DNA from: Daedaleopsis sinensis
Taxonomy: Eukaryota > Basidiomycota > Agaricomycetes > Polyporales > Polyporaceae
Length of the DNA: 64,000 nt
Assembly: GCA_033807695.1 (NCBI GenBank)
Contig: CM066304.1
Span: forward strand, 744,001-808,000
Direction: 5' to 3'
The position numbers were made by a program, and so were the translations under genes. Of the stretch, positions 1 through 64,000 are shown piece after piece; the first letter of the stretch is position 1; each line of letters begins with the position of its first letter. The notes under the pieces are model-generated. The model saw nothing but the letters and a program-made list of their open reading frames with translations, was not told the DNA's origin and ran no database searches.

Positions 1-612
1 GGTGTACTGTGACGCGCGCAAGGCTGCGATCCTGCGGTGTCAGTCTGATCCGGAGCTGGACGCCCTCCTGACGACCGATCCCCGCGCGGCCGGCGTCCAC
101 CTCGTCCCTCTGGCCGTCATCGCCTCCGACCGACTGAAGACGTACATGGAGCGGTGGAAGGGCTACTACACCAAAGTGATCGGGTTCAGACCAACCGGGT
201 GGACGTACGTATCGGCCATTCGTGTTCTTTCTTGACTGCTAGCGTCGAAGCTGTCGCTAAATACCGCTTCTGCAGATACACGCCGCCCAAGGGCACCGAC
301 ACGCTCCCTGCGATACCCACCGTCATCTCGCGGTCTCAGAGTCGGACCTTTACGCATGCGAACCTACAACCTATGCGCAATTCAACGTCCGCGCTGGCGG
401 TGTATGGGGTCCCGTATTCTGAGCATAGCTCGTTCTTCGAACTGACATGCTTTGCTCTCTCGTTCGACTGGGGTCGGATGATCGCGACGGTGAATGTTGG
501 GAGCGAGGCTTCGCGCGGAAAGATGGCCAAGTGGGTGGAGAAGTGGGAAGCTGAGCGGAAGAAGCGGGGGCTAGTCGAGGTGGTAGAATATCGTTCAAAG
601 GAGTACTGGTAG
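1..612 (+). CDS. PSO2/SNM1 DNA interstrand cross-link repair nuclease, 3' part
   Basis: C-terminal part of a PSO2/SNM1-type metallo-beta-lactamase nuclease, which trims DNA at interstrand cross-links in the nucleus. Only the DRMBL region is in the window; the catalytic beta-lactamase half lies upstream. The family signatures GFRPTGWTY and YSEHSSFFELTCFALSFDW are visible. Two exons: 1-204 and 276-612. The intron (205-275, GTACGT...CAG) rejoins GWT to YTPP in frame. The stop codon is at 610-612. The gene is cut by the window edge, so length and start cannot be judged. Identification rests on recalled family motifs. Confidence 0.88.
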
Positions 613-712
613 ATGCTACGAAGGCGTCACTTACGAGTAATAGATCTAGAAGCTTGAAAAACAAATGGAAAGCGGTTGTCTAGAAGACAACAAGTAAAAA
701 GAATCACACAAG

Positions 713-795
713 GGCCTGGCCGGGAATTGAACCCGGGACCTCCTCCAAATGCAGTAAAGCCCTAAGAAGGAATCATACTACTAGACCACCAGGCC
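713..795 (-). tRNA. tRNA-Pro (anticodon AGG) with a short intron
   Basis: On the minus strand the 7-bp acceptor stem GGCCTGG/CCAGGCC closes the gene. A T-arm with CCGGG-TTCAATT-CCCGG is present. The anticodon stem is CCTTC/GGAGG and the loop TTAGGG gives anticodon AGG. About 12 extra bases follow the base after the anticodon, the usual position of a nuclear tRNA intron. It lies between the repair nuclease and RPT4. Confidence 0.9.
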
Positions 796-918
796 GATAT
801 TCTGACAGGATTTGTGGCACGTCTGACTCTTGTGAGGCGTGCACTTAACGAGCGCTGTAACGCGTCCAGCTGAGGCTTACGCGTCGAACGCGCGTTCACT
901 GTTCAGTCCGATACTACC

Positions 919-2595
919 ATGTCTTCCACACTGGCCTCTACATCTACACATACCATGGACCAGAGGAAGAAGGATGCCCTCAAGGGCTACAGAGAGGTAG
1001 CTGCGCTGCCAAAAAGACTGTCCCGATAGCACTGACTTCAAGTGCTGTAGAAAATGCGGCAACATGAGAACAGCAGCACAAACCTCAAGAATCGTCAGTG
1101 GTTCATTAATATTGTTGCTTATGCCGGCTCTCATCGCTGCTACTTGAACAGTGAGGTTCTCGCTCAAGGATCTGGAGAAAGAGTTTGAGAAGACTGAGGA
1201 TGACATCAAGGCCGTACAATCGGTCGGTCAGATTATTGGCGAAGTCATGAAGCAGCTGGACGATGAGAGATGTACGTTATCCCACCTACTCTCTGTGCCT
1301 CTTCGAGTGTTGAACAAAGGTGCTCGCAACACTCTCAGTCATCGTGAAAGCTTCGTCCGGACCGCGCTATGTCGTGTCCTACCGCCCCACACTACCAGTC
1401 GCGAAGCTGAAGATGGGCACGCGCGTTAGTCTCGACATGACCACCCTCACAATCATGCGGATCCTGCCACGAGAGGTGGACCCAATGGTGTACAAGATGA
1501 GCTTGGAAGATCCTGGAGGGGCTAGCTTCGCGGGTATCGGCGGTCTCGGAGAACAGGTCCGCGAGTTGCGCGAGGTGCGTCTTCCTTTTATTCGTCTCTC
1601 CACCCGTATCCGACGTTCTTCCCGTATGCTATGGCTAGGTCATCGAGCTTCCCTTGTTGAACCCCGAACTCTTCGTCCGGGTGGGCATCAAACCACCGAA
1701 GGGTGTGCTGCTCTACGGGCCACCAGGAACCGGCAAGACCCTGCTCGCGCGCGCGGTGGCGGCGACTCTGAACACCAACTTCCTCAAGGTCGTGTCTAGC
1801 GCGATTGTCGACAAGTACATTGGCGAGTCTGCGCGCGTGGTGCGCGAGATGTTCGGGTACGCGCGCGAGCACGAGCCGTGCGTCATCTTCATGGACGAGA
1901 TCGACGCTATTGGTGGACGGCGATTCTCCGAGGGCACGAGTGCGGATCGAGAAATCCAGCGGACGCTCATGGAGGTGCGTGATACTCAGGCCGTGTCGAG
2001 GTAGACTGTCCACGAGTGCTGAGGCGTGAATGCGGTACAGCTTCTCAACCAGATGGACGGTTTCGATTCGCTAGGGCGGACAAAGCTCATCATGGCTACG
2101 AATCGACCTGACACGCTAGACCCTGCCCTTCTGCGACCAGGTCGTCTCGACAGGAAAATCGAGATCCCCCTTCCGAACGAGCAGGCGCGTTTGGAGATTC
2201 TCAAGATTCACTCACAACCCGTCAACAAGAGTGGTGAGATTGACTACGAGGCAATCGTCAAGGTACCCCTTCTTTCCTGTCACCTCATTGTTTATTGTCT
2301 CGGACGCTAACACTATCACAGCTCTCTGACGGTTTCAACGGCGCGGATCTCCGGAACGTTGTGACGGAGGCAGGCATGTTCGCCATTCGCGACGACCGGT
2401 ATGTTGCTTTCCTTGATTAGCTGTATTTAACGCTCACACGTCCTTTCAGAGAGTACGTCATCCAAGAGGACCTCACGAAGGCTGCGCGGAAAGTCGGCGA
2501 GGCGAAGAAACATGAGAGTAAGCTCACATGGTCGTTGTAATCCTCTTTTATTGCTGACATCGATTTCTGTAGCAAAACTTGAGTACTCTGCATAG
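919..2595 (+). CDS. RPT4: 26S proteasome regulatory ATPase subunit RPT4 (PSMC6-like)
   Basis: AAA+ ATPase of the 19S base ring that unfolds ubiquitinated substrates and opens the 20S core. Nine exons: 919-996, 1051-1093, 1152-1271, 1339-1574, 1639-1974, 2041-2262, 2322-2398, 2450-2517, 2573-2595. The joined frame is continuous, 400 aa, close to the family size (human about 389). The order is an N-terminal coiled coil, then the OB-type region (SVGQIIGEV), Walker A GPPGTGKT near residues 186-193, Walker [12 protein letters not shown] near 242-252, and the second region of homology [20 protein letters not shown]. The best match from memory is RPT4/PSMC6 ([16 protein letters not shown]). The start is the first ATG before GYRE. 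The gene looks intact and essential. Confidence 0.95.
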
Positions 2596-4186
2596 ACATA
2601 CCATAATACGCTCTGGGCTCGCTGTTCTGTATCATATTCTACGCTGTGCAATACGGACTTTCACTTTCCTCAATGTCCTATCCTCCAACCCATGTAGTGT
2701 CAGAACGCGCAACAGCTTTCTGTGTTGCGGTAACGCAACGTTTTGCATATCTACATATGTCTGTATACGTAGGTGCGATCGACAACCTTCTTCCACTAAC
2801 CCAGTAACATGTTAATTGCACCAGTTTCGGATACCCTAGGGTTAGGGTTAGAACCGCGTCCCGACAAAGAAAAAGCCTGCCCAGCCCGAGGGCCGGAGCA
2901 GGACAGGAAAATATTGCGACGGTGCACGAGCCGAAGCCCGCACAAACCGCGAGGTCCCCCTGGGGACATGGTCGCCGTGCTATGGGAGGCCCCCGCGGCC
3001 CACGAGCCCTGGTACATGAAGGAACGCGTGCCATCAAGGTAAGTATGAGGTGCATTGATGCGCGAGCGGGGCTTATATATGCTAGAGCGGGGCGCACGGA
3101 CCATCAGGTTGTTTAGGGCGGGCTTGAATTAACGTGCGCCACCGTGCGCGACTTGGCGGACTGAACTTACTTGGAACTTACTTACGTATTGTGTTGAAGC
3201 ACTGTTGAAGCAGAGTACGGTCTTACCCGATCTTCGACAGCTAGATAGAGCTAGGGACCGTTCCACTCAAGCTCAAGTTTCACCGAACGTCTTTATGTTT
3301 CAGATCCGGATATTGTCTGCCTCTTGGTACGACTGGCGATCGATTTCGGCACCAACCATACGTGCTGACCTTTTGTAGCTCGAGTCCTGCACTGGTCACG
3401 CAAGAGGAATTGAGGGCAGGTAAGAGACGATGACGAGTCCCTTTGCCTGCGAGTACTACGGCTTGCGCTCACCATATCCTTCATAATAGCTGTAGACATT
3501 TTCCAATTTGCTACACGGGCATTGGAGATGATCAACGAGCATCCCGGTCGCGAGGTGCTGAGCGAGTCCTGCCACTTCGCCTTTCTAGAAATTTATCTCT
3601 TCATGATCACATTCGGGTACATGAACTCTGCAGGTCGTCAGGGGTCTTTGTTCTTGCCCGCATCGCCAACCCTTGAGACGCGTCGACTAATGTTGTGAGG
3701 ACTCACCTCGTGCGAGATAGATGATCTCCAGGCTGGGTGGCGGAGTAGAGACACGGAGCCTGTCAAGTAGGCTATCTATCGCACGCACCAAGAAAACCAT
3801 CAATGCCACCTCTGTGACAAGCAAGGATGTCTGCTTCATGCGCGAGGTTGATGCATCGGGAATGGGGAGAGTGCACTGATTCAGTCCGTACTAGGTGGCG
3901 AACCCTTACGGGTTTTCCAATCGACAGCGACTTCCAATGTCCATGTCACACTAACGCAGCCTCGTAAATATAGGAGGTACGTAAGTCTACTATACTGGAC
4001 AATCCATTCTTCAGACAGACTTTGGTGCATGTCTCGGAGTAATTCGACCGATGATGTCGGAATGGAGCCCAACTCAGGCGATTCGAACGATTAAGTCAAT
4101 GAGAAGGTGGAACACTACTGCTTCAACACGTGCTACTTCCGGGGAGTCTGATTCCCCCTACAACGCAATCATGCGTACTACTTGGT
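2596..4186. other. Intergenic stretch without a supportable gene; telomere-like motif and GC-rich block
   Basis: No frame here matches a family I recognise. A GC-rich block at about 2850-3050 follows a telomere-like motif (separate entry). Short open frames at 3443-3676 and 3881-4072 have no credible splice partners. The peptide read around 3520-3680 is hydrophobic and ends at a stop, possibly a relic of a membrane-protein gene. Confidence 0.4.
2834..2851 (+). repeat. Short interstitial telomere-like motif
   Basis: CCCTA followed by GGGTTAGGGTTAG: two and a half TTAGGG-type units facing a CCCTA unit. TTAGGG is the usual basidiomycete telomere repeat. It is too short to be a functional array; it may be a chance match or a healed break. 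Confidence 0.55.
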
Positions 4187-4663
4187 GTCATACGATTTGC
4201 TATCCTACCGAGGCAGAGAGAGCTTGTTAGTACATTCTCAGAGTGGCGATACAGATACAAATGCCGAACTCCACTTACCCAATTGCGTGTTATGTGGCGG
4301 GAACACATAGTACGCCGCGATGCTCTCGTACCCGGCTCAGAGGGTGATGTCCTGGAGAAGTGATGATTCTCGATGGTGTAAATGTGGCTGTTACGGTTAG
4401 CTAACCTCGTGAACATTCACGGCGGCCGACTCAACGGCAACAGCCGCAGAGGGCATTGCAACGGCTGCAGAGGGGAGAGCAACGGCCGCAGAAGGCACGG
4501 CATTGGCTGCAGGCTCGGGGACCACAGCGGCCGCGGAGGGGAGAGCGACGGCTGCAGAGGGCATAACGAGGGCTGCACTCAGGAGAGCAGCACTCGGCGT
4601 CGGGATCGCTTGAACCTGGGTGAAGACGGTCGCTGCGACGAGGGTGGCGAAGATAGACTTCAT
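4187..4663 (-). pseudogene. Decayed secreted DUF5648 protein gene
   Basis: The first exon (about 4401-4663) encodes a signal peptide (MKSIFATLVAATVFTQVQAIP) followed by Ala/Pro/Ser repeats of the type PSAAVA and ends in NVHE at a donor-like GTTAGC. This matches the first exon of the intact gene at 15,461, which ends SVHE|GTAAGC. Beyond only 18 nt come remnants of the DUF5648 C-terminus: HHFSRTS in one frame, then GYESIAAYYVFPP in another. The internal repeat units are missing and the frames no longer join, so the gene is probably dead, although the signal-peptide exon and a TATA-like GCATATATAAGG at about 4725-4736 remain. The Ala/Pro repeat is longer than in the intact copy. Confidence 0.7.
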
Positions 4664-4724
4664 GCTGAGGTGTGGTGAGACTCGGTAGAGGTGAGGCTCT
4701 GACGAGGATTAGCGGTAAGCAGAC

Positions 4725-4736
4725 CCTTATATATGC
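4725..4736 (-). promoter_or_regulatory. TATA-like box of the decayed DUF5648 gene
   Basis: GCATATATAAGG on the minus strand, about 65 bp upstream of the ATG at 4663. The intact paralogue has TATAAG at a similar distance upstream, so the promoter layout is shared. Confidence 0.5.
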
Positions 4737-4739
4737 TCA

Positions 4740-5729
4740 CTGACCGCCCGACTTCAACGGTCCTTGTCGTGTCCGAATACTCGTACTAGTATGCTATGAT
4801 CGGATATCTTTAAACGGGGAATGGGCGCACTATGTGCGAGGATGACATCGGAGCTTGCGGTATCCGGTAATTAGTTGGTTAACGAGATGATGTTCCCCGC
4901 AGCTGTGCACGGCATGAGACGTGAGGCCTTAAGGACTCACCAGTTAACTACATGATGATAGCGGTCCTTTTGATTGCTACCGCTGCCATGTATGGACTGG
5001 TGGGCGATGTTCAAACCCGCATGATGCACATCCATTAATGACGTGCAGCAATAACACACACTGGCGCTGTTCAGCGGTCTACTCGCTTGTTTCCAATGTT
5101 CGGCACCGGCTGCTGTTGGTAAATCCAACAAAACCTGGCTTCCAGTCATTGCGTCACTTGAGCGCCGATAAGAAGTCGGAGGTATCAGCTAAAGTGACTC
5201 ACGCCGGACATTCCATTCTTCGGGTGCATGTTGATGATAGAACCATTGGCCGAGAAGACCAGCGTATAGCCAAAGAAGATTCTAGCTACAACATAGGTTT
5301 TTCTTCTGCATGTTCATGACGTGGAACGGAGGGGCTGAACTTCGTTGAACGTTTGGCCTCGAAGCATGTTAGCATCATGCACTGCAGGCAGGTAGTGAGA
5401 ATTGAGAAGATATCAGAGAATATAATCTGGACGCACCTGTATTAACCCTACTCAAACCGCGGCAGGGCGGCGTTTAGCTAGAAAGTATGTGTCTTCGTAT
5501 CTCCAACCGCCACCCCGACAGATTCTGCCTTTCAAAATCATAAGCAGTCGGTCACAGTCTTCATAGTCCAGACCTTGGTGTTAAGAATAGCTATGTGATC
5601 GCCTGCGGTGGTGGTATGGTTGCTTTGGTGGTGAATAGACGACAAAGAACTTGAACAACCTGTGTCTCTGGCGCCCGCCCAAGTACAGTAACTTGAGTTG
5701 TATGTAGCACAATATGCATGCATCAGCTT
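4740..5729. other. Intergenic stretch, nothing recognised
   Basis: Short open frames on both strands (for example 5038-5319) have no recognised motif, no consistent splice partners and mixed base composition. I see no RNA gene or repeat here. Confidence 0.4.
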
Positions 5730-7456
5730 CTACGCCTGACCAAGCCTTTCTTCGGCGCTCAGATTCTCCATCTGAGCGAGCTCCGTCGACTCAGTTCGAC
5801 GAGCGATACTATCCGAGTCTTCTGTGTACGTATCCAGCGTGATGACATCCCCTAGCGAGCCAACGACTCGGGCAAAGTTGATTGACTGCCAATGGCTCAT
5901 AGCAGTCGACGAGAGTTGCGCCTCGCCGTCGATTTCCGAACCGAGCGCAGCCTTCGCCGAGCGTTGATTCATCTCCTGCAGGTCGAGGAGGAAGCGCGAC
6001 ACGAGAACAGCCGTCATCCTATCCCATATGTGAGTTGAGCGTTGCACGACGTACAGGACCCTGCACTCACGGTTTAGTGAAGTAGGTCAACTCGCTCGTC
6101 TATATGCACACCACGACCGGAACAGCGTGGGGAGGTCAGTACATCGCACGCGAATTTCAATGGTTCAACGCTTACCCCGGTAAACGTGAAAACTATGTGC
6201 AAGGCATTGAGGATGACGAGGACTCTAACATCCGCCTTGATTAGTGCGCTGGGCCTCTGCTGACAGACATCAAGCGAGATTGCTCACAGGAAATACACTG
6301 TCCCTAAGCACGAAAGCATAAGCACCCGATAGGTATCAACACAAACGGTTATCACTCACCGTCAAGCAAGACTATGTTTGCGAACGAGGGTGGCCCTTGC
6401 CTAAAGAGACCTCGGCGAGGAAGGTTGTACCAGGTCACGAGAACGAGGACAATATCGGCGGCTATGAGACACGTCCGCGCGATTAGCACCACTACATAAA
6501 ACACCAAGAATCAGCATGTCGACTTTGTCAGCAAACGGTCGGGGGATCCTACGTCTATCCAAGAGCCAGGTCAGGGTCACTGCAAGCGTGTACTTTCGGA
6601 GGGCGGGACTCACTTCCTTCCGAGCTCGGGCGTAAGATTATCTCCCATGTAACAGCCTGCAACTGGGTCGTTGACTCCGAATACGGGCACGCTCTGGAAG
6701 ACGGCGGGTAAGCCTCGCGACATAGATTGGAACCAGATCACAACGACATACGAAGTTCACTCCGAGTGGGACGAGCGAGAGCAGGAGCACGCTCACGGAG
6801 AGGAACCAGCTCCTGGATAGGGCGAAGTTCCGGAGGCCCGAGAATGCTACACGGCGCATAAGAAGATATCCTCAACATGTCATAGCGTCATACATACCTG
6901 CCCAAGGCACGTACTGCAGGTAGTCCAGAGACGAGAACGCCTTCGCGTGCAAGTCACATCTGAGATTCCCCGTTAGCACTCGTGGCAGTACCTCTCACAG
7001 CGGTGACGCGACACGTACGTCTGACCGCATGAAGTCGTCAGCAAATCACGTATATGAGGCAAGTAGCTACAAACGACGCACCTGGTCGGACACGTGGAAC
7101 GGGATGAACAGTGTTATGTCGAACACGTGGTTGAGAAGTGTGAGGTACTTGTTTGCGAGGAAGAGGACAGTCGCCCCAGAGAGTCGGCGCGTCCAGAATA
7201 ACTCGACCTCCTGGCCAAGGGTGATCGTGAACTCGTACAGTAGGAACACTAGAAGATAAATATGTTCGTGAGCTGGGGGAATGTGTCTCATCACTAATGC
7301 GCACCTATTCCCGCTATGCCACAGTAGTTGGCGATTGCACTGATGACGGCATGCGAGGTCATTCCAGTACTTCGGAGAGCGCGACAGAGGAGCTCACCCT
7401 GCAGCAGCCTCGGCGATGGCGGTCGCGGCATCGGAGGAAGTTGTGTTCGAGGACAT
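5730..7456 (-). CDS. DUF6533 multi-pass membrane protein, intact copy (copy 3)
   Basis: Member of the DUF6533 family of basidiomycete membrane proteins of unknown role. The signature is in the third exon: YEFTITLGQEVELFWTRRL then LFLANKYLTLL. My model has 13 exons (minus strand): 7456-7398, a 35-nt exon at about 7354-7320, 7248-7082, 7020-7019 (2 nt), 6959-6898, 6846-6752, 6693-6614, 6554-6553 (2 nt), 6491-6360, 6303-6288 (16 nt), 6224-6176, 6099-6071, 6018-5730. Their sum is 1,017 nt, exactly 338 codons plus stop, with several hydrophobic helices and a polar C-terminal tail after VSRFLLDLQ. Exon sizes match the copies at 17.5 and 27.9 kb (35, 62, 132, 16 nt). This is the only copy of the three without a frame lesion. 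Function is unknown; a receptor- or transporter-like role would be a guess. Confidence 0.85.
6553..6554 (-). other. 2-nt micro-exon 2 of the intact DUF6533 gene
   Basis: On the minus strand AC lies between GGATAG and GTAGGA, with flanking introns of 59 and 61 nt. The exon before ends AA (phase 2) and the exon after starts TG, so two bases modulo 3 are missing; AA-A and C-TG give Lys-Leu. Equivalent micro-exons give Lys-Leu in both paralogues. Confidence 0.65.
7019..7020 (-). other. 2-nt micro-exon 1 of the intact DUF6533 gene
   Basis: On the minus strand the bases AC lie between an acceptor ending GGTCAG and a donor GTACGT. Introns of 61 and 59 nt flank it. Exon 3 ends in phase 0 (CAG) and exon 5 begins with one base before a Cys codon, so exactly 2 bases modulo 3 are needed; AC+A gives Thr. 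The same arrangement occurs in the other two copies. Confidence 0.7.
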
Positions 7457-8801
7457 CGTGTGGTGAGCCTCCTTCCCGTGAGCATGGGGGCTTGTGGGTC
7501 AAGAGGCAAAGTGTTGTTATACTACTTTTACTACCATGCATATCAGCGATCCTAGGACGAAGTCAGCCAAGAAAGGTGTATATTGACAGATACATAACCT
7601 ACAGCTTCCTTGCTTTCCGCATCTTCTAGCTCTTGCGATGCGCAAGATCGCATACATGTATTCAGGAAGCGACTTGTACATTCCCTCTGTCAAGCGAAAC
7701 AAAGACAGCGGAGGGATGTTTGGCGTGGTGACGATGCTAACCTGGGTATTATGACGGGAGCTTTTGGAGATACAATCAACGAGAAGGTCACATAGACATT
7801 GCAATGGAAGGGAACACCTTCGGTAGAAAATCTCCATGTGCGTGTGGGGCCAGACTTGACAAGAAGAAGGGAGTTGCGGTGTTCTGCATGAAGATGTGTG
7901 GTTGCCGTCAACGTTCATGTATACATCGCGAATCCACACCGTGCATGCGCGTGATCGGCAGCTCGAGAGTTCCCATTAATGAGCCATGTGCAGCTAATGT
8001 CAGAAGAGACACAGTACTTACATCCGCAGTCACTGCGGCCACATGTCCCCAATACTCCTCATCATCCGTTTAAGGGCTTCTCACAGTTCGAGTGACGTCC
8101 TCATACTCAGCCACACCATGGACGCTCGTCGACCCGACCGATCCCATGACCCGGGCTTTTGCACGACATGCGAGCTCGACCTGGATGGGGAGAGTAGCTG
8201 AACGCACCACCATAGACCGTGTGTCCTCTTGCGCACAATTCATGTCTCCTCATGCATACCGGCGCAGTGGCTTGAACACGTCGTCGCGTCCTTCGGCCCT
8301 TTCCAGGTCACCCAAGTGTAATAGGTATCTTACGATGTCGCTTTGAGTCGGTAGACATTGAGTGTATTCGGACGTTCATGAGAATGTTTATAAGACCAGA
8401 CAATTCAGGTGATAGAATAGCATCGGCCATCAGTTGTGCCGATGAAGTCACGGAATAAGAGGCTCGACCCGGTAGTGGAGGAGAGAAATCAACGTTTTGA
8501 ACGCTGGAATGATGAATCCGGGACTATCCGGGATCGCAGCTTGGACGAAAAAGGCAATTCAAGCGCCCGTGTCCGTGGCGGCCCTCTTCTTGCTCTCCTC
8601 TCCGTAACTGAATCTTGCGGCCGTTGTCTTTGGTAACACGTCAGTAAAAAGTAAAAATGGAGGACTTTGAACGAGTCGCCTGAGGAGTCCTATCTCAATG
8701 GTTTCGAACAATACCCCCGAGCTCCGGCGTTCCCCCAAAGCAAGTTGCAAATCGTACAGTGAGCATTCATTCATGTTGAGTCCCGTATCAGTCGCGCACG
8801 A
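7457..8801. other. Intergenic stretch, nothing recognised
   Basis: Contains the upstream region of the intact DUF6533 gene and the 3' side of the dehalogenase gene. Open frames such as 7517-7939 (minus) and 8092-8346 (plus) show no recognisable motif and cannot be joined to anything. Confidence 0.4.
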
Positions 8802-9744
8802 TCAAGAGAAACTCTTCTCAACCGCTTCGGCCATTGCACCCATGGTCGGGAAGATGAACATAGCCTCGTCTCCCTTCGCGTCCTTCAGGCCGGCCACCGC
8901 GTCCGCCCTATTGATCCACGCCGTCGCCATCCCCCTCGCCTTCGCCGGCGCAATATCGTGGAACACGCTCTGGGCGGTCATCAGCACCTCGTCCTGCGCG
9001 ATGCCGAACTCTTCCTGCAGATGCGCGAGCGCATACGCGAGCATCTCCGGGGCGGGCTTGTACGCGCCGGCGTCCTCGGCCGTGTACACCGCGTCGAACG
9101 CGAACGGGCCCTCCATGAGCGTGCGCGTCTGCGCGATCGTCGCGCGGTCGATGTTCGAGAGGATGACGAGCTTGAAGCGCCGCGAGAGCGCGGTCAGCGC
9201 GGGGATGGTGTCCGGGAACGGCGGCCAGCGCCCCACGCTCTGCGCGAACACCTGCGGGGGAGAGAGCGCGGCTGGCTCCGTCGCGCTGGCGGACGTGCCG
9301 ACCGCGGAGGACGCGACGGGGGTGGTGCCGGAGGAGGTGTGCGCGGACGAGATGACAGAGGAGCCGACCGAGTCGTCCTCGCGCAGCGCGTCCGGGGGCG
9401 TCTCCTTGTTCTGCAGACGCGCCTCGATGGTGAGGTAGACCTTCGCGAGGAGGTCAGGGTAGAGCATCGTCGGGTAGCGCGCCTGGAGGTCGGCCTCGAC
9501 GGAGAGGAAGGCCTCGAGGACAGTACGTCTGTCCGACGGCTTCTCGCTCTTGTCGAAGAGATGCTTGAGGCCGGTGTAGAGTCCGGTCTCCCAGTCCTGT
9601 GTAAAAACGACCGTTTGCGACAGTCACTCCAGGTTGTCTAGGGATGATGATGGTACGTACGACGAGGGTGCCGTAGCAGTCGAAGACGAGAGCCTTGTAT
9701 TTGGTGAGCGCGTCTGGCTGGAGGTTCTGGTTAGCGGTGGTCAT
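8802..9744 (-). CDS. HAD-superfamily hydrolase, haloacid dehalogenase type II-like
   Basis: Hydrolase of the L-2-haloacid dehalogenase type; it would form an aspartyl intermediate and cleave a carbon-halogen or phosphoester bond, substrate unknown, probably cytosolic. Two exons: 9744-9661 and 9596-8802, separated by a 64-nt intron (GTACGT...CAG); 292 aa. Motif I is FDCYGTLV (nucleophile about Asp22), motif II ILSNID, motif III GAYKPAPE, motif IV SVFHDIAPAKARGM. An unusual Ser/Thr/Ala-rich insertion of about 45 residues (AHTSSGTTPVASSAVG...) lies between the cap and motif II; its length is divisible by three with no splice signals, so it seems translated. A TATA-like GATATAAAG lies about 45 bp upstream. 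Bacterial dehalogenases are about 230 aa, so this one is longer. Confidence 0.85.
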
Positions 9745-10644
9745 GGTGGGGTATGGCGACTAACGTTGACGAGACTCACCGTTAGCTTTATATCTTCTGC
9801 AATCCGGGACCGACTGGGAAAGCAATTTTGCGATGTCGCAGGATGACTAGGGCTACGTCATATTGATCTCCGGTCCGCCCAATTGCTGCCAGAGGCTGAC
9901 TCTCCTTCTACAATATAATTTTTGAGTTTGTTGTATCTGCGAGTTTGAAGCGTTGAGGGAGAAAAGATCTAGGAGAGGGAAGAACTCTAGTTGTAGTGAG
10001 AGGCGGCCGCGGACAGAGAAAGTAAAGACCGATCGTTATCGATTTCGAAGCACGAGTCATGCAACTACATGACCGCGGGCGCACTTGCTCCTGCTTGCTT
10101 CTGAACATGTTTCTGCATTGGCTACGACATACAACTCTCGTCTCGTGTCTCCCCTATGCGTCGGATAGCAACTTGGTACTCAAAAATTGCGATTTGGGAC
10201 CCCGTCGAAGGCCGGTGTAAGATGCCGGAGCGATAGCTCAGGTGAGTCACTCGGCCCCTCCTATCCCACCCTCATTCCACGAGAACCACTCCTTTCGCCG
10301 CTTCGCAAGCAGCCTAGAATCGTGAGTGCCGCAAATGTGTTGATCTGCTGGAGACACCATGAGCATGCACATTGCAGACTACGTGCAGAGTAGTAGAGTC
10401 TTGCGTGATGATAGCTGCTGATAGTGTTCTCTTGCGTGATGGCATGCGGTTATTCCAGCGTATATGCTTAGTTTCAAGCCCCCTGCTTCGTTTTTTACCT
10501 CACGAACACGTACCAACGGAACCCCGCAGGCTCTCCGTATCGCAAGCATATCCTTAATCGATCTTTGAGAGCGTCAACTCGCGATCGAGACATCCCCTTT
10601 CCCAACCTCACCACCTCTATACGGGTCCCCAGGTCGTATTCGAC
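9745..10644. promoter_or_regulatory. Divergent promoter region between dehalogenase and aminotransferase genes
   Basis: The two genes are transcribed away from each other across about 900 bp. A TATA-like GATATAAAG (about 9786-9795, minus) serves the dehalogenase side. The last 80 bp before the aminotransferase ATG are pyrimidine-rich, as in many fungal leaders. No coding frame is supported here. Confidence 0.4.
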
Positions 10645-12363
10645 ATGTCCTCCACTACCAACGGCCTCGCAAAACCCGGCGCGCAGAAGAGTGCGATTTT
10701 CCAGCGCACCCCATTCAAACTCCCCATCGCGGCCTCGGCGGAGGGCATCTATGTCACCCTCGAGGATGGCAAGAAGATCATCGACGCGGTTGGAGGCGCG
10801 GCCGTGGCGTGCATCGGGAACGGACACCCAGTCGTGAAGCAGGCGATCAAGGATCAGGTCGACAAAATGTCTTGTGAGTAGTGCGTACTTGGACTGCTTG
10901 ACCCCACGGGCGCATATCGTCAGGTCCGCTCACGAGCGGTGCTGATACGTCACCTAGATGTCTACAACATGCAGCTATCAAATGAGCCTGCGGAGGAGCT
11001 CGCGCAGTACTTGGTCGAATCGAGCAAGGGTGCTTTTGAGCTCGTCGGATTCGTATCAGGAGGTACGTCCCCAACATTGCGAGAAGTCGCGCCTAGGGCA
11101 TCACACCAACGATTGCGCATCTTAGGCTCGGAGGCTATGGAGGGCGTTATCAAGACCGCGCGACAATATGTCGAGGAGACGGGCCAGGCCCAGCGCACCA
11201 AGTTCATCGCGCGCAAACTGTCGTTCCACGGAAACACCGTCGCGACCCTGGGTCTTGCGTACCACCCCACGCGACGCGCTCCGTACGCCCCGCTGCTCGA
11301 CTCCCAAAACTTCCACCACGTCTCTCCCGCGTACGCGGCGCGCTTCAAGGGCAAGGAGGAGAGCGAGGAGGAGTACGTAGAGCGACTGAGGAAGGAGCTC
11401 GAGGACAAGTTCCTGGAGCTCGGCCCCGACACTATCATTGGATGTGAGTGCGCCACACCTAGTCTGTGATCACAAGATCTCACGCCTCATCCGTGTTTAG
11501 TCGTCGCCGAGACGGTGGTCGGCGCCACTACCGGCGTGGTAGCAGCACCGAAGGGATACTTCAAGGCGATGAAGTCCGTGTGCGACAAGTACGGCGCGCT
11601 CTTCATCCTCGACGAGGTCATGAGCGGCATGGGCCGTACGTGTTCGCACGCTTCTCTCCGTTCCGTTCGCGCGTTGACTTCGGCGCACAGGGATGGGCAC
11701 TATGCACGCGTGGCAGAGCTTCGGGGACGGGGTCTCCCCGGACCTCCAGGCCATCGCGAAGGGCCTCGGCGGCGGGTGAGTCCTTCCGCACTCCCTCTCA
11801 ATCCTCCATCCTAACCCCGGACCAGATACGCATCCATCGGCGCGGTCCTGCTCTCGAAGCGCATCACCGACGGCATCCGCGGCGCATCCGGCATCTGGAA
11901 GCACGGCCACACGTACCAGGCGCACCCGCTCGCGTGTGCCGCCGCGCTCGCCGTGCAGAAGGTGCTCGTCTCCGAGCGGCTGCTCGAGAACGTCGCGGTG
12001 CAGGGCCCGTACCTCGCCGAGCTCCTGCGCACGCGCCTGCTCGGGCCGAACGCGCGGGCGGCCCCGTACGTCTACGACCTCCGCGGCGGGGGCATGTGGT
12101 ACGCCGTCGAGTTCGAGTTCGCGGGGACGCCGGCGGAGGCCAAGGGCTACGCGGGTAAGGTGTTCGCGATGGACGTGCAGGCGCGCGCGCTGGAGAACGG
12201 GCTGGTTGTCATGGGCTTCACCGGTGGCTCGAGCCTGGACGGGCTGAAGGGGAACCACTGCATGCTCTCGCCGGCGTACAATGTGACGAAGGAGGAGGTG
12301 GAGAAGATCGTAGACATCTTCGTGTGCAGTGTCGAGGAGGTGTTGGAGGCAAATGGGCTCTAG
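10645..12363 (+). CDS. Class III PLP-dependent aminotransferase
   Basis: Fold-type I, class III aminotransferase (omega-transaminase/acetylornithine group), which moves an amino group between an amine or amino acid and an oxo acid using pyridoxal phosphate. Six exons: 10645-10873, 10958-11062, 11126-11443, 11501-11635, 11691-11775, 11826-12363; 469 aa with a continuous frame. Visible features are IGNGHP near the N-terminus, the SGG/SEAMEGVIKTAR PLP-phosphate region, FHGNT, the ILDEV aspartate (about residue 255) that contacts the pyridine nitrogen, and the Schiff-base lysine in IAKGLGGG (about Lys286). The GHTYQAHPLACAAALAV segment is typical. The substrate cannot be told. The gene looks intact. 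Confidence 0.92.
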
Positions 12364-12686
12364 TCTTAGTCCGTGGGCAGGCGTCGATCTAGCGGTGATG
12401 ATGTATAGTTTAAAGTTAGTAGTTTGACTTGGTGCATGTACGGTAGAATGCCAAAAATAGCGATGGATATTCCGTGCGGTGTTGTCGCGGGTCGTCGAGC
12501 TTTGTGCATCAACATGTGTGCTCAAAAAGATGCGTCTTGCTGTATCGATCCTGTATGCCTGGCTTTTCCGACGATTCTCCACAGCGCACGCGACCCTCGC
12601 ATACAGCGAATCGATGCTTTCCAAATAGTCATGCATTCCGCACAGAAAGCAAACACAATCCGATGTATATCCTACCGGCGACGCCT
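12364..12686. other. Short spacer between convergent genes
   Basis: Holds the 3' ends of the aminotransferase (plus) and the GH45 gene (minus). Several AT-rich patches could serve as polyadenylation signals; nothing else is seen. Confidence 0.4.
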
Positions 12687-13444
12687 TCAGGGTGCGGTAC
12701 CTGTACGACGGATACAGGCGTAAGCCAGAGAGACGAGCGAGGAGTCGGAGAACGGACGACCGACCTTGGTTTCCGCACCCGACCGACGGCCAGTTCCCAG
12801 CCGACTCGCCCTTGATGCACGCGCCGTTCCAGAGCACGCCCCCATCCGAGCCCGACCACTGGCTGCACGAGACCTCGGTGTACGTGCCGGTGAGCGCGCC
12901 ATGGCCCGAGGGGAAGAACTGCGCGGCGCCGCCCGTGTCCTCGCAGATGTCGAAGTGGACGGGCGCGCCGTGCTGGTTGTCCGCGCTCGCGCGCGACTGG
13001 CCGCACCACTCCTGGTTGCCCTGCAGGGGGCAGAGGTCGGTGACCTTGACAACGATCGTCTTGAACGGCCCGCCGTACGCGGGCGAGTACGGGTCCGCGT
13101 TCGCCGTCACCGCGAAGCAGCGCCCGCATGCGTCGCCTGGGCCCAACCCGGGCCCGGAGCCGAATGCGAGCTGGCTGATTGCGGCGGTATAACCGCTAGC
13201 GGCGATGCCGCAGGCTGGAGGAGGCGGGGAGGAGGAAGCGGGTGTCAGTGCGGACTCGGAAGACACGACGAGCAAGCGGAGAGAGCGTACCGGGCTGGCC
13301 GCAGCCGGAGTAGTGCGTAAAGGACGCGGTGCCGGACGGGTTCTGGACGTATCCGCCTGTGGCGCGTCTCTCGGGGACGGAGACGCAGGTCGCGAGGGTT
13401 GCGACGGCGACGAACTGGAGGACGAAGAGGAGGTTTCTTGCCAT
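12687..13444 (-). CDS. Secreted GH45 endoglucanase (subfamily C, Phanerochaete Cel45A-like)
   Basis: Small single-domain endo-beta-1,4-glucanase with a double-psi beta-barrel, acting on cellulose or glucan outside the cell. Three exons: 13444-13291, 13214-12765 and a 14-nt last exon 12700-12687; 205 aa. The N-terminal signal peptide MARNLLFVLQFVAVATLATC is followed by ATGGYVQNPSG. Conserved pieces are YSGCGQ, ACGIAASGYTAAISQLAFGS, GDACGRCFAVT, VKVTDLCPLQGNQEWCGQ (with the likely catalytic Asp), HFDICEDTGGAAQFFPSG and SQWSGSDGG. The tail reads GNQGTAP only if the last 64-nt intron is removed; without it the frame runs antisense into the aminotransferase. A TTTTATGC (TATA-like CATAAAAG on the minus strand) lies about 70 bp upstream. 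No cellulose-binding module is present. Confidence 0.93.
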
Positions 13445-15460
13445 GCTGCTATTCGATGCAGACTCGAGCACAACGCTGAGACGGGGTCTCGAGAGAGGGT
13501 GGGGTGGGGGCTTTTATGCACGTCTGTGGGAGCGTGCACGAGTCGGGTACCTGACGATATTTGGCGACGAGGAGGCGAGGATGCACTCGGGGGTTCCGAG
13601 GTCGGCTCGACTGATATAGTGACGCAGCGGGGGTGAGAAAGTATTTACGCCGAGGGCGAAGGGCGCATCAATGTCGGATGAGAGGGGAGTTCTGTTGTAC
13701 TTGAACTACATAAGTATGTCATGGGATTTGGAGCGGTCTGATGTGATGTTCCTGGCTAACTGGAGTCTGGTCCAACCATAGTCCCAGTCTGTATGGCCTG
13801 ATTCAGGCAAAAAGGATGAATAGGGAGTCTGGAGCATGGACGTACTGTTTTGAAGTGCCATGTCCCTTCAGGATGCTACCTTTTCGCCACCGATGGGTCC
13901 AAGGCTCCAGGTATTACTACTCCGGTAGCTGTTGTACTCCTATATGGTGCAAAGCGGGGCACGCCATTAATGGTGCTACTGAGAGAGAAGTCTGGAACGT
14001 CGTAGCATGGATCACCCCTCAAGGCGTGCAAGTTGTTGCAGCAGACAAAGAGTTTGAACACACCTGCTGTCTTATCGACATTCTATCGTTTCCCTCCTCC
14101 AAGGGCATAATATCCAGATATTAGGGGTCACAGCAGAGACATCTGAGGTGATTTCTGGCAGTACAAAGCTCGAGGAGGAGAAGCAGAAGCAGAATCAGGA
14201 AAGGCTTCCGCGAGCGTGGTAAAGCGGAGTCCTCACGAGTCCGACGTATGACGGGCGTCTGGGTTTCCTCTTCTGCCCATCCACTGCCATAAAGTCTAGG
14301 CTAAAGGCCGCTAAACCGTGACGCCTTGCCGCGGATTGTCTTCCCCAACGGAGACCTATTAGTTTAACTTTAAGTGGGCATTTCCTCTAATCTCGCTACT
14401 TCTGGTGCGTGCTAACACGATTCGAGGTGCAGCCCACTCCGCTTCTCGAAAGCCATCTGTGTCATTCTCCACGTCGTACAATATTTCCCAGCAACTCCAG
14501 AAAACTAATACCAGGCTCTTGTCCGCGTTATGGCATATGCACGTAGCATGTGTCTTAACATCCGCTGTGGCTCCGCCTCCAGTTCGACGCCCTATATACG
14601 TCGTGGCATCAATCTCGCGTTCTCCGAGGGCTGACAGGTAAATTTATCTAGCCATATCAGGCGTCATCTAATGTCAGACACGCTGTAGAGGGGAACCTCG
14701 CCAGACCTTTGATCATGAGTGTCATTCATTCGTGATCTTGAACAGCAGTCTCTAAAGGGTAGGACTCTGCCAAGCACTGCTATGACTCGGACGTTCGAAT
14801 TCTCCTCTACTTGTAGCGCATAATGCTGACATTCTTGAATGGCCAGCTTACTTTTTCAGCCACATCACGAGAAGACTTTCGCTCCTGGAACCTATTCCCC
14901 GAGTCGGGCTCTATTCCGACCTCATCGGTCGAATCACTCTGATGAGACTACCAACATCTGTCTGAAGAATGGAAGGTCCGGGATAACCTACCGCAGCTGT
15001 ACCTCTGACATGCTAGCGGTGGCGTTAGGGCGACGACACAAATATTGGAACATTCGCTGCAAGATCACCAGGTTCGCTACGTAGAACCTACCATTCCTGA
15101 GACATTGTGCTCGCGCATTCTCATATGATATATCATGAAGCAGACATGTACAGTATCAGCGACTAACTCGTCGATCTGCGGTGGCATTCAAGAAGGCCGC
15201 TCGGTAGCAGGCAGTACTTGGTGAGTCCTCACGTCTACCATGCATCACTCAACCTGACGCAAGCTCCGATGCCAGAATCGCACATAGTGCGTTCATTCCC
15301 CGCTCAACGGTGCCTCTAAGAACCGCAGGTCAGAACACAATGCGGGAACGAGATACCTCTGCTTATGTTGACGTCCGGTGGTCGGGAATGGCAGTTGTAT
15401 AAGAGGAGCCAACTACCGCAAGCAATATGTCAGAGCACCTCCATCGAGTCTCAGCACATC
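13445..15460. other. Two-kb stretch without a supportable gene
   Basis: Upstream regions of the GH45 gene and the DUF5648 gene. Open frames at 13816-14124, 14405-14641 and 14839-15084 are short, show no motif and do not splice together. TATAAGAG at about 15,398 is a plausible TATA box for the DUF5648 gene, 60-65 bp before its ATG. Confidence 0.4.
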
Positions 15461-16107
15461 ATGAAGTCCATCCTCGCCGCCTTCGTTGCCACTGCCATCT
15501 CCGCCCAAGTGGGTGCGATCCCGACTCGGAGTGCTGCTCTCCTCACTGCCCCAGCCGCGAGTGTCCACGAGGTAAGCACAACATGTTAACTCTGCGTGCA
15601 CGAGAGTTGCATACTGATTATTACTCCCAGGCCCGCGCCGCCGAGGTCTGCGGCTTTCCCGTTGTCCCGCTCTACCGTGCCGCCAGCGACAGTCTCAACG
15701 ATCGCATCTGGACAACCGACGCGACCGAAATCGAGATCGCGCTCGCGAGCGGCCAGTACGTGCGCGAGGCGGTCATCGCGGCCGTCTACAGCAACACGAC
15801 GGGTCCAGACGTCCCGAACGCGGTCCCGCTCTACCGGGTCTACAGTGCGGCCAAGACGGACCACTTCATCACGACGTCGTGGGACGAGGTCGAGAGCGCG
15901 GTGAACACGAACGGGTACGCGTACGAGGGCATCACGGCGTACGTCTACCCCGGCCCTGAGGCTGGGTGCGGCGCGGTGCCGTTGTACAGGGAGTATAACC
16001 CGCAGCTTCAGGCCCACTTCTATGACACCGCGAACCTGTCGGGGAACAATACCAGTACAGGTTACTTCTACGAGGGCATCACGGCCTATGTGTTCCCGCC
16101 CCAGTGA
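15461..16107 (+). CDS. Secreted DUF5648 repeat protein
   Basis: Small secreted protein made of DUF5648 repeats; function unknown, sometimes found next to hydrolases or lectin-like modules. Two exons: 15461-15571 and 15631-16107; 195 aa. The signal peptide is MKSILAAFVATAISAQVGAIP. Three repeat units can be read: VVPLYRAASDSLNDRIWTTD, AVPLYRVYSAAKTDHFITTS and AVPLYREYNPQLQAHFYDTA, each followed by a segment ending AYVY or AYVF. The intron position (after SVHE) and signal peptide match the decayed copy at 4.2-4.7 kb. The gene looks intact. Confidence 0.88.
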
Positions 16108-17475
16108 GAGGGCAAAGTTATCCACTTGTAAGTCATGCACTGAAAACTTTCTCCGTTAAGCATGAGCTGATATCTCTAATCAGCCTATCGCAGCACATAC
16201 CACTCGGTGAAATGCAATCTAGTGCGAAACTTCAGCCGCCGCCATGTATCCTTCCATGATGGACTAGTATCGCTGGGAGTCCATTACTCCGAACTGCTCT
16301 CTTCCTCCAACGCACGGTGGGCCGGCGCCGTTTGTGATTACTATTGATGGTCGGAAATATCAGATCTATGCCCGAACGTTTGAGAAGTCGTAACCGTGTT
16401 GAGCGCGAGCAGTGGTCAGCTGCTTGTCTCCCCTAGACAGACGATGAGGACCTACTGAACTGGGGGATGGACGGTCCTTCAACGAAGCTTCAACGTCAGC
16501 TGCGTCACCGTCCAACTTTGGCCGCCAGTCCGACCGTCCGCGCCTGTGCAGCGCCTGATAGGCGCCCCGGGAAAGGCCGAATAATTCGGTATACTTATGC
16601 TACTTACAAGCGCCTTGCACGGGTCCACTGCCGCTGGACTCCGAAGCCTGGGCGCGTCGCACTTGGCACTGGCAGAACTATCTCTCATACTGCTTGCACG
16701 GTTTGCCACGGTATATCGCTCAGCACAGAGTAAAAGCTCTGGTATGTCTTCTGAGCTATGTAACTCCACACAGGGGCCTGATTTCAGTTGGAACCGTCAC
16801 AGCCAGGCCTCCCATTTCCGTATGTGGAGGAAGCTTTCTACCGGCACAGGGATACATTTTACATATCATGATTCAGAGCACAAGTGAGTCGACTGTTAGG
16901 TGTGTGCGCCTCGTTAATATCAGCCTGCTCGGAACTTTGCGACGGCCGCTCACTTCGGACGAGAGAATTCGCGAAGCATCGTGGTCGTTGGTTCGCCTTT
17001 TATCACGACTTGCGTCGATATCCGGTCCTACTTCTGTGCTTAGTACATTAACCGAACGAAGTGCATCTCTGCCAGTTATGCCGACAATGCCGATGCATTG
17101 TGGGCTTCTTGTACCTTGGACGCTCGCCATTCCTACCTCTTTTGAATGGTGAAACCCTCCCTATTATGCATCTGCGCACTCACGACGTCATGCTGACATT
17201 TTGATCTCGAGATCAAAATCATCCAGCCAGCGTTGAGCTTCGGCCTTGAGGTACTCTCTGCCGGACAGCTGAAGGAAAGAGCGGCTCCAAGACGGAATCC
17301 TTTCTCTGCCCTTGGACGCGCAGATGTCTGGCATGTAGTCGACGAACTCCGTCATTAACGGTCTGCAAGTCATCCGCCACGAGCGTGCACATCAATGTGC
17401 ACCCTGCAATGATTATAAGCGGGGCGTGCGAGCTAAAGTCTGCCCTTCGCCTTCCAGCGACCCATCGTGCCCACA
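16108..17475. other. Intergenic stretch, nothing recognised
   Basis: Open frames at 16467-16887 (plus) and 17188-17373 (minus, ending WLDDFDLEIKMSA) have some protein-like composition but no family signature and no convincing splice partners. Confidence 0.35.
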
Positions 17476-17929
17476 ATGTCCCCTGACGCCGGACCAGATG
17501 CCGCGGAGCTTATAGCGACTTACCAGAGCATGTGCGTACTTCAAGTGACTTCTACCGCTAAAGTGCTGACGTTGCGCTCACCGCAGATTCGTTGACAATG
17601 CTTGCGCTTTCGCTGTTCTAGGTGGGCATCCACTTCCTTCGATGTCTTTGTAGGAACACTCATGATTCATTCCCGCCCTCGGCGTGTGCACGGTGCAGCG
17701 TTCGTAATCTACGACTACGCGATCACGCTCGGCCAAGAGATCGAGATGTTCTGGCGGCGCAAGCTCACTGGGGCGACTGCGCTCTTCCTGCTCAACAGAT
17801 ACCTTCTCGTCCTGGACTTCATCTTCAACATCGCCACCATAGAACGCTCGTCAGAAACCGTGAGTCTGTCCCCCTGCATCCTATCCACGATATATGCTTC
17901 GCGCCGCTGACTTCAGTCATTCACTCTAG

Positions 17930-17931
17930 GC
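17930..17931 (+). other. 2-nt micro-exon 1 in DUF6533 copy 1
   Basis: GC between CACTCTAG and GTATGT, flanked by introns of 70 nt (17860-17929) and 61 nt (17932-17992). GC+C gives Ala before the conserved Cys of CTVLVKVE. Confidence 0.65.
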
Positions 17932-18453
17932 GTATGTCTCTCTTGATCCCCTTCGGCTATGGAAGTCACCCTGCTTATCATGGACGTGTCAGCTGCACGG
18001 TGCTGGTCAAGGTTGAGAGCACACTGTACTTCATACCTCCCATGGGCTGGTGAGCCGTACCGTGATGATATGTATCCACACCTCAACTGGATGCTTAATG
18101 TTTATCTCTCGATGAACCACAAACCATGAAGCGTTCGGTGCTCTTCGTGTATATGCGCTCACAGGGCGGCAGAACGTGCCCATTGCGCTGCTTGTTGGGC
18201 TCCTCACGCTGGTCCCCTTGAGGGTCAACATGGTGCGTGCGTTTGTCCTATCCGGCCTCGCCCGACTCTTGCGCTCATCCGCGTCGAATAATAGAGCTAG
18301 TTCACCTCGGGGCTCACGGGCACGATCGACCCTATGTTCGGGTGCACGGAGGTCCTTCCTGTCGACCTCAACCTTGCTAAGAAGTGCATTTTCTTGTCGT
18401 TAGTTCTTCGATCCAGTCTCCGTGCGCTAACATGGGCTTTATCCTCGGCTTAG

Positions 18454-18455
18454 GT
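18454..18455 (+). other. 2-nt micro-exon 2 in DUF6533 copy 1
   Basis: GT between GGCTTAG and GTAAGC, flanked by introns of 70 nt (18384-18453) and 59 nt (18456-18514). AA-G and T-TG give Lys-Leu, as in the other two copies. Confidence 0.6.
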
Positions 18456-19435
18456 GTAAGCTGCATCCCTTATTGTGCTTCCGGTGCTGACAGCGTATCC
18501 CTCTGGCGATGCAGTGACAATTACGTCGCGGACGACGCTCATTGTGGCGGACCTGATCCTCATCATCGTCACTTGGCGCAGCATTCCGACACGCAAGTCG
18601 GAGACGATCCAGACGGGCATGCCGTTCGTTGGCGTGCTTTTCTCCGACGGTAAGTACTCCGGGCCCTTCCTAGCTCGCCAGGTATCACTACTGACACCAC
18701 CTTGCACAATGCATCGCTCTTGTACAGGGCTCCTATACTTCATGTGAGCACGACACGCGACCTCAGCTTATCCCCGGCTCATCAAAGCATGTCTCGCGCA
18801 CATAGCGTCCTTTTTGTCCTGAACGCGCTCCACCTGATCTTCACGATGGTCTCGGTACGTGCACGACGTGCACAAGTACATGACAGGAAACGGACGCGCG
18901 TCTCTGACTCGCGCATGCATCGCTAGATCGTCAACCCGCTGAACCCCGTGAGCAACGTCACGATCTTCACCCTCCCGTGAGCATCCGTCGAGTCTGACTG
19001 ACCGCGCATGGGCCTCTGTGGACAGGATCACCGCCGTGCTCGTCTCGCGCTTCCTCCTCGACCTGCAGCGCGAACCGCAAGGCACTCCACCTCGACACGC
19101 ACACCGGCAGCGAGCTCGACTCGGACCTCGGCGCAGGCGGCCGCGCGGGGGAGTCGCACGTCAGCTCGCTCGTGTTCGAGCGCGTCATTGGCTCAATCGC
19201 GTCGTCGCTAGCGGGTTCGGGGGTCGACGAGGACTATTACGAAGACGAGGGGGAGCAGTGGGCCGAAGGGGACCACTCCGACGCTGTCTCTGGCTCTGGC
19301 ACTGCGCTAGGCTTCGGCTCTGACGGTGAGCTTCGGGAGCTTGGCAAAGAGACAGACTTGGAGGAGACGGGAGAAGGCGGGGTGCGTGGGGTGCGTGGCG
19401 CACTTGGGGTTGTGAGTGTGCGCCAGGATACATGA

Positions 19436-20443
19436 CTCGGTTTCCTGCCGTTGAGCTTGAGTCTCCGTTTCCTAAAAGGACTCATAGGTGAATCATAGGA
19501 TGAGAACTACTCGATGAGTGAGACTTGTGAGGATATGCATCTAAGTTGTATGACCAGAGCTAGAAGCCCGTGGGAACAGTGTTCCGCCTGACTGTGAGTT
19601 TCAAATGCAATTCTGCTGTGTATCACCTGCGAATAGGCCAGGCTCATTACATTCGAGCCTCGAGACATGCCTTGATTCCGCAGAGTGCTCTGCGGCATAT
19701 CTGCAGCCGTTACCGTTACCTTTCAGAGGTACTCGACCTCTGGCCGTCGACTTCGGACATGTTGTCAGTCCGAATGCCGACAGAGCATGCTTCGATTCCA
19801 CGATCCCCGCAGACCTTCGCAATCTCAACCTTCTATCAAGATCTGCGTCGGTCGTCGAGCTTGAAGAGCTGATCGCTGTTGTAACATTGATATGTAGTGA
19901 AACGCCAACTCTACAGTCTCTACTAGTACCGTGAGTCAGAGTTTGCCCCTAGTGTGTAAGCGCCCTGAGCCATGATCGGATCACCGGGATCAATCAATAC
20001 CCGGACGGATGTATCCTCATGAACCTCGAGCTCGCTGCAGGCAATTTACATGAAAAAGAAACTGCCAGCAAAAGTATACGCACTCGCGCGGTACCATAGA
20101 CGTCTTCATCCTAGCTATAGTGACTGAAGTCTGAGGTTGATGTCCGCTTACCGAGGCACAGAGGGACGTGTACTACATGTGCGTTACAGTCACCTGCCCA
20201 GCTGCGCAAATCTCAGGAGTCAGAATTTCAATATCAGCTTGCGCAGCTTTTTCGCGTGTCGATCGTTGATCTACTTATACTCGCGACATATTCAGGGCCC
20301 CGTTCCTTGCTTTCTTCTGGTTGTCATTAGTACTCTGCAACGACCCCTGTCTGCAGCTAAATCCCTATTCTCGGCGACACCACATAGCGTCCGAGTCATA
20401 CTAGGTCATACCGGACCCAGAAAGCTCTCGACGTCTCGACAAC
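19436..20443. other. Intergenic stretch, nothing recognised
   Basis: Overlapping short open frames at 19570-19934 (both strands) show no motif. The last 50 bp before 20,444 form the leader of the acetyltransferase gene. Confidence 0.35.
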
Positions 20444-21961
20444 ATGGCTCCGACGGAGAAACCTCAAGATGCTGTTAGACAATTACGCAGAGCAGGTGGG
20501 TACACATTGTCATCTAAACACAAACGAAGCTGATTTTGTCGTTTTGCAGAGCCCTTTGAGGAGCTCTTCAGAAGGATCACACCTTTCTCCTCCTATGTCG
20601 TCGTCGGGGCTCGGTACGAGAGCGCGACTGGCACCCCACTTGGGCGATCAGTCTTATTCACCGCACTCGAACAGACGATACGCACCCACACCGCGCTGGC
20701 GGCCCAGCTCCCACTCAAGCCCGCCCCTCTCACTTGGATCCAGCTGCCGTCCGTCGACTTGAACAGGATCGTCACGTTCTACGACGACAAGACGAGCGCT
20801 GACCTCCCCGCGCTGTTTTCGGAGATCCTGACGCGTCCGTTCGATGACCCGGACGATCTGCCGCTCTGGCGGCTGCTCGTACTGCGCGACGGCATGCTCG
20901 TTTTCGCGTACGACCACTGCATCGGCGACGGGCAAAGCGGCTTCGCGTTCCACCACACCCTACTCGAGGCGCTCAATGGTGCGCGAAAAGAAGGTGCTAG
21001 TGACGCGCCGGCTACTCCGTCCGGCGAGCATTCGGGAATTGTCAGCGCGCTCCCGCAGGACGTCGGGTTGACCACGCCGCTGCAAGAGGCGATGGTCATC
21101 TCGGCGCCGTGGTCGATGGCCCTCCGCATGCTCGCAAATGATCTCCTGCCGTTCCTCATCCGCGGACGCGCGACGGAGTGGACGGGGAACCCAGTCCCGA
21201 AGACGGTCACGCACGACGCGTCCATCCGCATCTTCCACTTCACCCCTGAGGACATCGCGAAGCTCATCAAGGTCTCCCGAGACCACAAGACGACGCTGAC
21301 GGGCACGGTGCAGGCCCTCGCACTCGTCTCCCTCTCGCGACTACTGCACGCGCAGTCCGTCAAAGGTGGAAAGGGGCGAAAGTTCACGTCCGTGGCGGCG
21401 CACATCCCCATCTCCCTCCGGCGATACACCGGCGCCTCGTTCAACGCGTTCTGCAACCACGTCTCGACGCACAACAGCCGCTACAAGCTCCCCCCAGTCT
21501 CCTCGCTTCCCGAGAAGATCTCCGTCGAGACCTTCCCGTGGGCGATCGCGGCGGATGTCACGGAGACCCTCAGGCGCAAGGCGCCGCGTATAGGACGCCA
21601 CGTTGGATTGGTCAAGTACCTGTTCGGTCGGTATGACGGGTACCTCCGGGGACGGCTCGGGAAGCGGCGCGAGGCAGGGCTCGAGCTCTCCAACATCGGC
21701 GCGTTCCCGCGGACGTCTGGGGGGGATGCAGCAGGCAAGGAGAAGCCCACGGCGGACGCGCAATGGAGCATCCACGAGACTCTGTTCACGCAGGCGGACG
21801 CGACGACTGGTGGGGCCCTGAAGATGTACGTAGTCGGGAGTCCTACGGGAGGCATCGGCTTGAATGTGTCGTGGCCGCACAGTGCGGTCGAGGACGGGTT
21901 TGGGGAAGAGTTTGCGAAGGCCATGGACGAGGGCTTGCGGATGCTGGTTCAAGGCATTTGA
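20444..21961 (+). CDS. Alcohol acetyltransferase-like protein (AATase/condensation fold)
   Basis: CoA-dependent acyltransferase of the fungal alcohol O-acetyltransferase family, expected to acetylate alcohols or related hydroxyl compounds. Two exons: 20444-20495 and 20550-21961; 487 aa. The HxxxD catalytic motif is HCIGD (His about residue 140) in FAYDHCIGDGQSG. Also present are PLWRLLVLRDG just before it, ISLRRYTG with FNAFCNHVSTHN in the middle, and LELSNIGAFPR near the C-terminus. The classic DFGWG-like motif is not clear; GLNVSWPHSAV lies where it would be expected to follow. The short first exon was chosen because the 54-nt intron keeps frame into EPFEELFRRITPFSSYVVVGARY, which resembles the usual N-terminal start of the family. 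Confidence 0.82.
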
Positions 21962-23605
21962 TGCGGACTTGCGGATCCTGGATGGCCGTCTACACACTTT
22001 CCCTTACTAGAACGACTCTCTCAAACGAGATAGCTATGGTACTAGTTCAAGCTCACAGTCGCCTTTTTCTTTCTTTTCTCAAACGCGCTCTTCCCAGCAC
22101 TCAGCACTGAGCAATCTTGTCCACCGGGCATCCGGGCGACCTGATGTCAGATGTCATTCACCGACGCGCACCTCGGGTTCATTGTAAGAACACGGAGCTT
22201 CTGGAATGCGGAGAACATGGGTCGCCGAGACTCGATCGCGATGCTTGCTCAACTTTGCGGATTCCATTCAAACTTCACACTCACCGTCAGCTGATGAGAT
22301 GCTTCATCCTCATAGTAATCATTAGTAGTAATTGCAGTACTAGTTGCGGATACTTCTGTACAGCACTTCCTGGAGCTAGTACATAGAGTTCACGATATCA
22401 GTCAAGTTGTCGAAACGTCGACAGATGACATTCCGCATACTTCCCACTCCGAGTCTACAAATATGGCCTAGTCTTAAGCTTGTCCTAAGGGAAACTAAGC
22501 TGGCTTCGAGGGTTTCAGTATGGAGCATAGTCATCCGCACTTGATCGCTCATACCCCGGTCCAGTTGTGGAATGATTGGACGTTCAGTAGTAGACACAAG
22601 GTGTGCGCTGGGACTTAAGGAAGTACTTATCGCGGTCACGTGTATTGTATTTTAGCGGAAGACACGGGCGCTTGTGGCGCCGTTAACGTTGAAGGGGGAC
22701 AGAATGTTGGCAGAGGACCGGCCAGAGAGGGAGCGATGCAAGCCTCGGAGCAATCTCCTGTCCGGAGCGTCGCTCGCTTCCATGCATTCGCCTCTTCATA
22801 TAAAGACCCTGGGCGAAGCCAATGCGTTCGCTAACCCGACCTTCCCCTCGACCCTGCCCTTCCGAGTCTACGCTGGCACTCGCTGGCCCTCGGCTGCAGC
22901 CATCCTGCTGCCAGCATGGCCACTCTCTACTCTATCTCATACTTCAATCTTTCTCTCCTCGCTCTCGTTCTTACCCCGCACAACCAAGCCCCTTCCGCTC
23001 GTTTCTCAAGCCCTCAGGTTTCACGCCGTCATCGACCGTCTTTCGCCAAGGCCCTCTTAGCAAGGCCTTTAATCGCCGACAAGGGATATAATTTCTTCTC
23101 CCTCAAGACGCTGTATTGCATCCATACACTACTGTACATTAACCTGTGCTTCAAGCTCACCCATTGCCAGCGATGCAATTCGCGACCGCCCGCGCCCGCC
23201 GTAATTCGCTCAAAGGCATGGCTCGGGTTTCGTATTAGCTACGGGATTATCGGGTGGGACGCTCTCTTATCCTGCCACGCTCGTCCATTCTGCTCCACAC
23301 ACTGGTCGCCTGTGTCCACCGGACGTACGACGAACGACTCGACTGGAGGGGCACGCTATCGAGGTGCGTATGACAATCTCTTCCTGACACATGCCTAGCA
23401 GATCATATATGTGCACAATTACAGTTACGGTCACAGAGACATCCGTCCATGGATCATCCCCTCAGGACCTGCCTCCCAGCACCTCCTGTGATGGTGAGCC
23501 GGAGGCCCAATACCCCGTCCTTGTTATGGGGCGATCTGACGACATATTATAGCTCTCAGCACCGTACCGGTGCCTCGGGCGTACAACGCGTACGCTCACG
23601 AACCT
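21962..23605. promoter_or_regulatory. Intergenic region with TATA box and long CT-rich leader
   Basis: Nothing coding is supported at 21,962-22,790. CATATAAAG at about 22,797-22,805 is a good TATA box, followed by several hundred pyrimidine-rich bases (22,820-23,150) typical of a fungal transcript start. These probably form the leader of the large ORF downstream, perhaps with introns. Small open frames (from 22,916 and 23,449) could be upstream ORFs. Confidence 0.45.
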
Positions 23606-25729
23606 ATGTTCCTACAACAACAACCTCCGGCCAGCTTCCAACATAATCCCTACGAGCTCTTATCCGCTTATCGTTATTCCTTTCACACTATTCGCCCACT
23701 CCTAGTCATCACTCGGATTTATCGCCTTGAGGAGTCTATCCAACTTGTCCTTTGCACCAAACTTGATCTACAGATCGTCACGCTGCACCTCCCTCGCACG
23801 CGCACTCCCCGATGCGCATCACTCTCTCCCGTGCCGTTGCCCACGCCAGATACGGTGGACCATCAAACAGTCCAGCCGCGCTGCCACGACCCATACGCCG
23901 TCAACTATACGTACTTGTCTGCAATGCTAGACACCGGCGTCGGCCACAGCGACACATCCTCGGAGTCCATGCTACGTGGCGACGATATCGTCCGTGCAGA
24001 CGAGGTCGAGGACGATCCCGACATTACCCTTCTCGACTCAACGGGACTACTCTCCGACCTCTCCCTCCACCTGCTTGAGTGCGAGGGCCATCACTCCGCG
24101 ATCCCGGAAGACGACAAGATCTCCGCATCTGACGTCCCCATCGTCTCTGGGCCCGGTGATGATGTTGACGAGGTTGGCTCGGATTCCGGGGACGGCGAGT
24201 CGTACCGTGACCTCGAAGACACCCTCCTCGATATCCTCCCTCTGTTCTCCAAATGGGACTCGGATCATGGATCCAAGTTCCAGCTGCTGGGTAATGCGGC
24301 GGAAGACTCGGACGAGCTGGAACCTATATGCGCTTCGACGCCTGCGCATGTGTGCATCGTTCCCGAACTTGTTGCGATACGGCACGAATACCGCGTGCCG
24401 GTATCGAATCCGGATCTGGACGGTTCGAATGGAGTCGACTGTACTCCTGAGCAGGAGGGACAAGCAGCATCGCACCCACCCGAACCCGAGCCCGACATCG
24501 CTATGCCAGAACTTCGTCATGATCAGCACTCGGTTACTGACCACGGTCCGGAGCGTACCTTTACAATTCTGCCACCGCTTCCAGCATCTGACTCGCGTGA
24601 TGACGAACGGCCCGCCGAGCCCTGTGTTTCAAGCGCAGAATCGGACTGGACGTATGGACGAGGGGACCGCTGTGCTCTTGAGGAGCAGCAGGAGGCACTA
24701 CCGCACCCCCTAACGGCTCCTGAGCCTGAGCACGATGGCTCTCTACCGGACCTCCGGAGTACATCCCTTGATCAGCACCCGGTCAACGACGACGATCCGG
24801 AGCGCACCTCTCTGCATCTGCCTGCGCTTCCAGCGAGTGACTCGAGCGGCGACGAATGGCTCGCTGAGCGCCGCGTCTCGAGCGCAGAATCTGAGTCGTC
24901 GACACCCAGGGCAGACGACGGACATTCCGATTCCGGGCTAAAGTGGTGGACCCACGATGACTCGGTGGATGTACGATGCTCCGCGCACTCGACGGTCACC
25001 GAGTCCGTCCCCTTCCCCTCTGTCTCCCCACCGTTCTCTCCGACACTGCGCCCACGTCCCCGCCCGAGGAGCAACTCGTTCGGATGGCGGGGAGACGACA
25101 TCGCCGCCGCGTTCTCCCGGAGCGACGAGCTACGCTCAGGCCCCGAGTCCGCATCGGGACTCGGTAGCACAGCGGCTGCGGAGTCGCCCGACCCGATACT
25201 CTTCCTTTCGCGCGACAATGCTGACTCTCCCTCGAGCAACCCGAAGGCGCCGCTGCGAATGTCCTCGACAAGCACGTTCTCCTCCTCGTCCTCTGGCTCG
25301 ACCGCGGAGCCCGGGTCTAGGCCCACGTCTGTGCACCTCGCACTCGAATCGCAAAGCCACAAGTCACGGAAGTGGTGGCAGAAGATCCACCCGAAGCGGC
25401 GCGTCAAGAAGGCCCTTGCGGCGATACGAGCCAGCCACCACGACACCGCGAACGACCCGACGGCCGTGAATCGCGCACCGGGCTCCGAAGGCGCCGACTC
25501 GGGGCTCGCGCATGAGGATGACCGTCGGCTGCCCGGGCAGGCATCTATGCAGGCTGCGAGGGCAAAGCCGGGCCCTCGTCGAGTCCCGTCCGAGGCGCTG
25601 TCCTTCCTTAGCACGGCCAGCACGAGCAGCGGGAAGTCGTCCGCATCCTCGACGACGGTCACCGCGCATGTTGTCCCTCCTGGGTCCCTGCGCGCGGTGG
25701 ACTCGCGCCAGCTTCCCTGGTATGTATAA
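23606..25729 (+). CDS. Large low-complexity hypothetical protein with an internal duplication
   Basis: A single open frame with no recognised domain. The first in-frame ATG is at 23,606, but composition becomes clearly coding-like only from about 23,924 (MLDTGVGHSDTSSE), so the true start may be there or in an upstream exon. The protein is rich in Asp, Ser, Pro and Glu. A stretch of about 45 residues occurs twice in tandem: LPPLPASDSRDDE...CVSSAESDW and LPALPASDSSGDE...RVSSAESES. Near the C-terminus is a basic patch, SRKWWQKIHPKRRVKKAL, then Ser-rich sequence and the end RQLPWYV. It is probably an intrinsically disordered regulatory or scaffold protein. Confidence 0.65.
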   Translation: MFLQQQPPASFQHNPYELLSAYRYSFHTIRPLLVITRIYRLEESIQLVLCTKLDLQIVTLHLPRTRTPRCASLSPVPLPTPDTVDHQTVQPRCHDPYAVNYTYLSAMLDTGVGHSDTSSESMLRGDDIVRADEVEDDPDITLLDSTGLLSDLSLHLLECEGHHSAIPEDDKISASDVPIVSGPGDDVDEVGSDSGDGESYRDLEDTLLDILPLFSKWDSDHGSKFQLLGNAAEDSDELEPICASTPAHVCIVPELVAIRHEYRVPVSNPDLDGSNGVDCTPEQEGQAASHPPEPEPDIAMPELRHDQHSVTDHGPERTFTILPPLPASDSRDDERPAEPCVSSAESDWTYGRGDRCALEEQQEALPHPLTAPEPEHDGSLPDLRSTSLDQHPVNDDDPERTSLHLPALPASDSSGDEWLAERRVSSAESESSTPRADDGHSDSGLKWWTHDDSVDVRCSAHSTVTESVPFPSVSPPFSPTLRPRPRPRSNSFGWRGDDIAAAFSRSDELRSGPESASGLGSTAAAESPDPILFLSRDNADSPSSNPKAPLRMSSTSTFSSSSSGSTAEPGSRPTSVHLALESQSHKSRKWWQKIHPKRRVKKALAAIRASHHDTANDPTAVNRAPGSEGADSGLAHEDDRRLPGQASMQAARAKPGPRRVPSEALSFLSTASTSSGKSSASSTTVTAHVVPPGSLRAVDSRQLPWYV

Positions 25730-27933
25730 TTGTATAGGACCTTTGTGTCCCATGGACTGTCAGGTCGTGGACTAGTACTACTATCTTCCGATTCCTACTC
25801 TCCTTTTTGGTGTACTAGTACGTATAGCCTTCCAGTTTACTAACTTTCGCCCGTTGTATTGTCCGCCGGTCGCTTGCTTGTGCATGCTCTCCTCGCGCTC
25901 TTTCTTACTTAGTGCTCTTGCTGCTGTGTAGTATTCTCTCTGTAGCTTTCGATATCGCGTTCCTTATAGTACGTATGCTCAATACTATTTACGTCTCTGT
26001 CGGGCTTCTCGGTGTATACTTACCTCGCTGTCGCTGTAAAGTTTCTGCTCCATCATATCCCGTACTGGCCTCTAGTCTCTTCAGAAAGCAGTATATCCTG
26101 GTTTTGTCCCTCATTGCGTGGATGTGCCCTCCATCAGATGCATAACGCACCCGTTTTCAAAGAAGCAGCCTGATCAGTCAATGATCAGTCCAACTTCAAC
26201 AGGCGCCTGTGTAGAACTTGCCTTTCTAAGTCCTTCCTACCACCACCATGGACCGATTCTGCGACCGCTGCCTTCTCTGCCCTGGCTTACTCTGTCACTC
26301 TTTAAAAGTATTGGCTTGCATCTACATTGACTGCACAACACCTCACGAAGATCCCGGAGCGCGAGTAGGAGGGGCTCTACGGGCGTATGGGACATCTGTG
26401 GTATGTGGTTGAGCATAGTCGCGAGGTCTGATAGTGAAGTAAGTCTTGTCGCTTATCACGTCTCTTCATACGATCTCTGCACCGGAGTCGGGTAGGAAAA
26501 GAATGGAGTACACAATGCAATGTGAATCTGAGATCGCTCATGCGAAGCTCCAACTAGCATGCCTACGACGTGGCTCTGCGTCGTGCGACGACTCTCATTT
26601 TCGTGCGCTGGGATGCACATCGAGCAAGTCTCTACTCTACACGGAATCCTCTGAAGATTCGCATCGAAGATATCAGTCCCCCGACCTGGCGATCGCGGCC
26701 ATGTTACTATGTTCTCACCCTCACCGCTGATCAACGCTCGCTGTGCCCAATACTATCGATTCCAGCGCATACTCCATCTTCACCGCCGCTTGGGGACGGT
26801 AGCTCGGTTTCTCTAATACCAAAACGTTCATATATATAGTGAGAGTTCTCTCAGAACATCTGGTGAGACAACACTCCCCACAGAATATCGCACCGCTCAA
26901 AACGTCGTGAAGGCCAGCTTCGTCCAGCTACCATTGCATCGATCGCTGTAAGTGTCACCTTTCCATTGTCTCCAGTCTGGCAGTACCCGGTCGCCTTCGT
27001 CTCTCGCAGTCAGCCATGATGTCATTGAACGCGATTGCTGGCCGTCTTCGACTTCCAAGGTGATCATCACTTTCTACCTTCCGGACGCAGTTATGTGGCT
27101 CGAAGTTCCCATGGGCGTGAGTGCTCTGTGCCTATGCAGAGTATCGGCGCTGTCTTCTTTAAGTTCTTACAAGAGAACCCACAGGTACCAGCAGGTACCC
27201 TCGTTAGCAAGGCGGGATACCGTAAGTCGCCGCAACTTCTTCTCCCATCCACTTTTTCTGACGGCCAGACGGTTCAGCAGGACAGCATTGGAGGTGCGGC
27301 ATTGTTCGGCGTTCGAGACATAATTATCCTAGAGTCATCAACTTCTCGGCGTTCGAACCTACCGCGTACCTCTGCATCGAGTTCAAAACCGAGCCAAGAT
27401 TTGCGCAACAATTCCCTTCCCATGAGCCATTGTTCGACGCAATACGGTCATGGTCATCCCCGTTTCGGCTGCGCAATCTTAAGAGTCAGACGTTTTACTC
27501 CTGGCTCGAATCCTTCCTGTATGTGGTTTGTTACACTTTCCACTTCAACGCAGGTGCAGCCAGCTCAACACCCTCTAGCAGGTCATAGACAGGCGTAACA
27601 CACTACAGAAGAATCCCAATTTCGATACTGCCCAAAGATATTCAACGCCAGGGGCGTCAGGTGCTTGTTCACACTGCATGGCTTTTGCAGTAATGTGTCC
27701 GAGATCCGCGCTCCGTGTACGCCTTGGTGGTTCCAGTGGGAAACCGCTCACTTCCATGCATATGCGCGTTAATGCTTTTCTACCTCGCAAGTCACAATAC
27801 GAGCGGTCTTGCTCCAAAGGCCGCCGCGCGTCGCACCGACTGCTCGGTAAGCCCTGAATAACATTGAGATCAGATGCATATAATCATTCGTGCGAGGCTA
27901 CATCTCGCCTTTGACCGACACTTTCTGCCCGCC
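25730..27933. other. Two-kb stretch without a supportable gene
   Basis: The start (25,730-26,110) is T-rich, consistent with a 3' UTR. Open frames at 26,446-26,839 and 26,952-27,598 have no known motif and give no consistent exon model. A degraded gene is possible but cannot be shown. Confidence 0.35.
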
Positions 27934-28392
27934 ATGTCCTCAGATGCAGCATCAGAGGCCGTGGAGCTCGTCGCCACCTATCAAAGCCTGTATGTGAACT
28001 ACTCTCGAGCATGAGCACTTCGCTGACTCCCTAGTCATGACCTTCCCTGATCGTTCAACCCATGCAGGTTCGTCGACACATGTTGTGCATTCGCTGTCAT
28101 GGGTGCGTAGCCATGTACTCTGAGATATGCATATGCGCGCGGAGCTGATCAAATGTACACTCTTTCTCGACGCGTAGCCCTGGTCATCTACGATTATGCA
28201 ATCACTATCGGCCAGGAGATCGAGTTGTTTTGGAAGCGCAAGTTCACGGGTGCGACTGCGCTTTACCTGCTGAACAGGTACCTTCTCGTCCTCGACTACA
28301 TTTTCGATATCGCCACCATCGAGCGGACGTCGGGTAATGTCAGTTTCACAAGCTTCTTTGTCCGCTCACTCACTCACGTCCTCGCTTTGCAG

Positions 28393-28394
28393 GG
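28393..28394 (+). other. 2-nt micro-exon 1 in DUF6533 copy 2
   Basis: GG between TTTGCAG and GTATGT, flanked by introns of 54 nt (28339-28392) and 53 nt (28395-28447). GG+G gives Gly before the conserved Cys of CAVLVKMEN. Confidence 0.65.
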
Positions 28395-28874
28395 GTATGT
28401 ATTCATTTGTATCCTGCTAAGCCTTGCCCACAACCCGCACTACGTAGGTGCGCCGTTCTGGTGAAGATGGAGAATGCGATGTACAGTTTGCAATACATCC
28501 CTTGGGCTAGTGAGTCTTGCGCATTTAGCATCAGCGCAGACAACTCTTGCCGTGACTAATACCAGGTGCTGCTTTCAGCATTTGGTGCCCTTCGAGCGTA
28601 CGCATTAACTGGGAACAACGTACCTATCTCGCTGCTCATCTGGCTTCTCGTAATGGTCTCGTTCGGTACCAACATGGTGCGTTTATATCTGGCCTGTGAC
28701 TTCGCCACTGGCCAACCACCGACCTGCGTCGTACAGAGCCAATTTGGTCTTGGCTTGACGGGTGTGTTGGACCCCCTCTTCGGGTGTATCAACGTCCTTC
28801 CCGTCGACCCAAACCTCGCAAAGAAGTACGTTGCGCCTGAGATGTCGGGTCGACTTTTGCTGACAATGACATAG

Positions 28875-28876
28875 AT
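28875..28876 (+). other. 2-nt micro-exon 2 in DUF6533 copy 2
   Basis: AT between GACATAG and GTGAGC, flanked by introns of 49 nt (28826-28874) and 56 nt (28877-28932). AA-A and T-TG give Lys-Leu, as in the other copies. Confidence 0.6.
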
Positions 28877-29670
28877 GTGAGCGGCTCGCCTCGGTTGTCG
28901 CACGTAATTGACGTCCATATTGCTGCGCGAAGTGACGCTTGCATCGCGGACGACGCAAATCGGAGCGGACTTGCTTCTCATTGTCGTCACATGGCGAAGT
29001 ATACCTAGACGTAAGGAGTCGCTACAATCTGGGCCATCCTTCGCTGGTGTGCTCTTCCGTGACGGTGAGTACATACCAAAACAGTGTGACATTTGTCATG
29101 ATGACCGATCATTCACGACGTGGGGTTTGTGTCAGGTATCATGTACTCGTCTTGTTCTTGCTGAACGTACTGCACCTCGTGCTCACGTTGGTCTCGGTGA
29201 GCTCCCAAAAGGTCGTACACACCACGAATGTGTCGCTCATTCAAATTGCAGCTCGTCGATCCGCTGACCCCCGTGAGCGACGTAACAGTCTTTGCTCACC
29301 CGTACGTCTGCCCTCGTCCCACAATTCCTGCTGCGCGTGCCTGCGAGGGCTGACGCAGTCGATTGCGGACAGCCTCAACGCAATGCTGGTCTCGCGCTTC
29401 CTCCTGGACCTGCAGCACGCAAACCACAACGCACTCCACCTCGAGACAAGTACCGAGAGCGAGATCGACCGGGCAGGGGACATCGGAGCAGATGGGAACC
29501 GCAGGCACGAGTCGCTCGTGTTCGAGCGGGTCGTCGGCTCGATCGCGTCTTCTCTTGGTGCTGGCGTGCACGAGGATGAGGGCGATTGGGACGCAGAAAG
29601 ATACGAGGGCGCGAGCGAAGACCAGAGTGATGGCCCGGATGAGCGAAGCGAGTCTGCGCTGGGATCTGCA

Positions 29671-29678
29671 GAGAAACA
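29671..29678 (+). repeat. Left target-site duplication of the transposon
   Basis: GAGAAACA, repeated exactly at 49,695-49,702. The base before and the base after differ between the two sites, so the duplication is exactly 8 bp. Confidence 0.85.
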
Positions 29679-29685
29679 GAGATCA

Positions 29686-29731
29686 TTGGAACTATGGTGC
29701 AGAGTCCGCCGGACGTCCGCCGGACACGGAC
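29686..29731 (+). repeat. Left terminal inverted repeat
   Basis: Starts TTGGAACTATGGTGCAGAG and ends CACGGAC. It matches the reverse complement of 49,642-49,687 at 45 of 46 positions (T/C at the tenth base). Inside, the 11-bp palindrome GTCCGCCGGAC occurs twice in tandem (29,704-29,714 and 29,715-29,725), possible transposase binding sites. Confidence 0.9.
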
Positions 29732-29774
29732 CGGCGCCTATTGGATAGACGACCAAAATTTTATTAGGCGCCGG
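29731..29774. repeat. Hairpin just inside the left terminal repeat
   Basis: CCGGCGCCTA (29,731-29,740) is perfectly complementary to TAGGCGCCGG (29,765-29,774) across a 24-nt AT-rich loop. It may form a structure used in transposition, or be the trace of another small element. Confidence 0.6.
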
Positions 29775-30373
29775 CTATTATGTCCAATTGTATATGGGCG
29801 CTAATTCCCCAGTCATTATTATTTACTGCCCTACAATACGTTTACATGCTGCTTCAGCCCTCTCTCCTTGCGTAGATTCCGGACTTTTTATAGCGACCTG
29901 CTAAAATATCCGAAAGTGAGGAAACATACGCCCCCAGCGCACGACTTACAACTTGTTCGCGGCGCCGTCTGTCGTACCCGAACACGACTCGCCTTTCGGA
30001 GCGATTGCGGAAGGCTATGCAGCAGATGCGATGGTTTTTGTGACCCCCACGGAAGCGTTCCGTAATAAAACTCGGCGCCGCGTTGTAATCTGTCTGTCCT
30101 CTGCCTTAACTTTATCCAACGCTGCCACACTTACCATATCTGATCACCCACATGAAGGCCACCCTGCGCCCATGACAGATATTTTTCGCAAACTTTGTTG
30201 GCCGGCACCATAATCCTATCGAAACCCCTTACACAGTATTCCGGATCCGGATCCACTCTTCGCCCACTCCAAAATCTATGTCGGACCGTAGCAAAGTTGT
30301 TATGTATCTTGGCGGCCATGACAAGATTTTGCGTCTACCCAGGAGCAGTTCTGACACCGTCGGTTTCGTTGTT

Positions 30374-30416
30374 CTAATAGCTGCCGGAGCGTAGGCTGCG
30401 CTCCGACAGCTATTAG
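30374..30416. repeat. 18-bp stem hairpin in the left arm
   Basis: CTAATAGCTGCCGGAGCG (30,374-30,391) pairs with CGCTCCGACAGCTATTAG (30,399-30,416) with one mismatch across a 7-nt loop. It is far longer than expected by chance. Confidence 0.65.
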
Positions 30417-30770
30417 GGTATCATATATGACATATGTCGAAGGCTCGCAACCGCTCCACACACTTTTGGTCTCCCTCCGTTAATAATTGCAGAATGACAC
30501 CGTATCGAATTCTGCCTCACTAAACCTGGCCATCGGCACGGCAATATCGCAGGATATCATTCTTTGACGGAACTCTTACGCCACAAATTGCACCACCTTG
30601 GTCGTGGCCAAACTGTCGAAACAGTATCGCACTAATTCTTGATATTTCTTACCATCGTCGCAAGAGAACAAAACGTCGGAACCCCCGCGTCCTGGACGTA
30701 GACGCGCCCGACCTGCCCCCTCGTGCGCGCCGTTTCTCACTGCGCGCACCAGGCGCAAACGCAGGGCCCC

Positions 30771-31095
30771 GCGCGACCTTGACGGCACACACGCAGTGGT
30801 TTGTAGTTCGCGCGCCCCGAGAACGACTGCCCAGGGCTCCGCGCGACCTTCACGGCAGTCGCGCACGCGGAGATAAAGGCACGCAGTGGTTTGTAGTGCG
30901 TGCGCCCCGACAATGACTGCCCAGCGCCCCGCGCGACCTTGATGGCACAAGGCACGCAGTGGTTTGTAGTGCGCGCGCCCCGAGAACGACTGCCCAGGGC
31001 CCCGCGCGACCTTGACGGCACAAGGCACGCAGTGGTTTGTAGTGCGCGCGCCCCGAGAACGACTGCCCAGGGCTCCGCGCGACCTGACGGCACAG
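30771..31095 (+). repeat. Minisatellite of about 70-73 bp, four full units plus a partial one
   Basis: Units begin GCGCGACC at 30,771, 30,841, 30,931, 31,004 and 31,077. Each contains GCACGCAGTGGTTTGTAGT then CGCCCCGA and ACTGCCCAG. Three units are 70-73 bp and one is 90 bp because of a short insertion. The last is truncated and runs into a 25-bp direct duplication. Confidence 0.85.
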
Positions 31096-31144
31096 GCCTT
31101 TACCTTCGTGCGCCCGGTTGGCCTTTACCTTCGTGCGCCCGGTG
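31095..31144 (+). repeat. 25-bp direct duplication
   Basis: GGCCTTTACCTTCGTGCGCC plus five bases occurs twice in direct succession, directly after the minisatellite. Confidence 0.8.
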
Positions 31145-31372
31145 GCATACCATATCCACCTCGATTTCGCCTGCCTGCCCACCACGCACGCATTCGTGCA
31201 CGTCGTCGAGCAGAGCACAAATTTGATGATGGTGTCATCACGGACCGGACGGTAACTGATTTCCTGCCGCAGACTAAATCGTGTGCTCGCCGCCTGGCGA
31301 CGCCCATTGGCCATTGCTACCCGCGCCAAGGTTGGTGCGCGCACATACAATAATGGGTTACAGAATCAATAG

Positions 31373-32441
31373 CTACCCCTCCACGACGATGTCGCCTCCT
31401 TCACAGGACTCCTCGTCATCCAAGGACTCGGGGGCCTGGGCAAGCAGGTGCACAGCGCGCATCTTGAAGCTCACACCTTGGGCTCCATCGAGATTGATAC
31501 CGCTCGCCACGTACACTGCGTCATATATCTCGAGGTAGTCGAGGGAGCGTACGCGCTTTCTGTCTGTGGGCTCTGGGTGGATCGTGTCGTAGGCGTCATA
31601 GACGATGCGCATCTGTGGAGAGCAAATGTTGATCAGTTTCCAAAACAACATGGGGCCTCTTAGCTCACCTGCCTGCCCGTGGCGGTTCTCTTCTGGGCAT
31701 GGAAACATTCAATTGTGTCCTCTGAGAATCGTAGTCAGCATAGGTTCTCACCTTACAGCCCGTACAACTCACGACCGGGGTTCAAGTGTTGGAGAAGGTC
31801 AGCGAGTGCCTGACGGTCGACTTCGCGCGCAATTGAGACGTCCAGATAGTGGTCGGTCCACGATCTCACCGTGCGCTCATTGCCCAGCCGGGCAACGTAC
31901 CCTACGACGACGAGCTTCACGACTTGCCCGCGGATGCACAAGCGGCCTCGGTCGTCCCATTCGGTCTGGTCTAACGGTAGCTTGCTCAACGGGTACGTCG
32001 CTTCGTCCACCAGGACACGCGTCGTGTAACGTCGGATACGTCTGTAACGCATTATGAGAGGCGCTAGACGGAGGGGCGCATATGACTCACTCGATGATTT
32101 TGTCCGGCACCCATACATCGGCAACGATGTCATCCATCATCTCAGCAGCATCCAGATGTCCCGAGTTCGGCACGTCCAAGGTGTCGAGGGAAGCCTGCTC
32201 AGACTGAGATGGTAGTTCATTCATTCAGGTGCGGTTGTCAGTGGTGCGTCGACGACACTCAGGATGATGTGTGACATACTTGGTTCTCTCCGCTGGGCTC
32301 TAACACTACAGCGTCGTTGGTAGGGCGGACTTGCGCCTCAGACATGTGTACGTCGACGGACGCGTTCGACGGAAGCGTGGGGGGGGAGATGGTGTCTCCC
32401 ATTCTCGAAACGTTGGGGGAGGGAGAGTCGTCGCGGGGCAT
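31373..32441 (-). CDS. Transposon gene A: unknown protein, paralogue of gene B
   Basis: Five exons: 32441-32280, 32203-32091, 32041-31773, 31721-31669, 31612-31373; 278 aa, continuous frame. A disordered N-terminus (MPRDDSPSPNVSRMGDTISP) is followed by a folded region: YPLSKLPLDQTEWDD, GRLCIRGQVVKLVVVGYVAR, TDHYLDVSIAREVDRQALAD, DAVYVASGINLDGAQGVSF and MRAVHLLAQ. The beta-rich IRGQVVKLVVVGYVA stretch could be OB-like, but this is only a guess. Gene B in the same element has the same layout and intron phases. No family is recognised. It lies next to the left-arm repeats, convergent to nothing. Confidence 0.75.
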
Positions 32442-33584
32442 GGATGGAAGCCTTCGCCATCCTCCAGGACGTCACCATATTGTTTGGTAATCATTGCGAA
32501 CAGTCTCGAAAGGGAGTTCGTGAGTTTCACCCGTCCACGGCGGATATTATTCTTAGTGGTCTTGCCATCTTTCGGCTGAATTGAATGTTGCCGATGGTGG
32601 TGGTGGAGGTGTGTGTTTGGCGCCGTTCTAGATGTGGCTTTCATGTGACGTAACCCTTCTGGGCGTTTCACGCAGTCTGGTCAGCGCTCAGTGTGTGCGG
32701 TCCACTCAACGTTGTATCCTCCTGCTTTCAGCCTATGTTCGGAACGCGCTGTGGTAAGATGCGATTCCAGTCTGGCAACCTCAAGGGCACTCAATGTAGA
32801 TCTGGCGGCGTAATGGATCGGTCATTCATACCACAACTGTCAACCACCCCGGTTGGAGGCACTGCCGTCCGCATATAGAGGGCCGCGGCTGTCCATGGGC
32901 CTATCGCCGCCACAGGTGAGTTACTAGTCTCAAATACTGGACGATCATTCCCGCCCGCGATCTGGAGCGATCATGTCGCCCCAATCGTAAGACATCCGGA
33001 ACCCAGTAAGCTGGCCGTCAGAAAACAAATTACCGTCAGCGGCCCTATCGTTCCGCAAATGAATGACACCGTCATTGTTTCGGCAGTGCACATGTGGGGC
33101 TTGCCCGCGGCCACCCGGTCATTGTCCCTGCGCTAGGGGCATTCACCGACGTGTTCGCGGCCGGAATATGTTGTGCGGAGCGGCTGTCTTGGGTAGACAT
33201 ACTTTCGCACTCGCCCGAAAATTTCTGTTCGAGCTCTAGGTCTCGTCCCTCGTCCCCTTGCGCACATGGGGGGGGTTCGTTCAGAGTCTGCTATGACTGC
33301 GCAGACCACATGCACTCCGACGGAATACCTATCATCAGTCGGTGGTTTATGGAGGGGCCTCCGTACGCACCCCTCGTGAATCAACTGCGAGGCAATGGCC
33401 GCCTTATTGATCTGTTGTACCTACTGAATTCGTTAGCAAACACCCACAAGCTTGGTTTGAGTTGATAACCTGACCTCTGCGTATCGCCGAATTATGTTCG
33501 GGTTGTGCCGATGGCCAATTACGTTGGTGGGCCATTCACCTCCGCATCCTGCATCCTCACACTCTCGGGAGACGGCGACCGCCA
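32442..33584. other. Spacer between divergent gene A and the CxC5/CxC6 gene
   Basis: The two genes point away from each other, so this 1.1 kb should hold both promoters. A minus-strand frame at 32,306-32,671 (with a His run) overlaps the 5' side of gene A and could be an alternative first exon, but no single start is clear. A plus-strand frame at 33,094-33,465 has no motif. Confidence 0.4.
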
Positions 33585-35896
33585 ATGCTACCTTTCCGTG
33601 ACATTTCCTCGCGATTGGCCGCGTGGCCCATCCTGTACGATGGCCTTCAATTCTCGCAAATCATGAAGTTCTTCGCGGTCGTGGATCGACTGTCCCCCAT
33701 GATCACGCTCACGGCTCCTCGCACAAATCGCCTCCTGCCTCCGGTTCTCAGCGCAGTCGTCCGCAGGGCCTTGTCTGAGGCCATCGAGGTCCCCGTCACG
33801 GATGTAGATCTGCTCTGGTCCGCCCTAGGAGATGTCGCTCTGGCCGCTGACTCTTCAGATCTGGTCCTGCCTTTGTCGGCTGTAGATAATGTACTCAGTG
33901 CGATCGCTCGTCAGAGCGATGTTGGTACGTTCCCCCATGCCTATTGGGGCTGCACGAACTGTATGCTTATTGTGTTCGACAGGTGCTGAGGTCATAGTAC
34001 CCCCGGTAACAACGTGCCGTAATATAGCATGCAAGGATCATGGTAAACCACTGGGAAATCGAAAATCATACCCCGTGCACCTGTTCACGATGCGTCGCGG
34101 GGTCCTGCCAGGTCGTGTTTACACTTTGTATTGTCGAGGTAACGATGTCATCAATATCGACGCACCATAACGACGCCGAAAATGAGCTCACACCTTCTCC
34201 GCAGAATGTCACACCACCTATCGGCCCAACTACTACGTGGTCAAAGCCGAGGGCCCGCACGCCATGCGTCAGTATTACGACGGGGTGCCCAAGACTTTGG
34301 AGGTGTCAGAACATGCATACTTCGACGTCGAAATCATGTCGCTGGTGCGCGCACAAATGGCAATTTCACAGTGCGATATATCTGATATTCTCAGTTCCCA
34401 TTGGAAATCGCTCTGACTGGCTTTCTCAGCTCGTCGGGGGACACCGTTGCCCGCGTGTACAATACGGGGTTAGCACCCGGTTCACAGATTCACCCCATGA
34501 CTACGGAGGATGTTTGGAATGCTTTCTACCTGCACTCGCTGCTGCTCGATGCCAACAGACGCGGCGAGGCCATGGTTCTCCCCCATGCGGGCGAACATTC
34601 TGAAAGGTTTACGACTGCGCTGTGGACTCGCAATATACGCATGGTCGGCACTGGTCAACCGCAATGGGCACACGCGTGCGAAGACTGCCAGAAGATAATT
34701 CCCAGTGAGCGCCCAGGCGAGCCATCGCGTAAGTACCCCGTTTTGCCACAGTGCATTGTAGCTTTGGATGAACTCGATTGGGATTTATGACGTTATTACA
34801 ACGACGCAGGTCGGCTGTCAGCCTGCGTGATGGATGGCGTCACACTAGGCCATCCTCGATGCGCCATGGACCACTGCTTAGGACGTTTGGACTCCCCGCG
34901 GGATCGCTTTTGCGCCACCCACCGCGAACAAGAGAAGCATTGTGCGGTGGTGGGTTGCGAACGCCAATGTATCCCGCCCGGTCGGACATGCGACATCCCT
35001 GCACATCGCGATCTCGAGGTATCGAGGCGCATTCGCGGACAGGCAATGAAAAGGCTGAAGAAGCGCGAACGAGGGCATCAAATATCTTCCGCCGTTCGAG
35101 GGCGCGCGGAAGCGAGCGCATTGGCGGAGGATATTCTTGACGATCCGGATATAGCGTCCGAGCTCGGCGATGATGCGGGCTCCTTGGATGTTCACCCTCC
35201 CACACCCACTACCCACGACTCATCGACGCCCACTCCGGCGAAATTGAAAGCCCGTCTGACCCGACGGTGGACCCACAACGAACAACTTGTGGTCCGCTGT
35301 TGTGGCACGGTAATCTCCCGCGCGACATTTTACGAGGCAGAATCACCTTCGAACTGTATGGTGAGCCTTTGCCCCGCCCCCCAGAAATATCACCGTGGTT
35401 GATCTGCGTAGCGTTCGCACCTTGAGCTCATTCTGGGTTGGTCTCACAGGCTTTCCTCCGCCGGGTGTTCCCGTTGCTATTCCCTCGAGCGCAGCCCTCG
35501 TTCGTGTGGTTCGACAGCAGCTGCTTGCTTCTAAAGCACATATGGGCCATCGACGATCGTTCTTTGCCCTTCACCGGCTTCCCTGTGGATGTTTTCCACG
35601 CCACCGTGAAACACAAAGATAGCGACGCATTTTGTGCCGTCAACTGCAATCCCGTGACTTTCCCCGAGCTGATGGATGGTGAGAAGTGGGTTTTCAATTC
35701 GTCGGCATGCGAGCAGGTTAATGGGTGGTTTGGTCAGTTCCAGTCCATCGCCCGGGAGATGACCGAGGTGCATTACAATTTCTTCTTGGATGAGATGATT
35801 ATGGTGTACAACGAGTGGAAAGTTGGGGTTCTCGCTCATCGCAACAAGAAGCCGCACCTCATTCCTCTGGAGGAGCTTCGTCTCCCTCATAGGTGA
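33585..35896 (+). CDS. CxC5/CxC6 cysteine-cluster protein, probable transposase of the element
   Basis: Family known from its association with Kyakuja-Dileera-Zisupton (KDZ) transposons. Six exons: 33585-33924, 33983-34138, 34205-34344, 34395-34728, 34810-35360, 35450-35896; about 655 aa (629 if Met at 33,663 is used). CxC5: VPPVTTCRNIACKDHG and LYCRECHTTYRPNYYV. CxC6: CVMDGVTLGHPRCAMDHC, FCATHREQEKHCAVVGC and TCDIPAHRDLE. The C-terminus has FVWFDSSC (Asp about 529), FPVDVFHATVKHK (Asp about 554), FCAVNCNP and FNSSACEQVNGWFGQF (Glu about 596), which I read as a D-D-E RNase H-like core; that part is inference. All splice junctions keep frame, so the gene seems functional. It is the only gene in the element with a visible transposase-like core. 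Confidence 0.88.
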
Positions 35897-36055
35897 CCAT
35901 GTTATATATACATTTCTATTCTGGTTTGAGTTCCATTTCAGCTTCGTTTGTATCACGTGGGCAGTTATTTCATGGCGGGCCAAGATGGTATCACGCAAAT
36001 CATGAATATGACTCAGACGAGCGGTCAAATTATCGTACGTGATATCTGTCTACAA

Positions 36056-37177
36056 CTACATATCTTCCCCCTTTCGTGCAACGAGATGTAAGGCCTGCAT
36101 GTCGAACCGGATATCCCCTACGTAATCGCGCTTGATATGTAACTTGGCCATGGCAATATCCCCACATCGAATATGTGTAAAGTCCACTCGGCATGCGTGA
36201 CTAGCTTCCACCGGTTGAATTCGCTCCGTCGAGTTGTAGCATGCCAAGGCCTGGGTTTGGGGTAAGCGAATGAAGGAGCCTAGCCCGGAAAGATCGTGAT
36301 AGCGTGCTGATAATGGAACTCACACCGTCGTGCGAGTTGAAAGCACATCGCATTTCCAGCCCAGCAGGTATCGCCTCTGCGTCATCGTTCAGTGACAGCA
36401 TTAATTATAGAGTAATTGGAGCGGGGTGCGTACGACGAGGTGCCAGTCGACTGATCATGTCTTGCACTGTTCGCACATCGGCATCTTGCACCGGGTCGGC
36501 AGCGACGTAGTATTCGGGGAAATGATCAAGGGCCGCAATGTGCTGTTTCTGACTGACCACAAACACGGCCGCGACTGTGATGACCTGCTCGTTGAACACC
36601 AGTAGATCTGACTTCCACATGGCCCTTCTCCATGGGACTCGGCTCAGTGCGAACGTCGCATTGCCAGGGGAGGTGATTTTGAGAAATCGTTGGATTCGAC
36701 TGGCAGTGGATTTCATGAACTACGTCAGCCAGTTGGCCACATTCAGGCGGCCGTGCAACACACAGAGCGTACCTCTTCGTTCGCGCGGAGAATGTATCCC
36801 CAAGGAGTCGTTCGACATCTGGAACATCTGGCAGAGGGTAGGGCCTCGCTTGAACGATATGTCCTCGTCCATTTCGACCTTCTCGCCGGGCGTTTTCTAC
36901 AGCTTCAGCGAACATTGAGTCTGCAAACTAAGTGTCAGCATGCCAGATAATCGCAGGGGCCCAGGATCAATTAGCCGTATAGGTTATTACCCAAAGAGCG
37001 TGGCTGCGATTCGTTCGCGTTCAAGTTAGACACGCCAACGAGTCTATTAGACGCCGTACTCTTGTCATTGGCGTCTGCTTCATCTCGGTCGTCGTTCAGG
37101 TGTCCACTTTCGCGGAGGTCTTTGTTGGATGGTAGAATACCCCCACCTGAAAGCGTATTGTCGTCCTGGGTCGACAT
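36056..37177 (-). CDS. Transposon gene B: unknown protein, paralogue of gene A
   Basis: Five exons: 37177-36991, 36920-36773, 36699-36434, 36376-36324, 36250-36056; 282 aa, continuous frame. The N-terminus is polar (MSTQDDNTLSGGGILPSNKD). The folded part reads VERLLGDTFSARTK, FALSRVPWRRAMWKSDLLVF, EQVITVAAVFVV, YYVAADPVQDADVRTVQDM, and ends IRFDMQALHLVARKGEDM. Exon 3 (266 nt vs 269) and exon 4 (53 nt in both), the last three intron phases, and motifs such as LSxxP, (D/A)DxxxVxxxAxxD-like helices and (M/F)xxxAxHLxA match gene A, so they arose by duplication. It converges on the CxC5/CxC6 gene, with only 160 bp between the stops. Confidence 0.75.
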
Positions 37178-37401
37178 GATGGCTGTGATTAGGCCGCAGA
37201 GCTGGGTCGCTGCTCAGAGGAGTTCAGCCCGGGGGTGATAAATGTGGAGGAGTCGGCACCATGGGCCTGCTGAGATCATATGTAGCCAGGTACCGGGTGA
37301 GACAAGTGATTTAGCATGTCATCGGAAACCGCGGCACAGGCAAAAGGTTATTCATATAGATTCGGTTCGGACTACAACTTGTGTATGCATGTGCAATATA
37401 T

Positions 37402-40400
37402 CTACTTCGGGACCTGTATCTTGAAGTCCTTTATCATCACAGGCACCCACTGCCTCCCCATCGGTCCGGTTTGCGACGAACTCCTCTCTTGCAACCCACC
37501 CGGGCGCGCGCCATAGTCTATAGCGATCTCAGCGGTTCCAGCCCCCGAGGGATTCGAGGTCGATGCCTGCGGCACGGAACCGGAGATGACGTCTGCTTCG
37601 ATGTTGTGACGCCTGCGCTTCCGTGAACGTGCAATAAAGTTGCGGGCGCGAGCCAACGTCGAAGAGTCACTTGAATCCCCTGGTTTAGAGTGCGAGAAGA
37701 CGAGTAGTAGGGCGATGGATTTCGTCAATATGACCTCTCACATACAATGAATTATTCGTGCGCACCGTTATTGTGGGGGGCGGCGTGACCTATATTCCCG
37801 TCTGCCGCGACGCCAGCTTGTTCCGAGGTGACATGCTCTCGGATGTGATCGTCGACAGACGAAGCTTCTACTTCCGGGTCATGCGCAGCATTCACCTCGT
37901 GCCTGGTAGACTTGGGATGCGGCAGAGAGTCCCCTAGCGGATGCTCGTCCTGAGACTCGTGCTCGTCCGCTTCATCATCACCATCGGCGTCCGCTTCGGC
38001 GACCTCTACCTCTTCCCCGTCCTGGTCCTCGTCGGCGTCCTTGTCCTCGTCGGCGTCCTTGTCGGCGTCCTCGTCCTCGTCGGCGTCGGCGTCGGCGTCC
38101 GCGTCGGCGTCGGCGTCGGCGTCCGCGTCCTCGTCCGCGTCCGCGTCCGCTTCGGCGTCGGGTTCGGCATCCTCCTCGTCCGCGTCGGCGTCCTCCTCCG
38201 CGTCCGCGTCCTCCTCTTCGTCCTCGTCGTCGTCCCCGTCCTCCTCTTCGTCCTCGTCGTCGTCCCCGTCCTCCTCTTCGTCCTCGTCGTCGTCCCCGTC
38301 CTCCTCTTCGTCCTCGTCGTCGTCCCCGTCCTCGTCGTTGTCCGCGTACTCCTCCTCATCAACGTTGACAAGTCCACCTTCATAGGCCTCGCCGTCCGAA
38401 TGACGATCGTGATCGCTGGCAGCCTGGCCATGAATGGCGTCATCTCCTAACACGCTTTCGGCCTGTTCTTCGCCGTCGCCGGTGTGTCCCGCTGGTTTCG
38501 CCACCGGGCGCTGGATGGTGATGGAAGTCCCGACGCTAGCCAGCGAGTTCAGGCGCGTCGTCTGGATTGCTGCGCGGGACTGCGTTGAAAGTGAGCCAAA
38601 GAGCAAGTCAGTAAACGTCAATCAGGTATATAACAGACCGGTGCGTACCTGTGGAATAGAGCGGGCCTCTGCATTGCCCCTCCTCGCCACGGGCCGTGGT
38701 TGGGGTTTACCCTTCGCGCCCTGGCTCCCCGAATGAGCGAGTGCACGTCGGATTACTGCGACGTTGGGAGCGCGAGAAGGAATGTGTGCAGGCGGCGCGC
38801 GACTCGCCAGGCGCTGCGGATCGCCAGGTCTGTGGGTGCTTTCACCGTCGGAATGGTCTTCCCCACCTGATTCGTCCATTGCTATATGTTCTGCTGAGGG
38901 CGATCGAGTCTGTGCAGCTTGTGAGGCGGCCCGGGGTGTTTTGTTTTTCGGCTTTCGGCTTGTCGCGCGCCCGAGTATGTCGGTGATCTTCTCCCGAAAC
39001 TTGTTGACACCAAGAATCTCGTTCTTCTCGCAGAGCTTTTCGATAAGTTCTGACACACGGGGATCTGCAGACTTCATGGCGTTGTAACAATACATCGCAT
39101 CGGACATCCAATCTCGTCTCCGCCCAAGGAAGGTGCCCACAATGCCGGCGTGGAGGACGCGGCCTCGCGCGGCCGGAGCCGCTTCAGCGCCGGCGCGACC
39201 GAGACTCATGAGCTCTCCTGCGAGCTTGATCCAACGCACCAGACGTTCTGCGGGTTGGGCGGACCATTTACCACCTCCCGTCATCTCTTCTAATTCGGGC
39301 CTTTGGGAGAAGGCCCCGTTTTGCGTATCGCGCAGCCACTGCAGCAAGGCCGCGTCTTTAGCCGCCCGCGAGAATTTGAGACGTGGCTGTCTCGGAGGAC
39401 GGGGACCGCGACGACGCGCACGACGGGGGCGCTCGTCTCCGGAATCGCTCTCATCCCTGGACGAGTCGTCCTCGTCGTCTTCGGAGTGACGTGAATGTTT
39501 GGCCGCAGTCGGAACGGGTATCTGTAACGCTGCTTTAACCACCTCTGCAATCCACCATGATGAAAATGGCGCGCTCACCCTTTCCAAAATGTATGACACG
39601 GACAAGTGGGTGTCACCTAACAAAGCCGATGACCTTGCGGGGTCGAGCAAATCGACGACGATATCTTCATCTTCTCGAAAGTAATGCACCGACATGGATG
39701 CATCAACAGACGCAATGCGGCGGGTATAACGGGTCCCGTTGGCGGCCAAAGGAATGCCGAGATAAACCATACCTGCCAGAGGAGATAAGTACTACACCCA
39801 TGCCTGTATCGCTCATTCATATGCCCAACAGAGAAACTCACCGTCCATTCCGGCGACCTCGGCTATCAAACGCTTCACGAAATAGTGCGCGCGGACGACG
39901 AACCGCTGGGACCGAACATCGTACTCAATGGGAACATCGTGCAACATGTCAAGCATCGCGAGACCACCAGGGGCATGAGCGACATTGCGCACGTCTGCCC
40001 CCAGAGCCGCCACAGGCGCGATCCCATGCAGAACTTCTATCCCCGCCCAAAGACCGGCAAAACCTTGCGGCGGCACGAGATACATGTCATCGCGATCCTG
40101 TCGAGTTACTTCGATCAGGCTTACTCGAAGTCACGGGAAGTAGGTATGTACTCACTTCGACTGCTTCAGCCGCATCTAGTAGCGTTTTGTACCGCGTCAG
40201 GCCGCTGCCTGGGTGGACTGAGAGATCATGAGGCGGGGAGTACTCGTCCTCTTCCCCACGTGGCCAAGGCGACGTGGGCCGGGATTGCCATTCGTAGTCC
40301 GAGTCGATCTGCGATGGCTTCAGCTCAGACATCTCAACATCATGCCGAGGATGGTGGACATACAAATCCAGAACTCTCCAACACGCCGCGGATGAATTCG

Positions 40401-41841
40401 GAGTGTGTCGCAGGGGGCGCAAACTCCATTTCCTCGGACGGGAGCGCCTCGTCAACCGCCTCCCCGTTTTCACGTCGTTCCGCGATACGCGCGGAGCGCC
40501 GTGGCAAACCAGTGAAAAGCGGGGAGATATCTTCAGCTAGCGAGAGTTCTTCTTCATACTCGTCGACATCGATAACATGTTGGGGTAGACCGTTGTCCAC
40601 CACCGCCTGATCAAACTCCATGTTGGTTCAACACCGATGAGAAACATAGCTAGACTTACGGGTGGTTCATGTAGACCTCCTAAGAACTCGTCCGTTCGCG
40701 GGCCCGCTGAGACGAGGTCACTTTCCCCCTCTGTCGCGAGCCCACCCTGCGGACTGCGCAACGCCTGCGGGACCGTAGCACGAACCGGCCCGCTCACGCC
40801 AGCCCCAAGGCCGTACGATCGCGTCCCTCCGACAGTAGATGGGCCCGAGACGGAGGTCGGAGGGAGGTCGGGCTGGGCCGTGGGGGTGAGGAGAGGCCCG
40901 GGCAGCAACGCTGGAGATCGGACACCCTTGCGAGACGGATGCACGGCAGCGAATACGGCCTCCAAGCGGATACGATCCGAAGTTTGCATGTGGGCGGCGG
41001 GGGCCGGATTGACCTCAATGGCTTCCAACCCGCGGTATGAGCCGGCTGCCGGAGATGGGGACGATGGGGGAGACTGAATTGTGTTACTGGCGATGATTGG
41101 GCTAACGCGTTTATCAGATGGAGAATGATGAGTGTCCACATCACCGACTTACAATGTGACGACGCGGGAGATACGTCGAGGAGGGATGGGGATAGGTAAT
41201 GGGGCGGGAGGAGGAGTCCCGGGCCGCGACTGGCTAACTTCTCGCCGACAGAGTGGGACGAGCCTGGTGACCTGAACTAGTGATTAGACAGAGAATCACG
41301 ACGGAATTTTAGGAATAGCCAGACACACCATGAATGGCGAGCGATTTCCATCAGCGTTGATGTCGCGACCAGACCAACTATGGGCACGTTGGGGGCGGAC
41401 GTGGGCCCCCGCAACGCGTGGCACGTCAAAGCCGTTGGCCGATTTTGCGCGGGGGCGTGCGCCTGCTGAATGTATTGTCTTCAACCCAGCAACGTGAGTG
41501 GGGCCACCATTGTGATAACCTAGGAATCGAGGGCGGTCCCAAGGATGCGATTGAAAGCAACCATACCCATGAATGCATCAGCCGAAATGCTCTGGAGGTC
41601 GCGCGACACACATACCATGACTGAACCCCAGCGCGGCGGACGGACTGGGAGTGTTTTTCCTGGTGCCAGGGTCCAAGGCGGCGGCTTCGGAGGTTACAGG
41701 GGAAGATAGAGGGGACATTGAGCTAACCACTGAAGCTCCTACAGTGTCTATCTTACTTCCTACCCCACCCACATGTTCGGGATCAGACGCGGGCGCGCCG
41801 CTTACGGAGGAAACCTGTGAAGAGGATGGATTGTCGGACAT
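37402..41841 (-). CDS. Transposon gene C: about 1,280-aa protein with acidic repeat tail
   Basis: About ten exons, best borders: 41841-41616, about 41519-41329, 41271-41153, 41086-40660, 40615 to about 40376, about 40330-40147, about 40103-39845, about 39772-38646, about 38588-37765, about 37687-37402. It starts MSDNPSSSQVSSVSG. There are Pro/Ser-rich parts, an acidic/basic patch (DVDEYEEELSLAED, RRSARIAERRE), and a possible folded region DDMYLVPPQGFAGLWAGIEV to MVYLGIPLAANGTRYTRRI and YFREDEDIVVDLLDPA. Next come a basic region (RPRRARRRGPRPPRQPRLKF), a run of Asp/Glu with four 10-residue units (DDDEDEEEDG) and DAD repeats, and a basic NLS-like ARSRKRRRHN near the end. No family is recognised. 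Some short introns (40-44 nt) are uncertain. A DNA- or chromatin-binding role in transposition is a guess. Confidence 0.6.
38000..38345. repeat. GTC/TCC-rich coding minisatellite (acidic repeats of gene C)
   Basis: Plus-strand DNA is a run of GTCCTC/GTCGTC triplets. At about 38,212-38,331 a 30-bp unit is repeated four times; on the minus strand it encodes Asp/Glu decapeptides. The left part encodes alternating Asp-Ala. The length is likely to vary between strains. Confidence 0.75.
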
Positions 41842-41904
41842 CGACGCCCGAACGAGCTGATGCGCGGTCCCGCGGTCAATGAGGGATGCGCAGACCGGCA
41901 CAGC

Positions 41905-43892
41905 AAGCGACGTACCCTTTTATCGCGGGGCACCCGAATCCAATGGTGGCACACCCAGCTAGCAACGTGCTGGTCCACTTTCCACTCCACCTGTGCAGCG
42001 CCGCGAGGCGGCATAGGTCTCGGGGGTTTTGAGAACTTGGACCAGCGAGAGACGCGCTCCCAGTTCACGCTCAGAGCCAGAGTGTAGCCGAGGAGGGATT
42101 CACGATCGAGGAAGTTGGCTCGACGACCCAACGAGCTTCGAGAATGGATGTCTTTGATAAGTATCTATGCGCACTAGTGAGGGCCGAAGAGTATGAATGT
42201 TTCGCAATGTGAAATACGGACCCGTAGATGCCTAAGTGCCAGATTTGACCTAACAGGGTGGTCAGTGAGAAGATCTGTGCATAGCTCGAGCTAGACTCAC
42301 AAGTCGCTTGCACGTAGGGGGCAGCGCGGGGTTGGCGGCACCAACGAGGACGCGGAGGGCGAGTCCATGGCTACGAGAGGTGTCAAGAGAGCAAGGAGAA
42401 GGGCGGACCAGAGTAATCGAGACACTGAGCGCTTTACCCAACCTTACATCAATCAGGGTAAGTCGCAATCCTCCCTACTTCCGTCGGCCGGACCTGACAT
42501 CACACCGCCAGGCACGACATCGATAACTGCGAGGTGACGTGCACTGACCTGCATTCAGATGATACCAGTCCTTTGAAGAGCATAGGACGAGTGGAGAGAG
42601 TGCGAGACGGAAACAATGTGCATGCATGAGCATGACCAGGGTGAAAGCCCAATCCATACGGACAGGGAATGTCGAATGAAATGTACATGTAATTCATCTT
42701 GGACGTTGACATGAGCGTCTGTCATTCTGAACCAGGAATGGGCGCCTGAATCGGTAAATGCCGACTGATAAGCATTGTCGAAAAATTTAAGTTAAGGTTG
42801 GATCTACGGAACACCATCAATACTACCGCCCCGCCACGACAAGTGCCCAGAACCAAGCTTGTTTCAAGCACGCACAGATCATCATGCTCCCGAATGTCTC
42901 ATGGGCGTACAAGATAACATCATGTTTTCCCCTGATGATAGACTTGGAGGCGCTCGATCGCGCAAGCCTTGTCAACTCATGACTCCTACGTCCAACCTGC
43001 CGGCAGCCGCACCCCTCTACTCCCGCGTGTGTGCCCGTACCATACGGGTACCCCGTATAGTAAATGAGGGCCTGATAATGCGGAAGACATCGAGCCATTC
43101 CTGTGGATAGGATACGGGCCACGGGAGCCCGAAAAGACACGAGCACCTGGAACTGCCGATCATCAACGACCATCACCCGGGTGAGGGGGTAGTAAGGACG
43201 CTGAATGATTTACCGTCTGTGTCTCAATGTGTACCCTGTGATAAATACCGTCATCTCAGATAATGTCGCCTATGACAAATGTGCATCGTGACTCCTGGGG
43301 AGGGCGGTGGAGCAATATCCACAGGCACATGTATCACAGTTATCAACTAGGTTGATATGGGGCTTACACTATCGGCAGATAACCACAGCCTGAGCGCTTG
43401 AGCGTCTAGCTACATAGAGTTAATCAGCAAGCAAGCACTGAAACGTCATCTGAGTAAGTATGGAACAAGGACTCGTTCACCCGGACGCTGTAATGCTGCT
43501 TACCTACACCACGGTGCACTGCCAGCCGGCTGCTCACGCATCCAGGAAGGGGTGAACATCAGGTAAGATCCGCCGCAAGATGGCATGTGGACAAATATAG
43601 AACGCGTGGACATGTCGCCAATACAGGACTAAACCTTGAGGCAGTTCAACGATAACTGGCTCGTGTGATTATGTAAGTATTTCTCACTCACCCCCATATA
43701 GGTTACAGTGCAAGTACGGGCGACTCGACGCTTCACGACGAACCTCGACGGCTCCGCGGACACCATATCTGCCGCCTCGCTGAGATACCAGCGATGACCG
43801 GGACCCAGGAACTATGTACGTTACCACGCGGATTGGTCGCCGTCTAACCGCTAACATGAGCGCAGCCAAAGTCGATCACGTCCGGGTTGACA
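41905..43892. other. Transposon stretch with a possible unresolved minus-strand gene
   Basis: At about 41,910-42,470 the minus strand shows protein-like pieces separated by plausible introns: LVGAANPALPPTCKRL, IWHLGIYGSVFHIAKHSYSSAL and FLDRESLLGYTLALSVNWERVSR. I could not make one continuous model. From 42,530 to 43,890 I see no supportable gene. Confidence 0.35.
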
Positions 43893-44195
43893 ATGGAGCC
43901 TGCACTGCCAGCGAGCGTGGATGTCCCTGTGCCCACACATGTGCGTACCCCTGATCATTTGTTTTACCTTCGCCAGCCTTTAACTGATGACACATTACTC
44001 ACCTTAGGCCCCATCCACGCGGCGCAAGTTGCGGAGATCCTCAAACTGAGGAGAGAACTGCGAGATCGCGAGGCGGACCTTTTGGCGTTGGAGGTGGAAC
44101 ATGCCGCCAGAGGGCACCTCGTGTACAAGTATAAGCACTGGTACATGGCAGCGCAGAGGCGGCTCGACGATCAGCTGGAGCCGGCTGTCCGCTGA
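43893..44195 (+). CDS. Transposon ORF E: 100-aa coiled-coil-like protein
   Basis: A single open frame from an ATG (MEPALPASVDVPVPTHV) to a stop at 44,195. The middle, VAEILKLRRELRDREADLLA, then LEVEHAARGH and YKHWYMAAQRRLDDQ, has the heptad-like pattern of a coiled coil. No family is recognised; it could be a small dimeric partner of another element protein. Confidence 0.5.
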   Translation: MEPALPASVDVPVPTHVRTPDHLFYLRQPLTDDTLLTLGPIHAAQVAEILKLRRELRDREADLLALEVEHAARGHLVYKYKHWYMAAQRRLDDQLEPAVR

Positions 44196-44509
44196 AATGC
44201 GTAGTAGACTGGGGCCTCGTGACATCGCTAATGCCATCTGCGTGAATCGCTACAGCCGCCAGTGGGCCATGACCCGTGCTCGAAATCGTACTGTACAAGA
44301 CCTCAAGGTTCAAGCTTCAAGCGTCAGGTCCAGTTTAGTCAATGTCAGGGATTTTTTGAAACATCGCGGAAACACGACCGCACATGTTACCCGATGTGCC
44401 GGCCTGTGATAGTCCGCCCGTACTCTTTGCTACCCCTGCCCAGCTACAATTTTATTTACCGTCACTCATTCTCACCGCATACGCTCGCATCTCCTACGAA
44501 CTCCACAAT

Positions 44510-45371
44510 ATGGCCGCTCCCACATGGAACGAACTCCTCGACGAGTCCGGTTGGGGACCCTCCGAAGCTCCCGTCGACGACTGCAGTGAAGTTTGGGGCC
44601 AACCGTCAGGTGCAGTCAACTGGGGGACATCAAGCTATTCGCCGCCCCGCATGATCCCATGGCCTACGGAGGAGCAGATGCAGGCGGCAGTGGCCGCCGC
44701 GGCCGAACAAGTTCCTCCGGCGACGGTAGTATGCGCGCACCCCCCCCTACCACACGCCGCAGCCATTCGGCTCTTATGCGAGGATCCCCAACCGGGCGAC
44801 CGAGCCCCATGGCTACTTCCCTCCCTCGTAATACGTATCAACGCGCCAGCTGTGACTATGGACGACGGCATGGTTCTTGAAACCGTCACGGTCATTGTGC
44901 TTCTATTCAACTGTGCGTAGAGTGAGCTCACAGTGATCGCAGATATCGTTTCCGTACACCATATCCGTCGTCAACGACTGGCTGGATGGCTGCCCCATCG
45001 ATGTGAACCTTCAAGCTGTCCCCGACGACCATCGGTTGTGCTTCGAGCAGCTCACGGCGGTCCTCCGATACATCGCCGGAGAAGGGCAGCCGCTGGAGGA
45101 TCGCAGAATTGAGGAGGATTGGGGGGACTTCATCGAGTGCGCGGTGGACATCTGCGAGGATCCCGATGTCCTCGACGATCATCGGCTCTGGCGACTGCTG
45201 AGGAAGTCGACCGAATTTCTGCCGGTATGTGACACTCTTCCTGTTAGTGTGTTGAGCGCTGCTCTGAAGAGGCCGTCGTGGTCATATGGTAGACCTGGGC
45301 ATTCAGGTACCCGGAGGGGGTACCCACCCCGCCGACGCCAGGTGGAATCGGACCTTCTTGGGATGATGTGA
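44510..45371 (+). CDS. Transposon ORF G: acidic unknown protein
   Basis: It starts MAAPTWNELLDESGWGP. The first part has VAAAAEQVPPATVVCAH and ends near MDDGMVLETVTVI; an intron (donor uncertain, acceptor GATCGCAG at about 44,941) joins it to ISFPYTISVVNDWLDGCPID, then DHRLCFEQLTAVLRYIAGEG and an acidic helix (EEDWGDFIECAVDICEDPD). The C-terminal end past STEFLP is uncertain because a further intron may start there. No family is recognised. Confidence 0.5.
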
Positions 45372-45715
45372 CGTGTCTCAGCGTTGATGGCGAGGTGGAT
45401 CGACTGACGGGGGTTATAGAGGATATATATTTGTAGGCGGAGGAAGATGTATGCTCTGCGTGTAGTAGTAGTTCCGCGATTTACACATCAGTACGCCTGC
45501 TATGATACGTCCAACATTGATTGCGTGGTCTGCTACACAGCGACAGAACCTAAATGTGGCATCAATAACCTCGCGAACGTGGGACAAAGGTGCACACACT
45601 TGTCGCGTCGAGGTGAGCACGTCGACGTCCGTGGAGAGATGAATGGGATACATTGCAATGTGCAGATACGTATATTAAAGTGTGCAGGTTACAGCGCAGG
45701 GCCCAGGTATACGAT

Positions 45716-48012
45716 TTATTTGCGTAAATGAGATCGGAAACGGGACCACTCCCCCCGAGGGGTACGACCATAATCCAACCACTTGTCCACCTCCCCTGGA
45801 ACGTTCTGAGCCCGGCGATAGAACGCGATGTTATCACTGAATGTCTGTTTAACGTGTGAGTAACCAGGGAATGCTTGCGAGAACGCAGTTTTCGTATTCA
45901 TGCCCGCGTCGCGGTTGGCTTGCCAAGTGTCGAAACCGCGGGCCATGTCAACAAAGTACAGCAACGGCCATTTGCTCTTCGACGGTCCTGAAGGGGGGGG
46001 CGAGGTCGACGACGCGCCGGATGGCATGCGTGACAGGGAAGAGACACTCGACGACCTGGAACCCGATGAGGCAGGCACGTCGGGCGCGTCCGACGACGTG
46101 TGCGAAGAGTCGAGCTCGACATCGTCCCGCCGGCCTCGGGTGGAGTCGGAGTGGTCGTTTCCAGGGATGAAAGGAGACGACGGGGGTGAGAGATCGAAAG
46201 ACAAACCCATTGCTGACGAATCGCCGAGCCAGTCGACGTCTGGGAAGAGGGCAGGGAGCCGGGATGTTCGCCGTGCGTAGTTCGGATGGTCTTCGAAATT
46301 CTCGTCCAGGTCGGTGACGGCGGCGTGCTGCGCATCGGGGGCGGGTTCCTGTTCGTCATCCGAGTCTTTCCAATCAAACCGCAGAGACGAGGGTGTGTGT
46401 GAACGCGACGACCCCGACGACGGAGGGCGAGAAGGGGAGGACCATGCAGACAACGTAGGAGATGCAGGTGTCATGCGATCGCTGCCTTGAGAAGAGCTGC
46501 GCGCGCGAAACGGGGAAGTAGATCGCGACGGGGAGTTAAAGGCGAAAGTGACGTCTGCGTCGGATGCAAGACGCCGAACGGAGCGTGGGGTGTGAGGTGA
46601 AGATGGTCTACGCGCAGAGCTCTTCATGAGTACACAACGGAAAATCGATCGCGCATGACATCAAACTAACCCTGAACCATTGACCGAAGAGCCAGGGCTG
46701 GCGACCACGATGGAGCCATGGATATCCCGTTTTTGGCCGCGCGGAGGAATGCCGGGGGTGCAAGTCACCCCGAATGTGCGGAACACCAGGTCCCCACAGA
46801 CGTCCACATTGCGACGAGCCGTGGTCGCATCGCCCTCGTACCAGGTGAAGTTCTGCCAATCCCAGTAGCCGTAGTAGCCTTGATTCAACCGAAAGTGTTC
46901 GACCAGGTGAGCCGCGTCGTTGGGGCGAAACCAAGGATAGCGCGGGGCAACCACCTTGATGTGGACTGGCTCAGAGTCGTCCTGCGGATCAATCAGGATA
47001 CGGTGGACAATGAGATCACATCCACGACTCACCACTTCATACCAAGTAACACTGACAGACTTTTTGAACTCCTCGATACAATCATTCTCGGCTTGGTTAG
47101 TCTGGACGCGTTGAAGATCGGCAATGTCGTTGTTGATCAAGAACTGTTCGTACAACGGTGAGATCGACACAGAGTACGTTTTCAGATGTGGAATGCCTTC
47201 GGCCGCGGCGACACGTCGGGCACGCGGAGTGCGATGGGGTGTGCTGGGAATAGTAGGACCAACAGTGGTCCTGTGAGTGACAGTATTCGAGGCCTGAGCC
47301 GTCGGTAAAGGGGCCGCGGGGGGTTGCGGAGGTGGCGGACGCGCAGGAGCTACCTGGGGGAACGGAGGCGGCGGTACCGCGGGAGCGAGCGGAGGTGGCC
47401 GGCCCGCAGGAGCGACCGGGGCGAGCGGAGGAGGCGGGCCCGCTGGAGGGGGAGGCGGGGCAGGGGGCGGCGGAGCGGCGGCGCGGCGGCGGCGGCGGAC
47501 TGAGCGTGCAAAGTAAGCAATGGAGGACGAAGTATATGAGAGTGTACATGACGAACGGACCGTTGGGGACTACGCCGACGGCGCGACGATGAGATCGTAC
47601 GAGACAACTACGGAGGCCAGCAATTGCGCGGTGAGCGTCGGCGCAGCAGGTCTGGCAGAGACCAAACAGGCAGGCCATGTTGAGCAGCCCGTGGTGGCCG
47701 ACGGGTTGGCACAAGCGTCCAGGGCAGGCTTGCTGGGTAGTTCGCCCTGGGGCAAGGTCGGAACACCAGTTGAAGTAGGTGCATCGGGCATCTGACGGAG
47801 TTACGTTGTTGATACACTGAAGTGAAGGGGGTGAGAAGGACGAGCAACGACGAGGTGTGTTGTACATGACTTGCAATTTGATACCACAAGTCCTTATGCT
47901 CCGGGATGTTATCGCCCTTACAGAGCAGAGGGGCAGAAACCTTGTGGGCGTGGCAGTCGGGACAAGCACCCAGATGGGCGAGAGGTTCAACAGCGGGGGG
48001 TTGGAGTGCCAT
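45716..48012 (-). CDS. Transposon gene F: 701-aa protein with GRF-like Cys cluster, Pro-rich linker and unknown domain
   Basis: Four exons: 48012-47871, 47791-47561, 47499-46671, 46619-45716; the sum is 2,106 nt, exactly 701 codons plus stop. The N-terminus has ACPDCHAHKVSAPLLC then NARCTYFNWCSDL, reminiscent of a GRF zinc finger (Cx2C ... CxxFxW), followed by ACPGRLCQPVGHH and MACLFGLCQTCCADAHR. A Pro-rich stretch (APPPPAPPPPPAGPPPP) leads to a conserved-looking region: YSVSISPLYEQFLINN, FRPNDAAHLVEHFRL, YYGYWDWQNFTWYEGD, VCGDLVFRTFGVTCTPGIPP and DIHGSIVVASPG. The C-terminal 300 residues are Ser/Pro-rich and end in YFVDMARGFDTWQ and VDKWLDYG. The family is unknown. It is the gene nearest the right end. 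Confidence 0.7.
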
Positions 48013-49641
48013 GGGAGACTATCCGAGGGTGAAAAATATCGTCGCGGGTATATATATGGCGCAGATTTGAGGTCCAGTGTACGCGGGCGCCAAGAGGGGC
48101 AGGGGGCGCCGCTCGATAAGGGGGAGAGGACTGGAACGTCGTTAGGTCTCAAGAGAAGGCCACATGTGAGCGTAGACCACTGGCCGGCTGGCAGTGCGCA
48201 TCGCCGACCGGTCGGTACCGGGAGAGGACAAAATGATTGTCAAAAGGTAAGGCCTGGACGATGTCGGGGAAGTGGAGGTCATTGGAGGGTCGGGACTCGG
48301 GAGACACCCACATGGTGGACATAAATGCCCCAGTTGAACGAGCGGGAGGCCACTTATGTACAACGCTCGAGCTGTTGAGCGAGTACATCGTGATAATTGG
48401 CAGGTGCTCATTGCGCGAGCGCGTGTGCGGGCGCGCGCGCGCGCCAGGGCAAGAATACGTCGCGCGCGCGCGCGCGCGACAGACATACTAGTCCAAAGTT
48501 GAGCGAGCGGGAGGCCACTTATGTACAACGCTCGAGCTGTTGAGCGAGTACTTCGTGATAAATGGCAGGTGCTCATTGCGCGAGCGCGTGTGCGGGCGCG
48601 GCAGGGCAAGAATACGTCGCGCGCGCGTGCGACAGACATACTAGTCCAATGCTGCGTGAGACGCGCTACGCGGTAGCAGTGTCGAACTGCTGTGATGAAT
48701 GGAGCAACGCTATCAACGCATAGGAGGCTACTCATCTGAAAGTGGCTCACGATGACTGACCTGGAACATGACGCCTGTCGGGGTGGGCGTGTGCGATGGG
48801 ATTGAGTACAAGTGTCGGGGTCGTGACTGATTGGCGGATTCTGGTGTGCGTGGATGATCAAGTTGCCACCGTTGAAGGAGACTTGCCGAAGAATATGGGG
48901 AACATACGGCCTGGCAGTACGCTGGGTAAGTCAATGTGAATGATGCTGAGGGCAATCTAACAGCCCTTTGGGTTGGATTGGGCACAAGGAGCAAGAAGGA
49001 TATACTATGTTCATTGAGAGTCGCGGCGTGGTTTCTCTACGCATGGACGGGCAGAGCTCAGGTGGCGACGACAATGGTGAACGTAGGGACATGGTGATGA
49101 ATATGAGAAGGGATTTATGCGCGGGTATCTGGTGTGGCATTTAAGTTGGGGGAAGGGTGGATAATCATTGTCGGCGGCGTCACATTCGCTATGGAAAAGT
49201 GTTGTACTTAAGTTGTCGGAACGGCTACGAAGAAACCGAACATGTAAGTCAGATTTCGTCGGAGAGACTCCCGCTCTTTGTCATACGTGGACTTTTTGAG
49301 TGAACGACTCCGAACGTAAAATAAATGCGCAGCGGAAGGCGGAGCTGTCCAGAAAGAAGGCGAAGGTCAGGAGTGCGGACGGGCTGGAAGAAAGATAGGA
49401 CAAGGAGAACGGTGCCCGAGGTGAACTATCAGTTGCGACGGTTTGCAGAACAGTCGGTTGCGGTTGCGATGGTTGGCAAAACAGTGGGTGGAATCAGAAG
49501 TAGGGAGCAAAGGAGTCGGAGCAGTGAAGAAAAGTTACTGAGCGCCGTAGCGATAGTGGGGGGGGAAAGAGAAAATGAGCGGAGGAGGGGGAGGGGCGTC
49601 AGATGAGGAGGAACGTCACGTGGACACGCTGATGCGTCATA
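48013..49641. other. Non-coding right arm of the transposon
   Basis: Holds the tandem duplication at 48,332-48,649 and purine-rich DNA at 49,325-49,610. No gene is supported; the open frames on both strands follow the repeats or the purine bias. Confidence 0.45.
48332..48649 (+). repeat. Tandem duplication of about 160 bp with CG dinucleotide runs
   Basis: Unit 1 (48,332-48,496, 165 bp) and unit 2 (48,497-48,649, 153 bp) share AGTTGAxCGAGCGGGAGGCC, CGCTCGAGCTGTTGAGCGAG and an end GACAGACATACTAGTCCAA. They differ mainly in the lengths of two (CG)n runs, with up to eight CG in a row, sequence that can adopt Z-DNA. Confidence 0.85.
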
Positions 49642-49687
49642 GTCCGTGTCCGGCGGACGTCCGGCGGACTCTGCACCGTAGTTCCAA
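49642..49687 (-). repeat. Right terminal inverted repeat
   Basis: The reverse complement starts TTGGAACTACGGTGCAGAG and ends CACGGAC, matching the left repeat except for one base. It contains the same doubled 11-bp palindrome. Seven further bases, poorly matched to the left end, separate it from the target-site duplication. Confidence 0.9.
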
Positions 49688-49694
49688 CCTTCTG

Positions 49695-49702
49695 GAGAAA
49701 CA
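49695..49702 (+). repeat. Right target-site duplication of the transposon
   Basis: GAGAAACA, identical to 29,671-29,678. Confidence 0.85.
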
Positions 49703-49775
49703 AGGTGAATGTGGCGGAGGTGCCGAGGTAGAGCCGGCTGCCTTTGGTGTTATGGAGGAGGCTCGTACGGGATGA
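49703..49775 (+). pseudogene. Detached 3' end of DUF6533 copy 2
   Basis: Read in the same frame relative to GAGAAACA as the left half, this gives QGECGGGAEVEPAAFGVM then EEARTG and a TGA stop at 49,773-49,775. A polar C-terminal tail of this kind is seen in the other two copies. It is cut from its promoter and first exons by 20 kb. Confidence 0.75.
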
Positions 49776-51158
49776 ACTAGTGGGGCATGACTGAAAACAT
49801 TTATGTGAGTAGGCTCTTCATCGATATGTCTTTTCGGTTAATGACTTGCTGCAGCGGTTTTGTAGGAATATGTGCGGCGTGTATGTACTTAATAGTATTC
49901 AAGCTTCTTTCTCGCGATTTACGTAGGTGCGTGATCTAGCAACCTATAGCTATCCAGGCACCAGGATCGTCGATCAACACCTAGCCTCACCTAGCCCGGA
50001 GTCCACAATTACCTTAGCTTTTGTCTAGTCAGGAACGTGCGGGCGTGGTGTGCACTGGTGTGCCTCGACTGAGCATCGAGACTCATCGGGAATCAACTTT
50101 CGACCTCCACATTAAGTGTCACAAGTTGCAACTTAAGAGTCAATATGTCTCTGATCCTCCTCACTAGCTCACTGGCTCTCAATTTGGGCCCGCGGCACTC
50201 GTACTGATGACGTGGTATGCACAACTAGATTGCGTCTGGCCGGACTAATCCAGACTAACTCCTAGATACGCAGGGAGCCACATCCGTGTGCCGTGGATAA
50301 GTATCGCGCGTGGTGGTCGCAAAGCACTACCATTGCCAGTGGCGTCTGTCGGCAATGTCTTCTTCGACTCGAACCGCCACCAACCGGAGTCCTAGTCTTG
50401 TCTTCTTGAATATTCGCGAGCCTATCGTGAGTATTGTCTACTTCGACTCACCATCTGATGCCAATAGTCGGGCGTTTGAAGTCGGATAAATGTTCGTAAC
50501 GCCCTGATACAGTCGGAGCCGGTCGACTCGAACGTTGGGACGTCGATTTGACTCAGACGCCGTGCACGTGGTTGTACTTCGTATCACCTTCTCCGTCGGT
50601 GAGCTCAGTATCACCCTTCCAACGCAGTGAAATGGGTCTCCTGGAAAGTTCTTCTGTATACTTTGTACCTCTTACTCCTCACACAGAGCCTTGTATTATG
50701 TGCCCCTAACGCTCGGAATGTAAGTCTTGTGGCATGCCAGCGCTGCGGCTGACCCGCTCCAATAGAGTCAGTCTTTGACGCCACGATCGTGCTCGAGTCA
50801 CGACTTACGCGCACCCTCTACCCAATGGCGGAGGGGTCCGCGGCCTACACCTTCAGTAGGTTACATTGAACCCTTGAAGCTTAGTACCCGCGGGCTCGGA
50901 GTGTTGAGTAATACTCCAGCGTTTACGCAAACCTTCGGAAGCCGCGATGTTCGCCATTGACGGACATCAACGTCGAGGAACGGGTCTGAGTCACATCGGA
51001 CTGTAGCTGCGCACAAGCTGCGCATTGGCGTAGCGGTCGTGGTTGCAGTTGAGGATACACAAGGACACACATGCTTCATATAAGTCTGATGATCTGCGCT
51101 CCAACTCGCCCGCGCCTTACCCCCAGGCCTCTCCTCCTCCCCACATCTGTGCCAGTGC
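49776..51158. other. Intergenic stretch; promoter of the next gene at its end
   Basis: No coding frame is supported before about 51,050. CATATAAG at about 51,074-51,081 is a likely TATA box for the gene starting at 51,159. Confidence 0.4.
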
Positions 51159-52150
51159 ATGCTCCCACCCCTTCGACTCAACACCCTCGCCGTATTCTCG
51201 ACCACGACCACGACCACCACGCTGTCTTCTACAATACCTGTACCCATCCCGCAGACGTCGAACAATGTCATACACCCAAATACCTTCTCTATCCTCGCCC
51301 TCGCCGCCACCACGCCACACATGGACGACGAACTCTCTATGTACCCAGCTCAGGTATGTCGTCTCATCTCACAACATATCGACTCAAATTCGACCACCTC
51401 TCTAGCCACGGCTCTACCCGCCACCGTTGGCACTCCACCTTGCGGCGCGCAAGGTAGACGATGGTGCCAGTCCAGCATACCCGGGCCCCGACTCGAACCT
51501 AAACCCACCCGAATCCGCGTCCGCGAGTCCATCGGACTCGTCCCGGGCCCACTCCTCGTCAACTAGGAACTCGGTGGTCATGCCTGCCGTGGTCGCTGTC
51601 GCGCTGTTCGTGGTGTGCGCGCTTATCATGTTGCGCCTCCTCAGTCGGTATAACTCGCGCCACCGCGTCACCCCCTCCTACCGCCCCGTCGTCGCCCCGA
51701 ACGAGCCGGAAAAGCCGCGCATGTGGGAGGTCAGCCTCGTGGACGCGCACTCGCTCACCGCCGCTGGCAAGTGGTGCGACCTGATGGTGTGTACTAATTA
51801 CTTTGACTGCTTTCGCTGTCCTGCAAGTGGCTCACAGTCGTGTTTCTTAGCCCGTGACGGTCGAGTGCCTCGACACCGATATGCATGATGAAACCCAATG
51901 CTCATCCCGATCGTCCAGCAGGGCCTCCAGCGGTCCTGCGACAAAATCTATACTCTCTTCCAGCCGGTCCTCGAGCCGAGACAGTCGCGAGAGCTCTGCC
52001 AAGTCATTGCTCGAGAGAATGTCGACTGGGACCATGGGCTCTGGTGTGCGCGTGGCCGTTTTAGTGGCCATGCCATCTCCGCAGACCAGCCGTCGCCCAG
52101 ATCAATATGCTACACCGTCACCGTCTTGTCTCGGTCTCGCAGATGTTTAG
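51159..52150 (+). CDS. Single-pass membrane protein, unknown function
   Basis: Three exons: 51159-51353, 51406-51786, 51851-52150; 291 aa, continuous frame. The N-terminal part is Ser/Thr/Pro-rich with a Thr run (FSTTTTTTTLSS). One clear transmembrane helix, SVVMPAVVAVALFVVCALIM, is followed by a basic LRLLSRYNSRHR, suggesting the N-terminus faces outside and the C-terminus the cytosol. The C-terminal half is Ser-rich (SSRSSSRASSG). No signal peptide is obvious. It could be a cell-surface sensor, but no family is recognised. Confidence 0.7.
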
Positions 52151-52344
52151 TATGTTTCAGTGTGATCCCTTCTAATTTACGGTCAAGTAACTGTGGTTAT
52201 TTTATACTATTACCTACTTGCGACATGGACAGCCGCAAGGTAACTTTATTCTGTAGAATGAATGCAAGATGCGCATGAGCTCGTCTCGAAAGGCCTCTAC
52301 GTAGGTCGATGCTTGTCGGGGACAAAAAGCAAACAAAAGATGAA

Positions 52345-52423
52345 TGACCACCGCAGGGGTCGAACCTGCAATCTCCTGATTACCGCGTCGTAGTCAGACG
52401 CGTTGCCATTACGCCAGGCGGCC
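52345..52423 (-). tRNA. tRNA-Arg (anticodon ACG) with a short intron
   Basis: On the minus strand the acceptor stem GGCCGCC pairs with GGTGGTC (with G-T pairs). The D-arm region TGGCGTAATGGCAACGCG and T-arm GCAGGTTCGACCCCTGC are standard. The anticodon stem is TCTGA/TCAGG, the loop starts CTACGA (anticodon ACG), and about 7 extra bases (CGCGGTA) form an intron after position 37. Confidence 0.9.
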
Positions 52424-52653
52424 GTTATAAACCAAGCAAACGAGTACATCCAAGACTGTTACACATGAAACTATCAATTGCTTCTCAACTACTCCACTGC
52501 CGCCGCAGTCTAACTTGAACTTGCATACCACCGATAATACCCGGCATGCGTTCGAAATGGGCGTGGCAAGGCCCTAACTCGCACTCACTGCATGGAGGAC
52601 AACGAGTGTCATTGTCATCAACCTCATCCCTCAGCATGCGCCTCAGGTTTTAC

Positions 52654-53260
52654 ATGCCCGCCGAGGCGTCGCTGGCAAACGTAGAGCCAGCGGCGGTAAC
52701 CGCCGCCATCTACACGCGCATTGCAGAGCGGTAGCAGCCTCGCCCACTGATCCCGCTCGATCGTGCGCCGCTCTACAGCCCACCTGTGGTGGCGGCGAGG
52801 GCGACCGCTGAAACAGCTTTCATGGGCGCCATACGCGACTAGATAATCCTCGATGCGGCCATCCTTGAGCTGGCCATCAGCAGCGTTCCAGCGCTGACGG
52901 ACGCCGTGCGGGAGTGGCGGGCGCATACGGTGCTGGCCGCCACGGTCGGCGTACGGCGTTCACGTGGTGCTTGAGAAAGGGGCCCGTGTAGGAGGTCCTT
53001 GGAGGCCGGGTTAGCGGAGAGAGAAATAGCGGTCTTCAAGCAGGCAGACGCGATGGCCGAGACCGTCAAGGTGCCGGACGACGTCTTTGACGGGTTGAAG
53101 CCGTACTTCTGGGAGAGGGATAGAGGGGTAGAGGGATATCGTCGAGCTGACGGCGGCCGTTGCGGCGTACAGCTGCGTGAGCAAGTTCCTGGTCGCACTC
53201 GATGTTGGCAAGAGGAACGAGGAGGTACCGCCAGGGCCAAGTGGGCGGTGAGAGGGGTGC
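52654..53260 (+). pseudogene. Decayed carboxymuconolactone decarboxylase-like (AhpD-like) gene
   Basis: One frame gives family-like pieces separated by stops: VTAAIYTRIAER, stop (52,732), PLIPLDRAPLYSPPV and FMGAIRD, stop (52,840), AILELAISSVPALTDAVREW, stop (52,972), then EREIAVFKQADAMAETVKVP and DDVFDGLKPYFWERD. A frameshift near 53,130 leads to DIVELTAAVAAYSCVSKFLV then ALDVGKRNE, the typical C-terminal helix. Introns of 48 and 57 nt could remove two of the stops, but they would also remove conserved residues. I favour a pseudogene. Confidence 0.6.
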
Positions 53261-54683
53261 CACCAAGTAGATCTACTGACTATTCTCGTATTCTTAACCT
53301 TGTACTCTGCCACGTTAGGGGTTGTGATTGTGATGCGTGTGATTGGCATGGATGGTGGCACAGGCACAGTCCAGTCAGATATAGTCATGTTGACAGTCTG
53401 CATGACTGGGTAGAGTGGTGATTAGAACGAAGCAAGAAGAACGGAAGAGAAGTCGGTGATACAGACCTCTGGAGACTGAAGATCGCGCGCACTCGCATCG
53501 CGTCCAGCATAGAGAAGCCATGTCCCAAACAACATACTGGAAAATAGGTGAGGAATCGCGCCATGGAAGGGTCTGTGCTGGCCACTCAAAAAGGAGCGTT
53601 TGATCTAGTCTGTGATCATCTTCATTTCGGCGCATCGTGACTCCTATGGTAACATGATCAATTGCCCGTCAGCATTCCAGATAGTACTTCAGAGTGTCAA
53701 CCGCCAGCAGCACGAACGTAGCGCTGCATTCAGAGAGTCGCGGCGCCCTCGGTTGCCACTAGGCACAGCTGTCGACAATTGTCGATAAAAAGCGAGCCGG
53801 ACGCTCGAGGAGCAACGGCAGCAGAGGTTCATCCCAAGTGAGTTGCCGTAACAGCGAGCACGACTCGACTTGGTCGAAAGTTCTGCCATTACTTCGGTGG
53901 TGGTTAGCAGTGATGCCTTGCAACAGTGAAAGCTTGCTTGAAGGACAACACCTTGCAGCCATGGTACGACGCACCAGAATACCACAAGAGCACAAGCGAC
54001 CGGACTGTTCATTGTGGTACGCCAAGCTACAGGATCATACGCATTCACCTGGATTGCCATAGAACGGTTATCGTACGCCGCGAGTCCAAAGCTGGTGTGT
54101 CCTTGTACTTGCATAGCGTCTACCACAACACATCGGCCCGCTTTACCGATAGCGCGACAGCGTCTCGGTGGGGACCTTGGAGACTTTTGGCAGTGCGGAA
54201 TCTGTCAGGCCCAGCGTTGTTCACCCTTGCAATGTTCGGCCATGCAGGGCGATGCAACATTGGGGAGATCTGTCCCCGGCATGTCGAGCTGATGCACCCA
54301 TGAAGAATCTGCCCAGCGCAAGTGAGTTGTTGGTGAGAGCATGGGCGGCGGAAACGGACGTACATTGGTCGAATTCGGCCCTCGGGCGACGGCATGCTGT
54401 ACGAATGCAATTCTGACCCCACATGCTTCGCGTTTCACATAGGAATGTATTGCCCGATCCCACGGCGCGCGGGGGTTCGCCAATTTGGGGAAGATCGAAC
54501 GCGTCGAGGGGGTGGAGTCTAACAAGAGGTGATGGTCAAGGACGAGAGCAGCAGCGTGAGCATATAAAAAAGCAGAGGGAGGACAGAGGCCCCCATCATT
54601 TTCTCACTAGGCATTTCCACTCGCCTTCGCTCACAAACCTTCTCATTCTACTTACCCACTTTTTAATACCTTCTTCTTCCGCG
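53261..54683. other. Intergenic stretch; TATA box near its end
   Basis: No frame is convincing. TATAAA at about 54,563-54,568 lies 120 bp before the next gene, followed by a pyrimidine-rich leader. Confidence 0.4.
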
Positions 54684-55247
54684 ATGTCTCCCATGTCCAC
54701 TTCGTCTCCCGTCCACGGCCACGACCTTCACATCGTCATCCCCAGCTCCAGTGCCCGCGCTCCCCCGGCGCACGCGACCCCTGTCGACGACGACACTTGG
54801 GGCCACGGCCACGAGAACATCGTGAGCCCGCTGCCCCTCGACCAGACGGACCCCACCCATAGCCACGACTTCTTCCGCGTGCTCGACCATTCGAGCCCGA
54901 CACACTCGCACGGCCTCTTCCGCGATGCGTCGCCGGTCGTCGACGGGAGTATCACCCACAACCACTCGGCCTTCCGCGTCCCCTCTCGATCTGGGAGCGA
55001 GGACGCGCGGACGCCGACGCACCGAAGGGCGTCTGCACCTGCCCGGCGGAGGACGTCGGTGTTCGCGAGCACGGAGGACCGCACGGAGCCGCAGAGCGCG
55101 GTCCAGCGCACGCCGTTGGGCGACGGGCAGCATTTTCTGCCGGGCCCCGCGTCTGAGGTGGAAGAACCGACGACCGCTGAGGTCAACGGGTCATTCCAGA
55201 AGGGCGCCGCGCAGGATGCAGATGAGCACGGATCAAGGGACGCCTAA
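54684..55247 (+). CDS. His-rich repeat protein, unknown function
   Basis: Single exon, 187 aa, from the ATG after the CT-rich leader (MSPMSTSSPVHGHDLHIVIP). An upstream in-frame ATG at 54,423 precedes the TATA box and is unlikely. A short motif with a His pair and aromatic residues recurs: WGHGHENIVSPL, THSHDFFRVLDHS, THSHGLFRDASP, THNHSAFRVPSR. A basic Ser/Arg patch follows (THRRASAPARRRTSVF). Spaced His pairs could bind metal, but no family is recognised. Confidence 0.6.
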   Translation: MSPMSTSSPVHGHDLHIVIPSSSARAPPAHATPVDDDTWGHGHENIVSPLPLDQTDPTHSHDFFRVLDHSSPTHSHGLFRDASPVVDGSITHNHSAFRVPSRSGSEDARTPTHRRASAPARRRTSVFASTEDRTEPQSAVQRTPLGDGQHFLPGPASEVEEPTTAEVNGSFQKGAAQDADEHGSRDA

Positions 55248-55529
55248 TCAGTGACCGGGTTTTGATTTTCCTTCGTGGTTCCTTTTGTACTGCTAGATGT
55301 TCTCGTGGTACTTTGACGACTTGTCCGTTCGCTGAGGACTCTTCTTCGCTTCACTCTTCTTCGTTTCTAGGTATTATGAAAACACTCACCGTGTTTCTAG
55401 CTATAACGTATTGTACCCTCTGTAGCACATCAACCACACACTGGCAGTAGACACATCGTGGACTTCGACCTATTCATGTAAATCAGATATTCGTCTCGAG
55501 ATACATTAACGCACATGAGATCGTTGAGT

Positions 55530-56657
55530 TTACTGCTGTGCGGTCCCGCATCTATCCTCTAACTGCTCTTCTTCCTTGCGCAATCGAGCCATTGTCGCTT
55601 CAAGGACTTTCCGCCGTCTCTCCTCCGGAGAGTCTCCTGCAGAACCTGCGCTGCGATAGCCGAGAGAGTGCGAGCCCCCGAGGACATATTCGTGCGCTTC
55701 AGCTTCGAGTGCGGAATGTGACGGGTCGAAACCAGGAGCAGTTAGGTGATGCGTGCCCGCAGCTTCAGCGCGCTCGAACTCTGCCACCTCTCGGTTAAGA
55801 GTCGAATTGAGTTCCTTGAACTAGATAAAATGTATCAATGGCGCGTCTCGGGCACTACTGACAAGTACACTGCTGCTCACATTGTTGTCGTGGTCTCCCC
55901 ATACGTTATGCGTGAGCTCGTGGCAGAGGACCTTGCGCACGTCCTTGTACAGTCGGAAGCCGTCATAACGGTCCGTGCGCAGACGCAGTTTGATGGCCTG
56001 CCCGGCGTTTACATTGAGTCCTAGCAGGTGCGGCTGCTCGTGCGGAGCAAGCTCGGTCAGCACGCCGACAGAGAACTCGTGCGTGCGCATGACATGTTGG
56101 ATTGCCGGATCGTTCGCGAGGCGTGTGAGGAGGTCGCGTGCAGAAGACGGGTTTAGTAGGTGAGGCAAGGGTTCGATTCTGTGGAAAGTATACTGGGCGT
56201 CGGATGAAGGGGTCGCAGGACCGGTAGATCGAACCTGCCAATCAACAGGATGAGCAACTCAAGTTAAACAAAAGAATGGGGGTACAAGACGCTAATAATG
56301 AGATCATCAAATGGTGAGTGCATGACAACGTACCTTAGCGTGTGGTCGCTGCGCTCGCTCCCGCAGAATACGCTCCTTCCGCTGATGCTCGCTCTCTGTA
56401 GCCCTCATTCCGCCCAACTCTTCTGCTGTCGGTCCAACCAATTGTATCTTGATCCCATTCTTGATCCCGGCTTGCTCTATACTTGCGTCGTCCTGGACGG
56501 ACTTTCTGCCCTTGTACAAGAGCTTCTGATTCTCCGGTGGAACTGAGGTTATTTCCTCGAGACGTCCATGAAGATACGCAAGCGTCGCATCGGGTAGGAG
56601 CGAGAGAGGGTGTATGTTGCCTCGGTAAGAGATAGTTAAGTTAATTTCGGTAGTCAT
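55530..56657 (-). CDS. Ubiquitin-like/WLM-domain metalloprotease (Wss1-related)
   Basis: Fusion of an N-terminal ubiquitin-like domain with a WLM zinc metalloprotease domain, the family of Wss1-type proteases linked to DNA-protein cross-link repair and sumoylated protein turnover. Three exons: 56657-56334, 56234-55881, 55820-55530; 322 aa. Residues 1-76 give a ubiquitin-like fold (LPDATLAYLHGRL, ENQKLLYKGRK). The WLM part has IRTHEF-like HVMRTHEFSVGVLTEL, LGLNVNAGQAIKLRLRTD and the active-site motif HELTHNVWGDHD (about 213-224: two His and Glu for zinc and catalysis, plus the third His). The C-terminus holds a Glu-rich coiled segment (SPEERRRKVLEATMARLRKE). No SUMO-interacting motif is certain. 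The ubiquitin-like domain sets it apart from yeast Wss1. Confidence 0.88.
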
Positions 56658-57559
56658 GGGAGGATTAAAAGCTTTGGTGGATAGGTATGGACGGGAGGTG
56701 GTGGTGGTGGTACGTTGGTGGAAGCGTCGTAAGCAAGTCCGAGGGATTCGGAAATGCCCGGAAATGCCCGGACCGCAGTTATGTCAGGATAGTGATGTCA
56801 TTGTAGCCGAGCTTACCAATTTTGAAGGCAACTTTAAAGTGTAAGAGTCTTTCAGAGAGAGCTCGAGCGACGAGAACAATTACAGTGAAGAGCAAGACAT
56901 GCATGTTTTGCCGTATGTGTCTAAGTAGTTTGAAGCTTTCTGTTCCAGTACTAGTCAGTTCTAACCGGTTGACTCTTCAAAGCTTCATTATCGGTCATTA
57001 ATGATTATAGTAGGCAGCCTGACCGAATCGGCTCTGAACTTTAACGCAGAAGACATATACAGGTGTTTGCCTGCTGGGGCCGATGCAGCGCTCGAGCTTT
57101 TGAATAGTTCAAGCTGTACTCAGTGTCGACGGCTTTTCAATGTATTTCAGAGAGTAGTGGTAGGGCTTGGTGCGGTTGAGCTATTAACGGATGACTAAAT
57201 AAGGCAAATGCGGACCCCAGATGGCCTCAGGCACGTGTTACAGTTCTGAAATGGGCGAAACCGCGGCATCCTCGCGTGACCTGGCCTGCTTTCCTCCAAA
57301 TCGTCATCCTTTCCCTCCACCATCTCGCGCAACGGCAGTACTGGTAGACGTTGACACCGATGTCCTCAATCTTCCAGGGTCGCCGCAAGCAACAGCGGCC
57401 AGTTCCAGTAGCAAACAATCATGGTATGTCTCCTGACATAAGGGGTAAATCTCCCTACTCACCTCCTCCTGAACAGATCCATGGGGACTGCGCGAGGATG
57501 GTCCTGTAGATGAGGAAGAGGCAAGCACATCCAACGCACGCACAACCGCCGTCAGGATC
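56658..57559. other. Intergenic stretch, nothing recognised
   Basis: Divergent promoters of the metalloprotease and the next gene are expected here. The open frames (57,001-57,198; 57,221-57,436) lack motifs. Confidence 0.35.
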
Positions 57560-58330
57560 ATGCATACCATGCGGAGATTTTCGTACTCAGGTACCCCAAA
57601 GAAACGCGACCGCGGGTTCTCGGTGCGTGGCATGCATTATGATCATGCATATCCTCACCGGGCCGTACAGGATGGAGGGATGTACTCGACGCCTGCAGAG
57701 ACCAGCCCCCCAACGCCGTCTCGCTACAACTTCCACGATAGGCCCGATACACGACCGACGATCGAGCAAATAGCCATGGGCCTCCATATCTCCCGCACAC
57801 CACATCTTCTCTCCTCTCGTTCCTCCTCCTCCCCGCACGTCCACGGCCACCTCCACCACAGCTCAAGCGGACGTAGCGTTGACTTGTCACGGCCACACAA
57901 CCAGTTGCTCGCGCGTCCGACCCAGCACACACGGCGCGCATCCACGTCCGCTGTTATCCTCCCCCCTCCTCCACTACGGTCATCTTTGAAGAAGACGACG
58001 CGTCCCCCGACGTCCGAGAGCGCGACGCTTGCCCCCTCAGCGTCGGATGCCTCGCTGTCCACCCTCGCCACGAGGACGTCGAACGGACCGGCCACCCCGC
58101 GGTCCACGCAGAGTGCTCCCGTCACGTCATTCCCTGGGAAGTTGCGGCTCGAAATGCTCAGGTTGCTGCCTGGCAGGAAGAGCTCTATTTCTGCGGGGAG
58201 CTCGCGTTCCGACAGTCCCGGTATCATGACGCCTTCGTCGGACGCGGACTCGCTCACGGGAAGCTTGACCCCGCGGAAGTCGGTTCGGTTCTCCCCTGGA
58301 GTTCACGGCCCCTCTACAGAGGTCTCGTAA
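57560..58330 (+). CDS. Unknown basic, Ser-rich protein
   Basis: Single open frame of 256 aa starting MHTMRRFSYSGTPKKRDRGF. PTIEQIAMGLHISRTPHLL looks like a conserved short motif; the rest is Ser/Pro/Arg-rich, with LRSSLKKTTRPPTSES, GKLRLEMLRLLPGRKSS and an end RKSVRFSPGVHGP (the SVRF motif resembles a PP1-docking RVxF-like site, inference). No known domain. Confidence 0.6.
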   Translation: MHTMRRFSYSGTPKKRDRGFSVRGMHYDHAYPHRAVQDGGMYSTPAETSPPTPSRYNFHDRPDTRPTIEQIAMGLHISRTPHLLSSRSSSSPHVHGHLHHSSSGRSVDLSRPHNQLLARPTQHTRRASTSAVILPPPPLRSSLKKTTRPPTSESATLAPSASDASLSTLATRTSNGPATPRSTQSAPVTSFPGKLRLEMLRLLPGRKSSISAGSSRSDSPGIMTPSSDADSLTGSLTPRKSVRFSPGVHGPSTEVS

Positions 58331-58802
58331 TGTCTCCATTTCGGTTGCCATTATCCGCATTCTCTTCCGCCCTGGGGACGGTCGCCTCCCGGCCACCTAT
58401 CTATTCTCTATTTTGCATAACGTTCGAGATCACACTATCCATTCCGCCCCGACCCACATCACATACTGTAGTTAGAGTAGTTCAGCCACACCACACACAA
58501 TGCTTGGAGTTATCAGTCTATTCGTTATGTTGTGTGTAAAAGTAGACAGTCAATATCAGCCTATCCAGATATCAATTGAACTTGCGTCGCTCCGCGGCTC
58601 GGCAGTGGCGGACGTATGTCAGCGTCTCGAGCATCGACTGCGGCCGGCGTGTAATCTCCCTTCCTCCATCATCTTCCGACGTTCTTTTTCTCTTTTATCC
58701 TCGCTGACAGTTTACTTGTCCTCTCGTTACGACTACTTCTGCACGCACCGTCTCTCGATCTTCCAAGGCGCGGCTCGTTGAAGACTCTTTGATCAAGAAG
58801 CG

Positions 58803-61050
58803 ATGGCGCCGGTAGAGACGGAGTACTATGACCTGGTGCGCTGTGGGATGCCATGCGCGGGTGCGCAGAGGGACTGAATACGGCTTGTACGTGGGCAGTT
58901 GAGTGTCCCTACGGACGTGAACGATACCGACTTGAAGAAGGCGTACCGAAAGGCGGCGATCAAGGTACGTCTCGGAGGCCTTTCTGTCACTTCTTGGCTG
59001 AGGAATTGCCCCCTATGTTTCCTGAATACCTCTCGGAATCATTGCTTTTTGGTGGGGATATTATGGTCAGTTTCATCCGGACAAGAACCCGTCGCCGGAC
59101 GCCGAGGAGAAGTTCAAAGACATCAGGTTCGTCCTCCTTCCCGAACGTAGCGTGGCTCATGATCACCTCAACGCCGCACCCTCAGCAAAGCCTACCAGAT
59201 CCTCTCAGATCCAGTGAGTACATACACATATTGCCGCCGTCGTTGCGGTGCTGACTTTGTGCAGAACCTCCGCGCGGTGTACGATAAGAATGGCGCAAAG
59301 ATGGTACGCGCTTTTCAACGCACAGCTACGCAGATCTAAGCCCTTTCGGCTTATAGGTGGACAAGGAAGGCGGAGTGGGCATGGATGACGCAGCGGGCTT
59401 CTTCGCGAATGTGTTTGGAGGAGAGCGGTTCCGGGACTACGTGAGTGTATTCATCTGCATCTGTCCCCCTCCAGCGCCGACCGTAAACTCGCAGATTGGC
59501 GAGATATCGCTCATGAAAGAAATGACCTCTGTCGCAACTACGATGATGTCCGAGGAAGAGAAGGCAGAGGTAGAGCGCGAGATGAACGAAGGCGTGAGCG
59601 AGGTCCCTTCATCACCGCTTCCCGTGCCCCCCTCCCCCTCCCCCACCCCTACTCCCGCACCAGCTTCACCCCCTGTCATCGCTCCAGATAGCGCCGCACC
59701 CCCGGCACGCGCGTCCTTCGTTCCATCCCCAGCGCGCTCGCCATCGCCATCCTCCGTTTCTTCTCCTGCGCCGGGCACCCCAAGCGCGGCGGTGGACAGG
59801 GATCCCCTCACGGCGGTCTCTAAAAGTCCAGCGTCCTCCTCGTCCACGAACCTCAAAGACAAGGAGGTACAACGAGAGCGGGAGAAGGAGACGCACGGCA
59901 AGAAGCGCGCCAAGCTCACCCCCGAGCAGAAGAAGAAGCTGCAGGAGCTCGAGGACGAGCGCCGGAAGAACATGGAGGAGCGGATCGAGACGCTGAGCAA
60001 GAAGCTCGTCGACCGCCTCCGGCCGTTCGTCGAGGCGAAGCACCCGGGCAGCAAGGACGACCCGGAGACGGCCGCGTTCGAGCGCAAGATGAAGAGCGAG
60101 GCAGACGACATGAAGCTCGAGAGCTTCGGTGTCGAGCTGCTGCACACGATCGGCACCATCTACATCATGAAGGCGACTTCGTTTCTCAAATCGAGGAAGT
60201 TCCTCGGCATGTGAGTGCGCTGAAATTGCCCGCGATGGGCGCCGTGCTGACGCCCTAGTCAGTCCTGGGTTCTTCTCGAGGCTAAAGGAGAAGGGTGCGA
60301 TGGCGAAGGATGCCTGGGGTGTCATTGGCAGCGCGTGAGTCATCTTAACTCTGCAAAGTCTACGAGCGATGCTGATAACGTGTTATAGCATCGGCGTGCA
60401 GCAGACAATAGCGGTCAGTTCCTGCGACTCACCCCATATAACCTTTTACTTAACCATGGCCGCAGGAAATGGAGAAGTTGCAAGCGAAAGGCGAGCTCGG
60501 CGAAGAGGAGCTGCGTGCGCTGGAGGAGGACGTCACTGGCAAGATCATGCTCGCGTCCTGGCGAGGCACGCGGTTCGAAGTCTCACAGGTTCTCCGCGAG
60601 GTCGTAGACCGTGTATTGAAGGAGCACGGCGTGCCGGACCAAGTGCTGTACAATCGTGCAAAGGTACGACGACCCCCGCGATCTCTGTGCCACCGCAGCG
60701 TGCTCACGCTCAAATTCAGGGTCTGCTCCTCATTGGTGCGGTGTTCAAGTCGACAGTGCCCGACGAGACGGACGAGGAGCGTCGGGAACTTGAGCGGTGA
60801 GTCCTTTTGGCACGTGCGCTCTGTCGATGGCCCACTGACGTCGTGTAGAATGGTCGCCGAGGCTGCGGCCGGGAAGTCCAAACACCACCAAGTACGGACC
60901 GCTCAGCGGGCGAAACAGCGCGAAGCAGCGGCAGCGGCCGCTACTACCAGTGGTGCGACTATTACGCCTTCTACCAGCGCCGCGCCACATGTCAATGGAG
61001 ATAAAGCACCTGAAGAGAAAGCCACGACCCCGCCTGCGTCTACTGCGTGA
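58803..61050 (+). CDS. DnaJ (Hsp40) co-chaperone with X domain (CAJ1/DJP1-like)
   Basis: Class C J-protein; it stimulates Hsp70 ATPase and in yeast relatives helps peroxisomal or mitochondrial protein import. Twelve exons: 58803-58835, 58899-58964, 59071-59126, 59186-59213, 59265-59303, 59357-59440, 59495-60210, 60263-60334, 60389-60413, about 60466-60663, 60720-60796, 60849-61050; 531 aa. The J domain is at the N-terminus (DLKKAYRKAAIK, FHPDKNPSP with HPD at 35-37, KAYQILSDP). GFFANVFGGERFRDYIGEIS starts the DnaJ-X region. A Pro/Ser-rich insertion follows, then a coiled coil (KKKLQELEDERRKNMEERIE) and the rest of the X domain (FGVELLHTIGTIYIMKA, PGFFSRLKEKGAMAKDAWGV). It ends in an Ala/Thr-rich tail. 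It lacks the zinc finger of class A proteins. Confidence 0.93.
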
Positions 61051-63079
61051 CCTAGAAGGACGTCGTCCTTTCCGATCTCTCCGTATGGAGTGGCTAGCTT
61101 GTCGTCTGGTATGACGATCTGTGGAGGTATTGTACGCGTTCTGTTTAATCGCTTCGGTTTTGTCTTCACCCCCGCCCCCGCCCCGACACACACCACATAC
61201 ACATACACACATCAGAAACACATATACCTCGCACACCGCGATCCCGTCTCCCTTCGGTTTTGGCAATAGTTTGGGGGTTTTGGTTTGGTTGGTTCGAATG
61301 ATGGGCCCGTCAGTCTGACCTCGATTTCCATCCCCATAGACTATCTTGGTAGTACTCCGACTCTGACATGCTACAGCTACTATATACGCGTACGTATACA
61401 TACACCCTTCCTCAGTACTCAGTCCTCGCTCCTTGTCTGCTGTCTATGCGCTCTGTCACCGTGCCGCGCCGCATTTCCTTGGGAGTGCACGTGTCCGTTC
61501 CCACATAATTGTCCATGCTCTCTTTTTCGCTGTTCGTCCTCCCGGTGCCCTCGAAGTCTTGTGGTCGCGGCTTCTCGTCCTGCCTGGCTCTTCCAGGACA
61601 GCGTGTAGTGGAGGTCGGGAGATGGTTCGTAAGTGCTTACATTATAGTAATATGGCATGTTAACCCTTCTAGCATTGCCGGTGACCACCAAGCGAGTCTT
61701 GCCGACCCATTCTTTGCATGCGTACTCTATCTGAACGGTGCGTTCTTTCTGCTAGTAGACGACCGCGCGCATCTGACAACCAGGCTTCCCTGTGCAGAAC
61801 GGTATCAGAATCCTGTCAGCCTGACACCAATGCGTCTAAAGACACCTGTTCTGTTCGCGGTGTTAGAGATGATTGCGATGCACAGGATTTCATGCTCTCC
61901 GAACCTCCGTCACCTTCGCCGATAGCGTCGGATGGCAGTTTGAAATTTGCCCGATGGACGGGCAAGCTACAAGAACGCGCACCATTGCCGGGGCACTGTT
62001 TGCCAATTTCTTAAGAGCTTTCATCCGGCATGACTGCATATGTGAGCGTGGGACCGTGTTTGTGTGGTCACTGGTGCGTCCTCTACTCGGATCCTACAAA
62101 ACTACGTAGCGTCCGTCAGCTCCGCACCCACGAGCATCGGCTGTGGCGTCCTGCGGTAGACATCGTTCCTCTCGCCCATGTGATAAATAAGCAGCTAGTC
62201 TGGCAATTTCAACAGAGTTGGGTGGAAAGCCTCGATTGCTGACCGTACTAGTGCCTATTACTAGAGGTCTTTCTGATTCGCCGTTGGGCCAGCAAGGTTA
62301 TATGTGGATAGCACCTACTACCACCGAGGTGCGTCTTCTTCCTGTTTCTGTATCGTACATCTCGCTGACACAGCTTCCTCCATCGGTCCCTGGATTGAAT
62401 AGGGTCCACCGTCTATCGAACCACCAAGAAGTGTCCATAGTCGTTTGGCTTCTCCTCTCCTCCGTCTCGCATACAATTGCATCCCCTACATAACTGACCA
62501 CGAGAACCGATTGTCAGCTGACGATCACGACCAGCAGGGTATTCCCTCCAATACCAATATCTTCGTGAGTATATGGACCTTGTTACCCAAGCGCGTGCAC
62601 TCTCGAGTTGCAGACTGACCACCTAGTGACATCAGCTGTCAGCTGTCAACTTCAAGCTCAATATGATATTGACGATGTGCCGGGACACTCGTGTGGGCAG
62701 CCTGCAGGAGGTCACAGTGGAGCTAGACGACAGCTGAGCGCAGGGACCGCTTCCAGAACCAGCAACTTGGACCAGACACCGGTGCTTTGCGGTACGAGAA
62801 CGGGACGAGGCTGATTGGAGTTGGCAATAACCTCGACCCCGTGAGACCGTACGTGCTAGGTGCGGTTTGACAGTCAATAGTTCTTACCACTTCGGCGGAC
62901 AGATCAAAGACTCGGACACAACTAATGTACAGCAGGCGCCTGCTGCTTTTCTCTCAGCCGACATCACGCCGCCGAGTAAGTATTTGCTCGTGTCGTCTAT
63001 AGGAAATGCCGGCAGACATCTCTCGAAGCTATATATACGATACAGTGCGCCCCTTGGTAGCTCAAGCAGCGGCACAACC
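61051..63079. other. Two-kb stretch without a supportable gene; TATA box of the GH5 gene at its end
   Basis: The start is CA-rich with short CA/TA runs (61,180-61,230). Open frames up to 62,500 carry no motif. TATATATA at about 63,031 is the probable TATA box of the next gene, about 50 bp before its ATG. Confidence 0.4.
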
Positions 63080-64000
63080 ATGCAGCTTCTACCTCTTCTC
63101 AGCTTCTTCGCCCTCACGCTTCTAGCGCAGCTCTCCGCTGCAGCGAATACCTTCGCTGGGTCCAACCTGTACTATGCCGCGGGCCTCACGCAGGCCCAGC
63201 GCACGACGCTCCTTAAGTGAGTTCCGCTATGCGCGTGCCTTTCTGAGTCAAGACCACTGACGGCGGGATAGAGGTTTGCAGAGTGCTGGAATGAAGGTTC
63301 TCCGTGTCTGGCTCGACGGCCAGTCCAGCGCACAGAAGGTAGTTATTCTTCTGGGGTCCCCGACCACGACTGCCAGTCACTTATACCGCTCATACAGGGT
63401 ACGAACATTCAGCCTTTCCCCGACTTGGAACCGACCCAGATCTGCAACGGAGACGAGTCTTGCTACGATAACACCGTGCTGGAGCGCATCGACGAGTTCA
63501 TGCTTGACGCGCACTCATACGGCATCAAGGTCAGAACCTGCGCCTTTCTGTTCTATCGTTCCTTCCTGCTCACCTACTCTTACTCGTACAGCTCATTATC
63601 ACGATGCACAGCTTCAACGCCCTTCAAGCGGGGGACGTCTACGGGAAAATCTACGGCACTGGCTACTTCTACGAGCAGACTGCCCCGCAGCAGGCGTTCG
63701 ACAAGCGGCTCGTGCACATTCTGAACCACGTCCACACGACGCTCGGCCGCCCGTGGAAGCAGCTCAACGAGTACATCTTCGGCTTCGAGGCCGAAAACGA
63801 AGCTATGATTGGCAAGGTCCAGCTGTTTCGTGCCTATACTGTAGAGTCACACTGACACACCCATTCTGCTGCCGTATCAGGGAGAGGCGTACATTCAGTC
63901 CCACACCGCCTGGCAGTGCGACCGTGCGACGACGATCAAGAACCAACTAGGCAGTAACAGCGGGGTAAGGCTTCGGCCTCCAGTGCTGAGTCCCGATCCG
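63080..64000 (+). CDS. Secreted glycoside hydrolase, GH5 (mannanase/cellulase-fold) type, 5' part
   Basis: Secreted (beta/alpha)8-barrel glycosidase, probably acting on plant or fungal cell-wall beta-glycans. Exons so far: 63080-63216, 63272-63338, 63398-63529, 63592-63816, 63881-63964, then an intron; the gene runs past the window. The signal peptide is MQLLPLLSFFALTLLAQLSA. Barrel motifs are FAGSNLYYAAGL, GMKVLRVWLDGQSS, IKLIITMHSFNAL and YIFGFEAENEAMIG; the last ends in an N-E pair that fits the GH5 acid/base site. Assignment to a GH5 subfamily is not possible without the rest. Confidence 0.8.

What the first reader, a model, noticed from the sequence alone, without database searches (positions are those of the whole stretch)
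29671..49702. Complete 20-kb DNA transposon with matching TIRs and an 8-bp target duplication
Seen: the 46-bp end repeats match at 45 of 46 positions in inverted orientation 20 kb apart, and GAGAAACA flanks both sides. The flanks are halves of one exon. Known: KDZ/Zisupton transposons make 8-bp duplications and associate with CxC cysteine-cluster proteins. Inferred: this is a full-length, recently moved, cargo-carrying KDZ-related element with at least seven genes, unusually large for a cut-and-paste transposon.
Basis: partly seen in the sequence, partly recalled or inferred. Interest (0 to 1): 0.92.

Follow-up and report, generated by a model that had tools for sequence, protein, structure and literature searches.

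The report
20-kb multi-gene mushroom DNA transposon
A complete-looking 20-kb jumping element sits in what is probably a bracket-fungus genome, cut into the end of a gene, and it seems to belong to a family in which a little-studied zinc-cluster protein is the enzyme that moves the DNA and other proteins of unknown function travel with it.

Summary
The element is window 29679-49694 (20,016 bp), with terminal inverted repeats and a perfect 8-bp target duplication in a gene's last coding stretch; joining the flanks gives one open frame. A collinear copy on C11 (15,883 bp) ends at the homologous bases and has its own 8-bp duplication. Two smaller relatives also have 8-bp duplications.

The CxC5/CxC6 protein is most likely the transposase: a 41%-identical relative is modelled with a DDE-recombinase-like fold and conserved D, D, E. 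Pfam's KDZ domain matches 0 of 33 relatives; similarity to KDZ is only suggestive.

Much of the interior is not random cargo: genes B and C lie beside the transposase at 8 of its 9 closest loci and show purifying selection. Two such loci on different contigs are 99.7% identical over 3.2 kb.

Verdict: a real, new variant of KDZ-like DNA transposons. 'Recently moved' is not shown for this copy, nor are seven genes (four are supported).

The parts
29671..29678 (.). left target-site duplication GAGAAACA
   Evidence: abuts the end fixed by the C11 copy
29679..49694 (+). transposon, 20,016 bp
   Evidence: ends fixed by alignment to C11:3041297-3057179
29679..29731 (+). left terminal inverted repeat (53 bp; inner 46 bp 45/46, outer 7 bp 3/7)
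49642..49694 (-). right terminal inverted repeat
49695..49702 (.). right target-site duplication GAGAAACA
33585..35896 (+). gene T, CxC5/CxC6 transposase, 652 aa, six exons (conceptual splice), no in-frame stop; candidate catalytic residues D329, D526, E592 (D551 is conserved too)
   Evidence: splice model mirrored in the C11 copy, 69% aa identity; CxC5 1e-30, CxC6 9.2e-22; residues located
37752..40627 (-). gene B, at least about 670 aa, acidic C-terminus; exon borders approximate
   Evidence: conserved in C11; recurs with T; core pN 0.28, pS 0.74 over 139 codons
45716..48012 (-). gene C, about 670 aa, cysteine-rich N-terminus, proline-rich middle, conserved C-terminal part; exon borders approximate
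   Evidence: four exon pieces pN 0.18-0.34, pS 0.68-0.71
31373..32136 (-). gene L, upstream of T on the opposite strand (conserved exon 31373-31708; the rest tentative)
   Evidence: only other match in the assembly is C6:4332462 (E 3.0e-5, 38% over 65 aa), about 3 kb upstream of another CxC6 gene, same layout
43860..45371 (+). tentative gene D: open frames; the frame tested (44360-44920) has no other match in the assembly, the joined frames none in Pfam; no collinear match in the C11 copy
41910..42167 (-). short stretch conserved in the C11 copy (44% aa), gene not resolved
28936..29678 (+). left part of the interrupted host coding frame; in the present sequence it runs through the repeat and stops at 29746-29748
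49703..49775 (+). right part of the interrupted host coding frame (stop TGA 49773-49775)

Best explanation
It is an intact-looking, probably autonomous DNA transposon of a CxC5/CxC6 family. The CxC5/CxC6 protein is the transposase: zinc clusters (binding the ends or chromatin; inferred) and a DDE catalytic core of the RNase-H-like fold with CxC6 inserted after the first aspartate. It excises or copies the element and joins it to target DNA with an 8-bp stagger, which after repair gives the duplication (duplications shown at four copies; chemistry inferred). Genes B and C are co-inherited parts of the element, most likely accessory transposition or anti-silencing proteins (co-inheritance and constraint are shown, the role is inferred). 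The family is KDZ-like, probably a divergent branch of KDZ or its sister.
Against: No activity, excision or expression was measured. The fold was modelled for a relative, not the window protein; Foldseek alone gave nothing better than E 0.8, and VIA-align only re-aligns Foldseek's own candidates. The E is replaced by K in 1 of 33 rows (P0041), and D524 is as invariant as D496, so the triad is not certain. hhalign to KDZ: 3% probability, E 0.015, whole profile; 12%, E 0.0026, C-terminal part. 5 of 14 C matches (window query) and 4 of 17 (small-element query) have no T match within 15 kb. Two of 19 CxC6 matches have no C match and one, a fragment on C12, has it on the wrong side. C proteins of large and small elements match each other weakly (BLASTP 3e-4 and 0.02, two collinear stretches). 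B and C were not found outside this assembly (word-limited). The end pattern was not found beside the other large loci.
Confidence: 0.78

Rival explanations
1. An ordinary KDZ transposon that has captured host genes: B, C and the rest are passenger cargo and the element belongs inside the known KDZ superfamily.
For: 8-bp duplications and large size as in Cryptococcus KDZ1 (about 11 kb); motif order YD..C, FH..H..C, E, REM..LD resembles KDZ; 9 of 31 C-type matches lie away from T; left arm and middle differ between the window and C11 copies.
Against: PF18758 matches 0 of 33 relatives; B and C recur with one branch of T, mostly in one layout, and show purifying selection.
Confidence: 0.15
2. A non-autonomous or dead relic moved by another transposase, for example one of the many KDZ genes of this genome.
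For: 175 PF18758 matches in the assembly; only two copies with these exact ends found.
Against: T is open through six exons in both large copies, under strong purifying selection.
Confidence: 0.06
3. CxC5/CxC6 units are spread with the help of Copia retrotransposons, as proposed for the Pleurotus ostreatus MSH4 insert (PMC7641404).
For: Co-localisation reported in that paper.
Against: Here the ends are inverted, with no direct repeat joining the two ends, exact 8-bp duplications at 4 of 4 copies read, and a DDE-like fold in the protein itself.
Confidence: 0.02
4. A small T element enlarged by later nested insertions, so that the 20-kb unit does not move as one.
For: Small T elements of 5.4 and 6.5 kb exist; tandem repeats at 30762-31094 and 48332-48660.
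Against: The 15.9-kb C11 copy is collinear from end to end over the conserved genes, with its own duplication.
Confidence: 0.04

Closest known systems
KDZ1 of Cryptococcus neoformans (KDZ superfamily; PMC12810828, passages seen)
   Same: Large element with terminal inverted repeats and 8-bp duplications; transposase with a zinc-chelating CxC domain
   Different: About 11 kb, 241-bp repeats, CxC1 plus KDZ domain; here 20 kb, about 53-bp repeats, CxC5/CxC6, no PF18758 match, genes B and C (whether KDZ1 has such genes was not looked at)
Zisupton / Dileera (KDZ; PMC12730594, abstract and three sections seen)
   Same: 8-bp target duplications
   Different: Kyakuja in the same paper has 7-bp duplications and no TIRs; no TET/JBP match among the window frames scanned with Pfam
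CxC5/CxC6 insert in poMSH4 of sporeless Pleurotus ostreatus (PMC7641404, passages and one section seen)
   Same: CxC5/CxC6 protein of similar length (739 and 660 aa), multi-copy, inserted in a gene; 6,792 bp, near the size of the small elements here
   Different: Authors tied it to Copia retrotransposons; the main text has no hit for 'inverted repeat' or 'target site'
DNA transposons with accessory proteins such as MuDR or En/Spm (recalled)
   Same: Transposase plus conserved accessory proteins
   Different: No sequence relation tested

Membership tests
TIR DNA transposon | terminal inverted repeats abutting a target duplication | tested here: met
TIR DNA transposon | encoded protein with a DDE-type RNase-H-like core | tested here: met
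   by model of a 41%-identical relative and conserved D, D, E (E absent in 1 of 33 rows); catalysis itself not testable here
KDZ superfamily | KDZ domain PF18758 | tested here: not met
   0 of 33 relatives (limit E 10, though HMMER's filters drop most weak matches); window and C11 proteins match CxC5 and CxC6 only
KDZ superfamily | profile similarity of the catalytic core | tested here: inconclusive
   hhalign E 0.0026-0.015, probability 3-12%; score 25.1 against a best of 21.8 in 50 column shuffles and 20.1 reversed
KDZ superfamily | 8-bp target duplication (Zisupton, Dileera, KDZ1) | tested here: met
   4 of 4 copies with both ends read
KDZ superfamily | CxC zinc module in the transposase | tested here: met
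   CxC5 and CxC6
hAT | hAT transposase or dimerisation domain (8-bp duplications also) | tested here: not met
   no hAT family among the Pfam matches of the spliced transposase
Starship | tyrosine-recombinase captain gene | tested here: inconclusive
   no such match among the window frames scanned, mostly single exons
Copia retrotransposon | direct long terminal repeats | tested here: not met
   end repeats are inverted; no direct-repeat family joins the two ends

The most novel reading that the evidence does not exclude
CxC5/CxC6 elements form a DNA-transposon superfamily of their own, sister to KDZ, whose large branch uses a multi-protein machine (transposase T plus B and C) and moves 16-20 kb units; many proteins now named 'cysteine cluster associated with KDZ' are its transposases.
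Probability: 0.35. Interest if true: 0.78.

Novelty: new variant of a known kind. Interest (0 to 1): 0.62.

Why it matters
CxC5/CxC6 genes can be numerous in mushroom-forming fungi (44 copies in one Pleurotus genome according to PMC7641404) but are named only for an association with KDZ transposases, and that paper found no KDZ gene near them. Evidence that the protein carries the catalytic core itself, inside bounded elements with 8-bp duplications, gives these genes a likely function, makes the origin of the commercial sporeless-oyster-mushroom mutation directly testable, and adds two conserved proteins of unknown function to study in transposition or silencing.

Tried and rejected
Searches for B and C in the large protein database gave no hit at E 0.001; only about 8,000 word-sharing candidates were scored each time and the queries hold low-complexity stretches, so this says little. 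A single-sequence model of the small-element C protein was meaningless (pLDDT 34). The plasmid collection, not a place for fungal genes, gave nothing. The PDB by sequence gave nothing up to E 1. Foldseek alone was not significant. A shorter end pattern with up to 3 mismatches gave 34 places against 22 for the control; none of the added ones lies beside the other CxC6, B or C matches, by eye. Four further end-like places (C4:713458, C4:2319923, C7:100146, C12:375584) showed no tblastx match to the two large elements within the 3-kb loci held. Pfam gave no family for genes B, C, D and L above its cut-offs. Tyrosine-recombinase, hAT and LTR readings were considered and set aside (see membership test).

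Literature: six searches (some searches listed 20 of 24, 65 and 27 papers) showed one primary study of CxC5/CxC6 genes, PMC7641404; PMC12568894 cites it (passages seen). I found no paper in those listings that calls CxC5/CxC6 proteins transposases, but unlisted papers were not seen. The founding KDZ paper (Iyer et al. 2014) is not held and is known here only through citations and recall, so it may already have proposed this.
Full report
Observation. The window lies in an unnamed 51.6-Mb, 24-contig assembly at C5:744001-808000. The nearest named homologues of the transposase are mostly from polypore fungi (Lentinus, Earliella, Polyporus, Ganoderma), so the host is probably a polypore. The 46-bp arms pair at 45 of 46 and GAGAAACA lies on both sides. 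The arms start 7 bp inside the duplications, which would leave the true ends in doubt; the second copy removes the doubt.

Second copy. A DNA search with the first 20,000 bases of the element gave 45 matches in the assembly, seven of them collinear on C11. That region was fetched. Its alignment to the window starts at exactly 29679 and ends at exactly 49694, and the C11 unit (3041297-3057179, 15,883 bp) is flanked by CATTTGCT on both sides. In both copies the outermost base is G at the left end and C (read inward) at the right end.

Host gene. The left flank is the end of a coding frame with paralogues at about 18950-19450 (+) and 5600-6100 (-). Joining the flanks gives ...SALGSAEKQGECGGGAEVEPAAFGVMEEARTG-stop. 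In the present sequence the frame runs through the inverted repeat and stops at 29746-29748, so the insertion replaces only a short tail. No Pfam family was found for the frame 28936-29748.

Transposase. Six exons give 652 aa in the window and 664 aa in C11, 69% identical, without stops. Pfam finds CxC5 (115-233) and CxC6 (327-390) and nothing else. Of 44 database relatives 33 were aligned; 11 were left out, some short and some redundant. The tool's invariant columns include D317, D496 and D524 (P0020 numbering); E565 is conserved at 90% or more, with K in P0041. The model of P0020 is confident. Its strands carrying D317 and next to D496 and the helix carrying E565 follow the order expected of a DDE enzyme, with CxC6 after the first D; this is read from the secondary structure, not from a superposition, and D524 cannot be excluded as a metal ligand. 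The 50 VIA-align rows shown are DDE-type transposases and retroviral integrases, over residues 300-622, while Foldseek by itself gave E 0.8 and above; a shared fold is not proof of function.

KDZ or not. PF18758 matches 0 of 33 relatives. Eleven KDZ fragments from the same assembly (13 fetched, the two full-length ones with stops left out) compared by hhalign give 3% probability with the whole profile and 12%, E 0.0026, with the C-terminal part (one row, P0038, dropped), above all 50 column shuffles and the reversed control. In the hhalign alignments YD..C, FH..H..C and REM..LD line up; the E lines up only approximately. I call it KDZ-like, membership open.

Other elements. The assembly has 19 CxC6 matches, one a fragment. 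Two more loci were held in full: C5:1909611-1916131 (6,521 bp, AAACAATG) and C3:1758268-1763653 (5,386 bp, GAGAGAAG). Their ends form, by eye, an imperfect inverted repeat with no obvious likeness to that of the window. So all 4 copies with both ends read have exact 8-bp duplications.

Conserved companions. Gene B (window 38622-39791, minus) has 8 further matches and gene C (46661-47569, minus) 13. They lie 3.8-5.5 kb and 8.9-12 kb downstream of CxC6 on the opposite strand at the window, C11, C4:3861872, C5:2830358, C9 and C10:55638; at C4:2149824 T is inverted. At C1 no CxC6 match was found, but the last T exon is present with B and C in the same layout. Of 9 T-exon matches at >=53% identity 8 have B and C (C6 has neither); of 8 at <=50%, 0 have B (with 45, 46). 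The small elements carry a different minus-strand gene whose zinc cluster and C-terminal part match gene C weakly; it lies beside 9 CxC6 loci. Against a strict link: 5 of 14 C matches with the window query (two of them one locus) and 4 of 17 with the small-element query have no T match within 15 kb. Gene L's only other match (E 3.0e-5) lies about 3 kb upstream of the CxC6 gene at C6, in the same layout. All counts are of matches that the tool could see exon by exon.

Constraint and age. Between the window and C11, T has pN 0.19 and pS 0.80; four C pieces pN 0.18-0.34 and pS 0.68-0.71; the B core pN 0.28 and pS 0.74 (my own Nei-Gojobori script). Synonymous sites are saturated or nearly so; these copies parted long ago and their proteins stayed constrained. 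The C4 and C5 T loci are 99.7% identical over 3,195 bp (8 mismatches, 1 gap), so close copies of this branch arose recently; whether by transposition or by duplication was not tested. The age of the window insertion is unknown.

Against the literature. KDZ1 of Cryptococcus is about 11 kb with 241-bp TIRs and 8-bp duplications and has been seen to move (PMC12810828, passages); Zisupton and a Dileera family make 8-bp and Kyakuja 7-bp duplications (PMC12730594, sections). Large KDZ-type elements are therefore known. The CxC5/CxC6 insert in Pleurotus MSH4 was ascribed to a Copia association (PMC7641404). What is added here is a bounded CxC5/CxC6 element whose own protein has a DDE-like core, two architectures, and conserved companions.

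Noticed in passing
G000 C7:1872734 and C7:1879266 (L015, L016): Two small CxC5/CxC6 loci 6.5 kb apart, identical over 3,115 bp; the second starts directly at what looks like the right end of the first (head to tail).
   Followed up: partly
G000 C8:253319 and C8:259766 (L017, L018): Two CxC6 loci identical over 3,198 bp, about 85 bases of left flank included, suggesting a duplication of the region rather than two insertions.
   Followed up: partly
L068, L069, L070 (C4:2319923, C7:100146, C12:375584): Three places share an end like this element's repeat (3 mismatches) and about 94-97% identical inner sequence, a possible separate subfamily; the other ends were not read.
   Followed up: partly
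C5:1909611-1916131, element bases 2899-4394 (minus): A further small-element gene with a weak GRF-like zinc-ribbon match (E 0.015, below cut-off) and acidic motifs such as VIDLTLDDD that resemble SUMO-interaction motifs (recalled).
   Followed up: no
G000 C5:2333465, C7:2219333, C7:2194182, C9:2667279: Gene C matches without a CxC6 or T-exon match nearby: solo or decayed elements, or host-resident relatives.
   Followed up: no
whole assembly: 175 matches to the KDZ transposase domain (not all listed); by eye none of the listed ones overlaps a CxC6 gene.
   Followed up: no
window 30762-31094 and 48332-48660: Tandem repeats inside both arms of the element (73-bp and about 165-bp units).
   Followed up: no
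window 5600-6100 (-), 17697-19233 (+), 28176-29576 (+): Related stretches of a paralogous gene family, one member of which is the target of the insertion.
   Followed up: partly
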